Shown: positions 1 to 43,487 of the stretch, piece after piece
Layout: every line of letters starts with the position of its first letter
Position numbering within the stretch: position 1 is the stretch's first letter
From: a virus
Strand: one strand, 5' to 3'
IMG/VR virus record: IMGVR_UViG_3300044699_000085
Location: 1-43,487 of that record
Length of the DNA: 43,487 bases
Notes under the pieces: model-generated
The model's input: only the letters and a program-made list of their open reading frames with translations
Told to the model about the DNA's origin: nothing
Databases searched by the model: none
Translations under genes and position numbers: made by a program

Positions 1-310
1 TATCTAGACGCTAGGACAATATGTTGCTGGTTTTGCAAAGCGGTGCTGGATTGACCATAGCTGCATTCGCGTATCAATTCTTGTAGCTATGCGAACCAAT
101 TCCAACTGCTCGTGATGTCTGGTAGCGCGCCCGCTTATATCTTATTTAGCGTCACTTACCGTTCGCGGGTAGCGGGTTTTTTATACACACAGGGAACTAG
201 CTGCCGCCCCGCAGGGGCAATGGGCTATCACGTCGGATTATATCCTCGTCGGCGGGCCACCTCTGAGGCAACCACTTGGACCGTGTATATACAAACGCCA
301 GAGCTGAACT
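1..310. other. Unreliable window start
   Basis: No gene can be supported here. Short fragments from about base 140 on weakly echo 42880-43026 in the same order, with many inserted and changed bases, as in raw unpolished long-read sequence. The first ~130 bases are AT-richer than the rest and match nothing I could place; they may be read-end noise. The reading frames present are short and have no phage-like content. Confidence 0.6.
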
Positions 311-916
311 CGATCCAGGCGACGCTGGACGCGACAAGGAGAGAAAGCCTCGGCAATCTCCACCGGCCCTTTCCTCGGCGTTTGTTCTACCGTCGTGCCT
401 ACTATCCGGCGGGGAATTTTTGACATTTATGGCGAATCCCCGGAGCGAAACCCCGGGCCGCGCCGCCCGACCCCCCGGGAATACGCCGGCTGGAGACTGC
501 CGAGATCGTCGAGCAGGGGTGTTTGGTTGTTGTTTTTTTATATTTACAAGGGTTCGAGCCATACGTGCCGCCGCGGAAGCCAGTGCCGGAGGCCGATGTG
601 GACCTGCCGCCGCGTAGATGCCGACCCCCGACCCGACGCACGAACGCTACCGCCACGCGGAAAGAAATTGCCTACGTGGACACCGAAGATCGCGGCACTC
701 GCCGCCCGCATCGAGACGCTGGAGGCCAGGCTCGGGTGACACCGCCGCCCTTCGTCGTGCTCAGCCTGCCGCGCAGCCGCTCCTACTGGCTGTCGCGGTA
801 ATCTGAGCTACGGCGGCTGGCATTGCGGTCCGAGGAAATCCGCCACGCGCGGACCGCTGAGCGATGTCAGGGCGTGGTCTGGCCCGGCCGCGCACCGGCA
901 CAGCGGAAACTGCGGC
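311..916 (+). repeat. Error-rich copy of the window end (circular overlap)
   Basis: This stretch matches 43027-43487 in order and both copies stop at the same 17-base string at their right edges (916 and 43487). It is 606 bases against 461 in the clean copy, because of many small insertions between roughly 390 and 680. A degenerate copy of the small gene at 42993-43312 occupies 311-739. The simplest reading is that the assembly wraps round a circular or circularly permuted genome and that this copy was not polished. It is not evidence for a true terminal repeat. Confidence 0.9.
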
Positions 917-1251
917 AGGGCCGTTCTGGCGCTTCTGAGACGCCTGGCGCCGCATACCAGGGTGGCCGTCGTGCGCCGCGACCCGGCCCGCAGTGTTTCA
1001 ACAGCCTGTTGCGGCTCGGTCTGCCGTTCGATGCCGCTCGGGTGATGGCGCGACAGTTGCGGCGGTGTTCGACGCCGCCCTGGACGAGATCGAGGCGCAC
1101 TGGCCAGGGCGCTGAGCGTTACATTCGACGGTCTGCGCGAGGAGGCGACGTGCGCCCGGTGTGTTCGAGCACTGCCTGGGATTGCCGCACGATCCGGCCT
1201 GGTGGGCTTCGCTGGCGCCGCAGAACCTGCAGGCCGACATCCATGCCGTGA
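736..1251 (+). CDS. Sulfotransferase-like protein
   Basis: Probable sulfotransferase, transferring sulfate from PAPS to an unknown acceptor. The start is a GTG in a GTGA overlap with the preceding gene, and the clean copy of the N-terminus is at 43309-43487. Near the N-terminus lies a P-loop-like PRSRSYWLSRYL segment, where a phosphosulfate-binding loop is expected. Mid-protein there is VVRRDPA followed by CFNSLLRLGL, and near the C-terminus LSVTFDGL and FEHCLGL-PHDPAWWASL, as in small phage sulfotransferase-like proteins. At least three frameshifts interrupt the frame between 840 and 1110. The stop is inferred at 1249-1251, overlapping the next start. It is the first of three small enzyme-like genes between the tail-fibre and ejection genes. 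The family call is fairly firm; substrate and role are unknown. Confidence 0.6.
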
Positions 1252-1576
1252 CGCGGGATATGGTGAGCAATGGCCCGCTGATCGCGCATCTTGCAACGCG
1301 GCATCGGGCCGGCGTGACTATACGGCCCGGCTGGAGGTGCTGGACAATGGCCAGACCTTCGCACATCTCGACGTGCATCGTTGGACGGCGCGATCAGCCG
1401 CTGCGATGCGTCGGGATCTCCGATGCGGTCATCGCTGGCACAGCCCGATTTACGTCACTCAGACCGCGCACCCGCATAACGACGACTTCGACAAGTGGCG
1501 CAAGTTCGTGACCATGATGGGGTTTAAGTTCCGCAACACGGCACCGAATGGATGGTCGGTCTACTGTGCTCGGTGA
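1248..1576 (+). CDS. Unknown protein, possibly acetyltransferase-like
   Basis: About 108 residues once one or two indels between 1310 and 1440 are repaired. The proposed start is GTG 1248 in a GTGA overlap with the sulfotransferase. Readable segments are DYTARLEVLDNGQTFAHLDV near the middle and a clean C-terminal run containing YVTQTAHPHNDDF and WRKFVTMMGF. The alternating strands and the final MGF-like turn recall GNAT acetyltransferases, but I see no clear acetyl-CoA loop, so that is only a suggestion. Its position between sulfotransferase- and hydroxylase-like genes suggests the three work on related targets. Confidence 0.5.
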
Positions 1577-1582
1577 GACGCT

Positions 1583-2140
1583 GATGCGGCATTTCGTCCC
1601 GCATCGCTGACGGCATCGACACACTGCCGCTGCAGCTTGAGCTGACGCGCAACGAGGCGCTGTGGGATGCGCTGCCGACGCGGCGGCTTTATGAGGGCAC
1701 GCCGCATGGCGCGATGACCGACATATACGCGCGGTATTATGCCAGAGGCCGACCTGACGGACCTCGCCGTGCGCAGGCGTGAGCATCGCAATGTCTGGTG
1801 GCCGGCATGGCACGCACTGCCCGCATTGCGTCCGCTGGTGTTCGGGCTGATGGCGCGGGTGGCAGGCCGGTGGATACTGGGTAGCGTCCTGCTGACGCGG
1901 CTGCCGCCTGGTGGCGAGATCCTGCCGCATAGCGACGCCGGAAGCTGGGCGCCGACTTATTACCACTGCAAGGCGCATGTGACCGTTTCCGGCACGCGCG
2001 ATTGTGCGCTGTCGAGGACGAGCAGGTGCGCTTTGAGCAGGGGTCAATCTGGACGTTCGACAACCTGAAAATGCACGCCATCGCCAATGATGGTGATGTT
2101 GACCCGGGTTGTTGTCATCGTGTCGATGCGCGCGGAATGA
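1583..2140 (+). CDS. Aspartyl/asparaginyl beta-hydroxylase-like dioxygenase
   Basis: Probable 2-oxoglutarate/Fe(II)-dependent hydroxylase of about 185 residues. Start ATG 1583 follows the previous stop closely. The metal site is readable: ILPHSDAGSWAP supplies the HxD pair, and WTFDNLKMHAIANDGD near the C-terminus supplies the distal histidine. RLPPGGEILPH before it is typical of the aspartyl beta-hydroxylase fold. Frameshifts near 1605, 1740, 2010 and 2100 break the frame; the repaired end is TGA 2138-2140. The ribosome site of the next gene (aggaggg) follows. Phage proteins of this family sit near tail genes in several podoviruses, but the substrate is not known from the sequence. Confidence 0.7.
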
Positions 2141-2158
2141 ACTGAACAGGAGGGTGTG

Positions 2159-2944
2159 ATGCCGGCTGGATGGACTGCTGCGCTATGCTGGCGGGAGCGC
2201 GCTGTCCGCAGGCTCGCAGTTGATGGGCGCCGGCAAGTCAGCCGGTGCGGCGAAAGGACGCCGCGAACCTGCAGAAGATGCAGTACCTGATTGACGCGAC
2301 AGGATTTGTGTCCATACACCGCAAGCAGGTGCGAGCGCATTGCCCGGGGCTGGCGGCGGCTGGCGAGCAGCGGGCCTACGGGTGGCGGGCCTAATTATCT
2401 GGATCTCGCCTATAACCAATACCTGCGCCACGGATGACGCAGGCCGGAGTTGGAGCAGACGCCCGGGTATCAGTTTCAGCTCCAGCGAGGGGTTGAAACA
2501 GGCGCAGAGCGCGGCGGCGGCACGAGGCTTGGCGTGTCAGGTGCGAGCCTGAAGGGCGCGGCCGAGTTTGTGACCGGGCTGGCGGACAAGAACTACCAGA
2601 ACCAGTTCGCCAACGCGCAAGCAGCGGTTTAAGCGACGTGCTGGAGCTGAACACCGGCCAGCAGGGGCAGCTCACCAACCAGTTCCAGCGGCTGTTCGAT
2701 ACAGCGCGGCTGGGAGAAAGCGCCGCGGCCGGCTTGGGAGCGGAAGGTACCAAGGCGGCATCGACCGCCGGCACTGCGCTGACAAACGCGGGGCAGGCGG
2801 AGGCGGCGGGACTGACCGGCGCCAGCAACGCACTGAACCAGGGCGTGCAGAATTACCTGAGCTACGATGCGTTCAAGAACTACTCGAACCCACAGAACAC
2901 GTCTCGGCCAGTCCAGGCCCGGATATAACGACGTGGCTTTCTAG
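2159..2944 (+). CDS. Putative DNA-ejection (gp7-type) virion protein
   Basis: About 255 residues, starting at ATG 2159 behind a strong aggaggg site. The second half is clean: a tract with GYQFQLQRG, then NYQNQFANAQ, then LNTGQQGQLTNQFQRLFDTA, followed by an Ala/Gly-rich helical stretch and NYLSYDAF at the end. This glutamine-rich, helical, low-cysteine composition and the position downstream of the tail genes match the small pilot protein gp7 of P22-like phages, which leaves the capsid with the DNA. That functional call rests on context. Frameshifts occur near 2240, 2340, 2440 and 2630; the likely end is TAG 2942-2944, just before the next ribosome site. Confidence 0.55.
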
Positions 2945-2953
2945 GAGACGCCG

Positions 2954-4526
2954 ATGAGTGGCTCGAACTTCGGCCTGGCACCGCCGGTTGTCGTCAACCC
3001 GCTGCAGGCGCAGACCACGGCGCTCGATGCGGCGGGCAAGGTCTACGACCTGCGGCAGGCGCAATCGAAAGAAGCCGCTGGGCAGGCGTTCCAGAACAGC
3101 CTCAACCCTGACGGCACGCCAAACCAGAATGCGTTCCTCTCGAACCTCAAAGCAAATCCGGCGGCGGCGATGTCGGCGCTGGAGGCGTCAAAGGGGGGCC
3201 AGGAACTCGACGCCAACACCTATAAGCTGCACACAGAACGGCTCAGCAGGGCAAATGATGCAGTTGGCACCCTGATCGGACGCTACCCGAACGGCATTCC
3301 CAAGGAGGCCGCCCACGCTGCTATTCAGCAGGAACTCGATAGCGGTCTGATAACGCCACAGGTGGCGCAATCACTACGTCCCATGTTCGGCGATAACCCG
3401 CAGCAAAATTCCATCGTCGCGACGCAACTATATACGCACAACATGAATACGGCACAGCAGCTCGAACAGAGGTATGGCACTCGCCAGCAGGTTAATGCGG
3501 GAGGCACAATCCAATTCCCGGTCGTGCCGCCAGCATCGCAGGGCGGTCCCGGCCCGGTTGTGCCTCTCAGCATGACGCCAGGAGAGCGGGGCAAGCTGGT
3601 GGAGGCAACCATCCAGACGCCGCAAGGGCCTGTTAAAATCAACATACCATACGAGCAGGCATTCCCCGGACAGGTGGCGCCACAAACACCGAGCGGGCAA
3701 CAAGAACCCGCCAGGGGACACCGCCTGTCGGCACAGTGCCACCTAATCCAAACGCCCCAGAGGGCACGCAGCCCGGACGAGTAAGGCCGCCCGAAGGCTC
3801 GCCACTGCGGAACCCGAACGCACAACCCAGCTCTCCGGTTATTCAAACCCCAGAGCGGCCCGGCGCTCGTTACCTCGGCGCCACCGGGACAGACGGACGC
3901 CGGATCAGCAACCGGATACTGCCAGCGCCGGCATGGCGACCGAACTCACGAAACGCTGCCGACCAGGTGCCAACCAATAAGGCGAACTACGCCAACATTG
4001 CTCACGGACCTGGAGAAGCTGGGTTCCATGGGGCCTGGCACATGAGCGAGAGACTGCCATCAATGCCTTCTTACAGAAGGCGACAGGCTATGGCCTAACG
4101 ATGACCAGGGAACAGGTGGCCGCAGCCAACAGCTTTGCGAAACTGGCCAACATCGCAGTCGGCCAGCAACTCGCGGCACTCGGTGGCACGGATGCACGAC
4201 AGGCGCTGTTTATGGGGTCCAACCCAACCTCGACCTGTCGAAGCTGGGCAATCAGCAGATTCATCCACATGCTGCAAGGCAACGAGGATGCAATCGCGGC
4301 GAAGTCCCGCGCATGGCAAGACTGGCTCAAGAGCGGCAATGGCCCCGATACCTACGGGCAATTCCAGAACGACTTTAATCACCACTTCGACCCGCGTGTC
4401 TTCCAGACGCAATACATGGGACCGGATGAAATTACCGCCCTGCGTAAGAGTCTGCGTGGCCCTGGGGAAGCGCAGAAATTCAAGGATGATTTCAGCTACG
4501 CGAAGCAACGGGGTTGGGTAAAGTGA
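2954..4526 (+). CDS. Putative ejection protein (gp20-type)
   Basis: About 520 residues in three consecutive frames, with ATG 2954 behind taggagacg. The first 250 residues are unbroken and rich in Gln, Ala and Asn, with long predicted helices; a Pro-rich linker follows (3700-3860). The C-terminal third resumes with NSFAKLANIAVGQQLAALGG and ends FSYAKQRGWVK. Frameshifts lie near 3715, 4080 and 4230. Length, composition and position (second of three large genes between tail and early regions) fit the middle ejection protein of P22-like phages. There is no catalytic motif. The function is inferred from context only. Confidence 0.55.
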
Positions 4527-4527
4527 C

Positions 4528-4987
4528 ATGCCCCATCCGCTTGATGCGTACGATCCGATCTTCAAAGAGGCCGGCGAGGAATGGAACGTTGACCCATTGC
4601 TGCTCCGTGCCATGGCCGGGCAGGAAAGCGGCGGTGATCCACGGGCGCTCAGCAAGCAGGCGCTCAAGGACTAATGCAGATCATGCCGGATACGGCAAAG
4701 GGTCTCGGCGTCAGCAACCCGCACGATCCAGTCGAGTCAATCTGGGGCGCGGCCAAGTACATGAGCAGGGCACTGGATAAGAAGGATCGGTGGAGGGCGC
4801 GCTTCTGAATTACCACGGCGGCGATGGCTGGCGCCAAAAGTTCGGGCCTGAGAGTAGAGGCTACGTGCCAGCCGTGGCAGCGCGCTACAAGGCGCTGCTG
4901 GATGCCCAGCGGCAACAACAGCCGCCGCAAGCACAGACGGCCACAGCGGCCCCCCAGGCGCCGCCATCTCAGGAGGCATCACGCTGA
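4528..4987 (+). CDS. Lytic transglycosylase (SLT domain)
   Basis: Cleaves the glycan strands of peptidoglycan, probably to let the ejection machinery cross the wall. About 150 residues. The catalytic glutamate lies in LLRAMAGQESGGDPRALS (residues ~23-40), followed by GLMQIMPDTAKGLG and LLNYHGGD, the standard SLT order. A Pro/Gln/Ala-rich tail follows. It starts at ATG 4528, two bases after the upstream stop, and its stop overlaps the next start (TGATG at 4985-4989). Two frameshifts, near 4665 and 4790, split it. Being embedded among ejection genes argues for a virion enzyme rather than the lysis endolysin. Confidence 0.8.
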
Positions 4988-6665
4988 TGGCAGCAGACGA
5001 CGACTTCTGGAATGGCCTCGGCGCGAAGCCCGCGGCGACAGCCCCGGCCAAATCTGCACCAGCGGCGCCGGCACAGGATGATGATGCGTTCTGGTCGTCG
5101 CTCGGCAGCGGGCAAGGGACTGCAACGCCAGCAACCTCGGCGGCTGATCCTAACCGTATCCATTTCGATCCAGACCGGCTGAGGATCGTCGGCAACGCGC
5201 TCATGCGTGGCGCACATCAGGGGCTGGACGTTCCTGCCGAGGCATTGGCGGGCGCCGCGGATTGGGTCGCTCGTCAATTCGGCTACACCACCAACCAACA
5301 GGAGAAGACGCGGGCTGGTGACGTGGCGTTCAACCAGCCCTATGACGTGAACCCGAGAACACGGGCATCGGCCCTGGTGCCGCCCGATTGGCCGGCAATC
5401 TGGCGGTGACGATGGTCCCAGCGATCAAGGCCGGCAACATCGCCACCAATGCGCTTAATACGGGCGCCCGCTATGTGTCCTCCGCTGCTGGCGCCGCAGA
5501 GCCGTATGTCGCCGGCGGCGCTACGCTATGTCCCTGGATTGGGTGGCGGCGCAGCGGCTGGGGCTACAACCGCGGCGCAGACGGCGATGATGTCCAGCGA
5601 GGGGCGGCGCTTGGGGGAGCGCTCGGAGCAGCGCTGCCGTTTGTCGCGGGCACTGGCAATGCCTTACTAACATCGCGCGACCCGGCTGTGGTGAAGGCCG
5701 TCACAGAGCATGGCATTCCGCTGCGCTATGGCCAAGTCTCGGACAACAGGATCATCCGCTACCTGGACGACATTACCGCGCCGGAGTCATCGAACGTCGC
5801 TCAGCGGCGCGCTGTCACGACCGACGCGGCGCCGCTCAATGGGCGTAACGCCTGAGGTAGCCGAGGCCAATGGTCTGACGGTCGGCGAAATCACGCCGAA
5901 ACACATGGCGTTCGCCAAAAAGATGAATGGCGGCGTGATGAATGAGGTCGAGCGGCAGACAACCGTTCCGCAGACGAAGGAGTTGCTGACCGACCTGAAT
6001 AACATAGCCCGAGATGCAGAGAGAACTCCCAGCGTATTCCCCGACATCAAGTCCCACATCAAGGACATCGTTGACCTCGTTCGACAAGAACGGCGGCCAG
6101 CTTCCCGGCAAAATATACGGCGACCTGATCGCCCATGGCTCGCCGCTCGATGTCGCAACCCGGTCAAGCAACAGCGTCGTCAAGGAGTATGCCGGCAGGA
6201 TCAAGGAAGCACTGCAGGACGCAATGCAGGCAGCGGCTACACCGGCGAATGCGGCGCGCTATGCGGAGGCGCGACTACGATACAAAAATATGATGACGCT
6301 GGCGGAGTTGGTGAATAAGGGCATTCCAGGGCAGATCAGCCCGTTGCTCCTGCAGGGTGCTGCTAACAGGTCGTTCAAGGACAATGCTTTCCGAGGGGCA
6401 GGGCAGTTGGGTGAGTTGGGCGATGTCGCGCAACAGTTCCTGAAGGCGCCTCTCAGAGTGGGAACGGAGCCGCGGCAGTTCGTGCGCGATCTCATCCAAG
6501 GGAATTTGCTGGGTCTGCTCAAAGGCGGTTACTCAAAGGTAACGAGCAATGCGCTCAGGCCGGCCTCGGCAGGAGTCCGGTTAACCGCTCGGCGTCGTTT
6601 CTCCAACTGGGGTCAATGCGGCTATTCCACCGGCGCTAGTCTTGCGCGATCAGGCGCGGGATTAG
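4987..6665 (+). CDS. Putative large ejection protein (gp16-type)
   Basis: About 555 residues after repair. It opens with two DDDxFW-like motifs separated by an Ala/Pro linker, then an amphipathic helix with GNALMRGAHQGLDVPAEAL. Next is a Gly/Ala-rich, possibly membrane-active segment (5390-5660) with GAALGGALGAALPFVAG. The C-terminal half is helical, with VPQTKELLTDLNNIARDAE and LQDAMQAAATPANAARYAEA. Frameshifts lie near 5385, 5520, 5600, 5825, 6085 and 6580. The inferred end is TAG 6663-6665, where the frame reads VLRDQARD; this leaves 8 bases before the convergent gene. It fits the third, membrane-crossing ejection protein of P22-like phages by position and composition. Confidence 0.55.
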
Positions 6666-6673
6666 CCAACGCC

Positions 6674-6942
6674 TTAATCGGTCCGCGGCCGGATCTCCAG
6701 ATAGTGTTCGTAAAACTTGCGGTGCTCTTCGTCCGCCAGCGACGCTTCTCTTTTAGTTTGGCTTCAAGAGCCGTAACTTCGCAGTAGCTTAGCCGTGGTG
6801 GATCGTGGGACTTGTCTCGAGTTATCGCCTGGTAGGCATGAGACGGCAGGCTGACGAGCAGGCCCCACAGGACACAGAACACGAGGCCGGCCAAGACCAG
6901 CCACAGGACGACCTGCACTAAACCGATTACGAATCCGACCAT
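6674..6942 (-). CDS. Small one-pass membrane protein
   Basis: About 88 residues after one repaired frameshift near 6745. Residues 2-30 form a long hydrophobic segment (GFVIGLVQVVLWLVLAGLV and on), followed by a charged cytoplasmic-type tail that ends DEEHRKFYEHYLEIRPRTD when read in the repaired frame. It is the last gene of a leftward cluster and converges on the ejection gene with 8 bases between stops. A holin or lysis accessory is possible given its neighbours, but no lysis motif is visible. Confidence 0.55.
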
Positions 6943-6944
6943 TG

Positions 6945-7199
6945 TCAGACTCGCCGTTCTGTCAGTTGCAGTTGGTGTAGGTAGTGCCGCCCATCTTGAT
7001 CGGAGGAACAGCGCTTCACCTGTCCGTTTGGCCCGTAGAATGTGCTGGTATGTGGTGTTGCCCATCTGATCGGACGAACCATGCAGCCGTGTCGCTCGGT
7101 AATTAGGTCGTCCCGCCCATCTGGTCCGAAGACCATCTCTGCGCGAAGGCGAGCGTTTGCCGCGAGCAGGAGTGCCGCGGCGAGTGCTAGTCTGATCAT
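6945..7199 (-). CDS. Small secreted protein with signal peptide
   Basis: 84 residues. The first ~20 (MIRLALAAALLLAANARLRA) look like a cleavable signal peptide with an AxA-like site. The mature part has two similar short turns, FGPDGR and YGPNGQ, and two cysteines. A frameshift may corrupt the C-terminal half, so the exact end is uncertain. It lies 2 bases upstream of the membrane-protein gene and is probably co-transcribed. No family recognised. Confidence 0.5.
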   Translation of the reverse strand: MIRLALAAALLLAANARLRAEMVFGPDGRDDLITERHGCMVRPIRWATPHTSTFYGPNGQVKRCSSDQDGRHYLHQLQLTERRV

Positions 7200-7265
7200 A
7201 GTCTGTGTCTTTCAATGTGATGATGCGGCGCGTGTGTCATCCAAAGCGCTGCGCCGCTGAACGCT

Positions 7266-7503
7266 CTAGTGGTCACCCTCGATCTTGCTGACGCGATCCT
7301 CAACTGCGGCGATCCGTCGCAGCAGCGGGTCCTCGACCGCCTTCAGCACCGCGGCAGGCAAGCCCATTACCAAGGCGCGGGTGCTGTCCATGCGGTGTCG
7401 AGGTCACGCAACTTGGCCAGCACGGCGGCGTGGTTGTCGTTGATGCGGCCCATCAGACGCTGCTCCATCGCCTCAGTAGCTGTCGGAGATCGTCGTCGCT
7501 CAT
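7266..7503 (-). CDS. Small coiled-coil protein
   Basis: About 78 residues, read by repairing indels near 7476 and 7396. It begins MSDDDLRQL and continues as a charged helical protein with MGRINDNHAAVLAKLRDLD, MGLPAAVLKAVEDPLLRR and a final IAAVEDRVSKIEGDH, which has heptad spacing. No catalytic residues. The start has only weak ribosome-site support. It sits in the leftward small-gene cluster next to a coiled-coil/membrane protein, so a partnership is plausible but unproven. Confidence 0.45.
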
Positions 7504-7512
7504 ATCAGTGTC

Positions 7513-7879
7513 CTAATGATGCAGCAAGCCCCACCATGTCGCGCCGGCAGCGAATGCCGCGACGACAATGCCGGTGCCGCTTACCACGATGATCCAGGTC
7601 TGCGCCGCAGCTTCTGCAGCTCCATCGCCATATCGAATCGCGCATCTGGCTTCATGGATTTGTCTGTGCTGGCGGCTGCATCTGATCGAGCTTTGTGGCG
7701 AAACCGCCCAATCTGCCCGTGTAGCGCACGCACCTCGCCGGTCAGGCCACCAGCGTTACGTCAAGCCGCTGCACGATGGCCAGCAATACGCCCATGTCGG
7801 CGCGCATGTCGGCCATTTCATTGATGATCCGCGCCTGCTGCGCTCCCAGAAATTCCAACGTCACCGGGTTACCGCTCAT
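7513..7879 (-). CDS. Coiled-coil protein with C-terminal membrane anchor
   Basis: About 120 residues in two or three frames. The N-terminal part, LEFLGAQQARIINEMADMRA then MGVLLAIVQRLDVTLVALTG, is helical with regular hydrophobic spacing. The C-terminus reads WIIVVSGTGIVVAAFAAGAT, a clear membrane segment. Such a soluble coiled coil plus tail anchor is common in small phage membrane proteins, including candidate holin or spanin partners. The start ATG overlaps the stop of the ribbon-helix-helix gene upstream (ATGA at 7879), so translation is coupled. Frameshifts are near 7740 and 7600. Confidence 0.5.
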
Positions 7880-8007
7880 CACTTCGCCTCCCGCGCCTGA
7901 TCAATCAGCCGCCGGAGGAACTCGCCAACCGAGAGGCCAAGCCGCGCCGCTGCCTTCTCAAGCCAAGCGCGCTGCGGGTCAGTCAATACGACATTGAGCC
8001 TTGCCAT
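7879..8007 (-). CDS. Ribbon-helix-helix DNA-binding protein, 42 residues
   Basis: An intact short gene encoding a probable MetJ/Arc-type repressor. The order is strand (ARLNVVLTD), helix (QRAWLEKAAARLGL), turn, then helix SVGEFLRRLIDQAREA, the usual RHH layout in a minimal-length protein. It is the first gene of the leftward cluster and its stop overlaps the next start. It lies about 60 bases from the divergent large gene at 8068, so it is well placed to control both directions. The target is not known. Confidence 0.65.
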   Translation of the reverse strand: MARLNVVLTDPQRAWLEKAAARLGLSVGEFLRRLIDQAREAK

Positions 8008-8011
8008 GCAC

Positions 8012-8044
8012 CTATCTGTGCAAGATTGGTGTCGGCTGTGTCAA
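8012..8044 (-). promoter_or_regulatory. Candidate leftward promoter between divergent genes
   Basis: On the minus strand a perfect TTGACA hexamer (8044-8039) stands 31 bases upstream of the ribbon-helix-helix start. The -10 element is poor: AGATAG or CAGATA near 8012-8018, at a long spacing. The hexamer match and the divergent gene layout support a promoter; the -10 does not. Confidence 0.35.
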
Positions 8045-8067
8045 CACAATAATGCAGGGAAGCGCAC

Positions 8068-10036
8068 ATGGCCGAGCCACCGACCTACCCGCACATCATC
8101 GTATTCGAGGACGCCGAGACGCAGCGGCTTGTTCGTGCCGTCCGAGACGGAGCCGGAGCCGACCCGATCCTGAGGAGCCGCCGCCGGACGCCGGGCGAGG
8201 CGCGCGCCACCATCACCATCGGTGGCATCGATTGCGTGTTCCTCGCCATCGAGGGCCACGCGCTCGACCGCTACACCGACCCGGACGGCGCGTTCGTGAT
8301 GGACAACGTGCTGTGCGTGCATCCCGGCCTGCCGCATATGCTGGCGTTCTACCGCCCGGACAGGTCCGGCGGCCGCGAAGAGTGGGTGTTCGAGCACGGG
8401 CAGCCGCGCGCCACCGCACAGGCCGACAACCTGCCCGCCTACACCGCCACCATCACCCGCCGCGACGGCACCACAGCCACCGTAGAGGCCACCAGCGGGC
8501 ATTACTGGTTTGGGCGCTGGCGCTGGCAGAGCGCACCGCGCCCGGTGCGTCGCACCTACGCACAGCTCGTGGCGCAGAACCTGATCCCACCGCTCGATTG
8601 CGCCGGGCTGGCGAAAGGCCCCATTCTCTCGGTGAGCGCCTATAAACCGATGTCAACGTGTGGCATGCCGGGCAATCAAGGCCAGACCGGCGGCTACCCT
8701 GGGCTGGGCCTCATCACCGGCTGGCAAGCGCAATACCTCGTGCGCAACGCCCCCGAGACCCCGTGGCGCGATCAGGCCGAGGCGATCAACAGCTACCCGT
8801 GCGTGGTGCGCGACCCCGACACGCTGGCACCGTGTCCCGGCGATATCGTGGATGACTTCCCCGGCGCGAATATGTATTCGTCATCGGAGGGCACACCCTA
8901 CATCGCTAAAGGCCCATCGCCGCTCCGGACGGACCAAGGGCACCTTCCATCGGCGGTGTATATACCTTTCCTGCTGACCGGCGATCCCTACTATCTGGAG
9001 GCAATGCAATTCACGACGAATTACCAGCAGCTTTCGCTACCCAGTGATTCGCGCTGCATGGTGATGGGACGATACTGGGCCTGGCCGACGCGCGCGATTG
9101 CCGAGTGTGTCGCCGCAACGCCCGCCGTGGTGCCGTCCTGGCTGCTGCCACGCAGCTACTGGGAGCACTGGCTGGAGGTGAACCGGGGCCATGTCGAGAC
9201 GCGGATGAGCAACGCCAGCGATCCGTATTACTACGTTTTCCATACGATCTACGAGAGCGGCCAGTCGTCGGAACTGGACCCCAACCGGTCGGGCGATCAC
9301 GTCTGGCAGCAGGCTTTTGTGGACCTGACCGCCGCGTGGATCGCATCCTGGCGGCCGGAGTGGGTCGAGCCGGCAGAGTGGCTCATGCACAGCAGCATCG
9401 ACCGCGCCTCGGCGACCAGCGGCTGGTGCCGGTCGAGATGCGCGCCGTACCATATCCGCATGCAGAACGCCTCGGTGCTGGCGGCGGCGATGACGAAATC
9501 GAGCTGCGAATTGACGGTCAAATACACGCAGCAATTCTTGCCCGGGATGAGCGTGACGATTGACAGCGAGACGCTGACGCTCGGCGACAGCGCGGACGGA
9601 TTGACCTGGGAAATCGCGTCACGGCCCAAGCCCGCCGACCACGCGGTGAACAAGCCGGTGTATGGCGCCAAGTGCCTGAGCTGGCGCGAGGCGACGGATC
9701 TCAACGTGCTGACCTATGGCTGGGATGTCGCGGCGGACGGCGACCAACTGCCCGCCAACACCACCGACCTGACGTATCCATCGTATCAGCGCGCGGCGCT
9801 CGCCCAGGCGCTGCACAGCGGGCTGGAGGTGCCTGGCCTGGCCGACGCCTATGCGTGGCTCGACGGCGAGGTGCGGCGGCTGGTGAGCAGCAAAAAACCT
9901 GCCGGTCGGCGACAACTGGGCCGTGGTGCCCGGGACCGCAACGCGCCGGCGGCATCATCGACGATCAGACCGGACTGATCTGCAGCGGAACGCCAAGTTG
10001 CAGGACCTCATCGACGCTATCCGCGGCGAAGACTGA
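8068..10036 (+). CDS. Large unknown protein, possible (alpha/alpha)-toroid carbohydrate enzyme
   Basis: About 655 residues, ATG 8068 behind agggaag. The first ~170 residues look beta-rich (repeated short strands, YTATITRRDGTTATVEA). From ~190 on it is rich in Trp/Tyr and helices: LPSAVYIPFLLTGDPYYLEA, RYWAWPTRAIAECVAATPAV, YWEHWLEVNRG, TAAWIASWRPEW. This resembles the repeating helical hairpins of (alpha/alpha) toroid polysaccharide lyases and hydrolases. The LTGDPYYLE turn is common in such folds. I cannot identify catalytic residues. The frame is open to 9978; a repaired shift near 9895 gives VSSKNLPVGDNWAVVPG and an end at TGA 10034-10036. It could be a surface-polysaccharide depolymerase or an unrelated structural protein. 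Confidence 0.55.
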
Positions 10037-10037
10037 T

Positions 10038-10289
10038 GTGGCCGGGCGGCCGCCGTTCTCGATGCTGCGGGCGTGCTTTGCCTTGTTCGGCGTCGTGGTA
10101 CTGCTTCAATGCATCTGGGTAAGCATTGCGGCATTGACGTGCGTCATACTGATTTACCAGCGCGCCTACCCGCTCGGTGCCTGTGCTGACCTTGGCACGC
10201 GCGCATCGGGCGTCTTCTCGGAGGCCTTGGCCGGCATCCTGGCGCTGATCATTGCCGCGCGCGAGCCACCATCGGATGAGGAAAAATAG
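10038..10289 (+). CDS. Small membrane protein, holin-like
   Basis: 83 residues from GTG 10038, 2 bases after the upstream stop. Two hydrophobic stretches: ~residues 9-35 (ACFALFGVVVLLQCIWVSIA then ALTCVILIYQ) and ~62-72 (LAGILALIIAA), with an acidic tail ending DEEK. The size and two-segment topology suit a small class II holin, but there is no endolysin beside it. It is the last gene before a convergent terminator. Function unproven. Confidence 0.5.
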   Translation: MAGRPPFSMLRACFALFGVVVLLQCIWVSIAALTCVILIYQRAYPLGACADLGTRASGVFSEALAGILALIIAAREPPSDEEK

Positions 10290-10331
10290 GGGCCGGGGTT
10301 GGTTACACATCGGGGGGATGCGCCCCGGCCC
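10290..10331. terminator. Bidirectional terminator hairpin
   Basis: A perfect 9-base inverted repeat, GGGCCGGGG at 10290-10298 and CCCCGGCCC at 10323-10331, separates convergent genes ending at 10289 (+) and 10358 (-). The loop is 24 bases. There is no clear T-run on either side, so strength is uncertain. Confidence 0.55.
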
Positions 10332-10357
10332 AAGTTGCTTGTCTTCCGCCGCGCAGC

Positions 10358-11209
10358 TTATGCCGGCACCGTTTCCGGGTCCAGCGCGCGCTCGTCCTCG
10401 TCCTCATTCGGAAACCGCGCATAGTTCTCGGCCAGCAGCGAGGCGATCTCGGCTTTGACCCACTCCGGCCCGGTGGCAACCGCCTCGCTGACGGTGCTGC
10501 GCCCGCCGATCTCCACCACCTCGCTGCGATGATACACGGCGCCCAGCGCGTCCCGTAGCTTATCGAGCCAGACGCGCCACTGCTCATCCGTGCGCTCGCG
10601 CTGCGGCTTCTCGGCGACACGCGGCGCACGCGGCATCGGTGCAGCGGCAGCACGCAGCGGCACCTCGTCGTTGATTGCCTGGCGCTCCGGCGATGCCTCC
10701 AGCGTCGGGCCGTTGTGCTCGTCTCTGGCCGGGATGTCGGCCTGCTCCTCCGGCACGTACATGCCTGACGTGGCCAGCGGCCAGAGCGTGCGTACGCCCT
10801 CCGACACCACGCGGCTGCGCAGCATCTGACGCGGAAATTTGGCGTACATGTCTTTTTTGCCGAACGCCGTCTGTGCCCGCTGCATATCCCAGTCGATGCG
10901 TACCTCGCCGGTCTGCGGGTGGGTGAACGTCGCATCAGCGAGTTCGTCGGTCAGGCTGTGCCATTTCACCGTGCCGCCGGCCTTGATGAAATCGCGCAGC
11001 ATCGCCTCCGCTTTCTTGGCCGGGCGGTTGTTGATGATGTCGTAATCGCGCGCGGCCTCGACGGCGTGCCGGCCCTCGGCCTGGGCGATGGCCATCAGCA
11101 CCAGAGCCTGCTCAGGCGTGCGGATACCGAACAGCCCGCTCTTGGCGATGGCGACGGCGAGCGTCTGCATATCCTGCAGCGGCATCGCGGTGGGCACGAG
11201 TGCGTTCAT
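10358..11209 (-). CDS. RecT-like phage recombinase
   Basis: Probable single-strand annealing protein. 283 residues, intact. The core contains IRTPEQALVLMAIAQAEGRH, then YDIINNRPAKKAEAMLRDF, then KWHSLTDELADATF and KKDMYAKFPRQMLRSRVVSEG. This series is characteristic of the RecT-related proteins that carry the AxxYDxI and PRQMLRSRxxSEG motifs. The C-terminal ~110 residues are a charged linker and a short helical end. It is the last gene of the leftward early operon, where lambda has bet/exo, and overlaps the upstream gene by ATGA (11206-11209). No obvious exonuclease partner stands beside it. Confidence 0.75.
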   Translation of the reverse strand: MNALVPTAMPLQDMQTLAVAIAKSGLFGIRTPEQALVLMAIAQAEGRHAVEAARDYDIINNRPAKKAEAMLRDFIKAGGTVKWHSLTDELADATFTHPQTGEVRIDWDMQRAQTAFGKKDMYAKFPRQMLRSRVVSEGVRTLWPLATSGMYVPEEQADIPARDEHNGPTLEASPERQAINDEVPLRAAAAPMPRAPRVAEKPQRERTDEQWRVWLDKLRDALGAVYHRSEVVEIGGRSTVSEAVATGPEWVKAEIASLLAENYARFPNEDEDERALDPETVPA

Positions 11210-11580
11210 AGCGATTGGCTTTCTGTGGCTTTGCGGAACTGCCGCGCTGGCACGACCTCACCATCCTCGGTGATACCCGACAGCACGACGCGGGTGACTT
11301 CCGTGGGGAACGTGTACTGCTCCACGATGTCGCCGTGATTGGCGCGCAGTTCCTTCCAGTCGGTGCGCTCCTGCTGCACCGTCTTCACCTCGGCGATCCA
11401 GGAGGCGCCGGTGCGGCAATCCGGGTTGGCCAGAAGCAGGCCCCGCAGCGCGCTTTCACGCTCTTCCAGGCGGCGGATTTCATGCCGAACGGCAGCAAGC
11501 TCGTCGGGAACCGCCATGTTTGGGCGTATGTTCAGGTCGGGCTGCGCGTATGCCTCGTTCTCATCCGGCACGTCGCTCAC
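11206..11580 (-). CDS. Unknown protein next to recombinase
   Basis: 124 residues, intact. An acidic N-terminus is followed by a coiled coil (DELAAVRHEIRRLEERESAL, residues ~28-47). A globular part then has CRTGASWIAEVKTVQQ and VEQYTFPTEVTRVVLSG. ATGA-type overlaps on both sides show tight coupling with the RecT-like gene and with the small gene upstream. No known catalytic motif; it may be a recombination accessory by position. Confidence 0.65.
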   Translation of the reverse strand: MSDVPDENEAYAQPDLNIRPNMAVPDELAAVRHEIRRLEERESALRGLLLANPDCRTGASWIAEVKTVQQERTDWKELRANHGDIVEQYTFPTEVTRVVLSGITEDGEVVPARQFRKATESQSL

Positions 11581-11828
11581 GCCGCGCCCTCCATCTCGGG
11601 CTGTGGCGCCCGCTCAGGCGCCTCTGGTGGCGTCTCCACGAGCCGTGGCGCCCGCTGGCGGCGCACCCTGGGCTTGCCGGTCAGCGCCGCCACAACCTCG
11701 CGGGTGGCCTCCAGGCGGGTCTGCAGGATCGTCATCTCGATCTCCAGCGCCCGCTCGTCGGCGCGGGCACGCTCCAGCAGGGCGGCGGCGTTGGTGAGCA
11801 GGGATGCGTTGTCGGGGTGGTCCATCAC
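11577..11828 (-). CDS. Small coiled-coil early protein
   Basis: 83 residues. Residues 8-50 form one long helix with heptads (LLTNAAALLERARADERALE and on). The tail is basic and Pro-rich (KPRVRRQRAPRLVETPPEAP). It overlaps both neighbours by four bases (11577-11580 and 11825-11828). No family recognised. Confidence 0.6.
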   Translation of the reverse strand: MMDHPDNASLLTNAAALLERARADERALEIEMTILQTRLEATREVVAALTGKPRVRRQRAPRLVETPPEAPERAPQPEMEGAA

Positions 11829-12088
11829 TCGTCCTCGTCGATGAACAGCGGGCCGGTGAGGTGCGGCACTTCGGCGCGCAGCGACTCAAGTTGCTCGCGC
11901 AATGCCTCCGCAACGTCGGCGGGCTGCCACTTGATCCGCGGATGCTCCAGGGGATACAAAAAGGGCACAAGCTCATCGAGCCATTGGCTGATCAGGCAGT
12001 CGATTGCCGCCAGCCGTTCGGCGTCGCGAATGTCTCGGTCTACCGCCCTCTCGTATCGAGAGGACGCGTAATTCCTAAGTGCGATCAT
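11825..12088 (-). CDS. Small unknown early protein
   Basis: 87 residues, acidic at the end. The middle contains ERLAAIDCLISQWLDELVPF and WQPADVAEALREQLESL, helical throughout. ATG 12088 lies directly after a near-perfect TATAAT on the minus strand (12092-12097). That could be a promoter remnant, but it is too close to act for this start. Part of the recombinase operon. Function unknown. Confidence 0.6.
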   Translation of the reverse strand: MIALRNYASSRYERAVDRDIRDAERLAAIDCLISQWLDELVPFLYPLEHPRIKWQPADVAEALREQLESLRAEVPHLTGPLFIDEDE

Positions 12089-12423
12089 AGTATTATAGCC
12101 CGCTCTTCATGCGTTATATTGGTTTGTGGCAGACGTGTGCCTGCTCTATGCTTGCCCGCCCAAGTTGCCGTCGCCGCTTTGGACGCGCTGCGCCCACTCC
12201 AGGGAGTCTCGCCTTGTCGAAGGATGAATTGGACGCCTTGATCGCGGCGCGGCGGGTGCTTTTGGCCCAGACCGAGGTATTGCTGGCAGACCAGCGACGC
12301 CAGATCGAGGGCCTCCAGCGGATTGCCGACCGGCTGGGCGCTGGCGTTCGTCCGGGACAGGTGCGGCGGCGGCATCTCTGCCTGGCTGCGGCACGCGCCG
12401 AGCGGGGTGCGGGGCTTGACCAT
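12085..12423 (-). CDS. Candidate first gene of the left operon (N-like position)
   Basis: A 112-residue frame starting at ATG 12423, exactly at the predicted start point of the left promoter, and ending in an ATGA overlap with the next gene. The position is that of lambda N. The product is moderately basic and low in structure, as N proteins are, but no arginine-rich RNA-binding helix stands out. Its first ~46 codons show the high third-position GC expected of a gene in this genome; the second half fits less well. A competing rightward frame (start TTG 12214, helical product with LAQTEVLLADQRRQIEGL) covers the same DNA and looks more protein-like in 12214-12290. Which is real is unresolved. 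Confidence 0.4.
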   Translation of the reverse strand: MVKPRTPLGACRSQAEMPPPHLSRTNASAQPVGNPLEALDLASLVCQQYLGLGQKHPPRRDQGVQFILRQGETPWSGRSASKAATATWAGKHRAGTRLPQTNITHEERAIIL

Positions 12424-12458
12424 GGCGAAAGTTTACCGGCGGTAAACTCCGCATGCAA
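12424..12458 (-). promoter_or_regulatory. Left operator/promoter (OL/PL-like)
   Basis: A perfect 19-base palindrome, AGTTTACCGGCGGTAAACT, spans 12430-12448. On the minus strand TTGCAT (12458-12453), a 17-base spacer and TAAACT (12435-12430) form a promoter that overlaps it. The start point falls at or next to ATG 12423, implying a leaderless message. The half-site GTTTACC recurs upstream of the cro-like gene. Confidence 0.6.
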
Positions 12459-12513
12459 GCCTTATCAGGGAGAGTGCGATAATTCGCTGTTTACTGAGGA
12501 GTCGGAGCCGCGC

Positions 12514-12870
12514 CTACGCTGGCTCGGACTGGTGCTGCATCTCTCGGTGGACCCCGACAGATACCTTGACGAGTTTCAGCAGATTCTTGCGCTGCCGGTC
12601 TGACAGCTTGCGGTAGGCGCGGATCAGCTCGATCTCGTCCTGCTCGGTGAGCGGCGGCTCGATCATGTCGCCCTTGGCGTTCCACAGCAGTTGGGTCGGG
12701 TCGGTCAGGGTAAGCTCGGCAATCTGGGCCAATCGCTTGGCGGTGACTGGCTTATTGCCGGCCTCCCAGTGGGCGATCATGGCGGGACTGACGCTCAGCA
12801 ACTGGGCGAGCTGCCGCACCGTCAGCCCTGCCCGCGCCCGCGCCTCTCTGATTCGGTCGCCCGCCGTCAT
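12514..12870 (-). CDS. CI-like repressor (XRE helix-turn-helix)
   Basis: 118 residues from ATG 12870. The N-terminal domain is a classic XRE helix-turn-helix: DRIREARARAGLTVRQLAQL, then LSVSPAMIAHWEAGNKPVTA, with AMIAHWEAGNK as recognition helix and following turn. The C-terminal ~45 residues (LTEQDEIELIRAYRKLSDRQ) are a helical dimerisation-type tail. There is no LexA-like S24 peptidase domain, so RecA-driven self-cleavage is unlikely. It is transcribed leftward between two operator regions, as lambda cI is. TACAAC lies 6 bases before the ATG, so a leaderless message from an activator-dependent weak promoter is plausible. Confidence 0.8.
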   Translation of the reverse strand: MTAGDRIREARARAGLTVRQLAQLLSVSPAMIAHWEAGNKPVTAKRLAQIAELTLTDPTQLLWNAKGDMIEPPLTEQDEIELIRAYRKLSDRQRKNLLKLVKVSVGVHREMQHQSEPA

Positions 12871-12879
12871 GGCGGCGTT

Positions 12880-12981
12880 GTAAACCAAAAAACAACAACA
12901 AGGAAACTGCCAAAACGGCAGGGCGCGTCGGCGCCATTTTCGTGATTGCCGGCGGTGTTTACCGCGAGTAGCGTGTTTACC
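12880..12981 (+). promoter_or_regulatory. Right operator/promoter region (OR/PR-like)
   Basis: Between the divergent repressor and cro-like genes lie GTAAACC at 12880-12886 and two direct GTTTACC copies at 12957-12963 and 12975-12981, 18 bases apart. The first direct copy sits in a small dyad, GCGGT-GTTT-ACCGC (12952-12965). A rightward promoter could be TTGCCG and TAGCGT with a 17-base spacer around 12947-12975, ending just before ATG 12983. The shared half-site with 12430-12448 ties the two control regions together. Confidence 0.55.
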
Positions 12982-12982
12982 T

Positions 12983-13187
12983 ATGTGCGGGGTGGAACTG
13001 CTGCGAGAACGCCGGGGGCTGCTGTCCGATGTGGCGCGGGGGCTGGGCCTGACGCGTCCGGCGGTCACCCGGTGGAAGCAGGTCCCCGCCGAGTATCTCA
13101 TCGAGATTGAGCGGATCAGCGGCATTCCGCGCGAGGCATTGCGGCCGGATCCTCTACATCCGCGCGCCGTCGAGGCCGGCGGGGTGA
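12983..13187 (+). CDS. Cro-like regulator
   Basis: About 67 residues. It reads GLLSDVARGLGLTRPAVTRW then YLIEIERISGIPREALRPD, the compact helix-turn-helix of Cro/YdaS-type proteins, with LTRPAVTRW as recognition helix. The frame as given runs on into the next gene. Removing one C near 13151 gives an ending LYIRAP-SRPAG and a TGA at 13185-13187, overlapping a GTG start for the GcrA-like gene. I prefer this two-gene reading, since the surrounding operon is joined by such overlaps. A real Cro-GcrA fusion is the alternative. Confidence 0.65.
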
Positions 13188-13655
13188 GCCTCCACAACCC
13201 CGGACGGCAGCCGCATGAGTGGGGCGAGGCCGCCACGGCGCAACTGCGCCAGCGCTGGGCGGACGGCGCGGGGACGGCGCTGATTGGCGCCGAGCTGGGC
13301 ATCAGCAAATCGGCGGTGGTCGGGCAAGGCGCGTCGGCTGGGCCTGCCGCCGCGGGCCTCGCCGATCCACGCCGCCGGCCAGGCGCCGGTGGTGCGTCCC
13401 CGCAAGCGCCCGACGCTGCCGGCGCTGGCCGCACCGAAACCACCGCCGCCGCCTGTGGTGGTTGCGCCGCCACCGCCGCCCGAGCCTGTGGCGCCGCGTG
13501 GCTGCCAGTATCCGCGCGGCAGCCGGCCCAACTGGGACTGGTGCGGCGCGCCGGTCGCCGGCAGCGGGCCGTACTGCGCGGCACATCGGGCGGTCTGTTA
13601 CCTGCGGCCCGGCACCCGCGCCTGGATGCAGGAACGCGCTGAGGAGGCGGCATGA
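13184..13655 (+). CDS. GcrA-like cell-cycle regulator
   Basis: About 156 residues after one repaired frameshift near 13325. The N-terminal helix-turn-helix, with TALIGAELGISKSAVVGKAR and RLGL, is the GcrA signature. A proline-rich linker follows (13380-13490), then a cysteine-containing end, CQYPRG... WCGAPV... YCAAH, like the GcrA C-terminus. In alphaproteobacteria GcrA binds RNA polymerase sigma70 and activates promoters carrying methylated GANTC. A phage copy could redirect that programme. The start is GTG 13184 in a GTGA overlap, and the end overlaps the next ATG (13652). The family assignment is good; the host effect is inferred. Confidence 0.75.
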
Positions 13656-14263
13656 TCGCTGCGCTCTATGTCGATCCGGCCGGCTGTTATGCGGGCATCG
13701 ACGGCGTGGAGCTGTGGGACGAGGCCCGCGATGCCCGGCGCTACGGTGGCGTGTGGCCGGTGGTGGCACATCCGCCCTGCCAGCGCTGGGGGCGGTTCTG
13801 GCACGGTTCGCCACTGAGGCCGCATCAGTTTGAACTGGGCGACGATGGTGGCTGCTTCGCCGCGGCACTGGCGGCGGTGCGCCGCTGGGGCGGCGTGCTG
13901 GAGCATCCGGCGCACAGCCACGCATGGCTCGCGCACGGGCTGCCGTGGCCGCCGGCTGACGGTGGCTGGCAGCGGGACATTCACGGCGGCTGGTGCTGTC
14001 AGGTCGAGCAGGGCTTCTACGGCCACGCCGCCCGCAAGCCCACGTGGCTGTATGCCGTGGGCGTCGGCGAGCCGCCGGCGCTGCACTGGGGCCGGGGTGA
14101 ACAGCGGCTCGATCCGGTGATGCTTCAGCGTCACGGCTACGCCAGGGCGCGTCGCTGCGGGCTGGTCGCGATGGCTGGCGGCAAACGCAAGACGGAGATC
14201 AGGAACGCGACGCCCCCGGCATTCCGCGACGTGCTGCTGGCGATTGCGCGGGAGGCAGCATGA
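13652..14263 (+). CDS. Phage protein resembling a cytosine-5 methyltransferase
   Basis: 203 residues, intact. It contains VVAHPPCQRWGRFW (residues ~37-50), where PC resembles the catalytic motif IV of C5-methyltransferases, and GGVLEHPAHSHAW (~80-92), similar in place to the ENV motif VI. A Trp-rich end follows, with YGHAARKPTWLYAVG. It is much shorter than a full methyltransferase and I see no clear AdoMet-binding FxGxG motif, so activity is uncertain. It overlaps both neighbours by four bases. Confidence 0.5.
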   Translation: MIAALYVDPAGCYAGIDGVELWDEARDARRYGGVWPVVAHPPCQRWGRFWHGSPLRPHQFELGDDGGCFAAALAAVRRWGGVLEHPAHSHAWLAHGLPWPPADGGWQRDIHGGWCCQVEQGFYGHAARKPTWLYAVGVGEPPALHWGRGEQRLDPVMLQRHGYARARRCGLVAMAGGKRKTEIRNATPPAFRDVLLAIAREAA

Positions 14264-14532
14264 ACAGCGACCGGCCCATGCGTGTGTCAGGCAGCAGCGG
14301 CAACGGCGTATTGGCGGCGCATTCGGAGCCGGCGGTCATCTGCGGCTGCTGCGGCCAGCCGATCCCTGACCTGACGCGCCACGGCGAGGGCTGGACCAGG
14401 GAGCAGGACCAATTCATCAACTACGCCCGGAGCCACGGCTCGTCCTACAAGCTGATCGCGCACACGCTGGGCACCAGGGACCGGCTGGTGATCGGGCGCA
14501 TCAACAACCTCCGCGCCAAGCGTCCGGCATGA
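14260..14532 (+). CDS. Small zinc-ribbon/Myb-like DNA-binding protein
   Basis: 90 residues. A short CGCCGQPI cysteine knuckle (residues ~28-35) is followed by GWTREQDQFINYARSHGSSY and KLIAHTLGTRDRLVIGRINN, a SANT/Myb-like three-helix pattern related to the GcrA helix-turn-helix. Probably a sequence-specific binder. Coupled by ATGA overlaps at both ends. The target is unknown. Confidence 0.6.
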   Translation: MNSDRPMRVSGSSGNGVLAAHSEPAVICGCCGQPIPDLTRHGEGWTREQDQFINYARSHGSSYKLIAHTLGTRDRLVIGRINNLRAKRPA

Positions 14533-14933
14533 GCTACCGCCTCACCGCGCCGGTCGTGCCGGAGCACGGCATCCAGCGCCGGATCGCCAGCGTGCTGCGC
14601 ATCGAGATCGGCGCTGAGGCCAAGATCAGCGAGCACGGCGTGACCTGGTTCTGCATCGACCACGCGAACCACCACGGCGAGGTGCCGGGCATCCGCGTCG
14701 GCCGCGGCATTCCGCCGGGCATCTTCGACATGCTGGTGCTGTATCAGGGCCGCGCGTTCTGGATCGAGCTGAAGAGCCGCAACGGCACGGTGTCCGATCC
14801 GCAGCGGTCGATGGCGGCGACGCTGCTGCTGTCGGGCTGCCGCATCGGCATCGCTCGCGATGAGGACGAGGTGCTGAGCTGCCTCGATGAATGGCAGATC
14901 CCGCGCAAGCGCCGGGTCAGGGTGGCGGCATGA
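14529..14933 (+). CDS. VRR-NUC nuclease
   Basis: 134 residues, intact, the usual length of stand-alone phage VRR-NUC proteins. The catalytic core is readable: GIPPGIFDMLVLYQGRAFWI followed by ELKSRNG, giving the D...ExK metal site, then VSDPQRSMAATLLLSGCRIG for the C-terminal helix and strand. Such enzymes cut branched or flap DNA and serve phage replication or recombination. Four-base overlaps join it to both neighbours. Confidence 0.8.
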   Translation: MSYRLTAPVVPEHGIQRRIASVLRIEIGAEAKISEHGVTWFCIDHANHHGEVPGIRVGRGIPPGIFDMLVLYQGRAFWIELKSRNGTVSDPQRSMAATLLLSGCRIGIARDEDEVLSCLDEWQIPRKRRVRVAA

Positions 14934-15145
14934 CCAGCCAGGCGCCGTGGAAGGGCTGGCTCCGCAAGGGCGATACGGCAGGCACGGTCACCGGAGAACT
15001 GGTTGATTCCTGGGGTTGGCGCGTGGCGTTGACCGGCACATTCGTCGCAACCTCGGGGTCCTATGCGCTGACCGGCGTTCTTGGAGAGCCTCCGTCGAGC
15101 CTCGTTATCGGGGCGATTGACGAAGAAGCGGAGCCACCGAAGTGA
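14930..15145 (+). CDS. Small unknown protein
   Basis: 71 residues from ATG 14930 in an ATGA overlap with the nuclease gene. It is beta-rich, with WKGWLRKGDTAGTVTGELVD then WRVALTGTFVATSGSYALTG, suggesting a small beta-barrel. Acidic C-terminus. The start at 14930 is preferred over upstream in-frame codons because of the overlap. No family recognised. Confidence 0.55.
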   Translation: MTSQAPWKGWLRKGDTAGTVTGELVDSWGWRVALTGTFVATSGSYALTGVLGEPPSSLVIGAIDEEAEPPK

Positions 15146-15276
15146 CCCCGCCCCACCCACGCCTAGCCGTTGCCGGACGAGCCGTCACGCGCCTCGCCGC
15201 CGTGACCAGCCTGGACCTGCCTTGCGTGGTCCCGCCGCGCCATGCCGTCGCCACGCTAACCCTGGGGAGGAAGTAA
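15142..15276 (+). CDS. Very small translationally coupled ORF, 44 residues
   Basis: It starts at GTG 15142 in a GTGA overlap and ends in a TAATG overlap with the next start (15274-15278), exactly filling the gap between two real genes. The product is Val/Ala/Arg-rich (AVAGRAVTRLAAVTSLDL). The precise junctions argue that it is translated; there is no other support. The ribosome site ggggagg of the next gene lies inside its end. Confidence 0.45.
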   Translation: MTPPHPRLAVAGRAVTRLAAVTSLDLPCVVPPRHAVATLTLGRK

Positions 15277-15584
15277 TGCCATCCAGCTTGACTGCGGAAC
15301 AGGCGGGCATTGTGAAGGGCCTGCTGGCGCGCGGAGAAAAGCAGCATGATGTGGCGGCATTCTTCGGCGTGAATGCCGGACGGGTGGCGGAGGTCGCCAA
15401 GGGCTACAAGTTTGCCGACGTGCCACCCTCTCCCAAGCGGGAGTTGCCGACACCGGCGGTCGTCAGCCTGGGCTATTCGTCGCATGTCGTGTTGCAGGCG
15501 CTCGGTATTATCGAGATCGCAATCCAGTCGGCGCGCGCGCGCATCCTGGCGGGGCATGATTTCGAGCAGGGCCGCAAACATTGA
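15276..15584 (+). CDS. Small helix-turn-helix-like protein
   Basis: 102 residues from ATG 15276 with ggggaggaag upstream. LTAEQAGIVKGLLARGEKQH, DVAAFFGVNAGRVAEVAKGY is a resolvase-like helix-turn-helix often seen in phage early operons. The C-terminal half is a separate helix (LGIIEIAIQSARARILAG). Overlaps the methyltransferase start at 15581. The binding site is unknown. Confidence 0.6.
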   Translation: MPSSLTAEQAGIVKGLLARGEKQHDVAAFFGVNAGRVAEVAKGYKFADVPPSPKRELPTPAVVSLGYSSHVVLQALGIIEIAIQSARARILAGHDFEQGRKH

Positions 15585-16594
15585 GTGCGGCGCTCGATCT
15601 TGGCGTAAACGAGACAGTCGCCGAGTGGGAAAGCGAAGGGCTGGAGCTTGGCGAGCGGGAGCGTTCGGCCGCTTCGCTGATGTGGGACATTGGCGATTGG
15701 TGGAACCGCGGTGAACGCTACGGCGGGCGGGCGAAGATCGTCACTGCCAGCGACTGGACCGGGCCAAGCTACGCCAGCTGCCGCAGGGCCGGATCAGTCG
15801 CGGAGCGTTTCGGATCTGTTAGTCGTCTAACAGATTTGAGCTTTGAGCATCACGCTATCGTCGCGCCATTGCCAGACGAGCAGGCAGTGCCCTTGCTGCA
15901 ATGGTGCCGGGATGCGCCGCAGCCGCGTTCGGTGCAGGAATTGCGCACCCGCGTGAAGCAGCTTGCGCGTGCTGCGCGCGAGGCGGAACTGGGTGATGCA
16001 CAGGCCGCATTGAGCGGGCGCTACGGCGTAATCTATGCGGACCCGCCATGGCGCTTCGAGCCATACTCTCGCGAGACCGGCATGGATCGGGCGGCGGATA
16101 ATCACTACCCGACCATGACGCTGGATGACATCCGTTCATTGCCGGTTCCGGCGGCCGACGATGCGGTGCTGTTTCTGTGGGCCACGTCGCCAATGCTGCC
16201 GGAAGCGATAGAGGTCATGACCGGCTGGGGGTTTACCTACAAGAGCCATTTCATCTGGGTAAAGGATCGTATTGGGACGGGCTACTGGAGCCGCAACCGC
16301 CACGAGTTGCTGTTGGTCGGAACCAGAGGCGAGATTCCGGCGCCGGCGCCCGGCGAGCAGTTCGTCTCGGTGATCAACGCGGCGGCCGGCGAGCACAGCG
16401 CCAAGCCAGCGGCATTTGCCGAGATGATCGAGGAGATGTTCCCAAGCCTGCCGGCCATCGAGCTGTTCGCGCGCGGGCCGCGGCTGGGCTGGGACGTGTG
16501 GGGCAATGAGTCAAACTGGGGAGGAACTTATGCCACTAGACCAGACCAAGACCAAAACGCGCCGGCTGAAAATTCCCAAGCTGGAACAGGATGA
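15581..16594 (+). CDS. MT-A70 family adenine DNA methyltransferase
   Basis: 337 residues from TTG 15581 (TTGA overlap). The N-terminal ~130 residues are a helical DNA- or partner-binding part. The catalytic domain begins RYGVIYADPPWRF, with the DPPW motif of N6-adenine MT-A70 methyltransferases, followed by DAVLFLWATSPMLPEA, GFTYKSHFIWVKDRIGTGYW and RNRHELLLVGTRG, and ends IELFARGPRLGWDVWGNE. It may protect phage DNA from restriction or alter GcrA/CcrM-type signals (inference). Its 3' end overlaps the next gene by 65 bases, unusually long for this operon. Confidence 0.8.
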   Translation: MSAALDLGVNETVAEWESEGLELGERERSAASLMWDIGDWWNRGERYGGRAKIVTASDWTGPSYASCRRAGSVAERFGSVSRLTDLSFEHHAIVAPLPDEQAVPLLQWCRDAPQPRSVQELRTRVKQLARAAREAELGDAQAALSGRYGVIYADPPWRFEPYSRETGMDRAADNHYPTMTLDDIRSLPVPAADDAVLFLWATSPMLPEAIEVMTGWGFTYKSHFIWVKDRIGTGYWSRNRHELLLVGTRGEIPAPAPGEQFVSVINAAAGEHSAKPAAFAEMIEEMFPSLPAIELFARGPRLGWDVWGNESNWGGTYATRPDQDQNAPAENSQAGTG

Positions 16595-17237
16595 AGTCGA
16601 AGCGCTCAAGAACGGTGCGGCACCGCCCGAGATCATCCGCGTTACCCGCCCGCGGCTGCGCATTGCCGCCATCCAGATCAAGGGCATCGCGCCCTACGTG
16701 CAGCACGCGTTCTCCGAAAAGCAGCGCAAGGCCATGGAGGAAACGCAGCGCCAGGGCCAGCAGGCGCGCGGCAAACGGACCCGCGTGCCCAAGGATTTCG
16801 AGGCGGTGTACGAGGCCGCCAAGCACTACGCCAGGGAGGGTTGGATCGGCATTCCGGCGCCGGCCTTCCGCAATGCCTGCATCGATGCCTGCCGCCTGGT
16901 CGGCTTCAAGATGACGCACGCCAAATGCAGCATCTTCATTGAGCCGGATGGTTTCGACCGCAACGATGGCACGCCGCTGGTACGTATCCAGGGCGAACCG
17001 CGCATCCATGAGGCGTCGGTGCGCAACGAGAGCGGCGTGGCCGATATCAGGTGGCGGCCGATGTGGGAGCAATGGGGCGCCATCGTCAACGTCCAGTGGG
17101 ACGAGGACCAGTTCAGCGCGACGGATGTGCTCAACCTGATGCTGCGCGCTGGCCTGCAGGTCGGCATCGGCGAGGGGCGGCCGTATAGCCCCAACTCAAA
17201 CGGCATGGGTTGGGGCAGATTTGAAGTAGTGGAGTAG
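16530..17237 (+). CDS. Conserved phage protein of unknown function
   Basis: 235 residues. I choose ATG 16530 because gggaggaactt sits just before it; an in-frame ATG at 16506 lacks that. After a basic N-terminus the protein reads IAAIQIKGIAPYVQHAFSEK, IGIPAPAFRNACIDACRLVG, IFIEPDGFDRNDG and AGLQVGIGEGRPYSPNSNGM, ending GWGRFEVVE. The alternation of strands and glycine-rich end recalls a single-strand or RNA-binding fold, but I do not recognise the family. It lies between a methyltransferase and the replication genes. Confidence 0.65.
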   Translation: MPLDQTKTKTRRLKIPKLEQDEVEALKNGAAPPEIIRVTRPRLRIAAIQIKGIAPYVQHAFSEKQRKAMEETQRQGQQARGKRTRVPKDFEAVYEAAKHYAREGWIGIPAPAFRNACIDACRLVGFKMTHAKCSIFIEPDGFDRNDGTPLVRIQGEPRIHEASVRNESGVADIRWRPMWEQWGAIVNVQWDEDQFSATDVLNLMLRAGLQVGIGEGRPYSPNSNGMGWGRFEVVE

Positions 17238-17254
17238 TAACAACGAACTATAGG

Positions 17255-17325
17255 CATGGCATGGCGAGGCAGGCAAGGCGGGGCATCGCGGGATTGGGCG
17301 AGGCGGGCTTGGCGGGCATGGAGTG
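17255..17325 (+). repeat. Short GGCNN pentamer array
   Basis: About 14 five-base units of the form GGCNN (ggcat, ggcat, ggcga, ggcag, then phase-shifted copies) fill the gap before the gene at 17332. It is a small version of the long array after that gene, and the two flank it. The last units run up to the gtgagg that probably serves as ribosome site. Confidence 0.75.
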
Positions 17326-17331
17326 AGGTTG

Positions 17332-17784
17332 ATGAGCGACAGGACTGACAATCTGGCGAAAGAGCTGCTGGCGTTGAAGGGCGAGGATGGCCTGATCAAC
17401 GTGGCGAAGGCCGAGCAGTGGGCGAAGCGTCATCCGAAGTCTTCGCTGTACGCGCATCTTGAGTGGGACAACGAGGTCGCCGGCGAGAAGTATAGACACT
17501 GGCAGATACGCTCGTTGATCTCGGTGCATATCGTCGATGCCGAGGGATCGCGGCGGCTGGTGCATCTGTCAATTGACAGCAGGAGCGGCGGCTACCGCCC
17601 GATCAACGACGTGCTCGGACAAAAGGAGCTGCGGGAGATCATGTTGGAGGATGCGCTGGGCGAGTTGGAACGGATGCAGCGCAAGTATGCGCGGCTGCAG
17701 GAATTGGATGGGGTCTGGGCTGCGCGCGATCAGGTCAAGCGCAGCAGGCGGGCGAGCGCTGCCGTCGCGGAAGCAGCGGATTGA
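17332..17784 (+). CDS. Unknown phage protein flanked by pentamer arrays
   Basis: 150 residues from ATG 17332 with gtgagg upstream; an in-frame GTG at 17323 is less likely. Segments are INVAKAEQWAKRHPKSSLYA, HLEWDNEVAGEKYRHWQIRS, SRRLVHLSIDSRSGGYRPIN and a long charged C-terminal helix, LERMQRKYARLQELDGVWAA. It seems to combine a short N-terminal helical domain, a beta-sheet core and a coiled coil. No enzyme motif. The arrays on both sides suggest it might bind or maintain them. Confidence 0.65.
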   Translation: MSDRTDNLAKELLALKGEDGLINVAKAEQWAKRHPKSSLYAHLEWDNEVAGEKYRHWQIRSLISVHIVDAEGSRRLVHLSIDSRSGGYRPINDVLGQKELREIMLEDALGELERMQRKYARLQELDGVWAARDQVKRSRRASAAVAEAAD

Positions 17785-18345
17785 TGGCGTGGCAAGTCCG
17801 GTCAGGGCCGGGGCAGGCTAGTCGCGGCAGGCATGGCGAGGCGAGGCTTGGCCCGACCAGGATCGGCTCGGCGGGGCAGGCCCGGCAAGACTGGACGAGG
17901 CTGGGCTTGGCTACGCCAGGCACGGCAGGCGAGGCAGGGCTTGGTCGGGCGGGGCAGGGTACGGCTAGTCAGGGCAGGCTGGGCAAGGCGCGGCTGGGCG
18001 AGGCCCGGCAGGCTGGGCATGGCACGGTCTGGCTTGGCGCGCCTCGTCGCGGCCCGGCTCGGCAGGCACGGCGCGGACGGTCCCGGCGGGTTCCGGCAAG
18101 GCACGCCTTGGCTTGGCCAGGCAGGCGGGGCACGACGAGGCACGTCCGGGCTTGGCATGGCCAGTCGCGGCTTGGCAGGCCAGGCGGGGCAACTCTCGGC
18201 AGGGCCGGGTCCGGTGCGGCCGGGCTGGGCAGGCGGGGCGAGGCTCGTCGGGGCAGGCTGGGCTTGGCAGGCCCCTGCGGGGAAGGGCGGGACGTGGCAT
18301 GGTGCGGCAGGCGCGGCAGGTCTCGGCAGGGTTTGGGCCACGGAG
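17785..18345 (+). repeat. Long degenerate GGCNN pentanucleotide array
   Basis: About 560 bases, roughly 110 units, with five-base periodicity: GGC is kept and the two following bases vary freely (at, ga, tt, aa, cg, tc, ag, gg). The phase slips every 30-80 bases. The top strand is strongly G-rich. Open frames of ~200 codons run through it on both strands, but they translate to low-complexity Arg/Gly/Ala mixtures and are by-products of the repeat. No promoter or gene is visible inside. The array ends ~200 bases before the DnaA-domain gene. Confidence 0.85.
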
Positions 18346-18516
18346 GGGCGGCAACGCCTCTCCGTCGCTGCGTGACGTGAGATGACGCCGTTGCGAAACA
18401 CGCAGAATCAGCGCACAACAGAAATGGCGCCCAGTTGGAGCTGGACGCCATCTGTAACTTTGGACTTGGCTGGAGATGGAGAGCCAAGCGGAAACGGAAG
18501 CTGCAAACCCGTTTTC

Positions 18517-18550
18517 GCACACCTCTCCGGCCATGACAAGAGAGGTGTGC
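18517..18550 (+). promoter_or_regulatory. Hairpin enclosing the ribosome site of the DnaA-domain gene
   Basis: A perfect 11-base inverted repeat, GCACACCTCTC (18517-18527) and GAGAGGTGTGC (18540-18550), has a 12-base loop. The right arm contains the gagagg ribosome site of ATG 18553, so folding should hide it. A second, weaker dyad (ATGGCG...CGCCAT) lies near 18424-18451. Confidence 0.65.
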
Positions 18551-18552
18551 CT

Positions 18553-18855
18553 ATGACATATCCGAGCATTGCCGCCATCCAGGCGGCCGTCTGCGCGCAT
18601 TTCCGCGTCACCCACCTGGATCTGCTGTCCCGCCGCCGGGGACGCGCGATCTCGCGCCCGCGCCAGGTCGGCATGTGGCTTGCGCGCCACACCACGCCCC
18701 TGAGCCTGCCGGAGATCGGGCGGGAGTTTCAGCGGGACCACACGACGGTGATGCACGCGGTGGACCGGATCGACCGCGAGATCGCCGCCATTACACCACA
18801 CGGGGCAATCGCGCTGCAGCTGAGAACAGCGCTGGAACAAGGGGAAGCGGCATGA
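18553..18855 (+). CDS. DnaA C-terminal (domain IV)-like protein
   Basis: 100 residues from ATG 18553. It corresponds to the DNA-binding domain of DnaA without the ATPase: VTHLDLLSRRRGRAISRPRQ, VGMWLARHTTPLSLPEIGRE, FQRDHTTVMHAVDRID. The last segment is the DnaA signature helix (DHTTVxHA) that contacts DnaA boxes. Such truncated proteins occur in phages and may compete with host DnaA or mark the phage origin. The start at 18553 is preferred over an in-frame ATG at 18382 because of the ribosome site and domain boundary. Overlaps the replication gene by ATGA. Confidence 0.8.
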   Translation: MTYPSIAAIQAAVCAHFRVTHLDLLSRRRGRAISRPRQVGMWLARHTTPLSLPEIGREFQRDHTTVMHAVDRIDREIAAITPHGAIALQLRTALEQGEAA

Positions 18856-19646
18856 GCAACTGCAACGGGCACCGCTGGTCCAAATTCTGGTGGCGGGATC
18901 ATCAGGGTGACGCGGCGCTGCGGGCCTGCAGCCTGGCCGCACGCGGCTACTGGATGGAATTGCTGTGCGTGGCGCACGAGGCGACGCCGATTGGCCACGT
19001 CCTGCTCAATGGCCGCGTCCCAACCTATCGGCAGAAGGCAGCCATTGCGGGTTGCACCGAGAAGGAGGCGCAGCGGCTCGAGGTTGAGTTGGAGGAGGCC
19101 GGGGTATTCAGCCGGACCGACGATGGCACGATCTATAGCCGCAGAATGGTCAAGGACGCTGCCCAATCACAGGCTGGCGCTGAGGCCGTCAAGAAGCGAT
19201 GGGATGCCGCCAAACCTAATACCCCCCCTAATAGGGTGGCTAATGGGGAGGCCCATAGGGGGGCTACGCCAACCCCTACTACTAAGAAGCTAGAAGTAGA
19301 GTCAGAGAAAGAGGAGACACCTGTCGGTGTCTCTCCGCGCGCACGCGCGAAAACACCGAAACAAATCCTGCCCGAGAGTTGGGAGCCTGGGCCGAAGGAG
19401 GTCCAGCTCGGGCACCAGCTCGGGCTGTCAGCCGTTGAAATCGCCAGGGAAACCGAGCGAATGCGGGATTGGGCGGCAGCCAAAGCCGCAGCCTACGCCG
19501 ACTGGCACGCCTTCTTCCGCAACTGGCTCCGCGATGCCGTGAACCGCCAGCGCCAGGAGAAAACCCAGCCAGTAACCACCGACGAACTGCGCTCCCAATG
19601 GGGCCTGCCAACCTTCCTCGGACCCAACGGCAGGCTGCTGTCATGA
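18852..19646 (+). CDS. Replication initiator-like protein (O-type)
   Basis: 264 residues from ATG 18852. The N-terminal domain reads KFWWRDHQGDAALRACSLAA, RGYWMELLCVAHEATPIGHV, with GCTEKEAQRLEVELEEAGVF after it, a winged-helix pattern of phage replication initiators. A central low-complexity linker (19200-19340) is followed by a helical C-terminus with GHQLGLSAVEIARETERMRD and WHAFFRNWLRDAV. In lambda the origin repeats lie in the matching linker of gene O. Overlaps both neighbours by four bases. Probably recruits the helicase with the following gene product. Confidence 0.65.
   Translation: MSNCNGHRWSKFWWRDHQGDAALRACSLAARGYWMELLCVAHEATPIGHVLLNGRVPTYRQKAAIAGCTEKEAQRLEVELEEAGVFSRTDDGTIYSRRMVKDAAQSQAGAEAVKKRWDAAKPNTPPNRVANGEAHRGATPTPTTKKLEVESEKEETPVGVSPRARAKTPKQILPESWEPGPKEVQLGHQLGLSAVEIARETERMRDWAAAKAAAYADWHAFFRNWLRDAVNRQRQEKTQPVTTDELRSQWGLPTFLGPNGRLLS
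19214..19333 (+). promoter_or_regulatory. Candidate replication origin inside the initiator gene
   Basis: Repeats related to CTAATRGGG lie at 12-13-base spacing across about 19214-19266 (cctaatacc, cctaataggg, ctaatgggg, ccataggggg). They are followed by an A-rich, lower-GC stretch to about 19315 and a perfect 8-base hairpin, GAGACACC-TGTC-GGTGTCTC (19314-19333). This mirrors the iteron plus AT-rich layout of lambdoid origins. Confidence 0.4.
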
Positions 19647-20209
19647 CCGAAATCCGCGTCGTCTCAGGCTGGCTCACCGACCTCGCCAACCTCACCGCCG
19701 GCAGCGCCATGATGCGCGAAATCAAGCCCAGAATCGCCGGCAACGCCTCCATGCTGGCCGACGCATTCCCAGCCGCAGCCTTCTCCCGCGCCTCGCTCGA
19801 TGCCGTCGCCCGCCAGTGCAAATTCTTCCCGAGCTACAGCGAAATCTGCGAGCATCTCAGCGCCTGGTGGAAGGAGAACCGGCCCACACCACGAGCCATC
19901 GAATCAGACCAGCCAGCCACCGTCAGGCAGCGCGAACTCGAACGGAATAACCGCGAGAGCTGGGAAGCCATCAGCGCCGAGCAAATCCGCACCAAAATCC
20001 GCACCATCCGCAACAGCCCAATGCCAGCCCTGTTCGGCCACTTCTTCGCAACAGCACTCGCCAAACACGCGCCACAGCATCTCGGCCTGCTGCCACCCGA
20101 GTGGCTCGAAGACCGCAACGAACCAGCCTCCGTCACAGCCCTGCGCAGACCAGCCGCCGCCGCCATGCCCAGCGAAGTCCGCCGCGGCGACCCAGAAACC
20201 GCGCCATGA
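19643..20209 (+). CDS. Replication-associated protein (P-position)
   Basis: 188 residues from ATG 19643, intact. It reads VVSGWLTDLANLTAGSAMMR, AFPAAAFSRASLDAVARQCK, FFPSYSEICEHLSAWWKENR and a helical middle, with a Pro/Ala-rich end. The position directly after the O-type gene matches helicase loaders such as lambda P, but I see no sequence motif that proves it. The codon pattern is unusually C-rich from here to 21500, including many cca, gca and gcc codons, distinct from upstream genes. Confidence 0.55.
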   Translation: MTEIRVVSGWLTDLANLTAGSAMMREIKPRIAGNASMLADAFPAAAFSRASLDAVARQCKFFPSYSEICEHLSAWWKENRPTPRAIESDQPATVRQRELERNNRESWEAISAEQIRTKIRTIRNSPMPALFGHFFATALAKHAPQHLGLLPPEWLEDRNEPASVTALRRPAAAAMPSEVRRGDPETAP

Positions 20210-20409
20210 CCAACTTCGCCGCCAGCGACCAGTCCTTGGTCGATATCGCCGCAGCCCTCGAGCAACTCGCCGGGCAGGCCATCGACAACCACGAATTCGC
20301 CCAGGCCGCCGCATTCGCTCAAGCCGCCGCAACCTACCGATGCGCCGACGCCCTCAGCGACATCCTCGCTGCCATCGAGTTGCTCGCGGCCAAGGACTCC
20401 GCCCCATGA
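20206..20409 (+). CDS. Small unknown helical protein
   Basis: 67 residues in an ATGA overlap with the preceding gene. Alanine-rich helices: LVDIAAALEQLAGQAIDNHE, FAQAAAFAQAAATYRCADAL. This looks like a small helical-repeat (TPR-like) fold. No function assigned. Confidence 0.55.
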   Translation: MTNFAASDQSLVDIAAALEQLAGQAIDNHEFAQAAAFAQAAATYRCADALSDILAAIELLAAKDSAP

Positions 20410-20678
20410 TGCCCGACGACGACCGCACCGTCCGCCGCCTCGGACTCCGCTTCGAGCGCCGACTCTGCACCGCCATCGAGCAGTCCAACATCCACCCGCA
20501 TTACGCCCTCGCAATCATGGCAACCGTCCTCGGCGAACTGCTCCACGCCATCCCAGAAGCCGACCGCAGCCAGTGCGTCGAGGCCATCTGCCAGATCATC
20601 GTCACCCACAGCCTCCACGGCTTCGACGCCGCCGCCGAACTCGCCGCCAACAAGCTCAGGCCACACCTCGATGCCTGA
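20406..20678 (+). CDS. Small unknown helical protein
   Basis: 90 residues; ATG 20406 overlaps the upstream stop, and a second ATG follows at once. TVRRLGLRFERRLCTAIEQS and HYALAIMATVLGELLHAI suggest a compact helical bundle. No family recognised. The next gene starts inside its last codons (20671). Confidence 0.55.
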   Translation: MMPDDDRTVRRLGLRFERRLCTAIEQSNIHPHYALAIMATVLGELLHAIPEADRSQCVEAICQIIVTHSLHGFDAAAELAANKLRPHLDA

Positions 20679-20904
20679 ACCAACCAAGGCCGTCGAAGCC
20701 GCCATCCGCGAGGACGGACAAACCATCGCCAACGCCACACTGAAACGCGCCGGCAATGACACAATCATCGCCCTCGCCATCCTCGCCGTCGCCGTCGAGA
20801 CCACGTTCCAACGCATCCAAGACCCGGTGAAGCGATACCAGACCATGACCGAATGGTTCGCCGCGTTCGGCGACGCCGATGAGGACACCCCACATGCCGC
20901 TTGA
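20671..20904 (+). CDS. Small unknown helical protein
   Basis: 77 residues. LKRAGNDTIIALAILAVAVE is a hydrophobic helix in the middle, possibly buried or membrane-facing, followed by PVKRYQTMTEWFAAFGD and an acidic end. It overlaps the previous gene by 8 bases and the NusG-like gene by 11. Confidence 0.55.
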   Translation: MPEPTKAVEAAIREDGQTIANATLKRAGNDTIIALAILAVAVETTFQRIQDPVKRYQTMTEWFAAFGDADEDTPHAA

Positions 20905-21529
20905 CGCACTACCCTCTACCCGGTTAGAGGCACCCAACAGGATGTGCGCCCAGCCCGTCGCGGACGCTACGCCTAGCGGTAGCCGTCCCCTCCCCTGGTT
21001 CGTCATCGCATCCCACTCCCAGGCCGAGCGCCGCGCCGCACAGCACCTCGCCCAGCAAGGCTACCAAACCTACCTCCCGCTCTGCGCCATCAAGCGCCGC
21101 GATCGCGTCGTCCGCTCCATGTTCCACACAATCCAGGTGCCGCTGTTCAGCGGATACCTGTTCACCAGCTTCGATCCGCATGAAAACTGGCGCCCCATCC
21201 TCTACACCCCAGGTGTCTTCAGCCTCATCAGGACCCAGATGGCAACCCATCCCAGTCCCACAGCGCGCCTTGGAGGCCGTCAGAGCCAGTGAGGACGCCC
21301 GCCGCACCCTCACCCTCGGGAACCGCTCTGGCGCCCTGGAGCCGCCTGTAAGCTCGCTGGCGGGGGTGCTTTCGAGGCCATGACGCCGTGGTGACCGCCG
21401 TCAATCACGACCGCGCCGTCGTCGCCCTGCTCATGCTCGGACACCTCCGCGAAGTGCAGGTGCAGCCTCGACTGCCTAGGCCGCACGGGAGTGAATCGTG
21501 GCCGCACGTCTCTCGCCGCGGCACGATGA
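20894..21529 (+). CDS. Phage NusG/RfaH-like antitermination factor
   Basis: About 210 residues after repair of indels near 21230, 21345 and 21475. The NGN domain reads PWFVIASHSQAERRAAQHLA, QQGYQTYLPLCAIKRR, VPLFSGYLFTSF, as in NusG and RfaH, which bind the RNA polymerase clamp. The KOW domain follows, with VSLAGGAFEG and VVTAVNHDRAVVALLMLG. ATG 20894 is the likely start; the repaired frame ends at TGA 21527-21529 in an ATGA overlap with the next gene, which supports the repair. Last gene of the rightward early operon, where lambda has Q, so a role in switching on late genes is a reasonable inference. Confidence 0.75.
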
Positions 21530-21873
21530 CCGCAGCCGCTTCCAAAATTCAGACTAGTCAGCTCATCAACCGGCTGAATCTAGTTCGCCCTCGGTGCGCC
21601 AGATCCCTGCTCGATCCACGGCAAGCTATCGAGATGACCGATACGCAGGTGCGCGCCGCCCTCGGACTGCTGCGCAAGACGCTGCCAGACCTCGCCGTCA
21701 CCGAGCTGCGCGGCGATCCCGACAGGCCCCTCAGCATCGAATTTACTTGGGCGCCAGCAACACCGGCTGTTTCACATGAAACTACACCAGCGCCGCCGGT
21801 GATCGACGCAACGCCAGAGCCGGGCGACAGCACCGAGTTCGTGTGGGGCAAGAGCAGCGATGACGCAGCGTAG
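21526..21873 (+). CDS. Unknown protein, possible small-terminase-type
   Basis: About 115 residues from ATG 21526. The N-terminus TSQLINRLN leads into NLFALGAPDP (after two compensating indels at 21580-21615), then MTDTQVRAALGLLRKTLPDL and PLSIEFTW, and an acidic Pro-rich tail. Proteins with the QVRAALGLLRKTLPDL helix occur near phage packaging genes and are sometimes called small terminase, but here the large terminase is 6 kb away. I leave it unassigned. Confidence 0.5.
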   Translation: MTAAASKIQTSQLINRLNLVRPRCARSLLDPRQAIEMTDTQVRAALGLLRKTLPDLAVTELRGDPDRPLSIEFTWAPATPAVSHETTPAPPVIDATPEPGDSTEFVWGKSSDDAA

Positions 21874-21900
21874 CTACACTCGTCCATACCGTAGCTACGC
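21868..21900 (+). terminator. Perfect hairpin at the end of the early operon
   Basis: GCGTAGCTAC at 21868-21877 and its exact complement GTAGCTACGC at 21891-21900 enclose 13 bases. It overlaps the stop of the gene at 21526 and ends the ATGA-coupled series. Each arm also contains the 8-base palindrome GTAGCTAC, so a protein-binding site is an alternative. No T-run follows. Confidence 0.45.
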
Positions 21901-21921
21901 GCGCCACTACACAGCGGACAG

Positions 21922-22011
21922 GTGCTGATTGCGCTGCTTGGTATATACGGCGCCGTCTGCATCGCCGGCTGGTGCGCGCTGATCCTCGGCGCACGCTGCG
22001 ATGACTGCTGA
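21922..22011 (+). CDS. Possible 29-residue membrane peptide
   Basis: GTG 21922, with a weak ggacag upstream, opens a short frame with one hydrophobic helix (LIALLGIYGAVCIAGWCALI) and a CDDC end. Nothing else occupies 21901-22112 on this strand. The size makes it speculative. Confidence 0.3.
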   Translation: MLIALLGIYGAVCIAGWCALILGARCDDC

Positions 22012-22046
22012 TTAGGCGCGTAATGCCTCCCCAGGTGGCGCCTGAT

Positions 22047-22078
22047 GGGCACGGGCGGTTGCCCGACACAGCCGCCCG
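22047..22078 (+). promoter_or_regulatory. Leader with two exclusive hairpins before PEP-CTERM gene 1
   Basis: GGGCA (22047-22051) can pair with TGCCC (22060-22064), or CGGGCGG (22052-22058) with CCGCCCG (22072-22078). The two stems overlap and cannot form together. They lie 35 bases before ATG 22113 and its ggag site. Confidence 0.35.
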
Positions 22079-22112
22079 CCGCTCAACCACACAACACACA
22101 CCGGAGACACCG

Positions 22113-22650
22113 ATGCGCCCGCTGCTGCTCGCCGCCACGGCACTGCTCGCCACCGCGCCAGCCTATGCCGCGCCAATCGACGCCGGCAGCGTCATGAATA
22201 TCGTCGGCAACGCCACATTCAGCGCCACCGCCATCAGCTTCACCTCGCCCGCCAATCTCGTGACCGGAACCGGCGTATACACAGCGCTCGGCACCTGCGT
22301 CGGCTGCGTCGATGTATCCACACCCGTCACCTACAACCCGTTCACGCCGGTCGCCGAGCCTGTTCAGCGCCACCAACAACGGACTGACGGCGACGGTCAG
22401 CGTCACGGCGCAGCTCGAAGCGCCGGACTACACCGGCAACACGCTGCTCATCGTGGACGCGGCGCTGCTGACGCTCAGCGGCTTCGATCCGACACCCGGC
22501 CGGCTCGCGCTGACGCTCAACCAGGACAGCGGAGAGATCAGCGGCTCGTTCTCGTCCACCGTGCAGGGCATCAGCGTGCCGGAGCCTGCGACGCTGGCGC
22601 TGCTCGGCATGGGCGCGCTCGGCCTCGGGCTGGCGCGGCGGAAGGCGTAG
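22113..22650 (+). CDS. PEP-CTERM secreted protein 1
   Basis: About 179 residues after one frameshift near 22355. The signal peptide is RPLLLAATALLATAPAYAA. The mature part begins with DAGSVMNIVGNATF and contains TCVGC and ATNNGLTATVSV. The end, VPEPATLALLGMGALGLGL then ARRKA, is a textbook PEP-CTERM signal: PEP motif, membrane helix, basic tail. In bacteria an exosortase removes this signal during export to the surface or matrix. No exosortase is seen here, so the host would have to supply it. It shares its whole architecture with the gene at 25696. The start is ATG 22113 behind ccggagac. Confidence 0.8.
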
Positions 22651-22651
22651 C

Positions 22652-22825
22652 GTGCCCGAGCCGTCCGTCGAGCAGCGTGTCCGCGAGCGTGCCTACCGGC
22701 TGTGGGAAGAGGCCGGGCGTCCCTCCGGCCGCTCCGCCGAGTTCTGGCAGCGCGCACGCGATGAGATCGAGCAGGAACTACTGCAGCAGCAGGATGACGT
22801 GATCGACAAGCCGGAGAGCTTCTGA
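22652..22825 (+). CDS. DUF2934-like small protein
   Basis: 57 residues from GTG 22652, one base after the previous stop. VEQRVRERAYRLWEEAGRPS and GRSAEFWQRARDEIEQELL match the DUF2934 pattern (RIRERAYxLWExxGxPxGxxxxFWxxAxxE). This small helical family is common in alphaproteobacterial chromosomes and rare in phages; its function is unknown. The stop overlaps the next ATG (TGATG). Confidence 0.65.
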   Translation: MPEPSVEQRVRERAYRLWEEAGRPSGRSAEFWQRARDEIEQELLQQQDDVIDKPESF

Positions 22826-23004
22826 TGTCGCCCATCATGCTCATCGTATTGGTCCTGCTAATCCTGCTGCTGTTCGGCGGCGGCTGGTATGGCTACCGCG
22901 GCGGCTACTACGGCGGCGGCCCATACGCTTACGGCGGCTTCGGTATTGTCGGCGTGCTGATCGTGCTGCTCGTCGTGCTGCTGCTGTTCGGATACCTGCG
23001 CTGA
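22825..23004 (+). CDS. DUF3309-like two-helix membrane protein
   Basis: 59 residues. Two hydrophobic helices (IMLIVLVLLILLLFGGG and GIVGVLIVLLVVLLLFGYL) flank a Gly/Tyr-rich loop with WYGYRGGYYGGGPYAYGG. The layout is that of DUF3309-type proteins of alphaproteobacteria; the match is by architecture. ATG 22825 overlaps the upstream stop and TGA 23002-23004 overlaps the next ATG. A holin role cannot be excluded. Confidence 0.6.
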   Translation: MSPIMLIVLVLLILLLFGGGWYGYRGGYYGGGPYAYGGFGIVGVLIVLLVVLLLFGYLR

Positions 23005-23239
23005 TGCCGCGCTGGCGTGTCGAGATGCCGCCGCTGCGCTCGGACGCGGCGACTCTGCCGTGGATCGTCGAGGCCGACAAGGTGGCGATTGCCGGCGGCG
23101 CGCTGGTGTTCATGGACCTCGGCCACATCGTGCGCGCGCTCGCGCCAGGCCAGTGGCTGCACCTGACGTTGCTCGGCGACGACGCGCCAGACGATCCGGG
23201 CGACCGCTACACCGCCGCACCACGCAGGCGTGCCGGTGA
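23004..23239 (+). CDS. Small unknown protein
   Basis: About 78 residues from ATG 23004. WRVEMPPLRSDAATLPWIVE, then KVAIAGGALVFMDLGHIVRA and LAPGQWLHLTLLGDD suggest a small beta-rich fold. The open frame as given runs to 23375, over the methyltransferase start. With one indel near 23210 it would end at TGA 23237-23239 in a GTGA overlap, which I prefer. Confidence 0.5.
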
Positions 23240-25268
23240 CGATCCGGCTTCTCACCGGCGATTGCCGCGACGTGCTCGCCACGCTGCCCGAGGCGTCGGT
23301 GCATTGCGTCGTTACGAGTCCGCCATACTACGGGCTGCGGGACTACGGCACGGCGCAGTGGGAAGGCGGCGCTGAGGGATGTAGCCATTCGGTGCCGTTG
23401 GGTAACGGGCCGAAGCTAGAGCCTACGGACGGACACGACGTAGCGTTTCGCACTGGCGCTCAATATACGCAGCAGCGCGTCACGGGCCTCACATGCCGCT
23501 GCGGTGCGCGGCGCATTGACCGGCAGCTCGGGCTGGAGGCGACGCCCGAGGCGTATCTGGCGGCGATGGTGCAGGTGTTTCGCGCCATCCGCAGGGTTAT
23601 GCGAGACGATGCGGTTTGCGTTCGTGAACATGGGTGACTCTTACCGCGACAAGCAGCTTCTGATGATGCCTGCGAGGCTTGCTCTCGCGTTGCAAGCTGA
23701 CGGGTGGTGGCTACGATCAGACATAATTTGGCAGAAGCCAAATCCGATGCCGGAAAGCGTTTCTGGCTCGACTGTGACTAGGCATATGATTACACTCCAA
23801 GAACATGCGAGACTGTCGTGTTTGCGGAGTGGCGGCCAGCGTGCCGACCAAGACGGGGCCAGCGACCTGCCCAGTCTGTCGGCGCGAGAAGTATCTGATT
23901 GTGAAGCGGCGGTATCAGCAGACGGCCAAGGGAATAGCAACGGCCAGGGCACGCGAGGAGCGGTCGGAGGTGCGAGAGAAGCGCCGGCTGTTCTCAGCAT
24001 CGGCCCAAGGCCGCAGGAACAAAGCGAAATACGAGAAGACGGAGAAAGGGAAGGCGCTGCGGCGCAAACTCTCTCTGAAATATCGCAGCAAGCCAGAGGC
24101 CAAAGCTGCCAGCGCGGCGAAGCATCAACAGACGAAGGACGATCCAATTCGGCGGATGCAGCGCAGAGCCGCAGACAGCCGCTACAAACGGACGGACAAC
24201 GGCAAAGCTCTCAAGCATCGCCAGCGAGCCAAGCGCAAGGGCGCGATCCTGGCGACCGAGAAGCTACTGACGGCAGCGGAGTGGAAGGTGATCGTCCTGG
24301 CAGCGAAGGGGAGATGCTACTACTGCCAGGAGAAGGCGAAACTGACGTTGGATCATGTGATCCCGCTGTCCAAGGGCGGCCAGCACACCAAGACGAACGT
24401 GGTTCCGGCCTGCGCGCCGTGCAACTCGAAGAAGAACAACCGGCTGCTCCTGCTGGTCTAGTGCCGTGTCCTGGCTGTGATCGCTGCAATGGTGGCTATA
24501 TCATCCGGCTGTCTGCCGGCAGACCCACGAGCGCGCACGAGCATGTCTTCCTGCTCTCAAAGGCCGCTCGCTACTTTTACGACCAGGAGGCCGTTCGTGA
24601 GGAAGGCGCCGGCCGCACTGACCTGGGCACCATGACGCGAGCTGACGTGCGTCTTGATAGCGGTGGGCCTTGGCAAAACGATGGTGGCGATAAGGGTGTC
24701 TCTGGCCGCAACCTGCGCAAACGTCTGGACGATCCCCACGCACGCCTACAGCGACGCGCACTTCGCCACGTTCCCGCCTGCGCTGGTCGAGCGGTGCATC
24801 CGTGCCGGCACCAGCGAGCGCGGCTGCTGCGCCGCCTGTGGAGCGCCGTGGGTGCGGGTGGGCGACAAGGAACTGGTCGACGTGTGGCATCGGAACAAGA
24901 CGCCCACCAAGGCCGCACAGGATACAGCGGCGCAGCAACAAGGCGATCAGGCGTCACGGCGCGCACGAGATGGACACGTCAGCGGGCATGCCGTGCAGTT
25001 CACCACCACCGGCTGGCGCGCGGGATGCCAGTGTGAGGCCGAAGTGCAGCCCTGTACCGTTTTGGACCCGTTCGTCGGCAGCGGCACAGCCGCCCTGGTC
25101 GCAGATCGGCTGCAGCGTCACGCGATCGGCATCGACCTGAGCATCGACTACGCCGCGATGGCGCAGCGCCGGCTCGAAGCGGATGCGCCGCTGTTCACGT
25201 CATGGGCGCCGGCCGAGCATCCGGTGGAGACGGAGATCGCCGACCTGTTCAGCGTCGCGGCGGACTGA
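23236..25268 (+). CDS. DNA methyltransferase (SPPYY type) interrupted by an HNH gene
   Basis: Site-specific N4-cytosine or N6-adenine methyltransferase. The start is GTG 23236 (an in-frame GTG also at 23230). Catalytic motif IV is SVHCVVTSPPYYGLRDYG near the N-terminus; motif I, LDPFVGSGTAALVADRL, lies near the C-terminus, so the order is the beta class. Frameshifts occur near 23620 and 24715. After KPNPMPESVSG the family normally continues within a few dozen residues to CPGC and GRPTSAHEHVFLLSK. Here about 650 bases carrying an HNH gene intervene (23805-24461), yet the methyltransferase frame stays open through them, adding about 220 low-complexity residues. The product may be a long-linker enzyme, or inactive. 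Confidence 0.75.
23805..24461 (+). CDS. HNH homing-type endonuclease nested in the methyltransferase
   Basis: 218 residues in the +1 frame relative to the surrounding gene. The N-terminal zinc-binding cysteines are CRVCG and CPVC. A long basic helical middle (KYEKTEKGKALRRKLSLKYR and repeats of it) resembles DNA-binding arms of homing enzymes. The HNH core is CYYCQEKAKLTLDHVIPLSK then NVVPACAPCNSKKNNR, with DH and the distal N present. It probably cuts DNA lacking the insertion. The ribosome site before ATG 23805 is weak (caagaac). Codon use is more A-rich than its neighbours, suggesting separate origin. Confidence 0.8.
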   Translation: MRDCRVCGVAASVPTKTGPATCPVCRREKYLIVKRRYQQTAKGIATARAREERSEVREKRRLFSASAQGRRNKAKYEKTEKGKALRRKLSLKYRSKPEAKAASAAKHQQTKDDPIRRMQRRAADSRYKRTDNGKALKHRQRAKRKGAILATEKLLTAAEWKVIVLAAKGRCYYCQEKAKLTLDHVIPLSKGGQHTKTNVVPACAPCNSKKNNRLLLLV

Positions 25269-25282
25269 GCTACACTGGCGGC

Positions 25283-25405
25283 ATGACCGACTGGCGGCGT
25301 GTTCTGCTCGCGATCCTGGTCCTGGCGGCGGTGGGCACCACGGTGTTCCGCAGCGTGCCCGGCCGGATGATGGACCCGGCCTGCTGGCCCGACTGCCCGC
25401 CATGA
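25283..25405 (+). CDS. Small membrane peptide, 40 residues
   Basis: ATG 25283, 14 bases after the methyltransferase stop. One hydrophobic helix, RVLLAILVLAAVGTTVF, and a short end with two cysteines (CWPDCPP). Its stop overlaps the next ATG (25402). No family recognised. Confidence 0.45.
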   Translation: MTDWRRVLLAILVLAAVGTTVFRSVPGRMMDPACWPDCPP

Positions 25406-25596
25406 CGCCGGATGACGCGCTGGCGGACGAGTTGCGCCGGCACCTGGCCGAGCTGGACGTGGAGATCCTCCGGCTGAAGCGCCAGATCGGCGAGCTGCGC
25501 AGCGCCATCGCCGCGTTACTGGCGCCGGATGACTGTAAAGAATACCGACACTTCCAGCCTTTCGTTGCCGATTACCCAGGTAGAAACGCAACATAG
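25402..25596 (+). CDS. Small coiled-coil protein
   Basis: 64 residues in an ATGA overlap. ELRRHLAELDVEILRLKRQI, GELRSAIAALL forms a clear heptad coiled coil. The last ~22 residues are unrelated in style and could come from an indel near 25530. It ends just before the leader of the second PEP-CTERM gene. Confidence 0.5.
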   Translation: MTPDDALADELRRHLAELDVEILRLKRQIGELRSAIAALLAPDDCKEYRHFQPFVADYPGRNAT

Positions 25597-25667
25597 TTGC
25601 ACGATTCTGGGTTGTTTGTCGGAACTCTTTACACTCGCGCCCTCTGGGCCACGCCTACACTCCGACA

Positions 25668-25690
25668 GGGCGCCTTCCGCCCGAAGGAGA
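25668..25690 (+). promoter_or_regulatory. Bistable leader over the ribosome site of PEP-CTERM gene 2
   Basis: Four contiguous five-base blocks, GGGCG, CCTTC, CGCCC, GAAGG (25668-25687), can pair 1 with 3 or 2 with 4. Block 4 is the ribosome site (gaaggaga) of ATG 25696. The 2-4 stem hides it; the 1-3 stem frees it. Confidence 0.45.
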
Positions 25691-25695
25691 ACGAC

Positions 25696-26239
25696 ATGAG
25701 GACACTCTTACTCGCTGGCGCTGCCACGCTGGCACTCGCCACCGCCGCACAGGCCGGCCAGATCTCTGCCGGATCGGTGCTGAACATCGTTGGAAACGCC
25801 AACTTCAACTCGACGCAGGTGACGTTCACCAACCCGGCCAACCTGGTGAACGGATCGGGCGACTTTTGCGCTGCTCGGCACCTGCTTGGGTTGCGTGACG
25901 ATGACCACGCCGCTGTTCTACAACCCGCCGACATTCGGCCAGGCTTACACCGCGACCAACAACTCGCTGACGGCCAGCTTCGACCTGCTGTCGCTCGACA
26001 ACACCTCGGGCAACGGCACCACCACGCTGGGCCTGGAATACAGCGGCGTTGCCCATCTGACGGGCTTCGATGCCACGCCCGGGCAGGTTGTCTACACCAT
26101 CAATCAATTCGGCCAACTGATCGGCAGTTTCAGCGCCTCCACCATCGCCAACCCGGTGGCTGAGCCGGTCTCGCTCGCGATCCTGGGCACCGGGCTGCTC
26201 GGCCTGGGCCTCGTGCGTAACCGTCGCCGTGATGTCTGA
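25696..26239 (+). CDS. PEP-CTERM-like secreted protein 2
   Basis: About 181 residues after one frameshift near 25865. Signal peptide: RTLLLAGAATLALATAAQAG. The mature start, SAGSVLNIVGNANFNSTQVT, is a close paralog of the first protein, as are LGTCLGC and TATNNSLTASFD. The end, VAEPVSLAILGTGLLGLGLV then RNRRRDV, keeps the helix and basic tail, but the PEP motif has become AEP, a tolerated variant in some bacteria. ATG 25696 lies behind gaaggaga. Both paralogs keep a Cys-x-x-Cys pair, which may form a disulfide outside the cell. Function unknown; surface location is inferred from the sorting signal. Confidence 0.75.
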
Positions 26240-26436
26240 CACCCCGCCGCTCGACCGGTTGGCGGGATGCGAGATGATGCTGACCCAGGACGGCACGCTG
26301 AAAGTCACGCTGCTCATGAAACGATCTGGAGGAGGCCCGCGCCTGGGCCTCCTACCTGCTCGCCTGGCGCCGTTTCAAAGCCAAGCCTGACCACGAGCCG
26401 CTCGGCGGCCTCCTGCAGGTGCGGAATGCCCGCTAA
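26232..26436 (+). CDS. Small unknown protein (frameshifted)
   Basis: About 67 residues from ATG 26232, overlapping the previous stop by 8 bases. It reads DRLAGCEMMLTQDGTLKVTL, then after an indel near 26317 LEEARAWASYLLAWRRFKA and GGLLQVRNAR, ending at TAA 26434-26436. No family recognised. Confidence 0.45.
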
Positions 26437-26656
26437 GCTGTCTTACCCGGTGTATCGGCGCTGGCTGAGCGGCGCCAAGCCGCTCGAGGTGGAGGTGCTG
26501 CACGAGACCGGCACGCAGGCGCTGGTGCGGGTCTGGCGCGAGCCTGGGGCGCCGAAAGGGGAGCGCATCGCCTGGTGGGTGGCGATCAGCGCGCTGATGG
26601 ACGAGCCGCTGCGGATGCGGCGGCGGCCCAAGCGGTGCCTGCAGGTGCAGCGGTAA
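26426..26656 (+). CDS. Small basic unknown protein
   Basis: 76 residues from ATG 26426, overlapping the previous gene by 11 bases. SYPVYRRWLSGAKPLEVEVL, HETGTQALVRVWREPGAPKG is a small beta-sheet-like protein with a very basic end (RMRRRPKRCLQVQR), perhaps nucleic-acid binding. No family recognised. Confidence 0.5.
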   Translation: MPAKLSYPVYRRWLSGAKPLEVEVLHETGTQALVRVWREPGAPKGERIAWWVAISALMDEPLRMRRRPKRCLQVQR

Positions 26657-26668
26657 AGCCAAGGCGCC

Positions 26669-27310
26669 ATGAGCACGAGCATCAAAGCAGCATTCACCAA
26701 GGCCGGCTATGCGGATAGCACGGAGACATGGCCGTCCGAGGAGCTGCTGGCGGTGGGGGTGCGGGCGATGGTCAACCATGCCAACGACACCGAGGCCGCG
26801 CAGCATGCCATCATGCGGGCGTGCCGCAATGACCCGGCACTGCTGCGTCAGCTTATCATCCCCTGGTGGCGGCAATGCACCGCGCAGCTCATCAACGAGG
26901 CGCGGCGGCAGATCGAGCGCAAGCAGCGCACCGAGGCGCTGGAGACGCCGCTGGAGCGCCGCGCCGGCAAGGTGGTCTCGCTGATGGCAGAGCATGACGC
27001 GCGGGAAGCGGCCAAGGAACATCGGGCGGAGATGGCGCGCATCGCGAAGCTCGACGCTGAGAACAAAGCTATGATCGCAGTCCAGGTTGAGCGTTGGCGG
27101 CAGACCAGGGCTGGCAACTTCACCATCAACGACAAGCCATTCTGGCAGGTCAGCACATTCATGGCGAAGCAGTGGCAGATACGCCATGAGCAAGGGACGC
27201 GGTTCGTGGACCTGTTGCTGTCAGGCGTGCCATTGGACGACCGGCCCATCGGGCACTACCGCAGGCCCGAGGAGATCAATGCGCTGTGGGAGCGGTCCTT
27301 ACAGACCTAG
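26669..27310 (+). CDS. Unknown protein upstream of the packaging genes
   Basis: 213 residues, ATG 26669 behind aaggcgcc. N-terminal helical region (AVGVRAMVNHANDTEAAQHA, IMRACRNDPALLRQLIIPWW), a strongly charged central coiled coil (INEARRQIERKQRTEALETP and on), and a C-terminal part with FWQVSTFMAKQWQIRHEQGT. Its location before the large terminase suggests a small-terminase or regulatory role, but no helix-turn-helix is clear. Confidence 0.55.
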   Translation: MSTSIKAAFTKAGYADSTETWPSEELLAVGVRAMVNHANDTEAAQHAIMRACRNDPALLRQLIIPWWRQCTAQLINEARRQIERKQRTEALETPLERRAGKVVSLMAEHDAREAAKEHRAEMARIAKLDAENKAMIAVQVERWRQTRAGNFTINDKPFWQVSTFMAKQWQIRHEQGTRFVDLLLSGVPLDDRPIGHYRRPEEINALWERSLQT

Positions 27311-27328
27311 GAGATACCCGTAAACGGT

Positions 27329-27340
27329 CGTTTGCAAACG
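27329..27340. promoter_or_regulatory. Palindrome before the packaging block
   Basis: A perfect 12-base palindrome, CGTTTGCAAACG, in a short AT-richer gap 8 bases before ATG 27348. The size and place suggest an operator or promoter element; no partner promoter is clear. Confidence 0.4.
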
Positions 27341-27347
27341 TTCCCAC

Positions 27348-27488
27348 ATGAGTGACGAGGACGAGCGGGCGATGGCGCTGTTGCGCTGGCTGCTGGCGTT
27401 GTCGCTTGTGCCGCAGGGCGAAACCGCAGCTAATCGGCGCCGCCGCCGCAAATTGCTCGTCTGGGTCAAGAGCCAATTAGCCGGCTAA
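27348..27488 (+). CDS. Small unknown protein, 46 residues
   Basis: ATG 27348. RAMALLRWLLALSLVPQG is an amphipathic helix, followed by a basic stretch NRRRRRKLLVWVKSQLAG. The frame is intact and starts just after the palindrome; the ribosome site is poor. No family recognised. The following 27489-27660 holds no gene that I can support. Confidence 0.4.
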   Translation: MSDEDERAMALLRWLLALSLVPQGETAANRRRRRKLLVWVKSQLAG

Positions 27489-27660
27489 ACCCGGGTGCCG
27501 CCGTCCGCACCAAGTTGCTTACCACGCCTTATACAGCGCTGCCTTAATCGGTCGTCACAATCGCCAAAGCCCGCGCCATGGGCCTGACTCCCAGGTTCGG
27601 GCCAGGGCCGGCACGGTGGTAATGACGCCGGCCGGCCCGCTCACCGCCGCTTAACCCCAC

Positions 27661-27710
27661 GGTCCGTCAGCGGTCCGTCAAACTCCGTCAGACTCCATCA
27701 AATCCCGTCA
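27661..27710. repeat. Helically phased CCGTCA repeats at the terminase start
   Basis: Five copies of CCGTCA (one CCATCA) begin at 27664, 27675, 27685, 27695 and 27705, that is every 10-11 bases, so all face the same side of the helix. The last runs into ATG 27710. Phased short repeats beside a terminase gene fit a packaging-recognition or control site. Confidence 0.6.
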
Positions 27711-29031
27711 TGTCCGAAACACAGCGCCAGAGGCTGGAGGTGCCGTTCGCGCCTCGCCCGTGGCAAATCCCGCTCATCGACGACCCGGCCCAGCGCATCG
27801 TGGCCGTGGTCCATAGGCGTGCCGGCAAGAGCACGGCGCTGCTCTGGCGCGGCCTCAAGCGGGCGGTGACCACCAGGCGCCCGCAGCCGCGCGTCGTCCA
27901 TATCCTGCCCTACGGCGTCATGTGGACCCGCACAGGGCTGTGGGACCAGGCGGTCAAGGCAGCTGAGGCGATCCCCGGCAGCCAGGTGCGGCGCTCCGAA
28001 ATGGCGATCCGGCTACCGAACGGCGGAACGTGGCAGGCGGGAGGGGCGGACAATCCCGACAGCTGGCGCGGCGGCTATGGCGACGAGATCATCATCGACG
28101 AGTTTGACGACACGCCGCAGAGCATGGTGCCGCTGGTCATAGAGCCGATGCTGGCGGATCGCGACGGGACGCTGGTGCGCAGCGGCACGCCGAAGGGCCG
28201 CGGGCTGCTCCAGGCGGCCTATGAGCGAGCGCGTGTCACCGCCCGGCCACTCGGCCTACCTGCTCGACTACCGGGCGACCGGCGCACTGTCCGACGCGGC
28301 GATTGAGCGCCTGCGCGCCGAGATGAGCGATGAGGAGTTCGCCCAGGAACTGGAATGCTCGTTCAGCGCGCCGAACTCGGGATCGTATTACGGCAAGCTG
28401 CTGGACGAGGCTGAGCGCGCAGGACGCATCACCGCGGTGTCGCACGACCCGGCGCTCAAAGTGTGGACCGGCTGGGATCTGGGCGTCCACGACAGCACGG
28501 CGATCTGGTTTGCGCAGGTGACCCGCTCCGGCGAGTGGCGGCTGATCGACTACATCGAGGATTCGGGCGTCGGGCTGGACCATTATGCGCGGCTACTCCA
28601 GCAGCGGCCTTACGTCTACGAGCGCCACATCCTGCCGCACGATGCGGCGGTGAAGGAGCTGGGCAGCGGGCTGGCGCGCACCGAGACGCTCAACAGCCTC
28701 GGCGTGCGGCCCTGGCGGGTGCTGCAGCAGCACGGCGTGGCGGACGGGATCAACGCGGTGCGCATGGTGCTGCCGAAATGCTGGATCGACGCAGAGCGCT
28801 GCGCCAAGGGGCATCCACGCGCTGCGGCACTACAGACGCGAGTGGAACGAGGCGGCGCAGACCTGGCGCAGCAGTCCGGTGCATGACCACGCCTCGCATG
28901 GCGCGGATGCCGCGCGCTATCTGTGCCTGGGCGTGCGGCAGGACCAGCCGCCGCCGGTCGAGCGGGCGCCGCGCGAGCCGTGGGAATATACCCAGCCCGG
29001 CGAACTCACACAGGACTGGATGCGGCTGTGA
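27710..29031 (+). CDS. terL: Terminase large subunit
   Basis: Packaging motor ATPase and headful nuclease, about 440 residues after repair at 28225 and 28815. Walker A is VVHRRAGKSTALL (residues ~33-45), Walker B is EIIIDEFDDTP. The nuclease domain has TGWDLGVHDSTAIWF with the first acidic residue, then ILPHDAAVKE and HDHASHGADAARYL with the late metal-binding Asp. The start codon overlaps the last phased repeat. The stop at 29029-29031 overlaps the GTG of the next gene. A headful type fits the P22-like head genes that follow. Confidence 0.9.
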
Positions 29032-29434
29032 CGCACAAGGCTCGATCCCACCGGCAAGAAGCACCGCTTCGACTTCGACGGCATGGTCTACGAGGTGTCG
29101 GACGACACCCCTGCAAGAAGCCCTCCACCACTGGACCGATCTGGAAGGCGAGAAGCGGGAGCCTGATCCGGAGATGTTCGGCGAGCGGGTGCAGAATTTG
29201 GCGCAACAGCTCGGCCTCGCTCTCGTGATGTTCGTCGGCAAGGCCGAAAAGCGCGACAAGCCGGTGGATTTCGGCGCGTATTACGTGAACGCCGGCGAAC
29301 GCAGCATCAGTCAACTCGAAGCGACGGCAATGGCCGACTTGCGCAAGGAGTTCGACGAGGCCGTCGCGGATCTCAGGCAGAGGTTTGCGGATTATGCCGA
29401 CCCAATCCGCGCAGCGATGGACAAGCTGAAGTAA
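29028..29434 (+). CDS. Unknown protein between terminase and portal
   Basis: About 134 residues from GTG 29028 (GTGA overlap), with indels near 29043 and 29110. KKHRFDFDGMVYEVSDDTLQ, EALHHWTDLEGEKREPDPEM and LVMFVGKAEKRDKPVDFGAY suggest a compact domain; the C-terminus is a helix (ADLRKEFDEAVADLRQRFAD). Its stop shares a base with the portal start. No family recognised. Confidence 0.55.
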
Positions 29435-31655
29435 TGGCACGCAAGGACACCGACAGCGAAATCGTGCGCGAGGCGCAGGACCGCCTCAACCGCGCGCACG
29501 AGTATCAGGACAACGCGCACCGTCACTACAAGGCGGACATGGCCTTCGCCAATGGCGACGACGACAACAAGGCGCAGTGGAGCGACGGCATCAGCGCCGG
29601 CCGGCAGGCCGCCGGGCGTCCCGCGCTGACCGTCAACAAAACCCGCGTGCATTGCCTGCAGATCATCAACGACGCCCGGCAGAACCCGGTGCAGATCCGC
29701 GTCAACCCGGTGGGCGACGATGCCGACCTACGAGGCGGCGCAGATCTACGAGGGCATCATCCGCCACATCGAATACGTGTCCAACGCACAGCAGGCGTAT
29801 GCCAACGCCACCTACTGCCAGGTGATGGGCGGCATCGGCTACTGGCGCGTGCTGGTGGACTACATGCACGACGATACGTTCGACCAGGAAATCTACATCA
29901 AGCGCATCGCCGACCCGACGCAGGTCTACCTGGACCCCGGACATCCAGCAGGCGGACGGCAGCGACGCGAAGTGGGGCTTCCTGTTCTACGAGATGACGC
30001 GGGAGGAATACGAAGCCGAGTATGGCGTCGATAAGGACGACACCAACCTGAACAATGCCGCACTGTCGCTCAACTCGCCCGGAGCCGGCGGCACGGTCTA
30101 CCGCACCAACGACAAGCATGTGCAGGTGGTGGAGTATTACCGGAGCTGCACCAGGAGCGACCGGCTGCTGCAGATGCACGACGGCAGCGTGGTGCGCGAG
30201 AGCCAGCTACCCAAGGGCATGCTGGAGGAGCTGGCGCAGGTCGGCGTCACGCCGCGGGCCGAACGCGACATTGCCGAGCCACAGGTCGAGTGGTTCCTGA
30301 TCGCCGACAGCAAGATCATCGACCGCAAGGACTGGTTGGGACAGTTCATTCCCTATCGTGCGCGTGCCGTGCGAGGAGATCGTGCTCGACGGCAAGCTCG
30401 ACTGGGTGTCGCATGTGCGGCACCTGCGCGATCCGCAGCGTCTATACAACTGGTACACGAGCCAGGCGGCCGAGTTTGTGCGCCTTGCAGACCAAGGCGC
30501 CGTTTGTCGGCACCGCGGAGGCCATCGGGCCGTATCTCAACGACTGGGAGGCGCCAACACCGAGAACAAGGCGGTGCTGCTGTATCGCGGCACCGGCGAG
30601 AACGGCCAGCCAATCCCGCCGCCGGAGCGCTCGCAGCCGCCGGTCATGGCACAGGCCTACATCGAGGGGCTGAAAATCAGCCAGGCCGAGATGATGATGG
30701 CGACCGGCCAGTATCAGGCGGTCATGGGCGAGCCGAGTAATGAGACCAGCGGCAAGGCGATCAACGCGCGGCAGCGGCAGGGCGACAACGCGACGTACCA
30801 TGTGATTGACCGGCTGGCGTCGGCGATCCGCTACACCGGGCGCATCATCCTCGACCTCATTCCACGGGTCTACGACACCAAGCGCGCTTTGATGATCATG
30901 GGCGAGGACGGCACGCAGACGCAGGTGCATCTGGACCCGGAAGCGCCGCAGCCGCACCAGACGACGCTGGACCCGCGCCAGCCGCCGCAGCAGCCCAGCA
31001 TGAACCCGCAGCAGGACCCCGACAGCGAGCGCCAGCAGGCGCTGCGCACGGTGTTCAACCCGCTGAAGGGCCGCTACGCGGTGGTGGCGGACGTTGGCCG
31101 AGCTACGCCACCAAGCGACAGGAAGCGTTCAACGCGTTCAGCCAGGTGATCGCGCAGAACGGCGCGGCGTTCCAGGTGATCGGCGACTTCTGGGCCAAGA
31201 ACGCGGACTTCCCGGGCAGCGACGAGATGGCGGCGCGGCTGAAACAGGGGCTGCCGCCGCAATACAAGGCGAACACGCCGTCGCCGGAGGTGCAGCAGCT
31301 CACCCAGGCCGCGCAGCAGATGCAGCAGCACGCGCAGGAATTGCTGCAGAAGGCCGATGCGGAGATCGCGCAGTTGAAAGCGCAGGTCGTGCATGCGCAG
31401 GAGCAGCTCAAGGACAAGAGCGAAGAGCTGAAGATCAAGGACTATGACAGCGAGACCAAGCGGCTCGACGTGGTGAGCGGCATTGATCCGATGGGATCGC
31501 AGGTGGTGGTGCGGCAGATGATCCGCGACATGCTGCAGGACGAGCTTGGCGAACTGCTGAAGCACCACGGCGAGATGGAGATGGCGCTGCAGGGCAACGT
31601 GCAGGCGGCCCAGCCGCCGGAGCCGGAGGGCGCGGACGTTGGCACGGGCGCCTAA
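29434..31655 (+). CDS. Portal protein (P22 gp1-like)
   Basis: Dodecameric portal through which DNA enters and leaves, about 740 residues (P22 portal is 725). Readable domains: RLNRAHEYQDNAHRHYKADM, the early clip-wing sequence ALTVNKTRVHCLQIINDARQ, IGYWRVLVDYMHDDTFDQEI, and DWLGQFIPIVRVPCEEIVLD. Near the crown/barrel are ISQAEMMMATGQYQAVMGEP and TSGKAINARQRQGDNATYHV, standard P22-like portal motifs. A long Gln/Glu coiled coil ends the protein (AEIAQLKAQVVHAQEQLKDK). Indels lie near 29728, 29940, 30355, 30480, 30550 and 31100. Confidence 0.85.
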
Positions 31656-32704
31656 CGCGCTGGCGCGCAAGGCTACGTCGAGGACGTGAACCCGCTGGCC
31701 GAGGCTATGTGCCGGTGACGGACGCCGACCCGGGGCTATTCGGTCGGGTCATGGACTGGGTGCTGCGCCAGCAGCAGATATCGCAGGAGCGCGGGCTGTG
31801 GACCGGCGGCCAGGTGTGGCAAGGCGGCCGACCCGACCACGAAGGGTGTGGCCGACGCCGCGCAGCAATATGCCGGCAACTTCGAGGGCGGCATCAAGGC
31901 GTTTCACGGATCGCCGCACAGCTTCGAGCGGTTCGACCTGAGCAAGATCGGCACGGCGAGGGCGCAGGCTATGGGCACGGCCTCTATTTCGCCGAGAACG
32001 AGGGCGTGGCGCGCGGGTATCGGGTCAGCTTCGCGTGATCCGACAATCGACGGCCAGCCGGTAGACTGGGCAACCCGCCGAGCACGCCGCAGCGTGGTCG
32101 CAGGCTATAACGGCTCACGCAATGCCGCCATCCGCGATCTCGCGGGCCAGTGCATCGCTGCGTAATCAGAAGGCTGGAACGAGGCGTCGGACCCGACTGC
32201 GCGGCGCGCGGTATCTGCAGGCCGGCACGAGTTGCCGCCGTCACTCAGCCCCCGGCCACATGTATGGGTGGACATCAACGCCGACCGGACCGCATGCTGC
32301 ACTGGGACAAGCGCTGAGCGAGCAGCACCCGAGTGCAGCGGGCGTCAGCATTCATAGCGACAAGGTATCACAGCGCGATGCTGTGACGCAACTCGACAAG
32401 GCAGGTATGTCTCACGCAGGGCGGTAACGTGGTCGGTCGAAGACGGATGGCAAGTCAGAGTGCGCGCAATGTCCTGAAGATGCTGCAGGTGACGCAGCTA
32501 AGAACTCAAGCTGACGGTGGCGATCTTCTGTCATCACGAACGTCATCGTTGACGCCGGAAGGCATGCCAAGCACTTCGCGAGGCGGCATCCCCGCATCCG
32601 CTATCTGACCAGGATCGCGCGGCAAGGGCGAGGGCACCCACAACGTCGTCGTGTTCGACGCCGACACCATCGACATCCTGCGCAAGTATGGCATCGCCGG
32701 CTAG
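31639..32704 (+). CDS. ADP-ribosyltransferase-like protein (ART-PolyVal type), heavily frameshifted
   Basis: About 350 residues pieced together from 31639 to 32704. After an N-terminal part with DADPGLFGRVMDWVLRQQQ, the core reads GIKAFHGSPHSFERFDLSKI, then YGHGLYFAENEGVARGYR. This is the signature of the ADP-ribosyltransferase domain found in phage polyvalent proteins. Later segments LHWDKALSEQHPS and the C-terminal IRYLDQ and GEGTHNVVVFDADTIDIL belong to the same family. At least eight indels break it, so a decayed gene cannot be ruled out, though errors elsewhere have the same style. It lies between portal and scaffold and might be packaged. Start TTG 31639 is tentative. Confidence 0.6.
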
Positions 32705-32803
32705 GCATCGGCCTCGGCGCAGCAGCCACACCAAGGCGAATAACCTTCCGGGCCGGGACGTACCCACTCTTCCACGGGGAGTGGCGACGTTGGCAGGCGT
32801 GTG

Positions 32804-32837
32804 GTCACCGAGCGCTCCGGTTCGCCGGTTCGGTGAC
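32804..32837 (+). promoter_or_regulatory. Hairpin before the scaffold gene
   Basis: GTCACCGA (32804-32811) and TCGGTGAC (32830-32837) form a perfect 8-base stem with an 18-base loop, 22 bases before ATG 32860. A smaller dyad, CCACTC/GAGTGG, lies at 32764-32784. The gap 32705-32859 shows no gene. Confidence 0.45.
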
Positions 32838-32859
32838 GGAAACCCACAGTGACAATCCG

Positions 32860-33655
32860 ATGAGCGAAACACAGCAACAGCAAGCTACCGACGAACGCGT
32901 CCCGCAGTCGCAGCACGTCCTGCAGAACGAGGAGAACGAGGACGCCACCGTTCCGCTGCAACAGCCGCCGCAACCGGAAGCGCCGGTCGAGAGCGAGGCC
33001 AAGCCCGACGAGCCGGAGGTCGATGAGCGCGAGGAGCTGCTGCGCAAAGAGCGCCGCGCCCACGCCAATCGCGTCGGCCAGATCGTCAAGCAGCGCTACG
33101 CCGAGAAGGCCCGCGCCGATGCGCTGGAGCAGAGGCTGCGCGAGATCGAGCAGCGCCAGGCGCAGTATGACGGCAGCCCGCAGCCGGCGCCGACGCAGGA
33201 GGACATCGACCGGCTGATCGACCAGCGCGCCGCGAGAAACTCGCCATCCAGCAGCACAACGCCCGCGTCGAGGAATGGGACAAGGCGGGCAAGGAATCGT
33301 TCGGCGAGGACAAGTTCAAAGCGGCCTGCGAGACCGTCGCCAACATGTCGTCCGCCGAGCAGCGCCGCATGCTGCTGGCCATCGCGCTGGACGTGGAGGG
33401 CGGCCAGCGGGCGATCATCGAGATGGCGGACGATCCCGAGGAGGCCGAGCGCATCCTGGCGATGCCGCCGCACCGTATGGCGCTGGCTCTGACAAAGCTG
33501 GGCGCCACACCGACACCGGAGCCAAAGCCGGTGTCGAACTACCGCCGCCGATCCGCCCGCCCTCAGGGGGACGCGCGCGCGGCCAACCCGATCCGGAAAA
33601 GGGATCGTGGGATGAGTTCAAGCGCTGGTCAGCCGACATGAACTGGCGCCGCTAA
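32860..33655 (+). CDS. Scaffolding protein
   Basis: About 264 residues with one indel near 33235 and one near 33540. Very acidic, Gln/Pro-rich N-terminus (residues 1-55), a long central coiled coil (REELLRKERRAHANRVGQIV, KARADALEQRLREIEQRQAQ), then helices with MSSAEQRRMLLAIALDVEGG. The basic C-terminus ends DEFKRWSADMNWRR, like coat-binding tails of scaffolding proteins. The position directly before the coat gene fits P22 gp8. Confidence 0.7.
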
Positions 33656-33721
33656 CGCCTACGCCGTGCCTGCCGACTTGCGGCGGCTACCGCATGCATC
33701 CGCGACAGCGGACCTCCGACT

Positions 33722-33835
33722 GAGCGCGTAGATCGCTCTGCGACGGGCGGGAGCAATCCTGCCCGTCCTCAGGTGCCACCTGAGACCCGACTGGAAGCGG
33801 CTTCTTCCTGTGTGCCGAAGAACCCCTCCGGGGGT
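33722..33835 (+). ncRNA. Structured leader of the coat gene
   Basis: Five hairpins follow each other: GAGCG/CGCTC (33722-33738); an 11-base stem closed by a GCAA tetraloop (33742-33767, one G-T wobble); CTCAGG/CCTGAG (33768-33784); TTCTTC/GAAGAA (33802-33822); and ACCCC-TCCG-GGGGT (33822-33835, TCCG being a UNCG-type loop). GNRA and UNCG loops point to a folded RNA. The 222-base gap 33656-33877 contains no gene. Confidence 0.6.
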
Positions 33836-33877
33836 GACGGCCTGCCTCCGAAACGAAGGGATCAGGAATGAGCCACA

Positions 33878-35104
33878 GTGCCCAATACCATCATTACGCC
33901 TACGCTCGTCGTGAGGCGCGCTATCGAACTATTCAGAAACTCCAACGCCTTCCTCCAGATGGTGGATCGCCAATGGCAGGACGAGTTCGGCGGGCCTAGC
34001 GTCGCCGGACAGAAGCCGGGCAGCACCATCCAGATCCGCCTGCCGAATGACTACGTAGCGCGCAGCGGACCCACCGCAGTCCCACAGTCCACAGTTGAAT
34101 CAACGACCGCACTGACGGTCGCGACGCAGACCGGCGTGGATATCGCGTTCTCAATGGCCGAACGCACGATGTCGATACAGGACTACGACGTGCGCGTTAT
34201 CCAGCCGGCGGTCAACGCGCTGGTCGGCAACATCGCCTCCAACATCATGCTCGGCGCCGAGGCGATCCCGAACCTGGTGCATAATGTCGATGGGAGCAAC
34301 AACACACTCACGCCGACGCTGACCACCTGGGCGACCGCGGGCGCGCTGCTCGACAAGCTCTCGACACCACGCAGCCAGCGCCGCGTCGTGCTCGACCCGA
34401 TCACCATGGCGCGCACGGTCAACTCGTTCAGCGGGCTGTTCAACCAGCAGTCCAAGATCGGCCAGCAGTACGAAACGGCGATGATCAAGACCGACGTGCT
34501 GGGCATGGACTGGGCGCAGGACCCAACGGTGCTCACCCACACCACGGGCGCTTACGGCGCACTCGGCACGGTGTCGGGTGCCAGCCAGACCGGCAGCACG
34601 ATCACCACGAGCGCACTCGCCGGGCCGCTGAAGAAGGGCGACATCATCACCTTCCCAGGCGCCTTCGCGGTCAATCGCGTGACCAAGACCACGACGGGGC
34701 AACTGGCGCAGTTCGCGGTGACGGCGGATGTCGCGGGCGGTGCCACCTCGATCCCGATCTACCCGGCGCTGATCCCGGCCAGCGGCGGCAATCCCGTCGC
34801 CTACCAGACGGTCACCGCCTCGCCCACCGCCGGTGGCACCATCGTCTGCCTGACCAACGCGTCCGAAACCTACCGCAACAACTTCATCTTCCATCCGCTC
34901 GCCGTCACCCTGGCGATTGTGCCGATGGAGATGCCGACGCGCGGCGTGGTCGAGAGCTACCGCGAGAGTCAGGACGGCGTGAGCATCCGTCTCATCAGTT
35001 TCTACGACGGCATCAACGACCAGATGATCACCAGGCTCGACGTGCTCTATGGCTGGAAGTGGGTCCGGCCCGAGTGGGCCTGTAGGGTGCCAGATATCCT
35101 CTGA
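33878..35104 (+). CDS. Major capsid protein (P22 coat-like)
   Basis: 408 residues, unbroken, close to P22 gp5 (430). It begins VPNTIITPTLVVRRAIELFR with KPGSTIQIRLPNDYVARSG, then VDIAFSMAERTMSIQDYD, a typical start of the P22 coat/HK97-like fold. A Thr/Ala-rich insertion-type domain lies near residues 220-310 (TTTGQLAQFAVTADVAGGAT), and the end has IRLISFYDGINDQMITRLDV. I use GTG 33878, which is in frame; ATG 33868 is in another frame unless there is an indel. Expressed behind the structured leader. Confidence 0.85.
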   Translation: MPNTIITPTLVVRRAIELFRNSNAFLQMVDRQWQDEFGGPSVAGQKPGSTIQIRLPNDYVARSGPTAVPQSTVESTTALTVATQTGVDIAFSMAERTMSIQDYDVRVIQPAVNALVGNIASNIMLGAEAIPNLVHNVDGSNNTLTPTLTTWATAGALLDKLSTPRSQRRVVLDPITMARTVNSFSGLFNQQSKIGQQYETAMIKTDVLGMDWAQDPTVLTHTTGAYGALGTVSGASQTGSTITTSALAGPLKKGDIITFPGAFAVNRVTKTTTGQLAQFAVTADVAGGATSIPIYPALIPASGGNPVAYQTVTASPTAGGTIVCLTNASETYRNNFIFHPLAVTLAIVPMEMPTRGVVESYRESQDGVSIRLISFYDGINDQMITRLDVLYGWKWVRPEWACRVPDIL

Positions 35105-35131
35105 TCGTTGTTGAGGATACAGGAGAAACCA

Positions 35132-35323
35132 ATGTCAGATACGACACGCAAGGACCACGCGGCGGACGAGCGGGAGCGGCAGCGCCAGGCGGCGCACCAG
35201 ACCTCACAGCCGGCACCACAGGCCGCCACCGACGATGAGATCATGAAAATCCGCAAAGCGGCCGGCGCCATCGCCGAGGTCATCGAGCCGGTGCAGCGCG
35301 TTCGCCAGGAAAGGACCAACTGA
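35132..35323 (+). CDS. Small charged unknown protein
   Basis: 63 residues from ATG 35132 behind aggagaaacc. Very hydrophilic (DHAADERERQRQAAHQTSQP) with one helix, EIMKIRKAAGAIAEVIEP. It follows the coat gene, where small decoration or head-completion proteins occur, but composition suggests a disordered partner. Its stop overlaps the next ATG. Confidence 0.55.
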   Translation: MSDTTRKDHAADERERQRQAAHQTSQPAPQAATDDEIMKIRKAAGAIAEVIEPVQRVRQERTN

Positions 35324-35835
35324 TGCCAAACAACACGGAGCACGAGCGCGAAGAGCAGCGCAAGCGCGAGGAACAGCAGCAGCGCCAGCAGCAGGAGCGC
35401 GACCGCCAGCAGCGCGAGCCGGAGGCGGGGCCGGGCGGCGTCATGCCGCAGCCCAAGCCGGGCGACAAGGTGGCGAACCCGGCACATCCCGAGGCGCCCA
35501 CCGAGGTGCCGCCGGATTATCCGAACGCAGCCGACGTGTTCGGCGAAGGAGCGCCGGGCGCACCCACCGCCTACCCGAAGGTGAAGTTCCACCCGATCTA
35601 TGGCGGCGTGCGCGTCAGCGACGCTTCTGAGGAGGGCCTGCTGCAACCGCCTTATGCGTGGTTCGACAGCGCCGAACTGGCCGACATGGCCCGCACCTAC
35701 ACCGAAGCCGAGCAGGTGCGGACACATAACCAGCTCCGCAAGTTGAAGGAACTGGAGGACGCCGGCCTGCCGGTCGTGAGCAGCAGCGTGCAGGCCGAGG
35801 AAGCTGTGCGCCGCGGCATGGCCGAGCCACTGTAA
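35323..35835 (+). CDS. Unknown head-region protein
   Basis: 170 residues. The first 45 are a Glu/Gln/Arg coiled-coil run (EEQRKREEQQQRQQQERDRQ), then a Pro-rich linker and a globular end, YPKVKFHPIYGGVRVSDASE and PPYAWFDSAELADM. TGATG and TAATG junctions link it to both neighbours. Probably structural or a head-assembly accessory; no family recognised. Confidence 0.55.
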   Translation: MPNNTEHEREEQRKREEQQQRQQQERDRQQREPEAGPGGVMPQPKPGDKVANPAHPEAPTEVPPDYPNAADVFGEGAPGAPTAYPKVKFHPIYGGVRVSDASEEGLLQPPYAWFDSAELADMARTYTEAEQVRTHNQLRKLKELEDAGLPVVSSSVQAEEAVRRGMAEPL

Positions 35836-36608
35836 TGGCCATCCGCACATGCCAGGATCTACTCGCGTCAGTGCTGCGCACCAGCGGCGTGACCGGAGTG
35901 GGCCAGACGCCACTCGCCGAGGACATCACCACCGCGTTTGAATACCTGGTGGAGATGATCGGCATCTGGCAGCGCGAGCGCTTCCTGGCATGGCGGCTGA
36001 CCGAGCAGATCATCCCGAGCACGGGCGCGCAGTCCTACGCGATGCTGGACCGCCCGCCACGGCTCGACAGCGCCTATGCGCGGCTGCTGACCGGCCAGCA
36101 GGTGGCGACCGTCTACAACGCCGGGCCGGTGGATTTCCCGCTCTACCTCATCGACAGCATGGACGAATACAACGAGATCAGCCTGAAGCAGCTCAGCACG
36201 TTTCCGGCTGCCGTCTGGTATTCGCCGGACTATCCGACGAGTTCGCTGTGGTTCTGGCCGATCCCGCCGGCCGGCCAGTTCGATTTGCACGTGTTCTACC
36301 GCGCCGGGCTGCCGACCTACACGGCGCTCACCGATCCGCTGGGCCTGCCGCCGGAGTATGTCGCCGCGGCACGCTACGAGTTGGCGGTGAAGCTGCAGAT
36401 GGAGTACGGGCTACCGGCGCGGCCCGACCATGTGGCGACGCTCATGGGCATCAAGGCGGGCATCCGCGCGGCCAACGCGCATGTGGCGCAACTCAAGGTG
36501 CCCGGCCCGCTGGTGCCCGGCATGGGCGGCACAGGCGGCATCAGCGGGGCTGTGGGGCCGCACCAGAGCGTCATCGTGCTCGATAGCGGCCTGCCGGTGC
36601 TCGGATGA
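35835..36608 (+). CDS. Head-tail adaptor (P22 gp4-like)
   Basis: 257 residues, unbroken. [20 protein letters not shown], then [19 protein letters not shown] and [40 protein letters not shown] and [20 protein letters not shown] follow. This sequence of helices and WFWP strand is typical of the gp4-type tail accessory ring that seals the portal. P22 gp4 is 166 residues; this one has a Gly/Pro-rich C-terminal extension. Confidence 0.75.
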
Positions 36609-37300
36609 GCGGTTCATCCACAGGCTATCCGTGGGAGCCGGGGCAGGTGCTCACCGCCGCGGATCTCAACGCGGCGATTCAGATGCAGGCGGGTCCGTCC
36701 GGGCCGCCAGGGCCACAGGGGCCGGTCGGGCCAATAGGGCCAACGGGCGCCACGGGATTGCAAGGCCCGCCGGGGCCACAGGGCGTGCCAGGCGCCGCCA
36801 GCACGGTGCCGGGGCCAACGGGAGCCACCGGGCCGCAGGGCGTTCCTGGGCCTCCTGGGGCGACCGGCGCGCAGGGTCCGGCTGGCACTCCCGGCGCTAC
36901 GTCGTTCTCCGGCCTGACCGGCAGCGCGACCTACGCACAGTTGCCGCCCGCCGTGCAGCAGGTGCCGATCTCGTTCCCGTTCTCCGGGAAGCCCGCAGCG
37001 GGCGCGCTCGTCAACGTGCCGATGGCGTTCGGCGTGACCGTGCCAGCATCGCTCGCTGGCAGCGTGGTCTACGACACCACCAAGACGACGGCTAATGCGG
37101 CATTCACCGTGAACAAGATCAGCGGCGGCAGCACGACAGCGCTGGGCACCGTCACCATCACCAGCACCTCGAACACGAGCTGCACGCTTGCGGGCGCTGG
37201 TGGCACGCTGAATGCCGGTGACGTGCTGCAGATCGTGGCGCCGACGCAGGATGCCACGCTCGCTGACGTGGGCATCTCGATCCTGGCGAGCCGCGTCTGA
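36605..37300 (+). CDS. Collagen-like virion protein
   Basis: 231 residues, overlapping the adaptor gene by four bases. Residues ~30-98 are G-X-Y triplets ([20 protein letters not shown] and on) with one short break, expected to form a trimeric collagen helix. A short N-terminal part and a beta-rich C-terminal domain flank it ([40 protein letters not shown]). It is probably a fibre or decoration on the capsid or tail. Confidence 0.75.
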
Positions 37301-37899
37301 TGCCGACGACGTGGAATCCCTCGGACAAGACAGCCGGCACCACACTATCGAATGGTAATCTGACTGTTGTATTCACGGCGACGGGAAACGGTGTCCGGTC
37401 CATCTACAGCGACACGGCTGGAAAGTGGTACTGGGAAGCGACGTACAACTCGGGCAGCTCGCAGTGCATCGGATTTGCCAATGCCAGCGCCGTGTTGAGC
37501 ACGGTCTGGACCACTTCGACCAACGCTGTGGTGGCGTATAACGGTAGTATCGACGTCAATAACGTCTCCCAGAGCGGTGCTGGCTTCACAATTCTCACCG
37601 GCCACACGGTAGCAGTTGCCATCGACCTGGGTGCTCAACGCATCTGGTTCCGTAATGTGACCACCAGCGGCAACTGGAATAACAACGTCGCCAACAATCC
37701 GGCGACAAACGTGGGCGGGCTTAACATAGCAGTGCTTGGCTCTCCGTTGTTCGCACTACTCGCGGGGATTGGCACGGCTAACTGGAGCACCAACTTCGGC
37801 GCCACGACGCTTGTCGGCGCGGTGCCATCCGGCTTTACCGCCGGTTTTGGCCCGGCTGCCGCAGCGGCCACGCAGGCGCGCGTGATGGTGCTGGCGTGA
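37300..37899 (+). CDS. SPRY-domain-like virion protein
   Basis: 199 residues. WYWEATYNSGSSQCIGFANA, then GHTVAVAIDLGAQRIWFRNV and PATNVGGLNI follow the B30.2/SPRY pattern of a beta-sandwich that binds protein or sugar loops. The last 50 residues are Gly/Ala/Thr-rich. Placed among adsorption genes, it may be a receptor-binding or decoration protein. Unbroken frame; the stop overlaps the next GTG (37896). Confidence 0.6.
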   Translation: MPTTWNPSDKTAGTTLSNGNLTVVFTATGNGVRSIYSDTAGKWYWEATYNSGSSQCIGFANASAVLSTVWTTSTNAVVAYNGSIDVNNVSQSGAGFTILTGHTVAVAIDLGAQRIWFRNVTTSGNWNNNVANNPATNVGGLNIAVLGSPLFALLAGIGTANWSTNFGATTLVGAVPSGFTAGFGPAAAAATQARVMVLA

Positions 37900-40592
37900 C
37901 CCGGCTCGCATTGAGCGGCGGCGCTTACGAGGCCCGCAGCGTCATCGCAAGCGCACAGCGGTGCCTCAACCTCTATGCCGAGAGCCGTGCCGACCGGCAA
38001 CCAGAACACCGGCAGCACCGGCCAGGGCGAGCCGGTGCAGTTCGCCTATTACCCGACGCCCGGCTTGCGGCAGCCTCACACCCTGCCGCAGAACGGCGTC
38101 CGCGCCATCAGGCAGGCGACGACCGGCGGTATCTACGCCGTGGCCGGCTCCGGCGTGTATCGCATCGACCCCAGCACCTGGGCCGGCACACTGCTCGGCT
38201 CCATCACCTCCGGCCACCGCACGCCCGTCAGCATGCAGGACAACGGGCTGCAGATGGCGATTGTGGACGGCTCGCCCTATGGCTGGTCCATCGACCTCAC
38301 CAACGACACGTTCGCCGCCATCAGCGATCCCACCGGCATGTTCAGCGGCGCCGACGTGGTGCAGTACCTCGACACCTATCTGTTATTCAACAAGCCCAGG
38401 ACGCCGCAGTTCTATTCGTCCGACAGCCTGAGCCTGAAATTCGACCCGCTGTGGTTCGCCAATAAGCAATCGTTTAGCGATCTGCTGGTGACGCTGGCGG
38501 TGGCCAAGCGCGAGATCTGGCTGCTGGGCGATAGAACGACCGAGGTCTGGTACAACAGCGGCAAGCCGGATTTCACGTTCGAGGAGCAGCCCGGCACATT
38601 CGTGGACCACGGCACCTGCGCGAAATACAGCGCCGCCGTTCACGATAATTCGGTGTTCTGGCTGTCGAAGGACCGGCAGGGCCGCGGCAACGTCGTCCAG
38701 GGCGCCGGCTACCTGACCAAGCGTATCTCCACTCACGCCATCGAGCAGGAAATGGCCGGCTACGAGACGCTCTCGGACGCCATCGGCTTCTGCTACATGA
38801 TGGCCGGCCACGCCTTCTATGTGCTGACCTTTCCCAAGGCGGACAGGACCTGGGTTTACGATATCGTCACCGGCCTGTGGCACGAATGGTGCTGGATCGA
38901 CAGCAACGGCGACGAGCACCGCCACCGCGCCAACTGCTGCTATCCGTGCAACGACACCATCGTGGTCGGCGACTGGCAGAGCGGCAACCTCTATGCGCTG
39001 GACCGCGATGTCTATACGGACGACGAGCGGCCGATCAAACGGGTGCGGGCCTATCCGCATATCATCAACGACGCCGACCGGGTGTTCTATCGGATGTTCG
39101 TGGCCGACCTCGAAACCGGCTGGACACCGCAGGATGCGCTGGTCACCTCAACCGACCGCATCATCACCTGGCTACCGCTGCTCGCGCAGTTCAACAGCAT
39201 GAATGTCGGCGCGATCACCGTCACGACCGGCGGGCCGCTGATCGACTGGGACCGCGATTTCGTCTACATGCTCGGCCAGACCGGCTATCAGAAATACACC
39301 ACCGACCTGGAGACGCAGACGCCGCTGGCGAGCCTGGTGGGAACGCCGACCCGGTTCGTCTTCGGCGCTGACATCGACCCGCTGGGCGGCTATCTGCTGG
39401 TGCAGACCGATCCGGGCAATCCGAACGGCGTGCCGGTCTCCAAGCTCGACCCCGCCACCTTCGCGGTGCTCGACACATTCGGCGTCGTCACCAGCGCCCC
39501 GTCCTATCCAGCGTCCGTCTGGGTCGGACAGTACATCGTCTGCGTGGTCTGCAACGGCGTCAGCTTCGGCTTCCTGAAATCCTCCGTCTCCTCCGGCATC
39601 GTCTCGGCATTCCGCGTGGATACGATGGAGCACGCCGGTTTCTCCCAAGCCGTCGTGAGCGGCAGCACCAACAACCGCGGCTTTATGGTTGCCGGCCAGT
39701 CGGGCGAGAATGCTGCCTCGGTGTTCCTGTCATGGGACGCCACCACGACGATCAAGCCCAGCGTGCCGCTCTATCGCATCGACATCGCCGCCAGCGCCAC
39801 GTCCTACGATCCGGCATCATGGCCCACGACAAATCCCGGCATCACCTGGACCACGGTCGGTACAGTGGCCGTCTCCGCGGTCAATCCGGCCTGGACCGGC
39901 TTCACCGTCCAATCGCTCGGCTACGACCTGGCCGATGGCAACGTCATCTGGATCGTCGGCACGCAGACGGCGGCGGGACGGCTACCACGTCATGAAGCTG
40001 AGCGCGCAGACCGCCGCGGTGCTGTGGAATATCCCCATCGACCCGGTTGGGTGGTGGACCTCGGCAAGTCACGCATCAACGGCTCGCTCTGGATGATCGC
40101 CAATGCCGGCGCTGCTGCCGGCCCGACTTCCTCCTACCGCATCAACACGCTGACCGGCACGATGGAGACGCAGCCGCTGAGCGGCGTGTTCGCCAGCAGC
40201 GGGCCGCACGCGCAGATCACTGACAGCCAGAGCACCCTGATCTTCTACGGCGGCACATTCGCCGACAGCACCGCGTCGCCGATTTCCGGTGGACGGCACC
40301 GCCGATTTCAGCGGCGGCTGGGCGCTGATGGGCGGCCAGACCGTGATCACCGAGACCAAGGCGGTGGCGGACGACAACCTGATCAATCTCGAATGGTCGG
40401 ACGACCGTGGGCACAGCTACGGCAGCCCGGTATCGCAGAGCATCGGCGACCGCGGCGAGTACCGCACCAGCCTGCAGTGGCAGCGGCTCGGGATGTGCCG
40501 CGACCGGGTGTTTCCGGATCAGCTGGTCGGTGCCGCTGCGCACGGCGCTGCAGGGCGCTTTCGTTGACATCAACACAACAGCGAAGACATAG
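37896..40592 (+). CDS. Enlarged P22 gp10-like tail hub protein
   Basis: About 900 residues; P22 gp10 is 472. Start GTG 37896. The N-terminal half has RCLNLYAES, YYPTPGL, DNGLQMAIVDG, FDPLWFANKQSFSDLLVTLA, REIWLLGDRTTEVWYNSG and NVVQGAGYLTKRISTHAIEQ, all standard gp10 motifs, up to INDADRVFYRMFVADLETG. Its usual C-terminus, INLEWSDDRGHSYGSP through GEYRTSLQWQRLGMCRDRVF to LRTALQGAFVD, is found only ~390 residues later (40375-40580). Between them is a beta-propeller-like domain. Indels are near 37985, 39980, 40290 and 40520. Confidence 0.75.
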
Positions 40593-40594
40593 CG

Positions 40595-41358
40595 ATGCCA
40601 CTCCCTCTTGGCCCGCCACGCATCCAGTTCATCGACGCTGACGGGCACCCCTATGTCGGCGGGACCGTGGAGACGCTGATCCCCGGGACCTCAACGCCCA
40701 AGGACACCTGGCAAGACCCGGACAAGGCGGCGGTCAACGACCAACCTGTCGTGCTCGACGCCGCGGGCCGCGCCATCATCCTCGGGTCTGCGGACTACCG
40801 GCTGATCGTGCGCGACGTTGACGGCAACCTGATCTACGACGGCTGGACCTCCACCGGCATTTCCACGATCGCCTGCTGCCGTTCACCACCGCGCCGACGC
40901 TGGCGGATGCGCGCGCCATGCTGGGCATCGACGAGGCGATCCAGGTCGAGACGGATCGTGCGCTGGCTGCGGAAGCCAACCTGCAGACGCAGATCAACGA
41001 CATCATTGCCGGGGACGTTTTCCGGTTCGCTGCAATCGCAGATCGACACCGAGCGGTCGGAGCGCATTGCCGCTGATGCAAACCTGCAGACACAGATCGA
41101 CGCACTGGGCGCGAGCGCGCTCAAGGTGGGCAGCAACGTCACCGACTCGTCGGGCCACATCCGTGTGAACTTCCCGACGCCGTTTCCCAACAGCACCACC
41201 GCCGTGGTGACGCAGCTCATGAACAGCGACCTGAGCGCGGTGTGGCTGTCGGTGAACTACGACGCCAGCGGCTTCGATATCTGGTCGAGCATTCCATTGG
41301 CCGACGACACGGTGCATCCGATCCCGGCCGCCTCTGCTGGATCGCCACCGGGAACTGA
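40595..41358 (+). CDS. Tail fibre/tailspike head-binding protein
   Basis: About 255 residues after indels near 40865, 41020 and 41335. It begins IQFIDADGHPYVGGTVETLI, PGTSTPKDTWQDPDK and VVLDAAGRAIILGSADYRL, the particle-binding domain common to podovirus tail fibres and spikes. A coiled-coil region follows (IQVETDRALAAEANLQTQIN, repeated once). The end is a small beta domain, SGHIRVNFPTPFPNSTTAVV, like fibre-tip domains. Repaired, it ends IATGN-stop at 41356-41358. Confidence 0.7.
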
Positions 41359-41911
41359 ATGACCGTCGCGGCTCAACACGGGCGTGCCCAGCGCGCCGCT
41401 GGTCGATCCGGTCAGCGGGCAGGTCACGCCGGCCTGGCGCGCTTTCCTCATCGCCCTCTACCAGCGCACCGGCGGCGCAGTCGGGCAGTCGACCGACACG
41501 TCCGAAACTGGAGGCGCAGCTTGCGGCTGAGACGGCGGCGCGCAGCACGGCGGACACCGGGCTGGCGACCGGGCTGGCGAGCGAGGCGGCAACACGCGCG
41601 GCGGCCGATACCACACTGAACACCGTGGTGACCCGCGAGGCGACGCTGCGGGCGCGGGCCGACAGCAACGAGGCGACGGCGCGGCAGAATGCCGACGCGC
41701 TGCTGGTGCTGATCTCCGAACTGTGCAGCCGCTGGGCGGCGTGCGACCTGTCGTTCCTGCCGACTGCGGATCCGGGCAACGGCATGCCATGGCTCGACGG
41801 CACGCACATCGCGGTGGGCACGTCGTCGTCGAGCGTGGTCGGCATCGGAAAAGAGGATGGCACCGGGCGCTGGGGCCTGGAGACGGCACTGGCGCGTGGA
41901 CGTGGGGGTGA
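41359..41911 (+). CDS. Coiled-coil tail-fibre component
   Basis: About 184 residues. ATG 41359, then after an indel LNTGVPSAPLVDPVSGQVTP and AWRAFLIALYQRTGG, a motif found at the base of phage fibres. A long coiled coil follows (ETAARSTADTGLATGLASEA and REATLRARADSNEATARQNA) and a short globular end with GNGMPWLDGTHIAVG. The inferred stop is TGA 41909-41911. Probably a connector between tail and fibre tip. Confidence 0.55.
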
Positions 41912-41914
41912 GCA

Positions 41915-42990
41915 TTGGCTGACACTAAAAATCAGTGCGGGCGCCGATCCCGGCACGTTGGCGGCGGACGACAAGCTGCCACTGGCGCGGTCTGCGAGCA
42001 CCACAGCGTATGCCGCGACGATGGCCGAAATCGCCAGCTACGCCAACACGGCATACACGCCGAACTACAGCGCGGCGCCGCCGATCATGGACGGCACGGC
42101 CGCACCCGGCGTGGCGGCAGCGGTCTCGCGCGGCGACCACATCCACCCGTCCGACCTCACCCGCGCACCGCTCGCCTCGCCTACCTTCACCGGTACACCG
42201 GCTGCACCGACAGCAACGGCAGGCACCAACAGCACACAGATCGCGACAACGGCCTATGTTCTGAATGCTGTTACAGGTGGAACCGCCGCCGCTATTCCAG
42301 GCGCCAGCTACGCCGACAACGGCGGACTTCACCATCAACCAGAGGGCCTATACGAGCGGTGCCGCGCTCACCGCCGGGAGCTATGGCCACGACCGATGGA
42401 AGGCCGGCGCGGGTGGCGCGACATACACGTTCGCCGCACCATCAGGGCCGTCCACCAGCATCACCATCACCGCCGGCACATTGCAGCAGATCATAGAAGG
42501 TGGCGCGCTCGCTGGCGGCACTTACACGCTGTCATGGACCGGCACCGCGCAGGGGCGCATCGGCGCCGGGTCGTATGCTGCCTCGCCAGTCAGCGGCAGC
42601 GTTACAGCAGGAGCCAAACACCACCATCGAGTTCAACGCCGGCACATTGTCGCAAGTGAAGTTCGAGCTTGGGTCTTTGGCGACACCTTGGGTCGCGCTG
42701 TCGCCGCAGCAACAGCTCGCCGCCTGCCAGCGGTTCTTCCAGGTCGGTCGCGTAGATTTCCAGGCCAATGCCAGCGCGGGAGGGTGGACCCGCGTTCGCC
42801 AAGGCGGATCTGCCAGTGACTATGCGAGCATTGCCTAACGGTGACAGCGACTGGTGGCACCGCTGACTAACGTCAATACGTTTTCCATAGAACTCTCTGT
42901 CGTTACAGGGCGTCTATGGTAGCGGTTTGACAACTGCCGCTGGTCCCTGGGCTATCAATCCAACCTTTCACCGCCAGCGCGGATTTATAG
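41915..42990 (+). CDS. Distal tail fibre
   Basis: About 357 residues. TTG 41915 gives LADTKIS-AGADPGTLAADD, a usual fibre start, then SRGDHIHPSDLTRAPLASPT and FTGTPAAPTATAGTNSTQIA, TTAYV, a collar-type repeat common in fibres. Beta-rich tip segments follow (NQRAYTSGAALTAGSYGHDR, AGTLSQVKFELG, ALSPQQQLAACQRFF). The frame breaks at 42835, but the downstream text reads FSIELSV and INPTFTASADL to TAG 42988-42990, so I extend it there. Likely receptor-binding. Other indels are near 41932, 42315 and 42612. Confidence 0.65.
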
Positions 42991-42992
42991 CC

Positions 42993-43312
42993 ATGCAGCT
43001 CATCTACACAACCGCAGCGAATACCACGATCCAGGCGACGCTGGACGACAAGGAGAGCCTCGGCAATCTCACCGGCCCTGGCGTGTTCTACGTGCCTACT
43101 GATCCGGCGAATGCCGAATACGCCGAGATCGTCGAGCAGGGTTACATGGTCGAGCCATACGTTGCCGCCGCCGGAGCCAGTGCCGGAGGCCGTGGACCTG
43201 CCGCCGGTGATGCCGACCGACCCGACGCATGCCACGCCCAAGGCATACGGTCGACACCGAGATCGCGGCACTCGCCGCCCGCATCGAGACGCTGGAGGCC
43301 AGGCTCGGGTGA
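42993..43312 (+). CDS. Small unknown protein after the tail fibre
   Basis: About 105 residues from ATG 42993. It begins IYTTAANTTIQATLDDKESL, GNLTGPGVFYVPTDPANAEY, AEIVEQGYMVEPYV, then a Pro/Glu linker and a coiled-coil end, TEIAALAARIETLEARLG. Indels occur near 43160 and 43250. Possibly a fibre chaperone or attachment protein by position. Its stop overlaps the GTG of the sulfotransferase gene. Confidence 0.55.
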
Positions 43313-43487
43313 CACCGCCGCCCTTCGTCGTGCTCAGCCTGGCCACGCAGCCGCTCCTACTGGCTGTCGCGGTATCTGAGCTACGGCGGCTGGCATTGCG
43401 GTCACGAGGAAATCCGCCACGCGCGGACGCTGAGCGATGTCAGGGCGTGGTTGGCCGGCCGCGCACCGGCACAGCGGAAACTGCGGC
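43027..43487 (+). repeat. Clean copy of the circular overlap
   Basis: Matches 311-916 in order and ends at the same base. This copy keeps the reading frames far better and should be used. Removing the duplicate gives a unit of about 42571 bases. Confidence 0.9.
43309..43487 (+). CDS. Sulfotransferase-like protein, N-terminal part (clean copy)
   Basis: Cut by the window edge. From GTG 43309 it gives, with one indel near 43345, the P-loop-like VVLSLPRSRSYWLSRYL and then YGGWHCGHEEIRHARTLSDV. This is the accurate version of the N-terminus at 736-916, and the gene continues in sequence at 917. See the entry at 736-1251 for the enzyme. Confidence 0.65.
   Translation, partial: MTPPPFVVLSLATQPLLLAVAVSELRRLALRSRGNPPRADAERCQGVVGRPRTGTAETA

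What the first reader, a model, noticed from the sequence alone, without database searches (positions are those of the whole stretch)
17255..18345. GGCNN pentanucleotide arrays flanking one gene, ahead of a DnaA-domain gene
Seen: ~14 units at 17255-17325 and ~110 units at 17785-18345, GGC constant and two bases variable, with occasional phase slips. The variable pair does not look like simple slippage, which should give identical units. They flank an unknown gene and lie just before a DnaA-domain-IV gene and the initiator gene. Inference: a multi-site binding platform, an origin or partition element, or a G-rich R-loop-forming region.
Basis: partly seen in the sequence, partly recalled or inferred. 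Interest (0 to 1): 0.78.

Follow-up and report, generated by a model that had tools for sequence, protein, structure and literature searches.

The report
Phage VIPR guide-RNA array beside vipr
The odd five-letter repeats are most likely guide RNAs of a phage system reported in 2026 (VIPR, a proposed forerunner of CRISPR), in which the constant GGC is a protein scaffold and the two changing letters spell out the DNA of rival phages to be silenced.

Summary
In detail: lag-5 identity in 17785-18345 is 0.54, against 0.34±0.02 in shuffles (maximum 0.42). The arrays are not an origin element. They directly follow window gene 16530-17237, whose family is present in 86 of 115 array-bearing loci (median gap 19 bp; GGC on the gene's strand in 158 of 161 arrays). 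The family profile matches PDB 36pp_D 'SUSP1 Vipr protein' (E=1.7e-42), and the AlphaFold model (pLDDT 90.7) matches CRISPR Csm3/Cas7 chains. This is therefore a VIPR locus (PMC13142463): a RAMP protein plus vrRNAs of alternating GGY/NN units that read DNA by a gapped code. Gene 17332-17784, between the arrays, is the likely accessory gene. Detail added here: the 'phase slips' are a fixed GGCA separator (13 of 13) that cuts the array into guides of mostly 9-11 units. Guides turn over completely between loci whose Vipr is 70-94% identical. The scaffold is really GNY, and one relative uses GTC. No convincing natural target was found for six guides. The DnaA-domain gene is an unrelated neighbour. 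Verdict: a new member of a known kind, with a compact array form that may or may not already be described.

The parts
16530..17237 (+). vipr gene (235 aa), RAMP-family protein, phrog_4652
   Evidence: profile hit to SUSP1 Vipr 36pp_D E=1.7e-42; AF2 pLDDT 90.7 and Foldseek to Csm3/Cas7
17253..17325 (+). upstream vrRNA array, about 11-14 units with one GGCA separator
17332..17784 (+). probable accessory gene (vap), phrog_15946, 150 aa
   Evidence: relatives in 26 array loci, all within about 750 bp of an array; AF2 pLDDT 93, no significant PDB fold match, weak winged-helix hints
17785..18340 (+). main vrRNA array, about 100 GNYNN units cut by GGCA separators
17830..17874 (+). guide g2, 9 units
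17879..17923 (+). guide g3, 9 units
17928..17972 (+). guide g4, 9 units
17977..18006 (+). guide g5, 6 units
18011..18060 (+). guide g6, 10 units
18065..18119 (+). guide g7, 11 units
18124..18173 (+). guide g8, 10 units
18178..18227 (+). guide g9, 10 units
18340..18365 (+). 11-bp hairpin with GCAA loop closing the array; role unknown, not kept in relatives

Best explanation
The arrays are the guide-RNA (vrRNA) arrays of a VIPR system carried by this phage. Gene 16530-17237 encodes Vipr, a single-domain relative of the CRISPR RAMP (Cas7) proteins. The array is transcribed with the genes. Vipr protomers line up on the RNA, one per five nucleotides, each gripping one GGC (GNY) triplet. The two free bases of each unit are exposed and together pair with a DNA target that has one skipped base between successive pairs. 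Binding represses transcription of the target, most likely genes of competing phages. Here about ten guides are packed head to tail, without the long tails of the SUSP1 type, and are separated by GGCA. Shown here: homology, fold, linkage, strand, unit code, separators, guide turnover. Taken from the preprint on relatives: RNA binding, the 1-nt skip rule, repression. Inferred: that this locus is active, one protomer per unit, that GGCA marks guide boundaries, and that 17332-17784 is the accessory protein.
For: A profile of 73 family members hits the solved SUSP1 Vipr protein at E=1.7e-42, and the SUSP1 gene hits a profile built without it at E=1.8e-51. The AF2 model (pLDDT 90.7) matches Csm3/Cas7 chains, best E 7e-6. 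Converse search by protein in bacterial genomes: 15 of 21 vipr loci have GGC arrays and 3 more have GTC, GAC/GGC or GGT versions. The slip base is A in 170 of 184 viral and 59 of 62 genome-locus cases, and segment length peaks at 7-11 units. No guide is shared between loci with Vipr 70-94% identical. All this agrees with the published VIPR description (PMC13142463).
Against: No convincing natural target: gapped cores of guides g6, g7, g8, g9, g2 and g4 gave 0, 3, 1, 8, 7 and 3 exact hits in IMG/VR, none concentrated in one homologous gene (with 58, 67, 79, 81). No guide-by-guide 3' tail of the SUSP1 kind was seen. 17 of 80 units depart from GGY, so some guides may be decaying. Expression was not measured.
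Confidence: 0.92

Rival explanations
1. A VIPR locus that is a partly decayed relic: vipr and some guides persist but many units have lost the GGY scaffold, and the system no longer silences anything.
For: 17 of 80 units are not GGY; two segments have only 4 and 2 units; no target found.
Against: vipr and the accessory gene are open and their models are confident; departures keep G at position 1 (78/80) and C or T at position 3 (78/80), and relatives use GTC or GAC throughout or in part; SUSP1 arrays also show off-consensus units.
Confidence: 0.12
2. Vipr binds the arrays in its own mRNA to control expression of the neighbouring genes, as TRAP does on (G/U)AG repeats; the variable pairs are mere spacers.
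For: Arrays lie in untranslated regions next to vipr and on its strand; period and two-base spacers resemble TRAP sites (own knowledge).
Against: Spacers for pure binding need not turn over completely between close relatives, nor be cut into guides of about 9 units by a fixed separator; the studied relative uses the NN bases for DNA targeting (PMC13142463).
Confidence: 0.05
3. The arrays are a replication origin or partition site bound by the DnaA-domain-IV protein or the replication initiator.
For: They lie just before a DnaA-domain gene and an initiator-like gene.
Against: The DnaA-domain gene is in none of the other 114 array loci; arrays occur at several sites per phage, next to vipr.
Confidence: 0.02

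Closest known systems
VIPR systems of type II: Escherichia phage SUSP1 and Pseudomonas fulva prophage (PMC13142463; PDB 36pp)
   Same: Vipr-family protein; arrays of G-G-Y plus two hypervariable bases; arrays flank vipr and an accessory gene; phage-encoded.
   Different: Here mostly GGC (SUSP1 mostly GGT); many guides packed head to tail with a 4-nt GGCA separator; no structured tail after each guide; tolerance of GTC and GAC; an accessory gene not related by sequence to the SUSP1 gene at that position.
Other VIPR array types named in PMC13142463 (staggered, hammerhead-interspersed, single-vrRNA)
   Same: The preprint states that several array architectures exist across seven types.
   Different: No hammerhead or other Rfam match was found here.
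Class 1 CRISPR-Cas effector backbone (Cas7/Csm3 RAMP proteins)
   Same: Protein fold (Foldseek best E 7e-6, TM about 0.4) and, by inference, a row of protomers that interrupts base pairing at regular steps.
   Different: No long CRISPR repeats and no Cas family hit among the ten neighbouring proteins scanned; period 5, with pairing bases between scaffold triplets.

Membership tests
VIPR | Vipr protein: RAMP fold with G-loop, homologous to SUSP1 Vipr | tested here: met
VIPR | Adjacent tandem arrays of a conserved GGY motif alternating with hypervariable NN | tested here: met
   63 of 80 units GGY, 76 of 80 GNY; NN takes 15 of 16 values; array adjoins vipr
VIPR | Guides of 9-16 units | tested here: met
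   seven of ten separator-bounded segments have 9-11 units, the others 6, 4 and 2; median 9 across loci
VIPR | Minimal locus of vipr plus a vap gene, mostly in phages | tested here: met
   virus record; accessory-gene family in 26 array loci. Which vap of the preprint it is could not be assigned
VIPR | Invariable structured 3' tail after the repeat tract (reported for the SUSP1 clade) | tested here: inconclusive
   no repeated tail between segments; one hairpin at the array end, not conserved in relatives
VIPR | Natural targets that follow the 1-nt skip rule | tested here: inconclusive
   no convincing target for six guides in IMG/VR
VIPR | vrRNA expressed, bound by Vipr, and able to repress a target | not testable with these tools
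   needs RNA sequencing, binding and reporter assays
CRISPR-Cas | Long identical direct repeats with unique spacers and cas genes | tested here: not met
   no such array in the tandem-repeat scan; no Cas family among ten neighbouring proteins. Only the RAMP fold is shared
DnaA or iteron replication origin | Arrays linked to an initiator or DnaA-type gene across relatives | tested here: not met
   DnaA-domain gene in none of the other 114 array loci
TRAP-type RNA regulation | TRAP homologue as the binding partner | tested here: not met
   the linked protein is a Vipr/RAMP homologue; no TRAP family hit among the neighbours scanned

The most novel reading that the evidence does not exclude
This clade uses a compact, tail-less multi-guide VIPR array in which a unit one base short (GGCA; GTCA in the GTC-type relative) marks guide boundaries and serves as the processing or phasing signal, and the scaffold triplet itself drifts between GGC, GTC and GAC together with the protein.
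Probability: 0.35. Interest if true: 0.7.

Novelty: new member of a known kind. Interest (0 to 1): 0.55.

Why it matters
VIPR was reported only in 2026 and is proposed as a forerunner of CRISPR with a gapped guide code. The first-stage reader met it blind in raw sequence. The comparison of more than 100 array-bearing loci adds a testable rule for how multi-guide arrays are punctuated (a fixed GGCA about every 9 units), shows that guides turn over completely between close relatives, and points to natural loci with GTC or GAC scaffolds that could reveal how the protein reads the constant triplet.

Tried and rejected
Near DNA match of 23 kb of the window in the phage collection: none. Rfam scan of the locus: none. 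Literature on 'GGCNN' and pentanucleotide repeats in phages: nothing relevant; the system was found only through the protein. Local target search of 321 guides with skip 0, 1, 2 and 3: 40, 47, 31 and 35 near matches, no clear excess for skip 1 at this data size. IMG/VR scans with gapped cores: g6 none; g7 three hits in unrelated genes and frames; g8 one; g9 eight; g2 seven; g4 three, one of which matches 18 of 18 bases but lies in a 30% GC contig in a gene without a Pfam match, and about one such match is expected among the 22 core hits. Promoter and terminator scan: nothing of use. Sequence link between the accessory gene and the SUSP1 gene beside vipr: none. One wide alignment was too diverse for the genome scan, so a closer set was used. 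TRAP-like and origin readings were considered and set aside, as given under rivals.

Full report
Check of the observation. The five-base period is real. In 17785-18345 the identity at lag 5 is 0.54 (lags 10 and 15: 0.51 and 0.48), against 0.34±0.02 with a maximum of 0.42 in 1000 first-order Markov shuffles, and 0.27±0.05 in 100-bp windows elsewhere in the window. The small array before gene 17332 is weaker (0.51; 11 of 1000 shuffles reach it). The window is a whole IMG/VR virus record of 43,487 bases. A 99.3% identical phage, L005, carries the same large array.

What is constant and what is not. Ten separator-bounded segments hold 80 units: GGC 58, GTC 6, GGT 5, GAC 4, others 7. By position this is G 78/80, G 66/80, C 72/80, so GNY is the better consensus. 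The two following bases take 15 of 16 values. Every four-base slip in the main array is GGCA (13 of 13). Its copies lie mostly 49, 54 or 59 bp apart and cut the array into segments of 9, 9, 9, 6, 10, 11, 10, 10, 4 and 2 units. The slip base is A in 170 of 184 cases across the viral loci and in 59 of 62 cases in bacterial-genome loci. Segment lengths have a median of 9 units with a clear peak at 7-11, unlike the steady fall expected from random slips. So the 'phase slips' behave as punctuation.

Relatives. Nearly all are arrays with diverse NN, often several per contig. Clustering the genes of 115 loci (window included) gave one outstanding family, which contains window gene 16530-17237. A profile search puts it in 86 of the 115. 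The nearest array is a median of 19 bp away and never more than 1 kb, and 158 of 161 arrays have GGC on the gene's strand. Three more records carry the gene elsewhere. Conversely, 21 bacterial-genome loci found only through the protein include 15 with GGC arrays and three with other scaffolds: L145 has about 300 GTCNN units with GTCA as the commonest four-base slip (28 of 47), L142 a GAC/GGC mixture, L148 GGT. This coupling in both directions is the core evidence that array and protein form one system.

Identity. The family profile hits one solved protein strongly, 36pp_D 'SUSP1 Vipr protein', E=1.7e-42; the next hits are at noise level and include Csm5. The window protein alone reaches it only weakly (E=0.004). 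SUSP1 gene 28474-29061 matches the family profile at E=1.8e-51, and GGTNN arrays are visible around it. The AlphaFold model of the window protein has mean pLDDT 90.7, and its PDB fold matches are headed by Csm3 and type VII Cas7 chains, best E 7e-6, TM about 0.4. The paper that describes Vipr is PMC13142463. There, Vipr binds vrRNAs of alternating GGY/NN, the NN pairs read double-stranded DNA with one skipped base, targets are mostly competing phages or satellites, and the effect is transcriptional repression. It is a preprint.

Neighbour genes. Gene 17332-17784 (phrog_15946) has relatives in 26 array loci, all within about 750 bp of an array, and relatives follow vipr directly in L132, L146, L148 and L149 (read from the sequence). 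It is the probable accessory gene. Its model is confident (pLDDT 93), but no PDB fold matches significantly; the best weak hits include winged-helix DNA-binding domains. The DnaA domain IV gene at 18553-18855 occurs in no other array locus and is taken as an unrelated replication gene.

Guides evolve fast. Between pairs of loci whose Vipr proteins are 70-94% identical, no run of five or more units is shared; only the identical pair L029/L041 shares guides. This fits guides replaced under selection, not slippage, which would make identical units.

Targets. Using the published skip rule, cores of guides g6, g7, g8, g9, g2 and g4 were scanned exactly in IMG/VR: 0, 3, 1, 8, 7 and 3 hits. The flanking units mostly fail, the genes are unrelated, and the skipped base does not favour the third codon position. 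One g4 hit matches 18 of 18 bases but lies in a 30% GC contig, and about one such match is expected among 22 core hits. A local test of the skip rule was not informative. So the target side rests on the preprint and not on evidence here. Guides g2-g4 and g6-g9 have no match with three or fewer mismatches in the window itself; g1 and g5 are too short to judge.

What remains open. Which of the seven VIPR types this is, and whether GGCA-punctuated, tail-less arrays are the 'staggered arrays' named in the preprint, could not be checked because the supplement was not readable. No repeated 3' tail was seen; a single 11-bp hairpin closes the array at 18340-18365, and relatives do not keep it.

Noticed in passing
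L014, L020, L032, L080, L102, L108, L123 and about 19 other array records: 26 of 115 array-bearing records show no vipr gene anywhere in the record, many with a single run of about 10-15 units; possibly orphan guides that use another element's Vipr, but many records are fragments.
   Followed up: partly
L145:4476-8000: A Gemmatales metagenome contig has a Vipr relative followed by about 300 GTCNN units in place of GGCNN, with GTCA as the commonest four-base slip.
   Followed up: partly
L120, L094, L013, L036, L124: Other loci use other short fixed separators between guides: GGAACGN, CCTCAG, TCAG, CGCA.
   Followed up: partly
15581-16531: MT-A70 family methyltransferase gene just upstream of vipr (PF05063, E=2e-23).
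   Followed up: no
20879-21292: NusG-like transcription factor gene (PF02357, E=3e-14), a possible phage antiterminator.
   Followed up: no
18517-18551: CACACCTCT / AGAGGTGTG inverted repeat just before the start of the DnaA-domain gene, which could cover its ribosome site (seen by eye).
   Followed up: no

Follow-up and report, generated by a model that had tools for sequence, protein, structure and literature searches.

A NusG-specialist gene at the position of lambda Q in a phage genome and its relatives, with a promoter-like element over its first codons

The gene and its reading frame

The stretch of DNA analysed here (the window) is a phage record from IMG/VR, linear and 43,487 bp long. 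On its + strand, at 20894–21529, lies a gene for a NusG specialist, made up of an NGN (RNA polymerase-binding) domain and a KOW domain. The NGN domain is encoded in frame at 20996–21238, where a profile search returns PF02357 with an E-value of 6e-16 (54 bits against a cut-off of 22), in line with the structural matches to RfaH and NusG of an AlphaFold2 model of a sister protein; the KOW coding region follows at 21320–21480. The open reading frame opens at 20894 as MPLDALPSTRLEA, and its start codon (ATG CCG CTT GAC) agrees with the conserved start in four related loci (L004, L005, L009 and L022). A sequence-only reading of the window had described one NGN plus KOW gene reaching to 21529. The NGN domain bears this out, but the single open frame does not: the frame from 20894 ends at a stop at 21292, and the KOW-coding fragments occupy the other two frames.

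The sister phage L002 (IMGVR_UViG_3300032421_000009), which is 99% identical to the window and served as the reference for indel comparison, carries the homologue as an open gene (L002:10001–10621, 206 aa, NGN plus KOW), with the NGN domain present as a PF02357 match at 9e-17. Compared with L002, the window lacks one base at each of four sites between 21233 and 21478 and has one extra base at each of two more; six indels that break the frame, all within the 3' half of the gene, could be taken as marks of a decaying pseudogene. Yet the gene is intact in this sister and in all complete relatives, and the two phages are separated by 52 frame-breaking indels over 16.2 kb of aligned sequence (window 13170–31969), some of which lie within the portal and terminase large subunit (TerL) genes, which are essential, and within a PEP-CTERM gene. 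The window contig thus looks error-rich. We therefore read the frame break as most probably a sequencing or assembly error, and regard decay of the gene as unlikely.

Gene order among relatives and affinities of the protein

Upstream of the gene the window carries replication genes, namely a Bac_DnaA_C domain (DnaA domain IV; 18382–18855, E 4e-26) and a replication-initiation match (18675–19646). A phage protein with DnaA domain IV beside a replication-initiation gene is also conserved in several relatives. Downstream, likewise on the + strand, lie a small conserved gene, c1 (21634–21873), the TerL gene (27671–28658, in two frames; phrog_2) and the portal gene (29720–31655, broken across several frames; phrog_156, cluster c4). 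Protein scans of IMG/VR recovered more than 30 related loci at 36–60% identity, the complete ones being intact, and clustering of open reading frames gave the order nusG, c1, TerL (phrog_2) and portal (phrog_156) in the relatives with enough sequence, with c1 after nusG in 26 loci. In compact relatives nusG and c1 touch or overlap, TerL begins about 200–280 nt past nusG, and nusG and terS are not separated by a leader of their own. The gene c1 is probably the terminase small subunit gene (terS), since the gene at the same position in a Bradyrhizobium tropiciagri prophage (L042) matches phrog_15261 and the TerS family phrog_18735. One relative carries a fusion of ParB_N with an N6/N4 methyltransferase between nusG and terminase (L015:2548–3990), a member of a cluster (c25) also found in L016, L018 and L020.

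In lambda, the gene for Q follows the early replication genes and precedes the late operon. The proposal that the nusG gene occupies this position, after replication genes and before TerL and portal, was confirmed in the window, and the arrangement recurs in unrelated phages. The order is rep-like protein, NusG, HNH, TerL and portal in Labrenzia phage vB_LagS-V1, and replication protein, NusG, TerS, TerL, gpW and portal in Microcystis phage yong2. Bradyrhizobium phage ppBjS10J-1 and the prophage L042 likewise have NusG ahead of the terminase and portal genes; their NusG proteins are about 81% identical while their TerL and portal proteins belong to different families. Synteny inside the main family is partly a matter of common descent. 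The retention of the nusG position while late modules were exchanged nevertheless argues for a role that depends on position, and the recurrence points to repeated capture, by NusG-type factors, of the late-gene switch that Q holds in lambda.

The Q families themselves (PF06530 and PF03589) gave no match over the cut-off in ten records (the window and nine relatives). Searched as DNA against phages, the window region had no match. A scan of genome contigs with the family profile returned no match; scanned with the ppBjS10J-1 protein, such contigs yielded one Bradyrhizobium prophage. Two matches in the phage collection were discarded as bacterial-type genes in phage-labelled records: a Salmonella RfaH, and the secE-nusG-rplK-rplA cluster of a record labelled Microcystis phage MaAM05 (MW495066; L124), which also carries ilvD and kdgK and is probably bacterial contamination.

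Because the window copy is split, the protein was characterised from the intact L002 homologue. RfaH, the E. coli NusG paralog, has the same NGN plus KOW layout and is the best match by profile and by fold. Among curated profiles the protein scores 70.4 bits against RfaH (TIGR01955), 48 against UpxY, 26 against LoaP and 18.6 against NusG, in each case below the equivalog cut-off (144.5 bits for RfaH, 100 for UpxY and 125 for LoaP), and its sequence matches in the PDB all belong to RfaH. In the AlphaFold2 model (mean pLDDT 78, residues 1–34 disordered) the NGN domain matches E. coli RfaH with a Z-score of 12.6, and the KOW domain is modelled as an open beta-barrel (strands 157–203, Z about 9–10 to KOW domains). 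Profile and modelled fold thus mark the protein as a NusG specialist, with RfaH as its closest match. A hydrophobic PLFxxYxF segment and a Trp are kept across 13 divergent relatives, and conservation of the PLFxxYxF sequence would be consistent with binding to the RNA polymerase clamp helices and suppression of pausing.

The residues that define the RfaH mechanism are a different matter. In RfaH, K10 and R73 contact ops DNA and E48 and F130 take part in autoinhibition (PMC7593976). In our alignment (A1) the ops-contact residues K10 and R73 are replaced by H46 and P111 in L002, an Arg at the R73 site being found only in L012, L013 and L017, and the autoinhibition residues E48, I93 and F130 are replaced by V87, L132 and V173. 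With these residues absent, the protein falls outside RfaH as strictly defined, and we do not predict that it is recruited to specific sequences in the manner of RfaH. The earlier designation as a NusG/RfaH paralog accordingly stands for NusG-specialist identity, and falls for RfaH proper on residues and score. At the Rho-contact loop of NusG (I164-F165-G166) the family retains (F/L)-G, in an alignment uncertain by one residue there, so that loss of Rho contact cannot be claimed.

The missing RfaH residues and the open beta-barrel model of KOW mean that recruitment could be general, as for NusG. Both would suit a host-takeover factor that competes with host NusG on all polymerases, relieving Rho-dependent silencing of phage DNA or disturbing host transcription, and that has no dedicated late target, its place ahead of the terminase being simply inherited. 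We consider this unlikely, given that the same position is held in phages with unrelated late modules and that a conserved nucleotide element lies at that very position.

Conserved nucleotide elements around the gene

That element, E1, lies over the first nusG codons on the + strand (20901–20929) and is bipartite and promoter-like, TTGACG-N17-TTAGAG in the window. A k-mer comparison of 24 loci singled out ACCCGGTTAGA, which is the right half of the pattern TTGAC-N16-GGTTAGA; this pattern occurs on the + strand, once per genome and always on the first codons of the nusG paralog. Among the 24 loci retrieved by protein whose 5' end is complete, 20 match it exactly, and in the remaining four TTGAC is retained but the right half differs. 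Variants include TTGAC with CATATC or CATATG at the same N17 spacing (L006, L015 and L016) and a diverged form (L028). When all of IMG/VR was scanned for the 14 specified bases of E1, 78 contigs were found, and in 34 of these the match lay at the 5' end of a NusG-family open reading frame, including members distant enough to score only 82 bits on the family profile. Wherever these NusG loci extend far enough, c1, TerL or portal follows downstream.

Conservation of E1 could in principle reflect the encoded peptide, and this was rejected. The wobble base of codon 4 of the element, which lies outside the search pattern, is A in all 23 non-redundant sequences (median protein identity 41%) even though the codon encodes seven different amino acids; in the rest of the gene, A stands at 13% of wobble positions. 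Selection therefore acts on the DNA. Within E1 a TTA codon is also invariant, and TTA accounts for 2.4% of leucine codons in phages of the nusG family; as TTA belonged to the search pattern, its invariance is partly by construction. The reading of E1 as a variant of ops or of the consensus pause was likewise rejected, because its flanking bases do not match across the family.

The geometry of E1, TTGAC[GA]-N17-TTAGAT or CATAT, is, we infer from the sequence, that of a housekeeping promoter. A combined sigma-70 promoter and terminator scan of 18–30 kb gave nothing above chance, under rules (A at position 2, T at position 6) that would miss E1. If E1 is a promoter, the nusG start codon would be missing from its transcripts, which must then serve downstream genes.

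The ops-like pause element that the sequence-only reading had proposed to look for did not turn up on the + strand near the gene. The single exact match to GGCGGTAGNNT in the window is on the – strand at 644–654, and no ops element was found on the + strand near nusG, although the ops of the host could differ from the form searched; a looser ops-like pattern matched 16 times in the window against 9.5 expected, in no case sensibly placed near the gene.

A second element, E2, lies after terS on the + strand (22011–22084) and is non-coding. It comprises about 74 nt common to six related phages, of which 39 nt are almost invariant, and is predicted to form two hairpins (fold z –3.3; covariation weak, with one pair). 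Its core occurs in seven contigs collection-wide, six of which hold the nusG family, the seventh (L048) beginning inside c1. E2 is confined to the clade of the window and missing from most of the nusG family, and an Rfam search with it returned no match. Directly past E2 the window encodes a protein with a PEP-CTERM sorting signal (VPEPATLALLGMGALGLGLARRKA; 22114–22650), frameshifted at 22359 and intact in L002. A small Gly/Tyr-rich membrane protein follows E2 in several relatives (22825–23004 in the window; also in L048).

Packaging signals are frequently found at or near terS. Since E1 and E2 flank terS and each occurs once per genome, they might be packaging (pac or cos) or replication signals near the terminase genes, unconnected with the NusG specialist. 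The promoter geometry of E1 speaks against this, including the CATAT variants that resemble a –10 hexamer at the same N17 spacing, as does the absence of E2 from most of the family, and we hold such a function to be improbable.

Late-gene control and known systems

From what was computed, namely the fold, the domains, the conserved position and the nucleotide elements, we infer RNA polymerase binding, a recruitment site, antitermination and dependence of the late genes on the protein. We propose, with a probability of roughly 0.6, that the protein acts as an elongation factor of the phage's own, rendering host RNA polymerase resistant to termination on the late operon, and so does the job of lambda Q. 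The specialist would be a delayed-early product, its gene closing the rightward early operon. On elongating host RNA polymerase the NGN domain would occupy the site to which NusG and RfaH bind, shutting out host NusG. Polymerase so bound would become resistant to pausing and termination across the terminase, head and tail genes that lie immediately or shortly downstream. Loading would probably take place in cis near the gene, with E1 the likely late promoter or loading region, and in the clade of the window E2 would be a second candidate loading site.

A more specific form of this proposal is a convergent replacement of lambda Q and pR', in which the late promoter lies inside the first codons of nusG, the untranslated rest of the nusG reading frame serves as the late leader, and the specialist loads there and blocks termination ahead of terS, terL and portal, the whole module having moved as a unit between unrelated late modules. 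This version is offered tentatively, the odds being somewhat against it in all its parts.

The likeness to lambda Q is one of position: the proteins are unrelated, and in these phages the promoter-like element overlaps the nusG gene itself. Among NusG specialists, location inside or beside a long target operon is established (PMC7593976, PMC7819879), and UpxY, TaA, LoaP and the specialists of plasmid tra operons resemble the phage gene in being encoded inside or beside the long operon presumably served. They differ in that the phage target would be the terminase and structural genes. The phage gene also differs from rfaH in adjoining its presumed target operon. PHROGs already gives NusG-like genes of phages the label 'antiterminator'; one such family, PHROG 6386 (transcription antiterminator, an annotation label), is matched by the NGN domain of the window, by L017 and L029 and by the Labrenzia protein, and we found no functional study of it.

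The presence of rfaH-like genes on prophages is mentioned in one phrase in PMC7593976. In the literature searched, which covered few subscription journals and no preprints, we came across neither an account of NusG specialists in the place of Q nor one of a promoter-like element embedded in nusG; both the recurrent position in unrelated phages and the element seem undescribed. To our knowledge, lambdoid phages and a few others are the only ones in which the control of late genes is well understood. Should NusG specialists indeed occupy the place of Q in phages from soil, rhizobia, the sea and cyanobacteria, a universal family of elongation factors would have been recruited as a late switch, and the horizontally spread NusG paralogs of bacteria may have a common origin with these phage switches. 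Thanks to the conserved DNA element, the question of recruitment can be tested directly.

Two further genes of the window may be recorded here. An MT-A70-type DNA methyltransferase is encoded in the early operon (15581–16594), and a second methyltransferase gene, frameshifted, lies around 23.5–25.0 kb.
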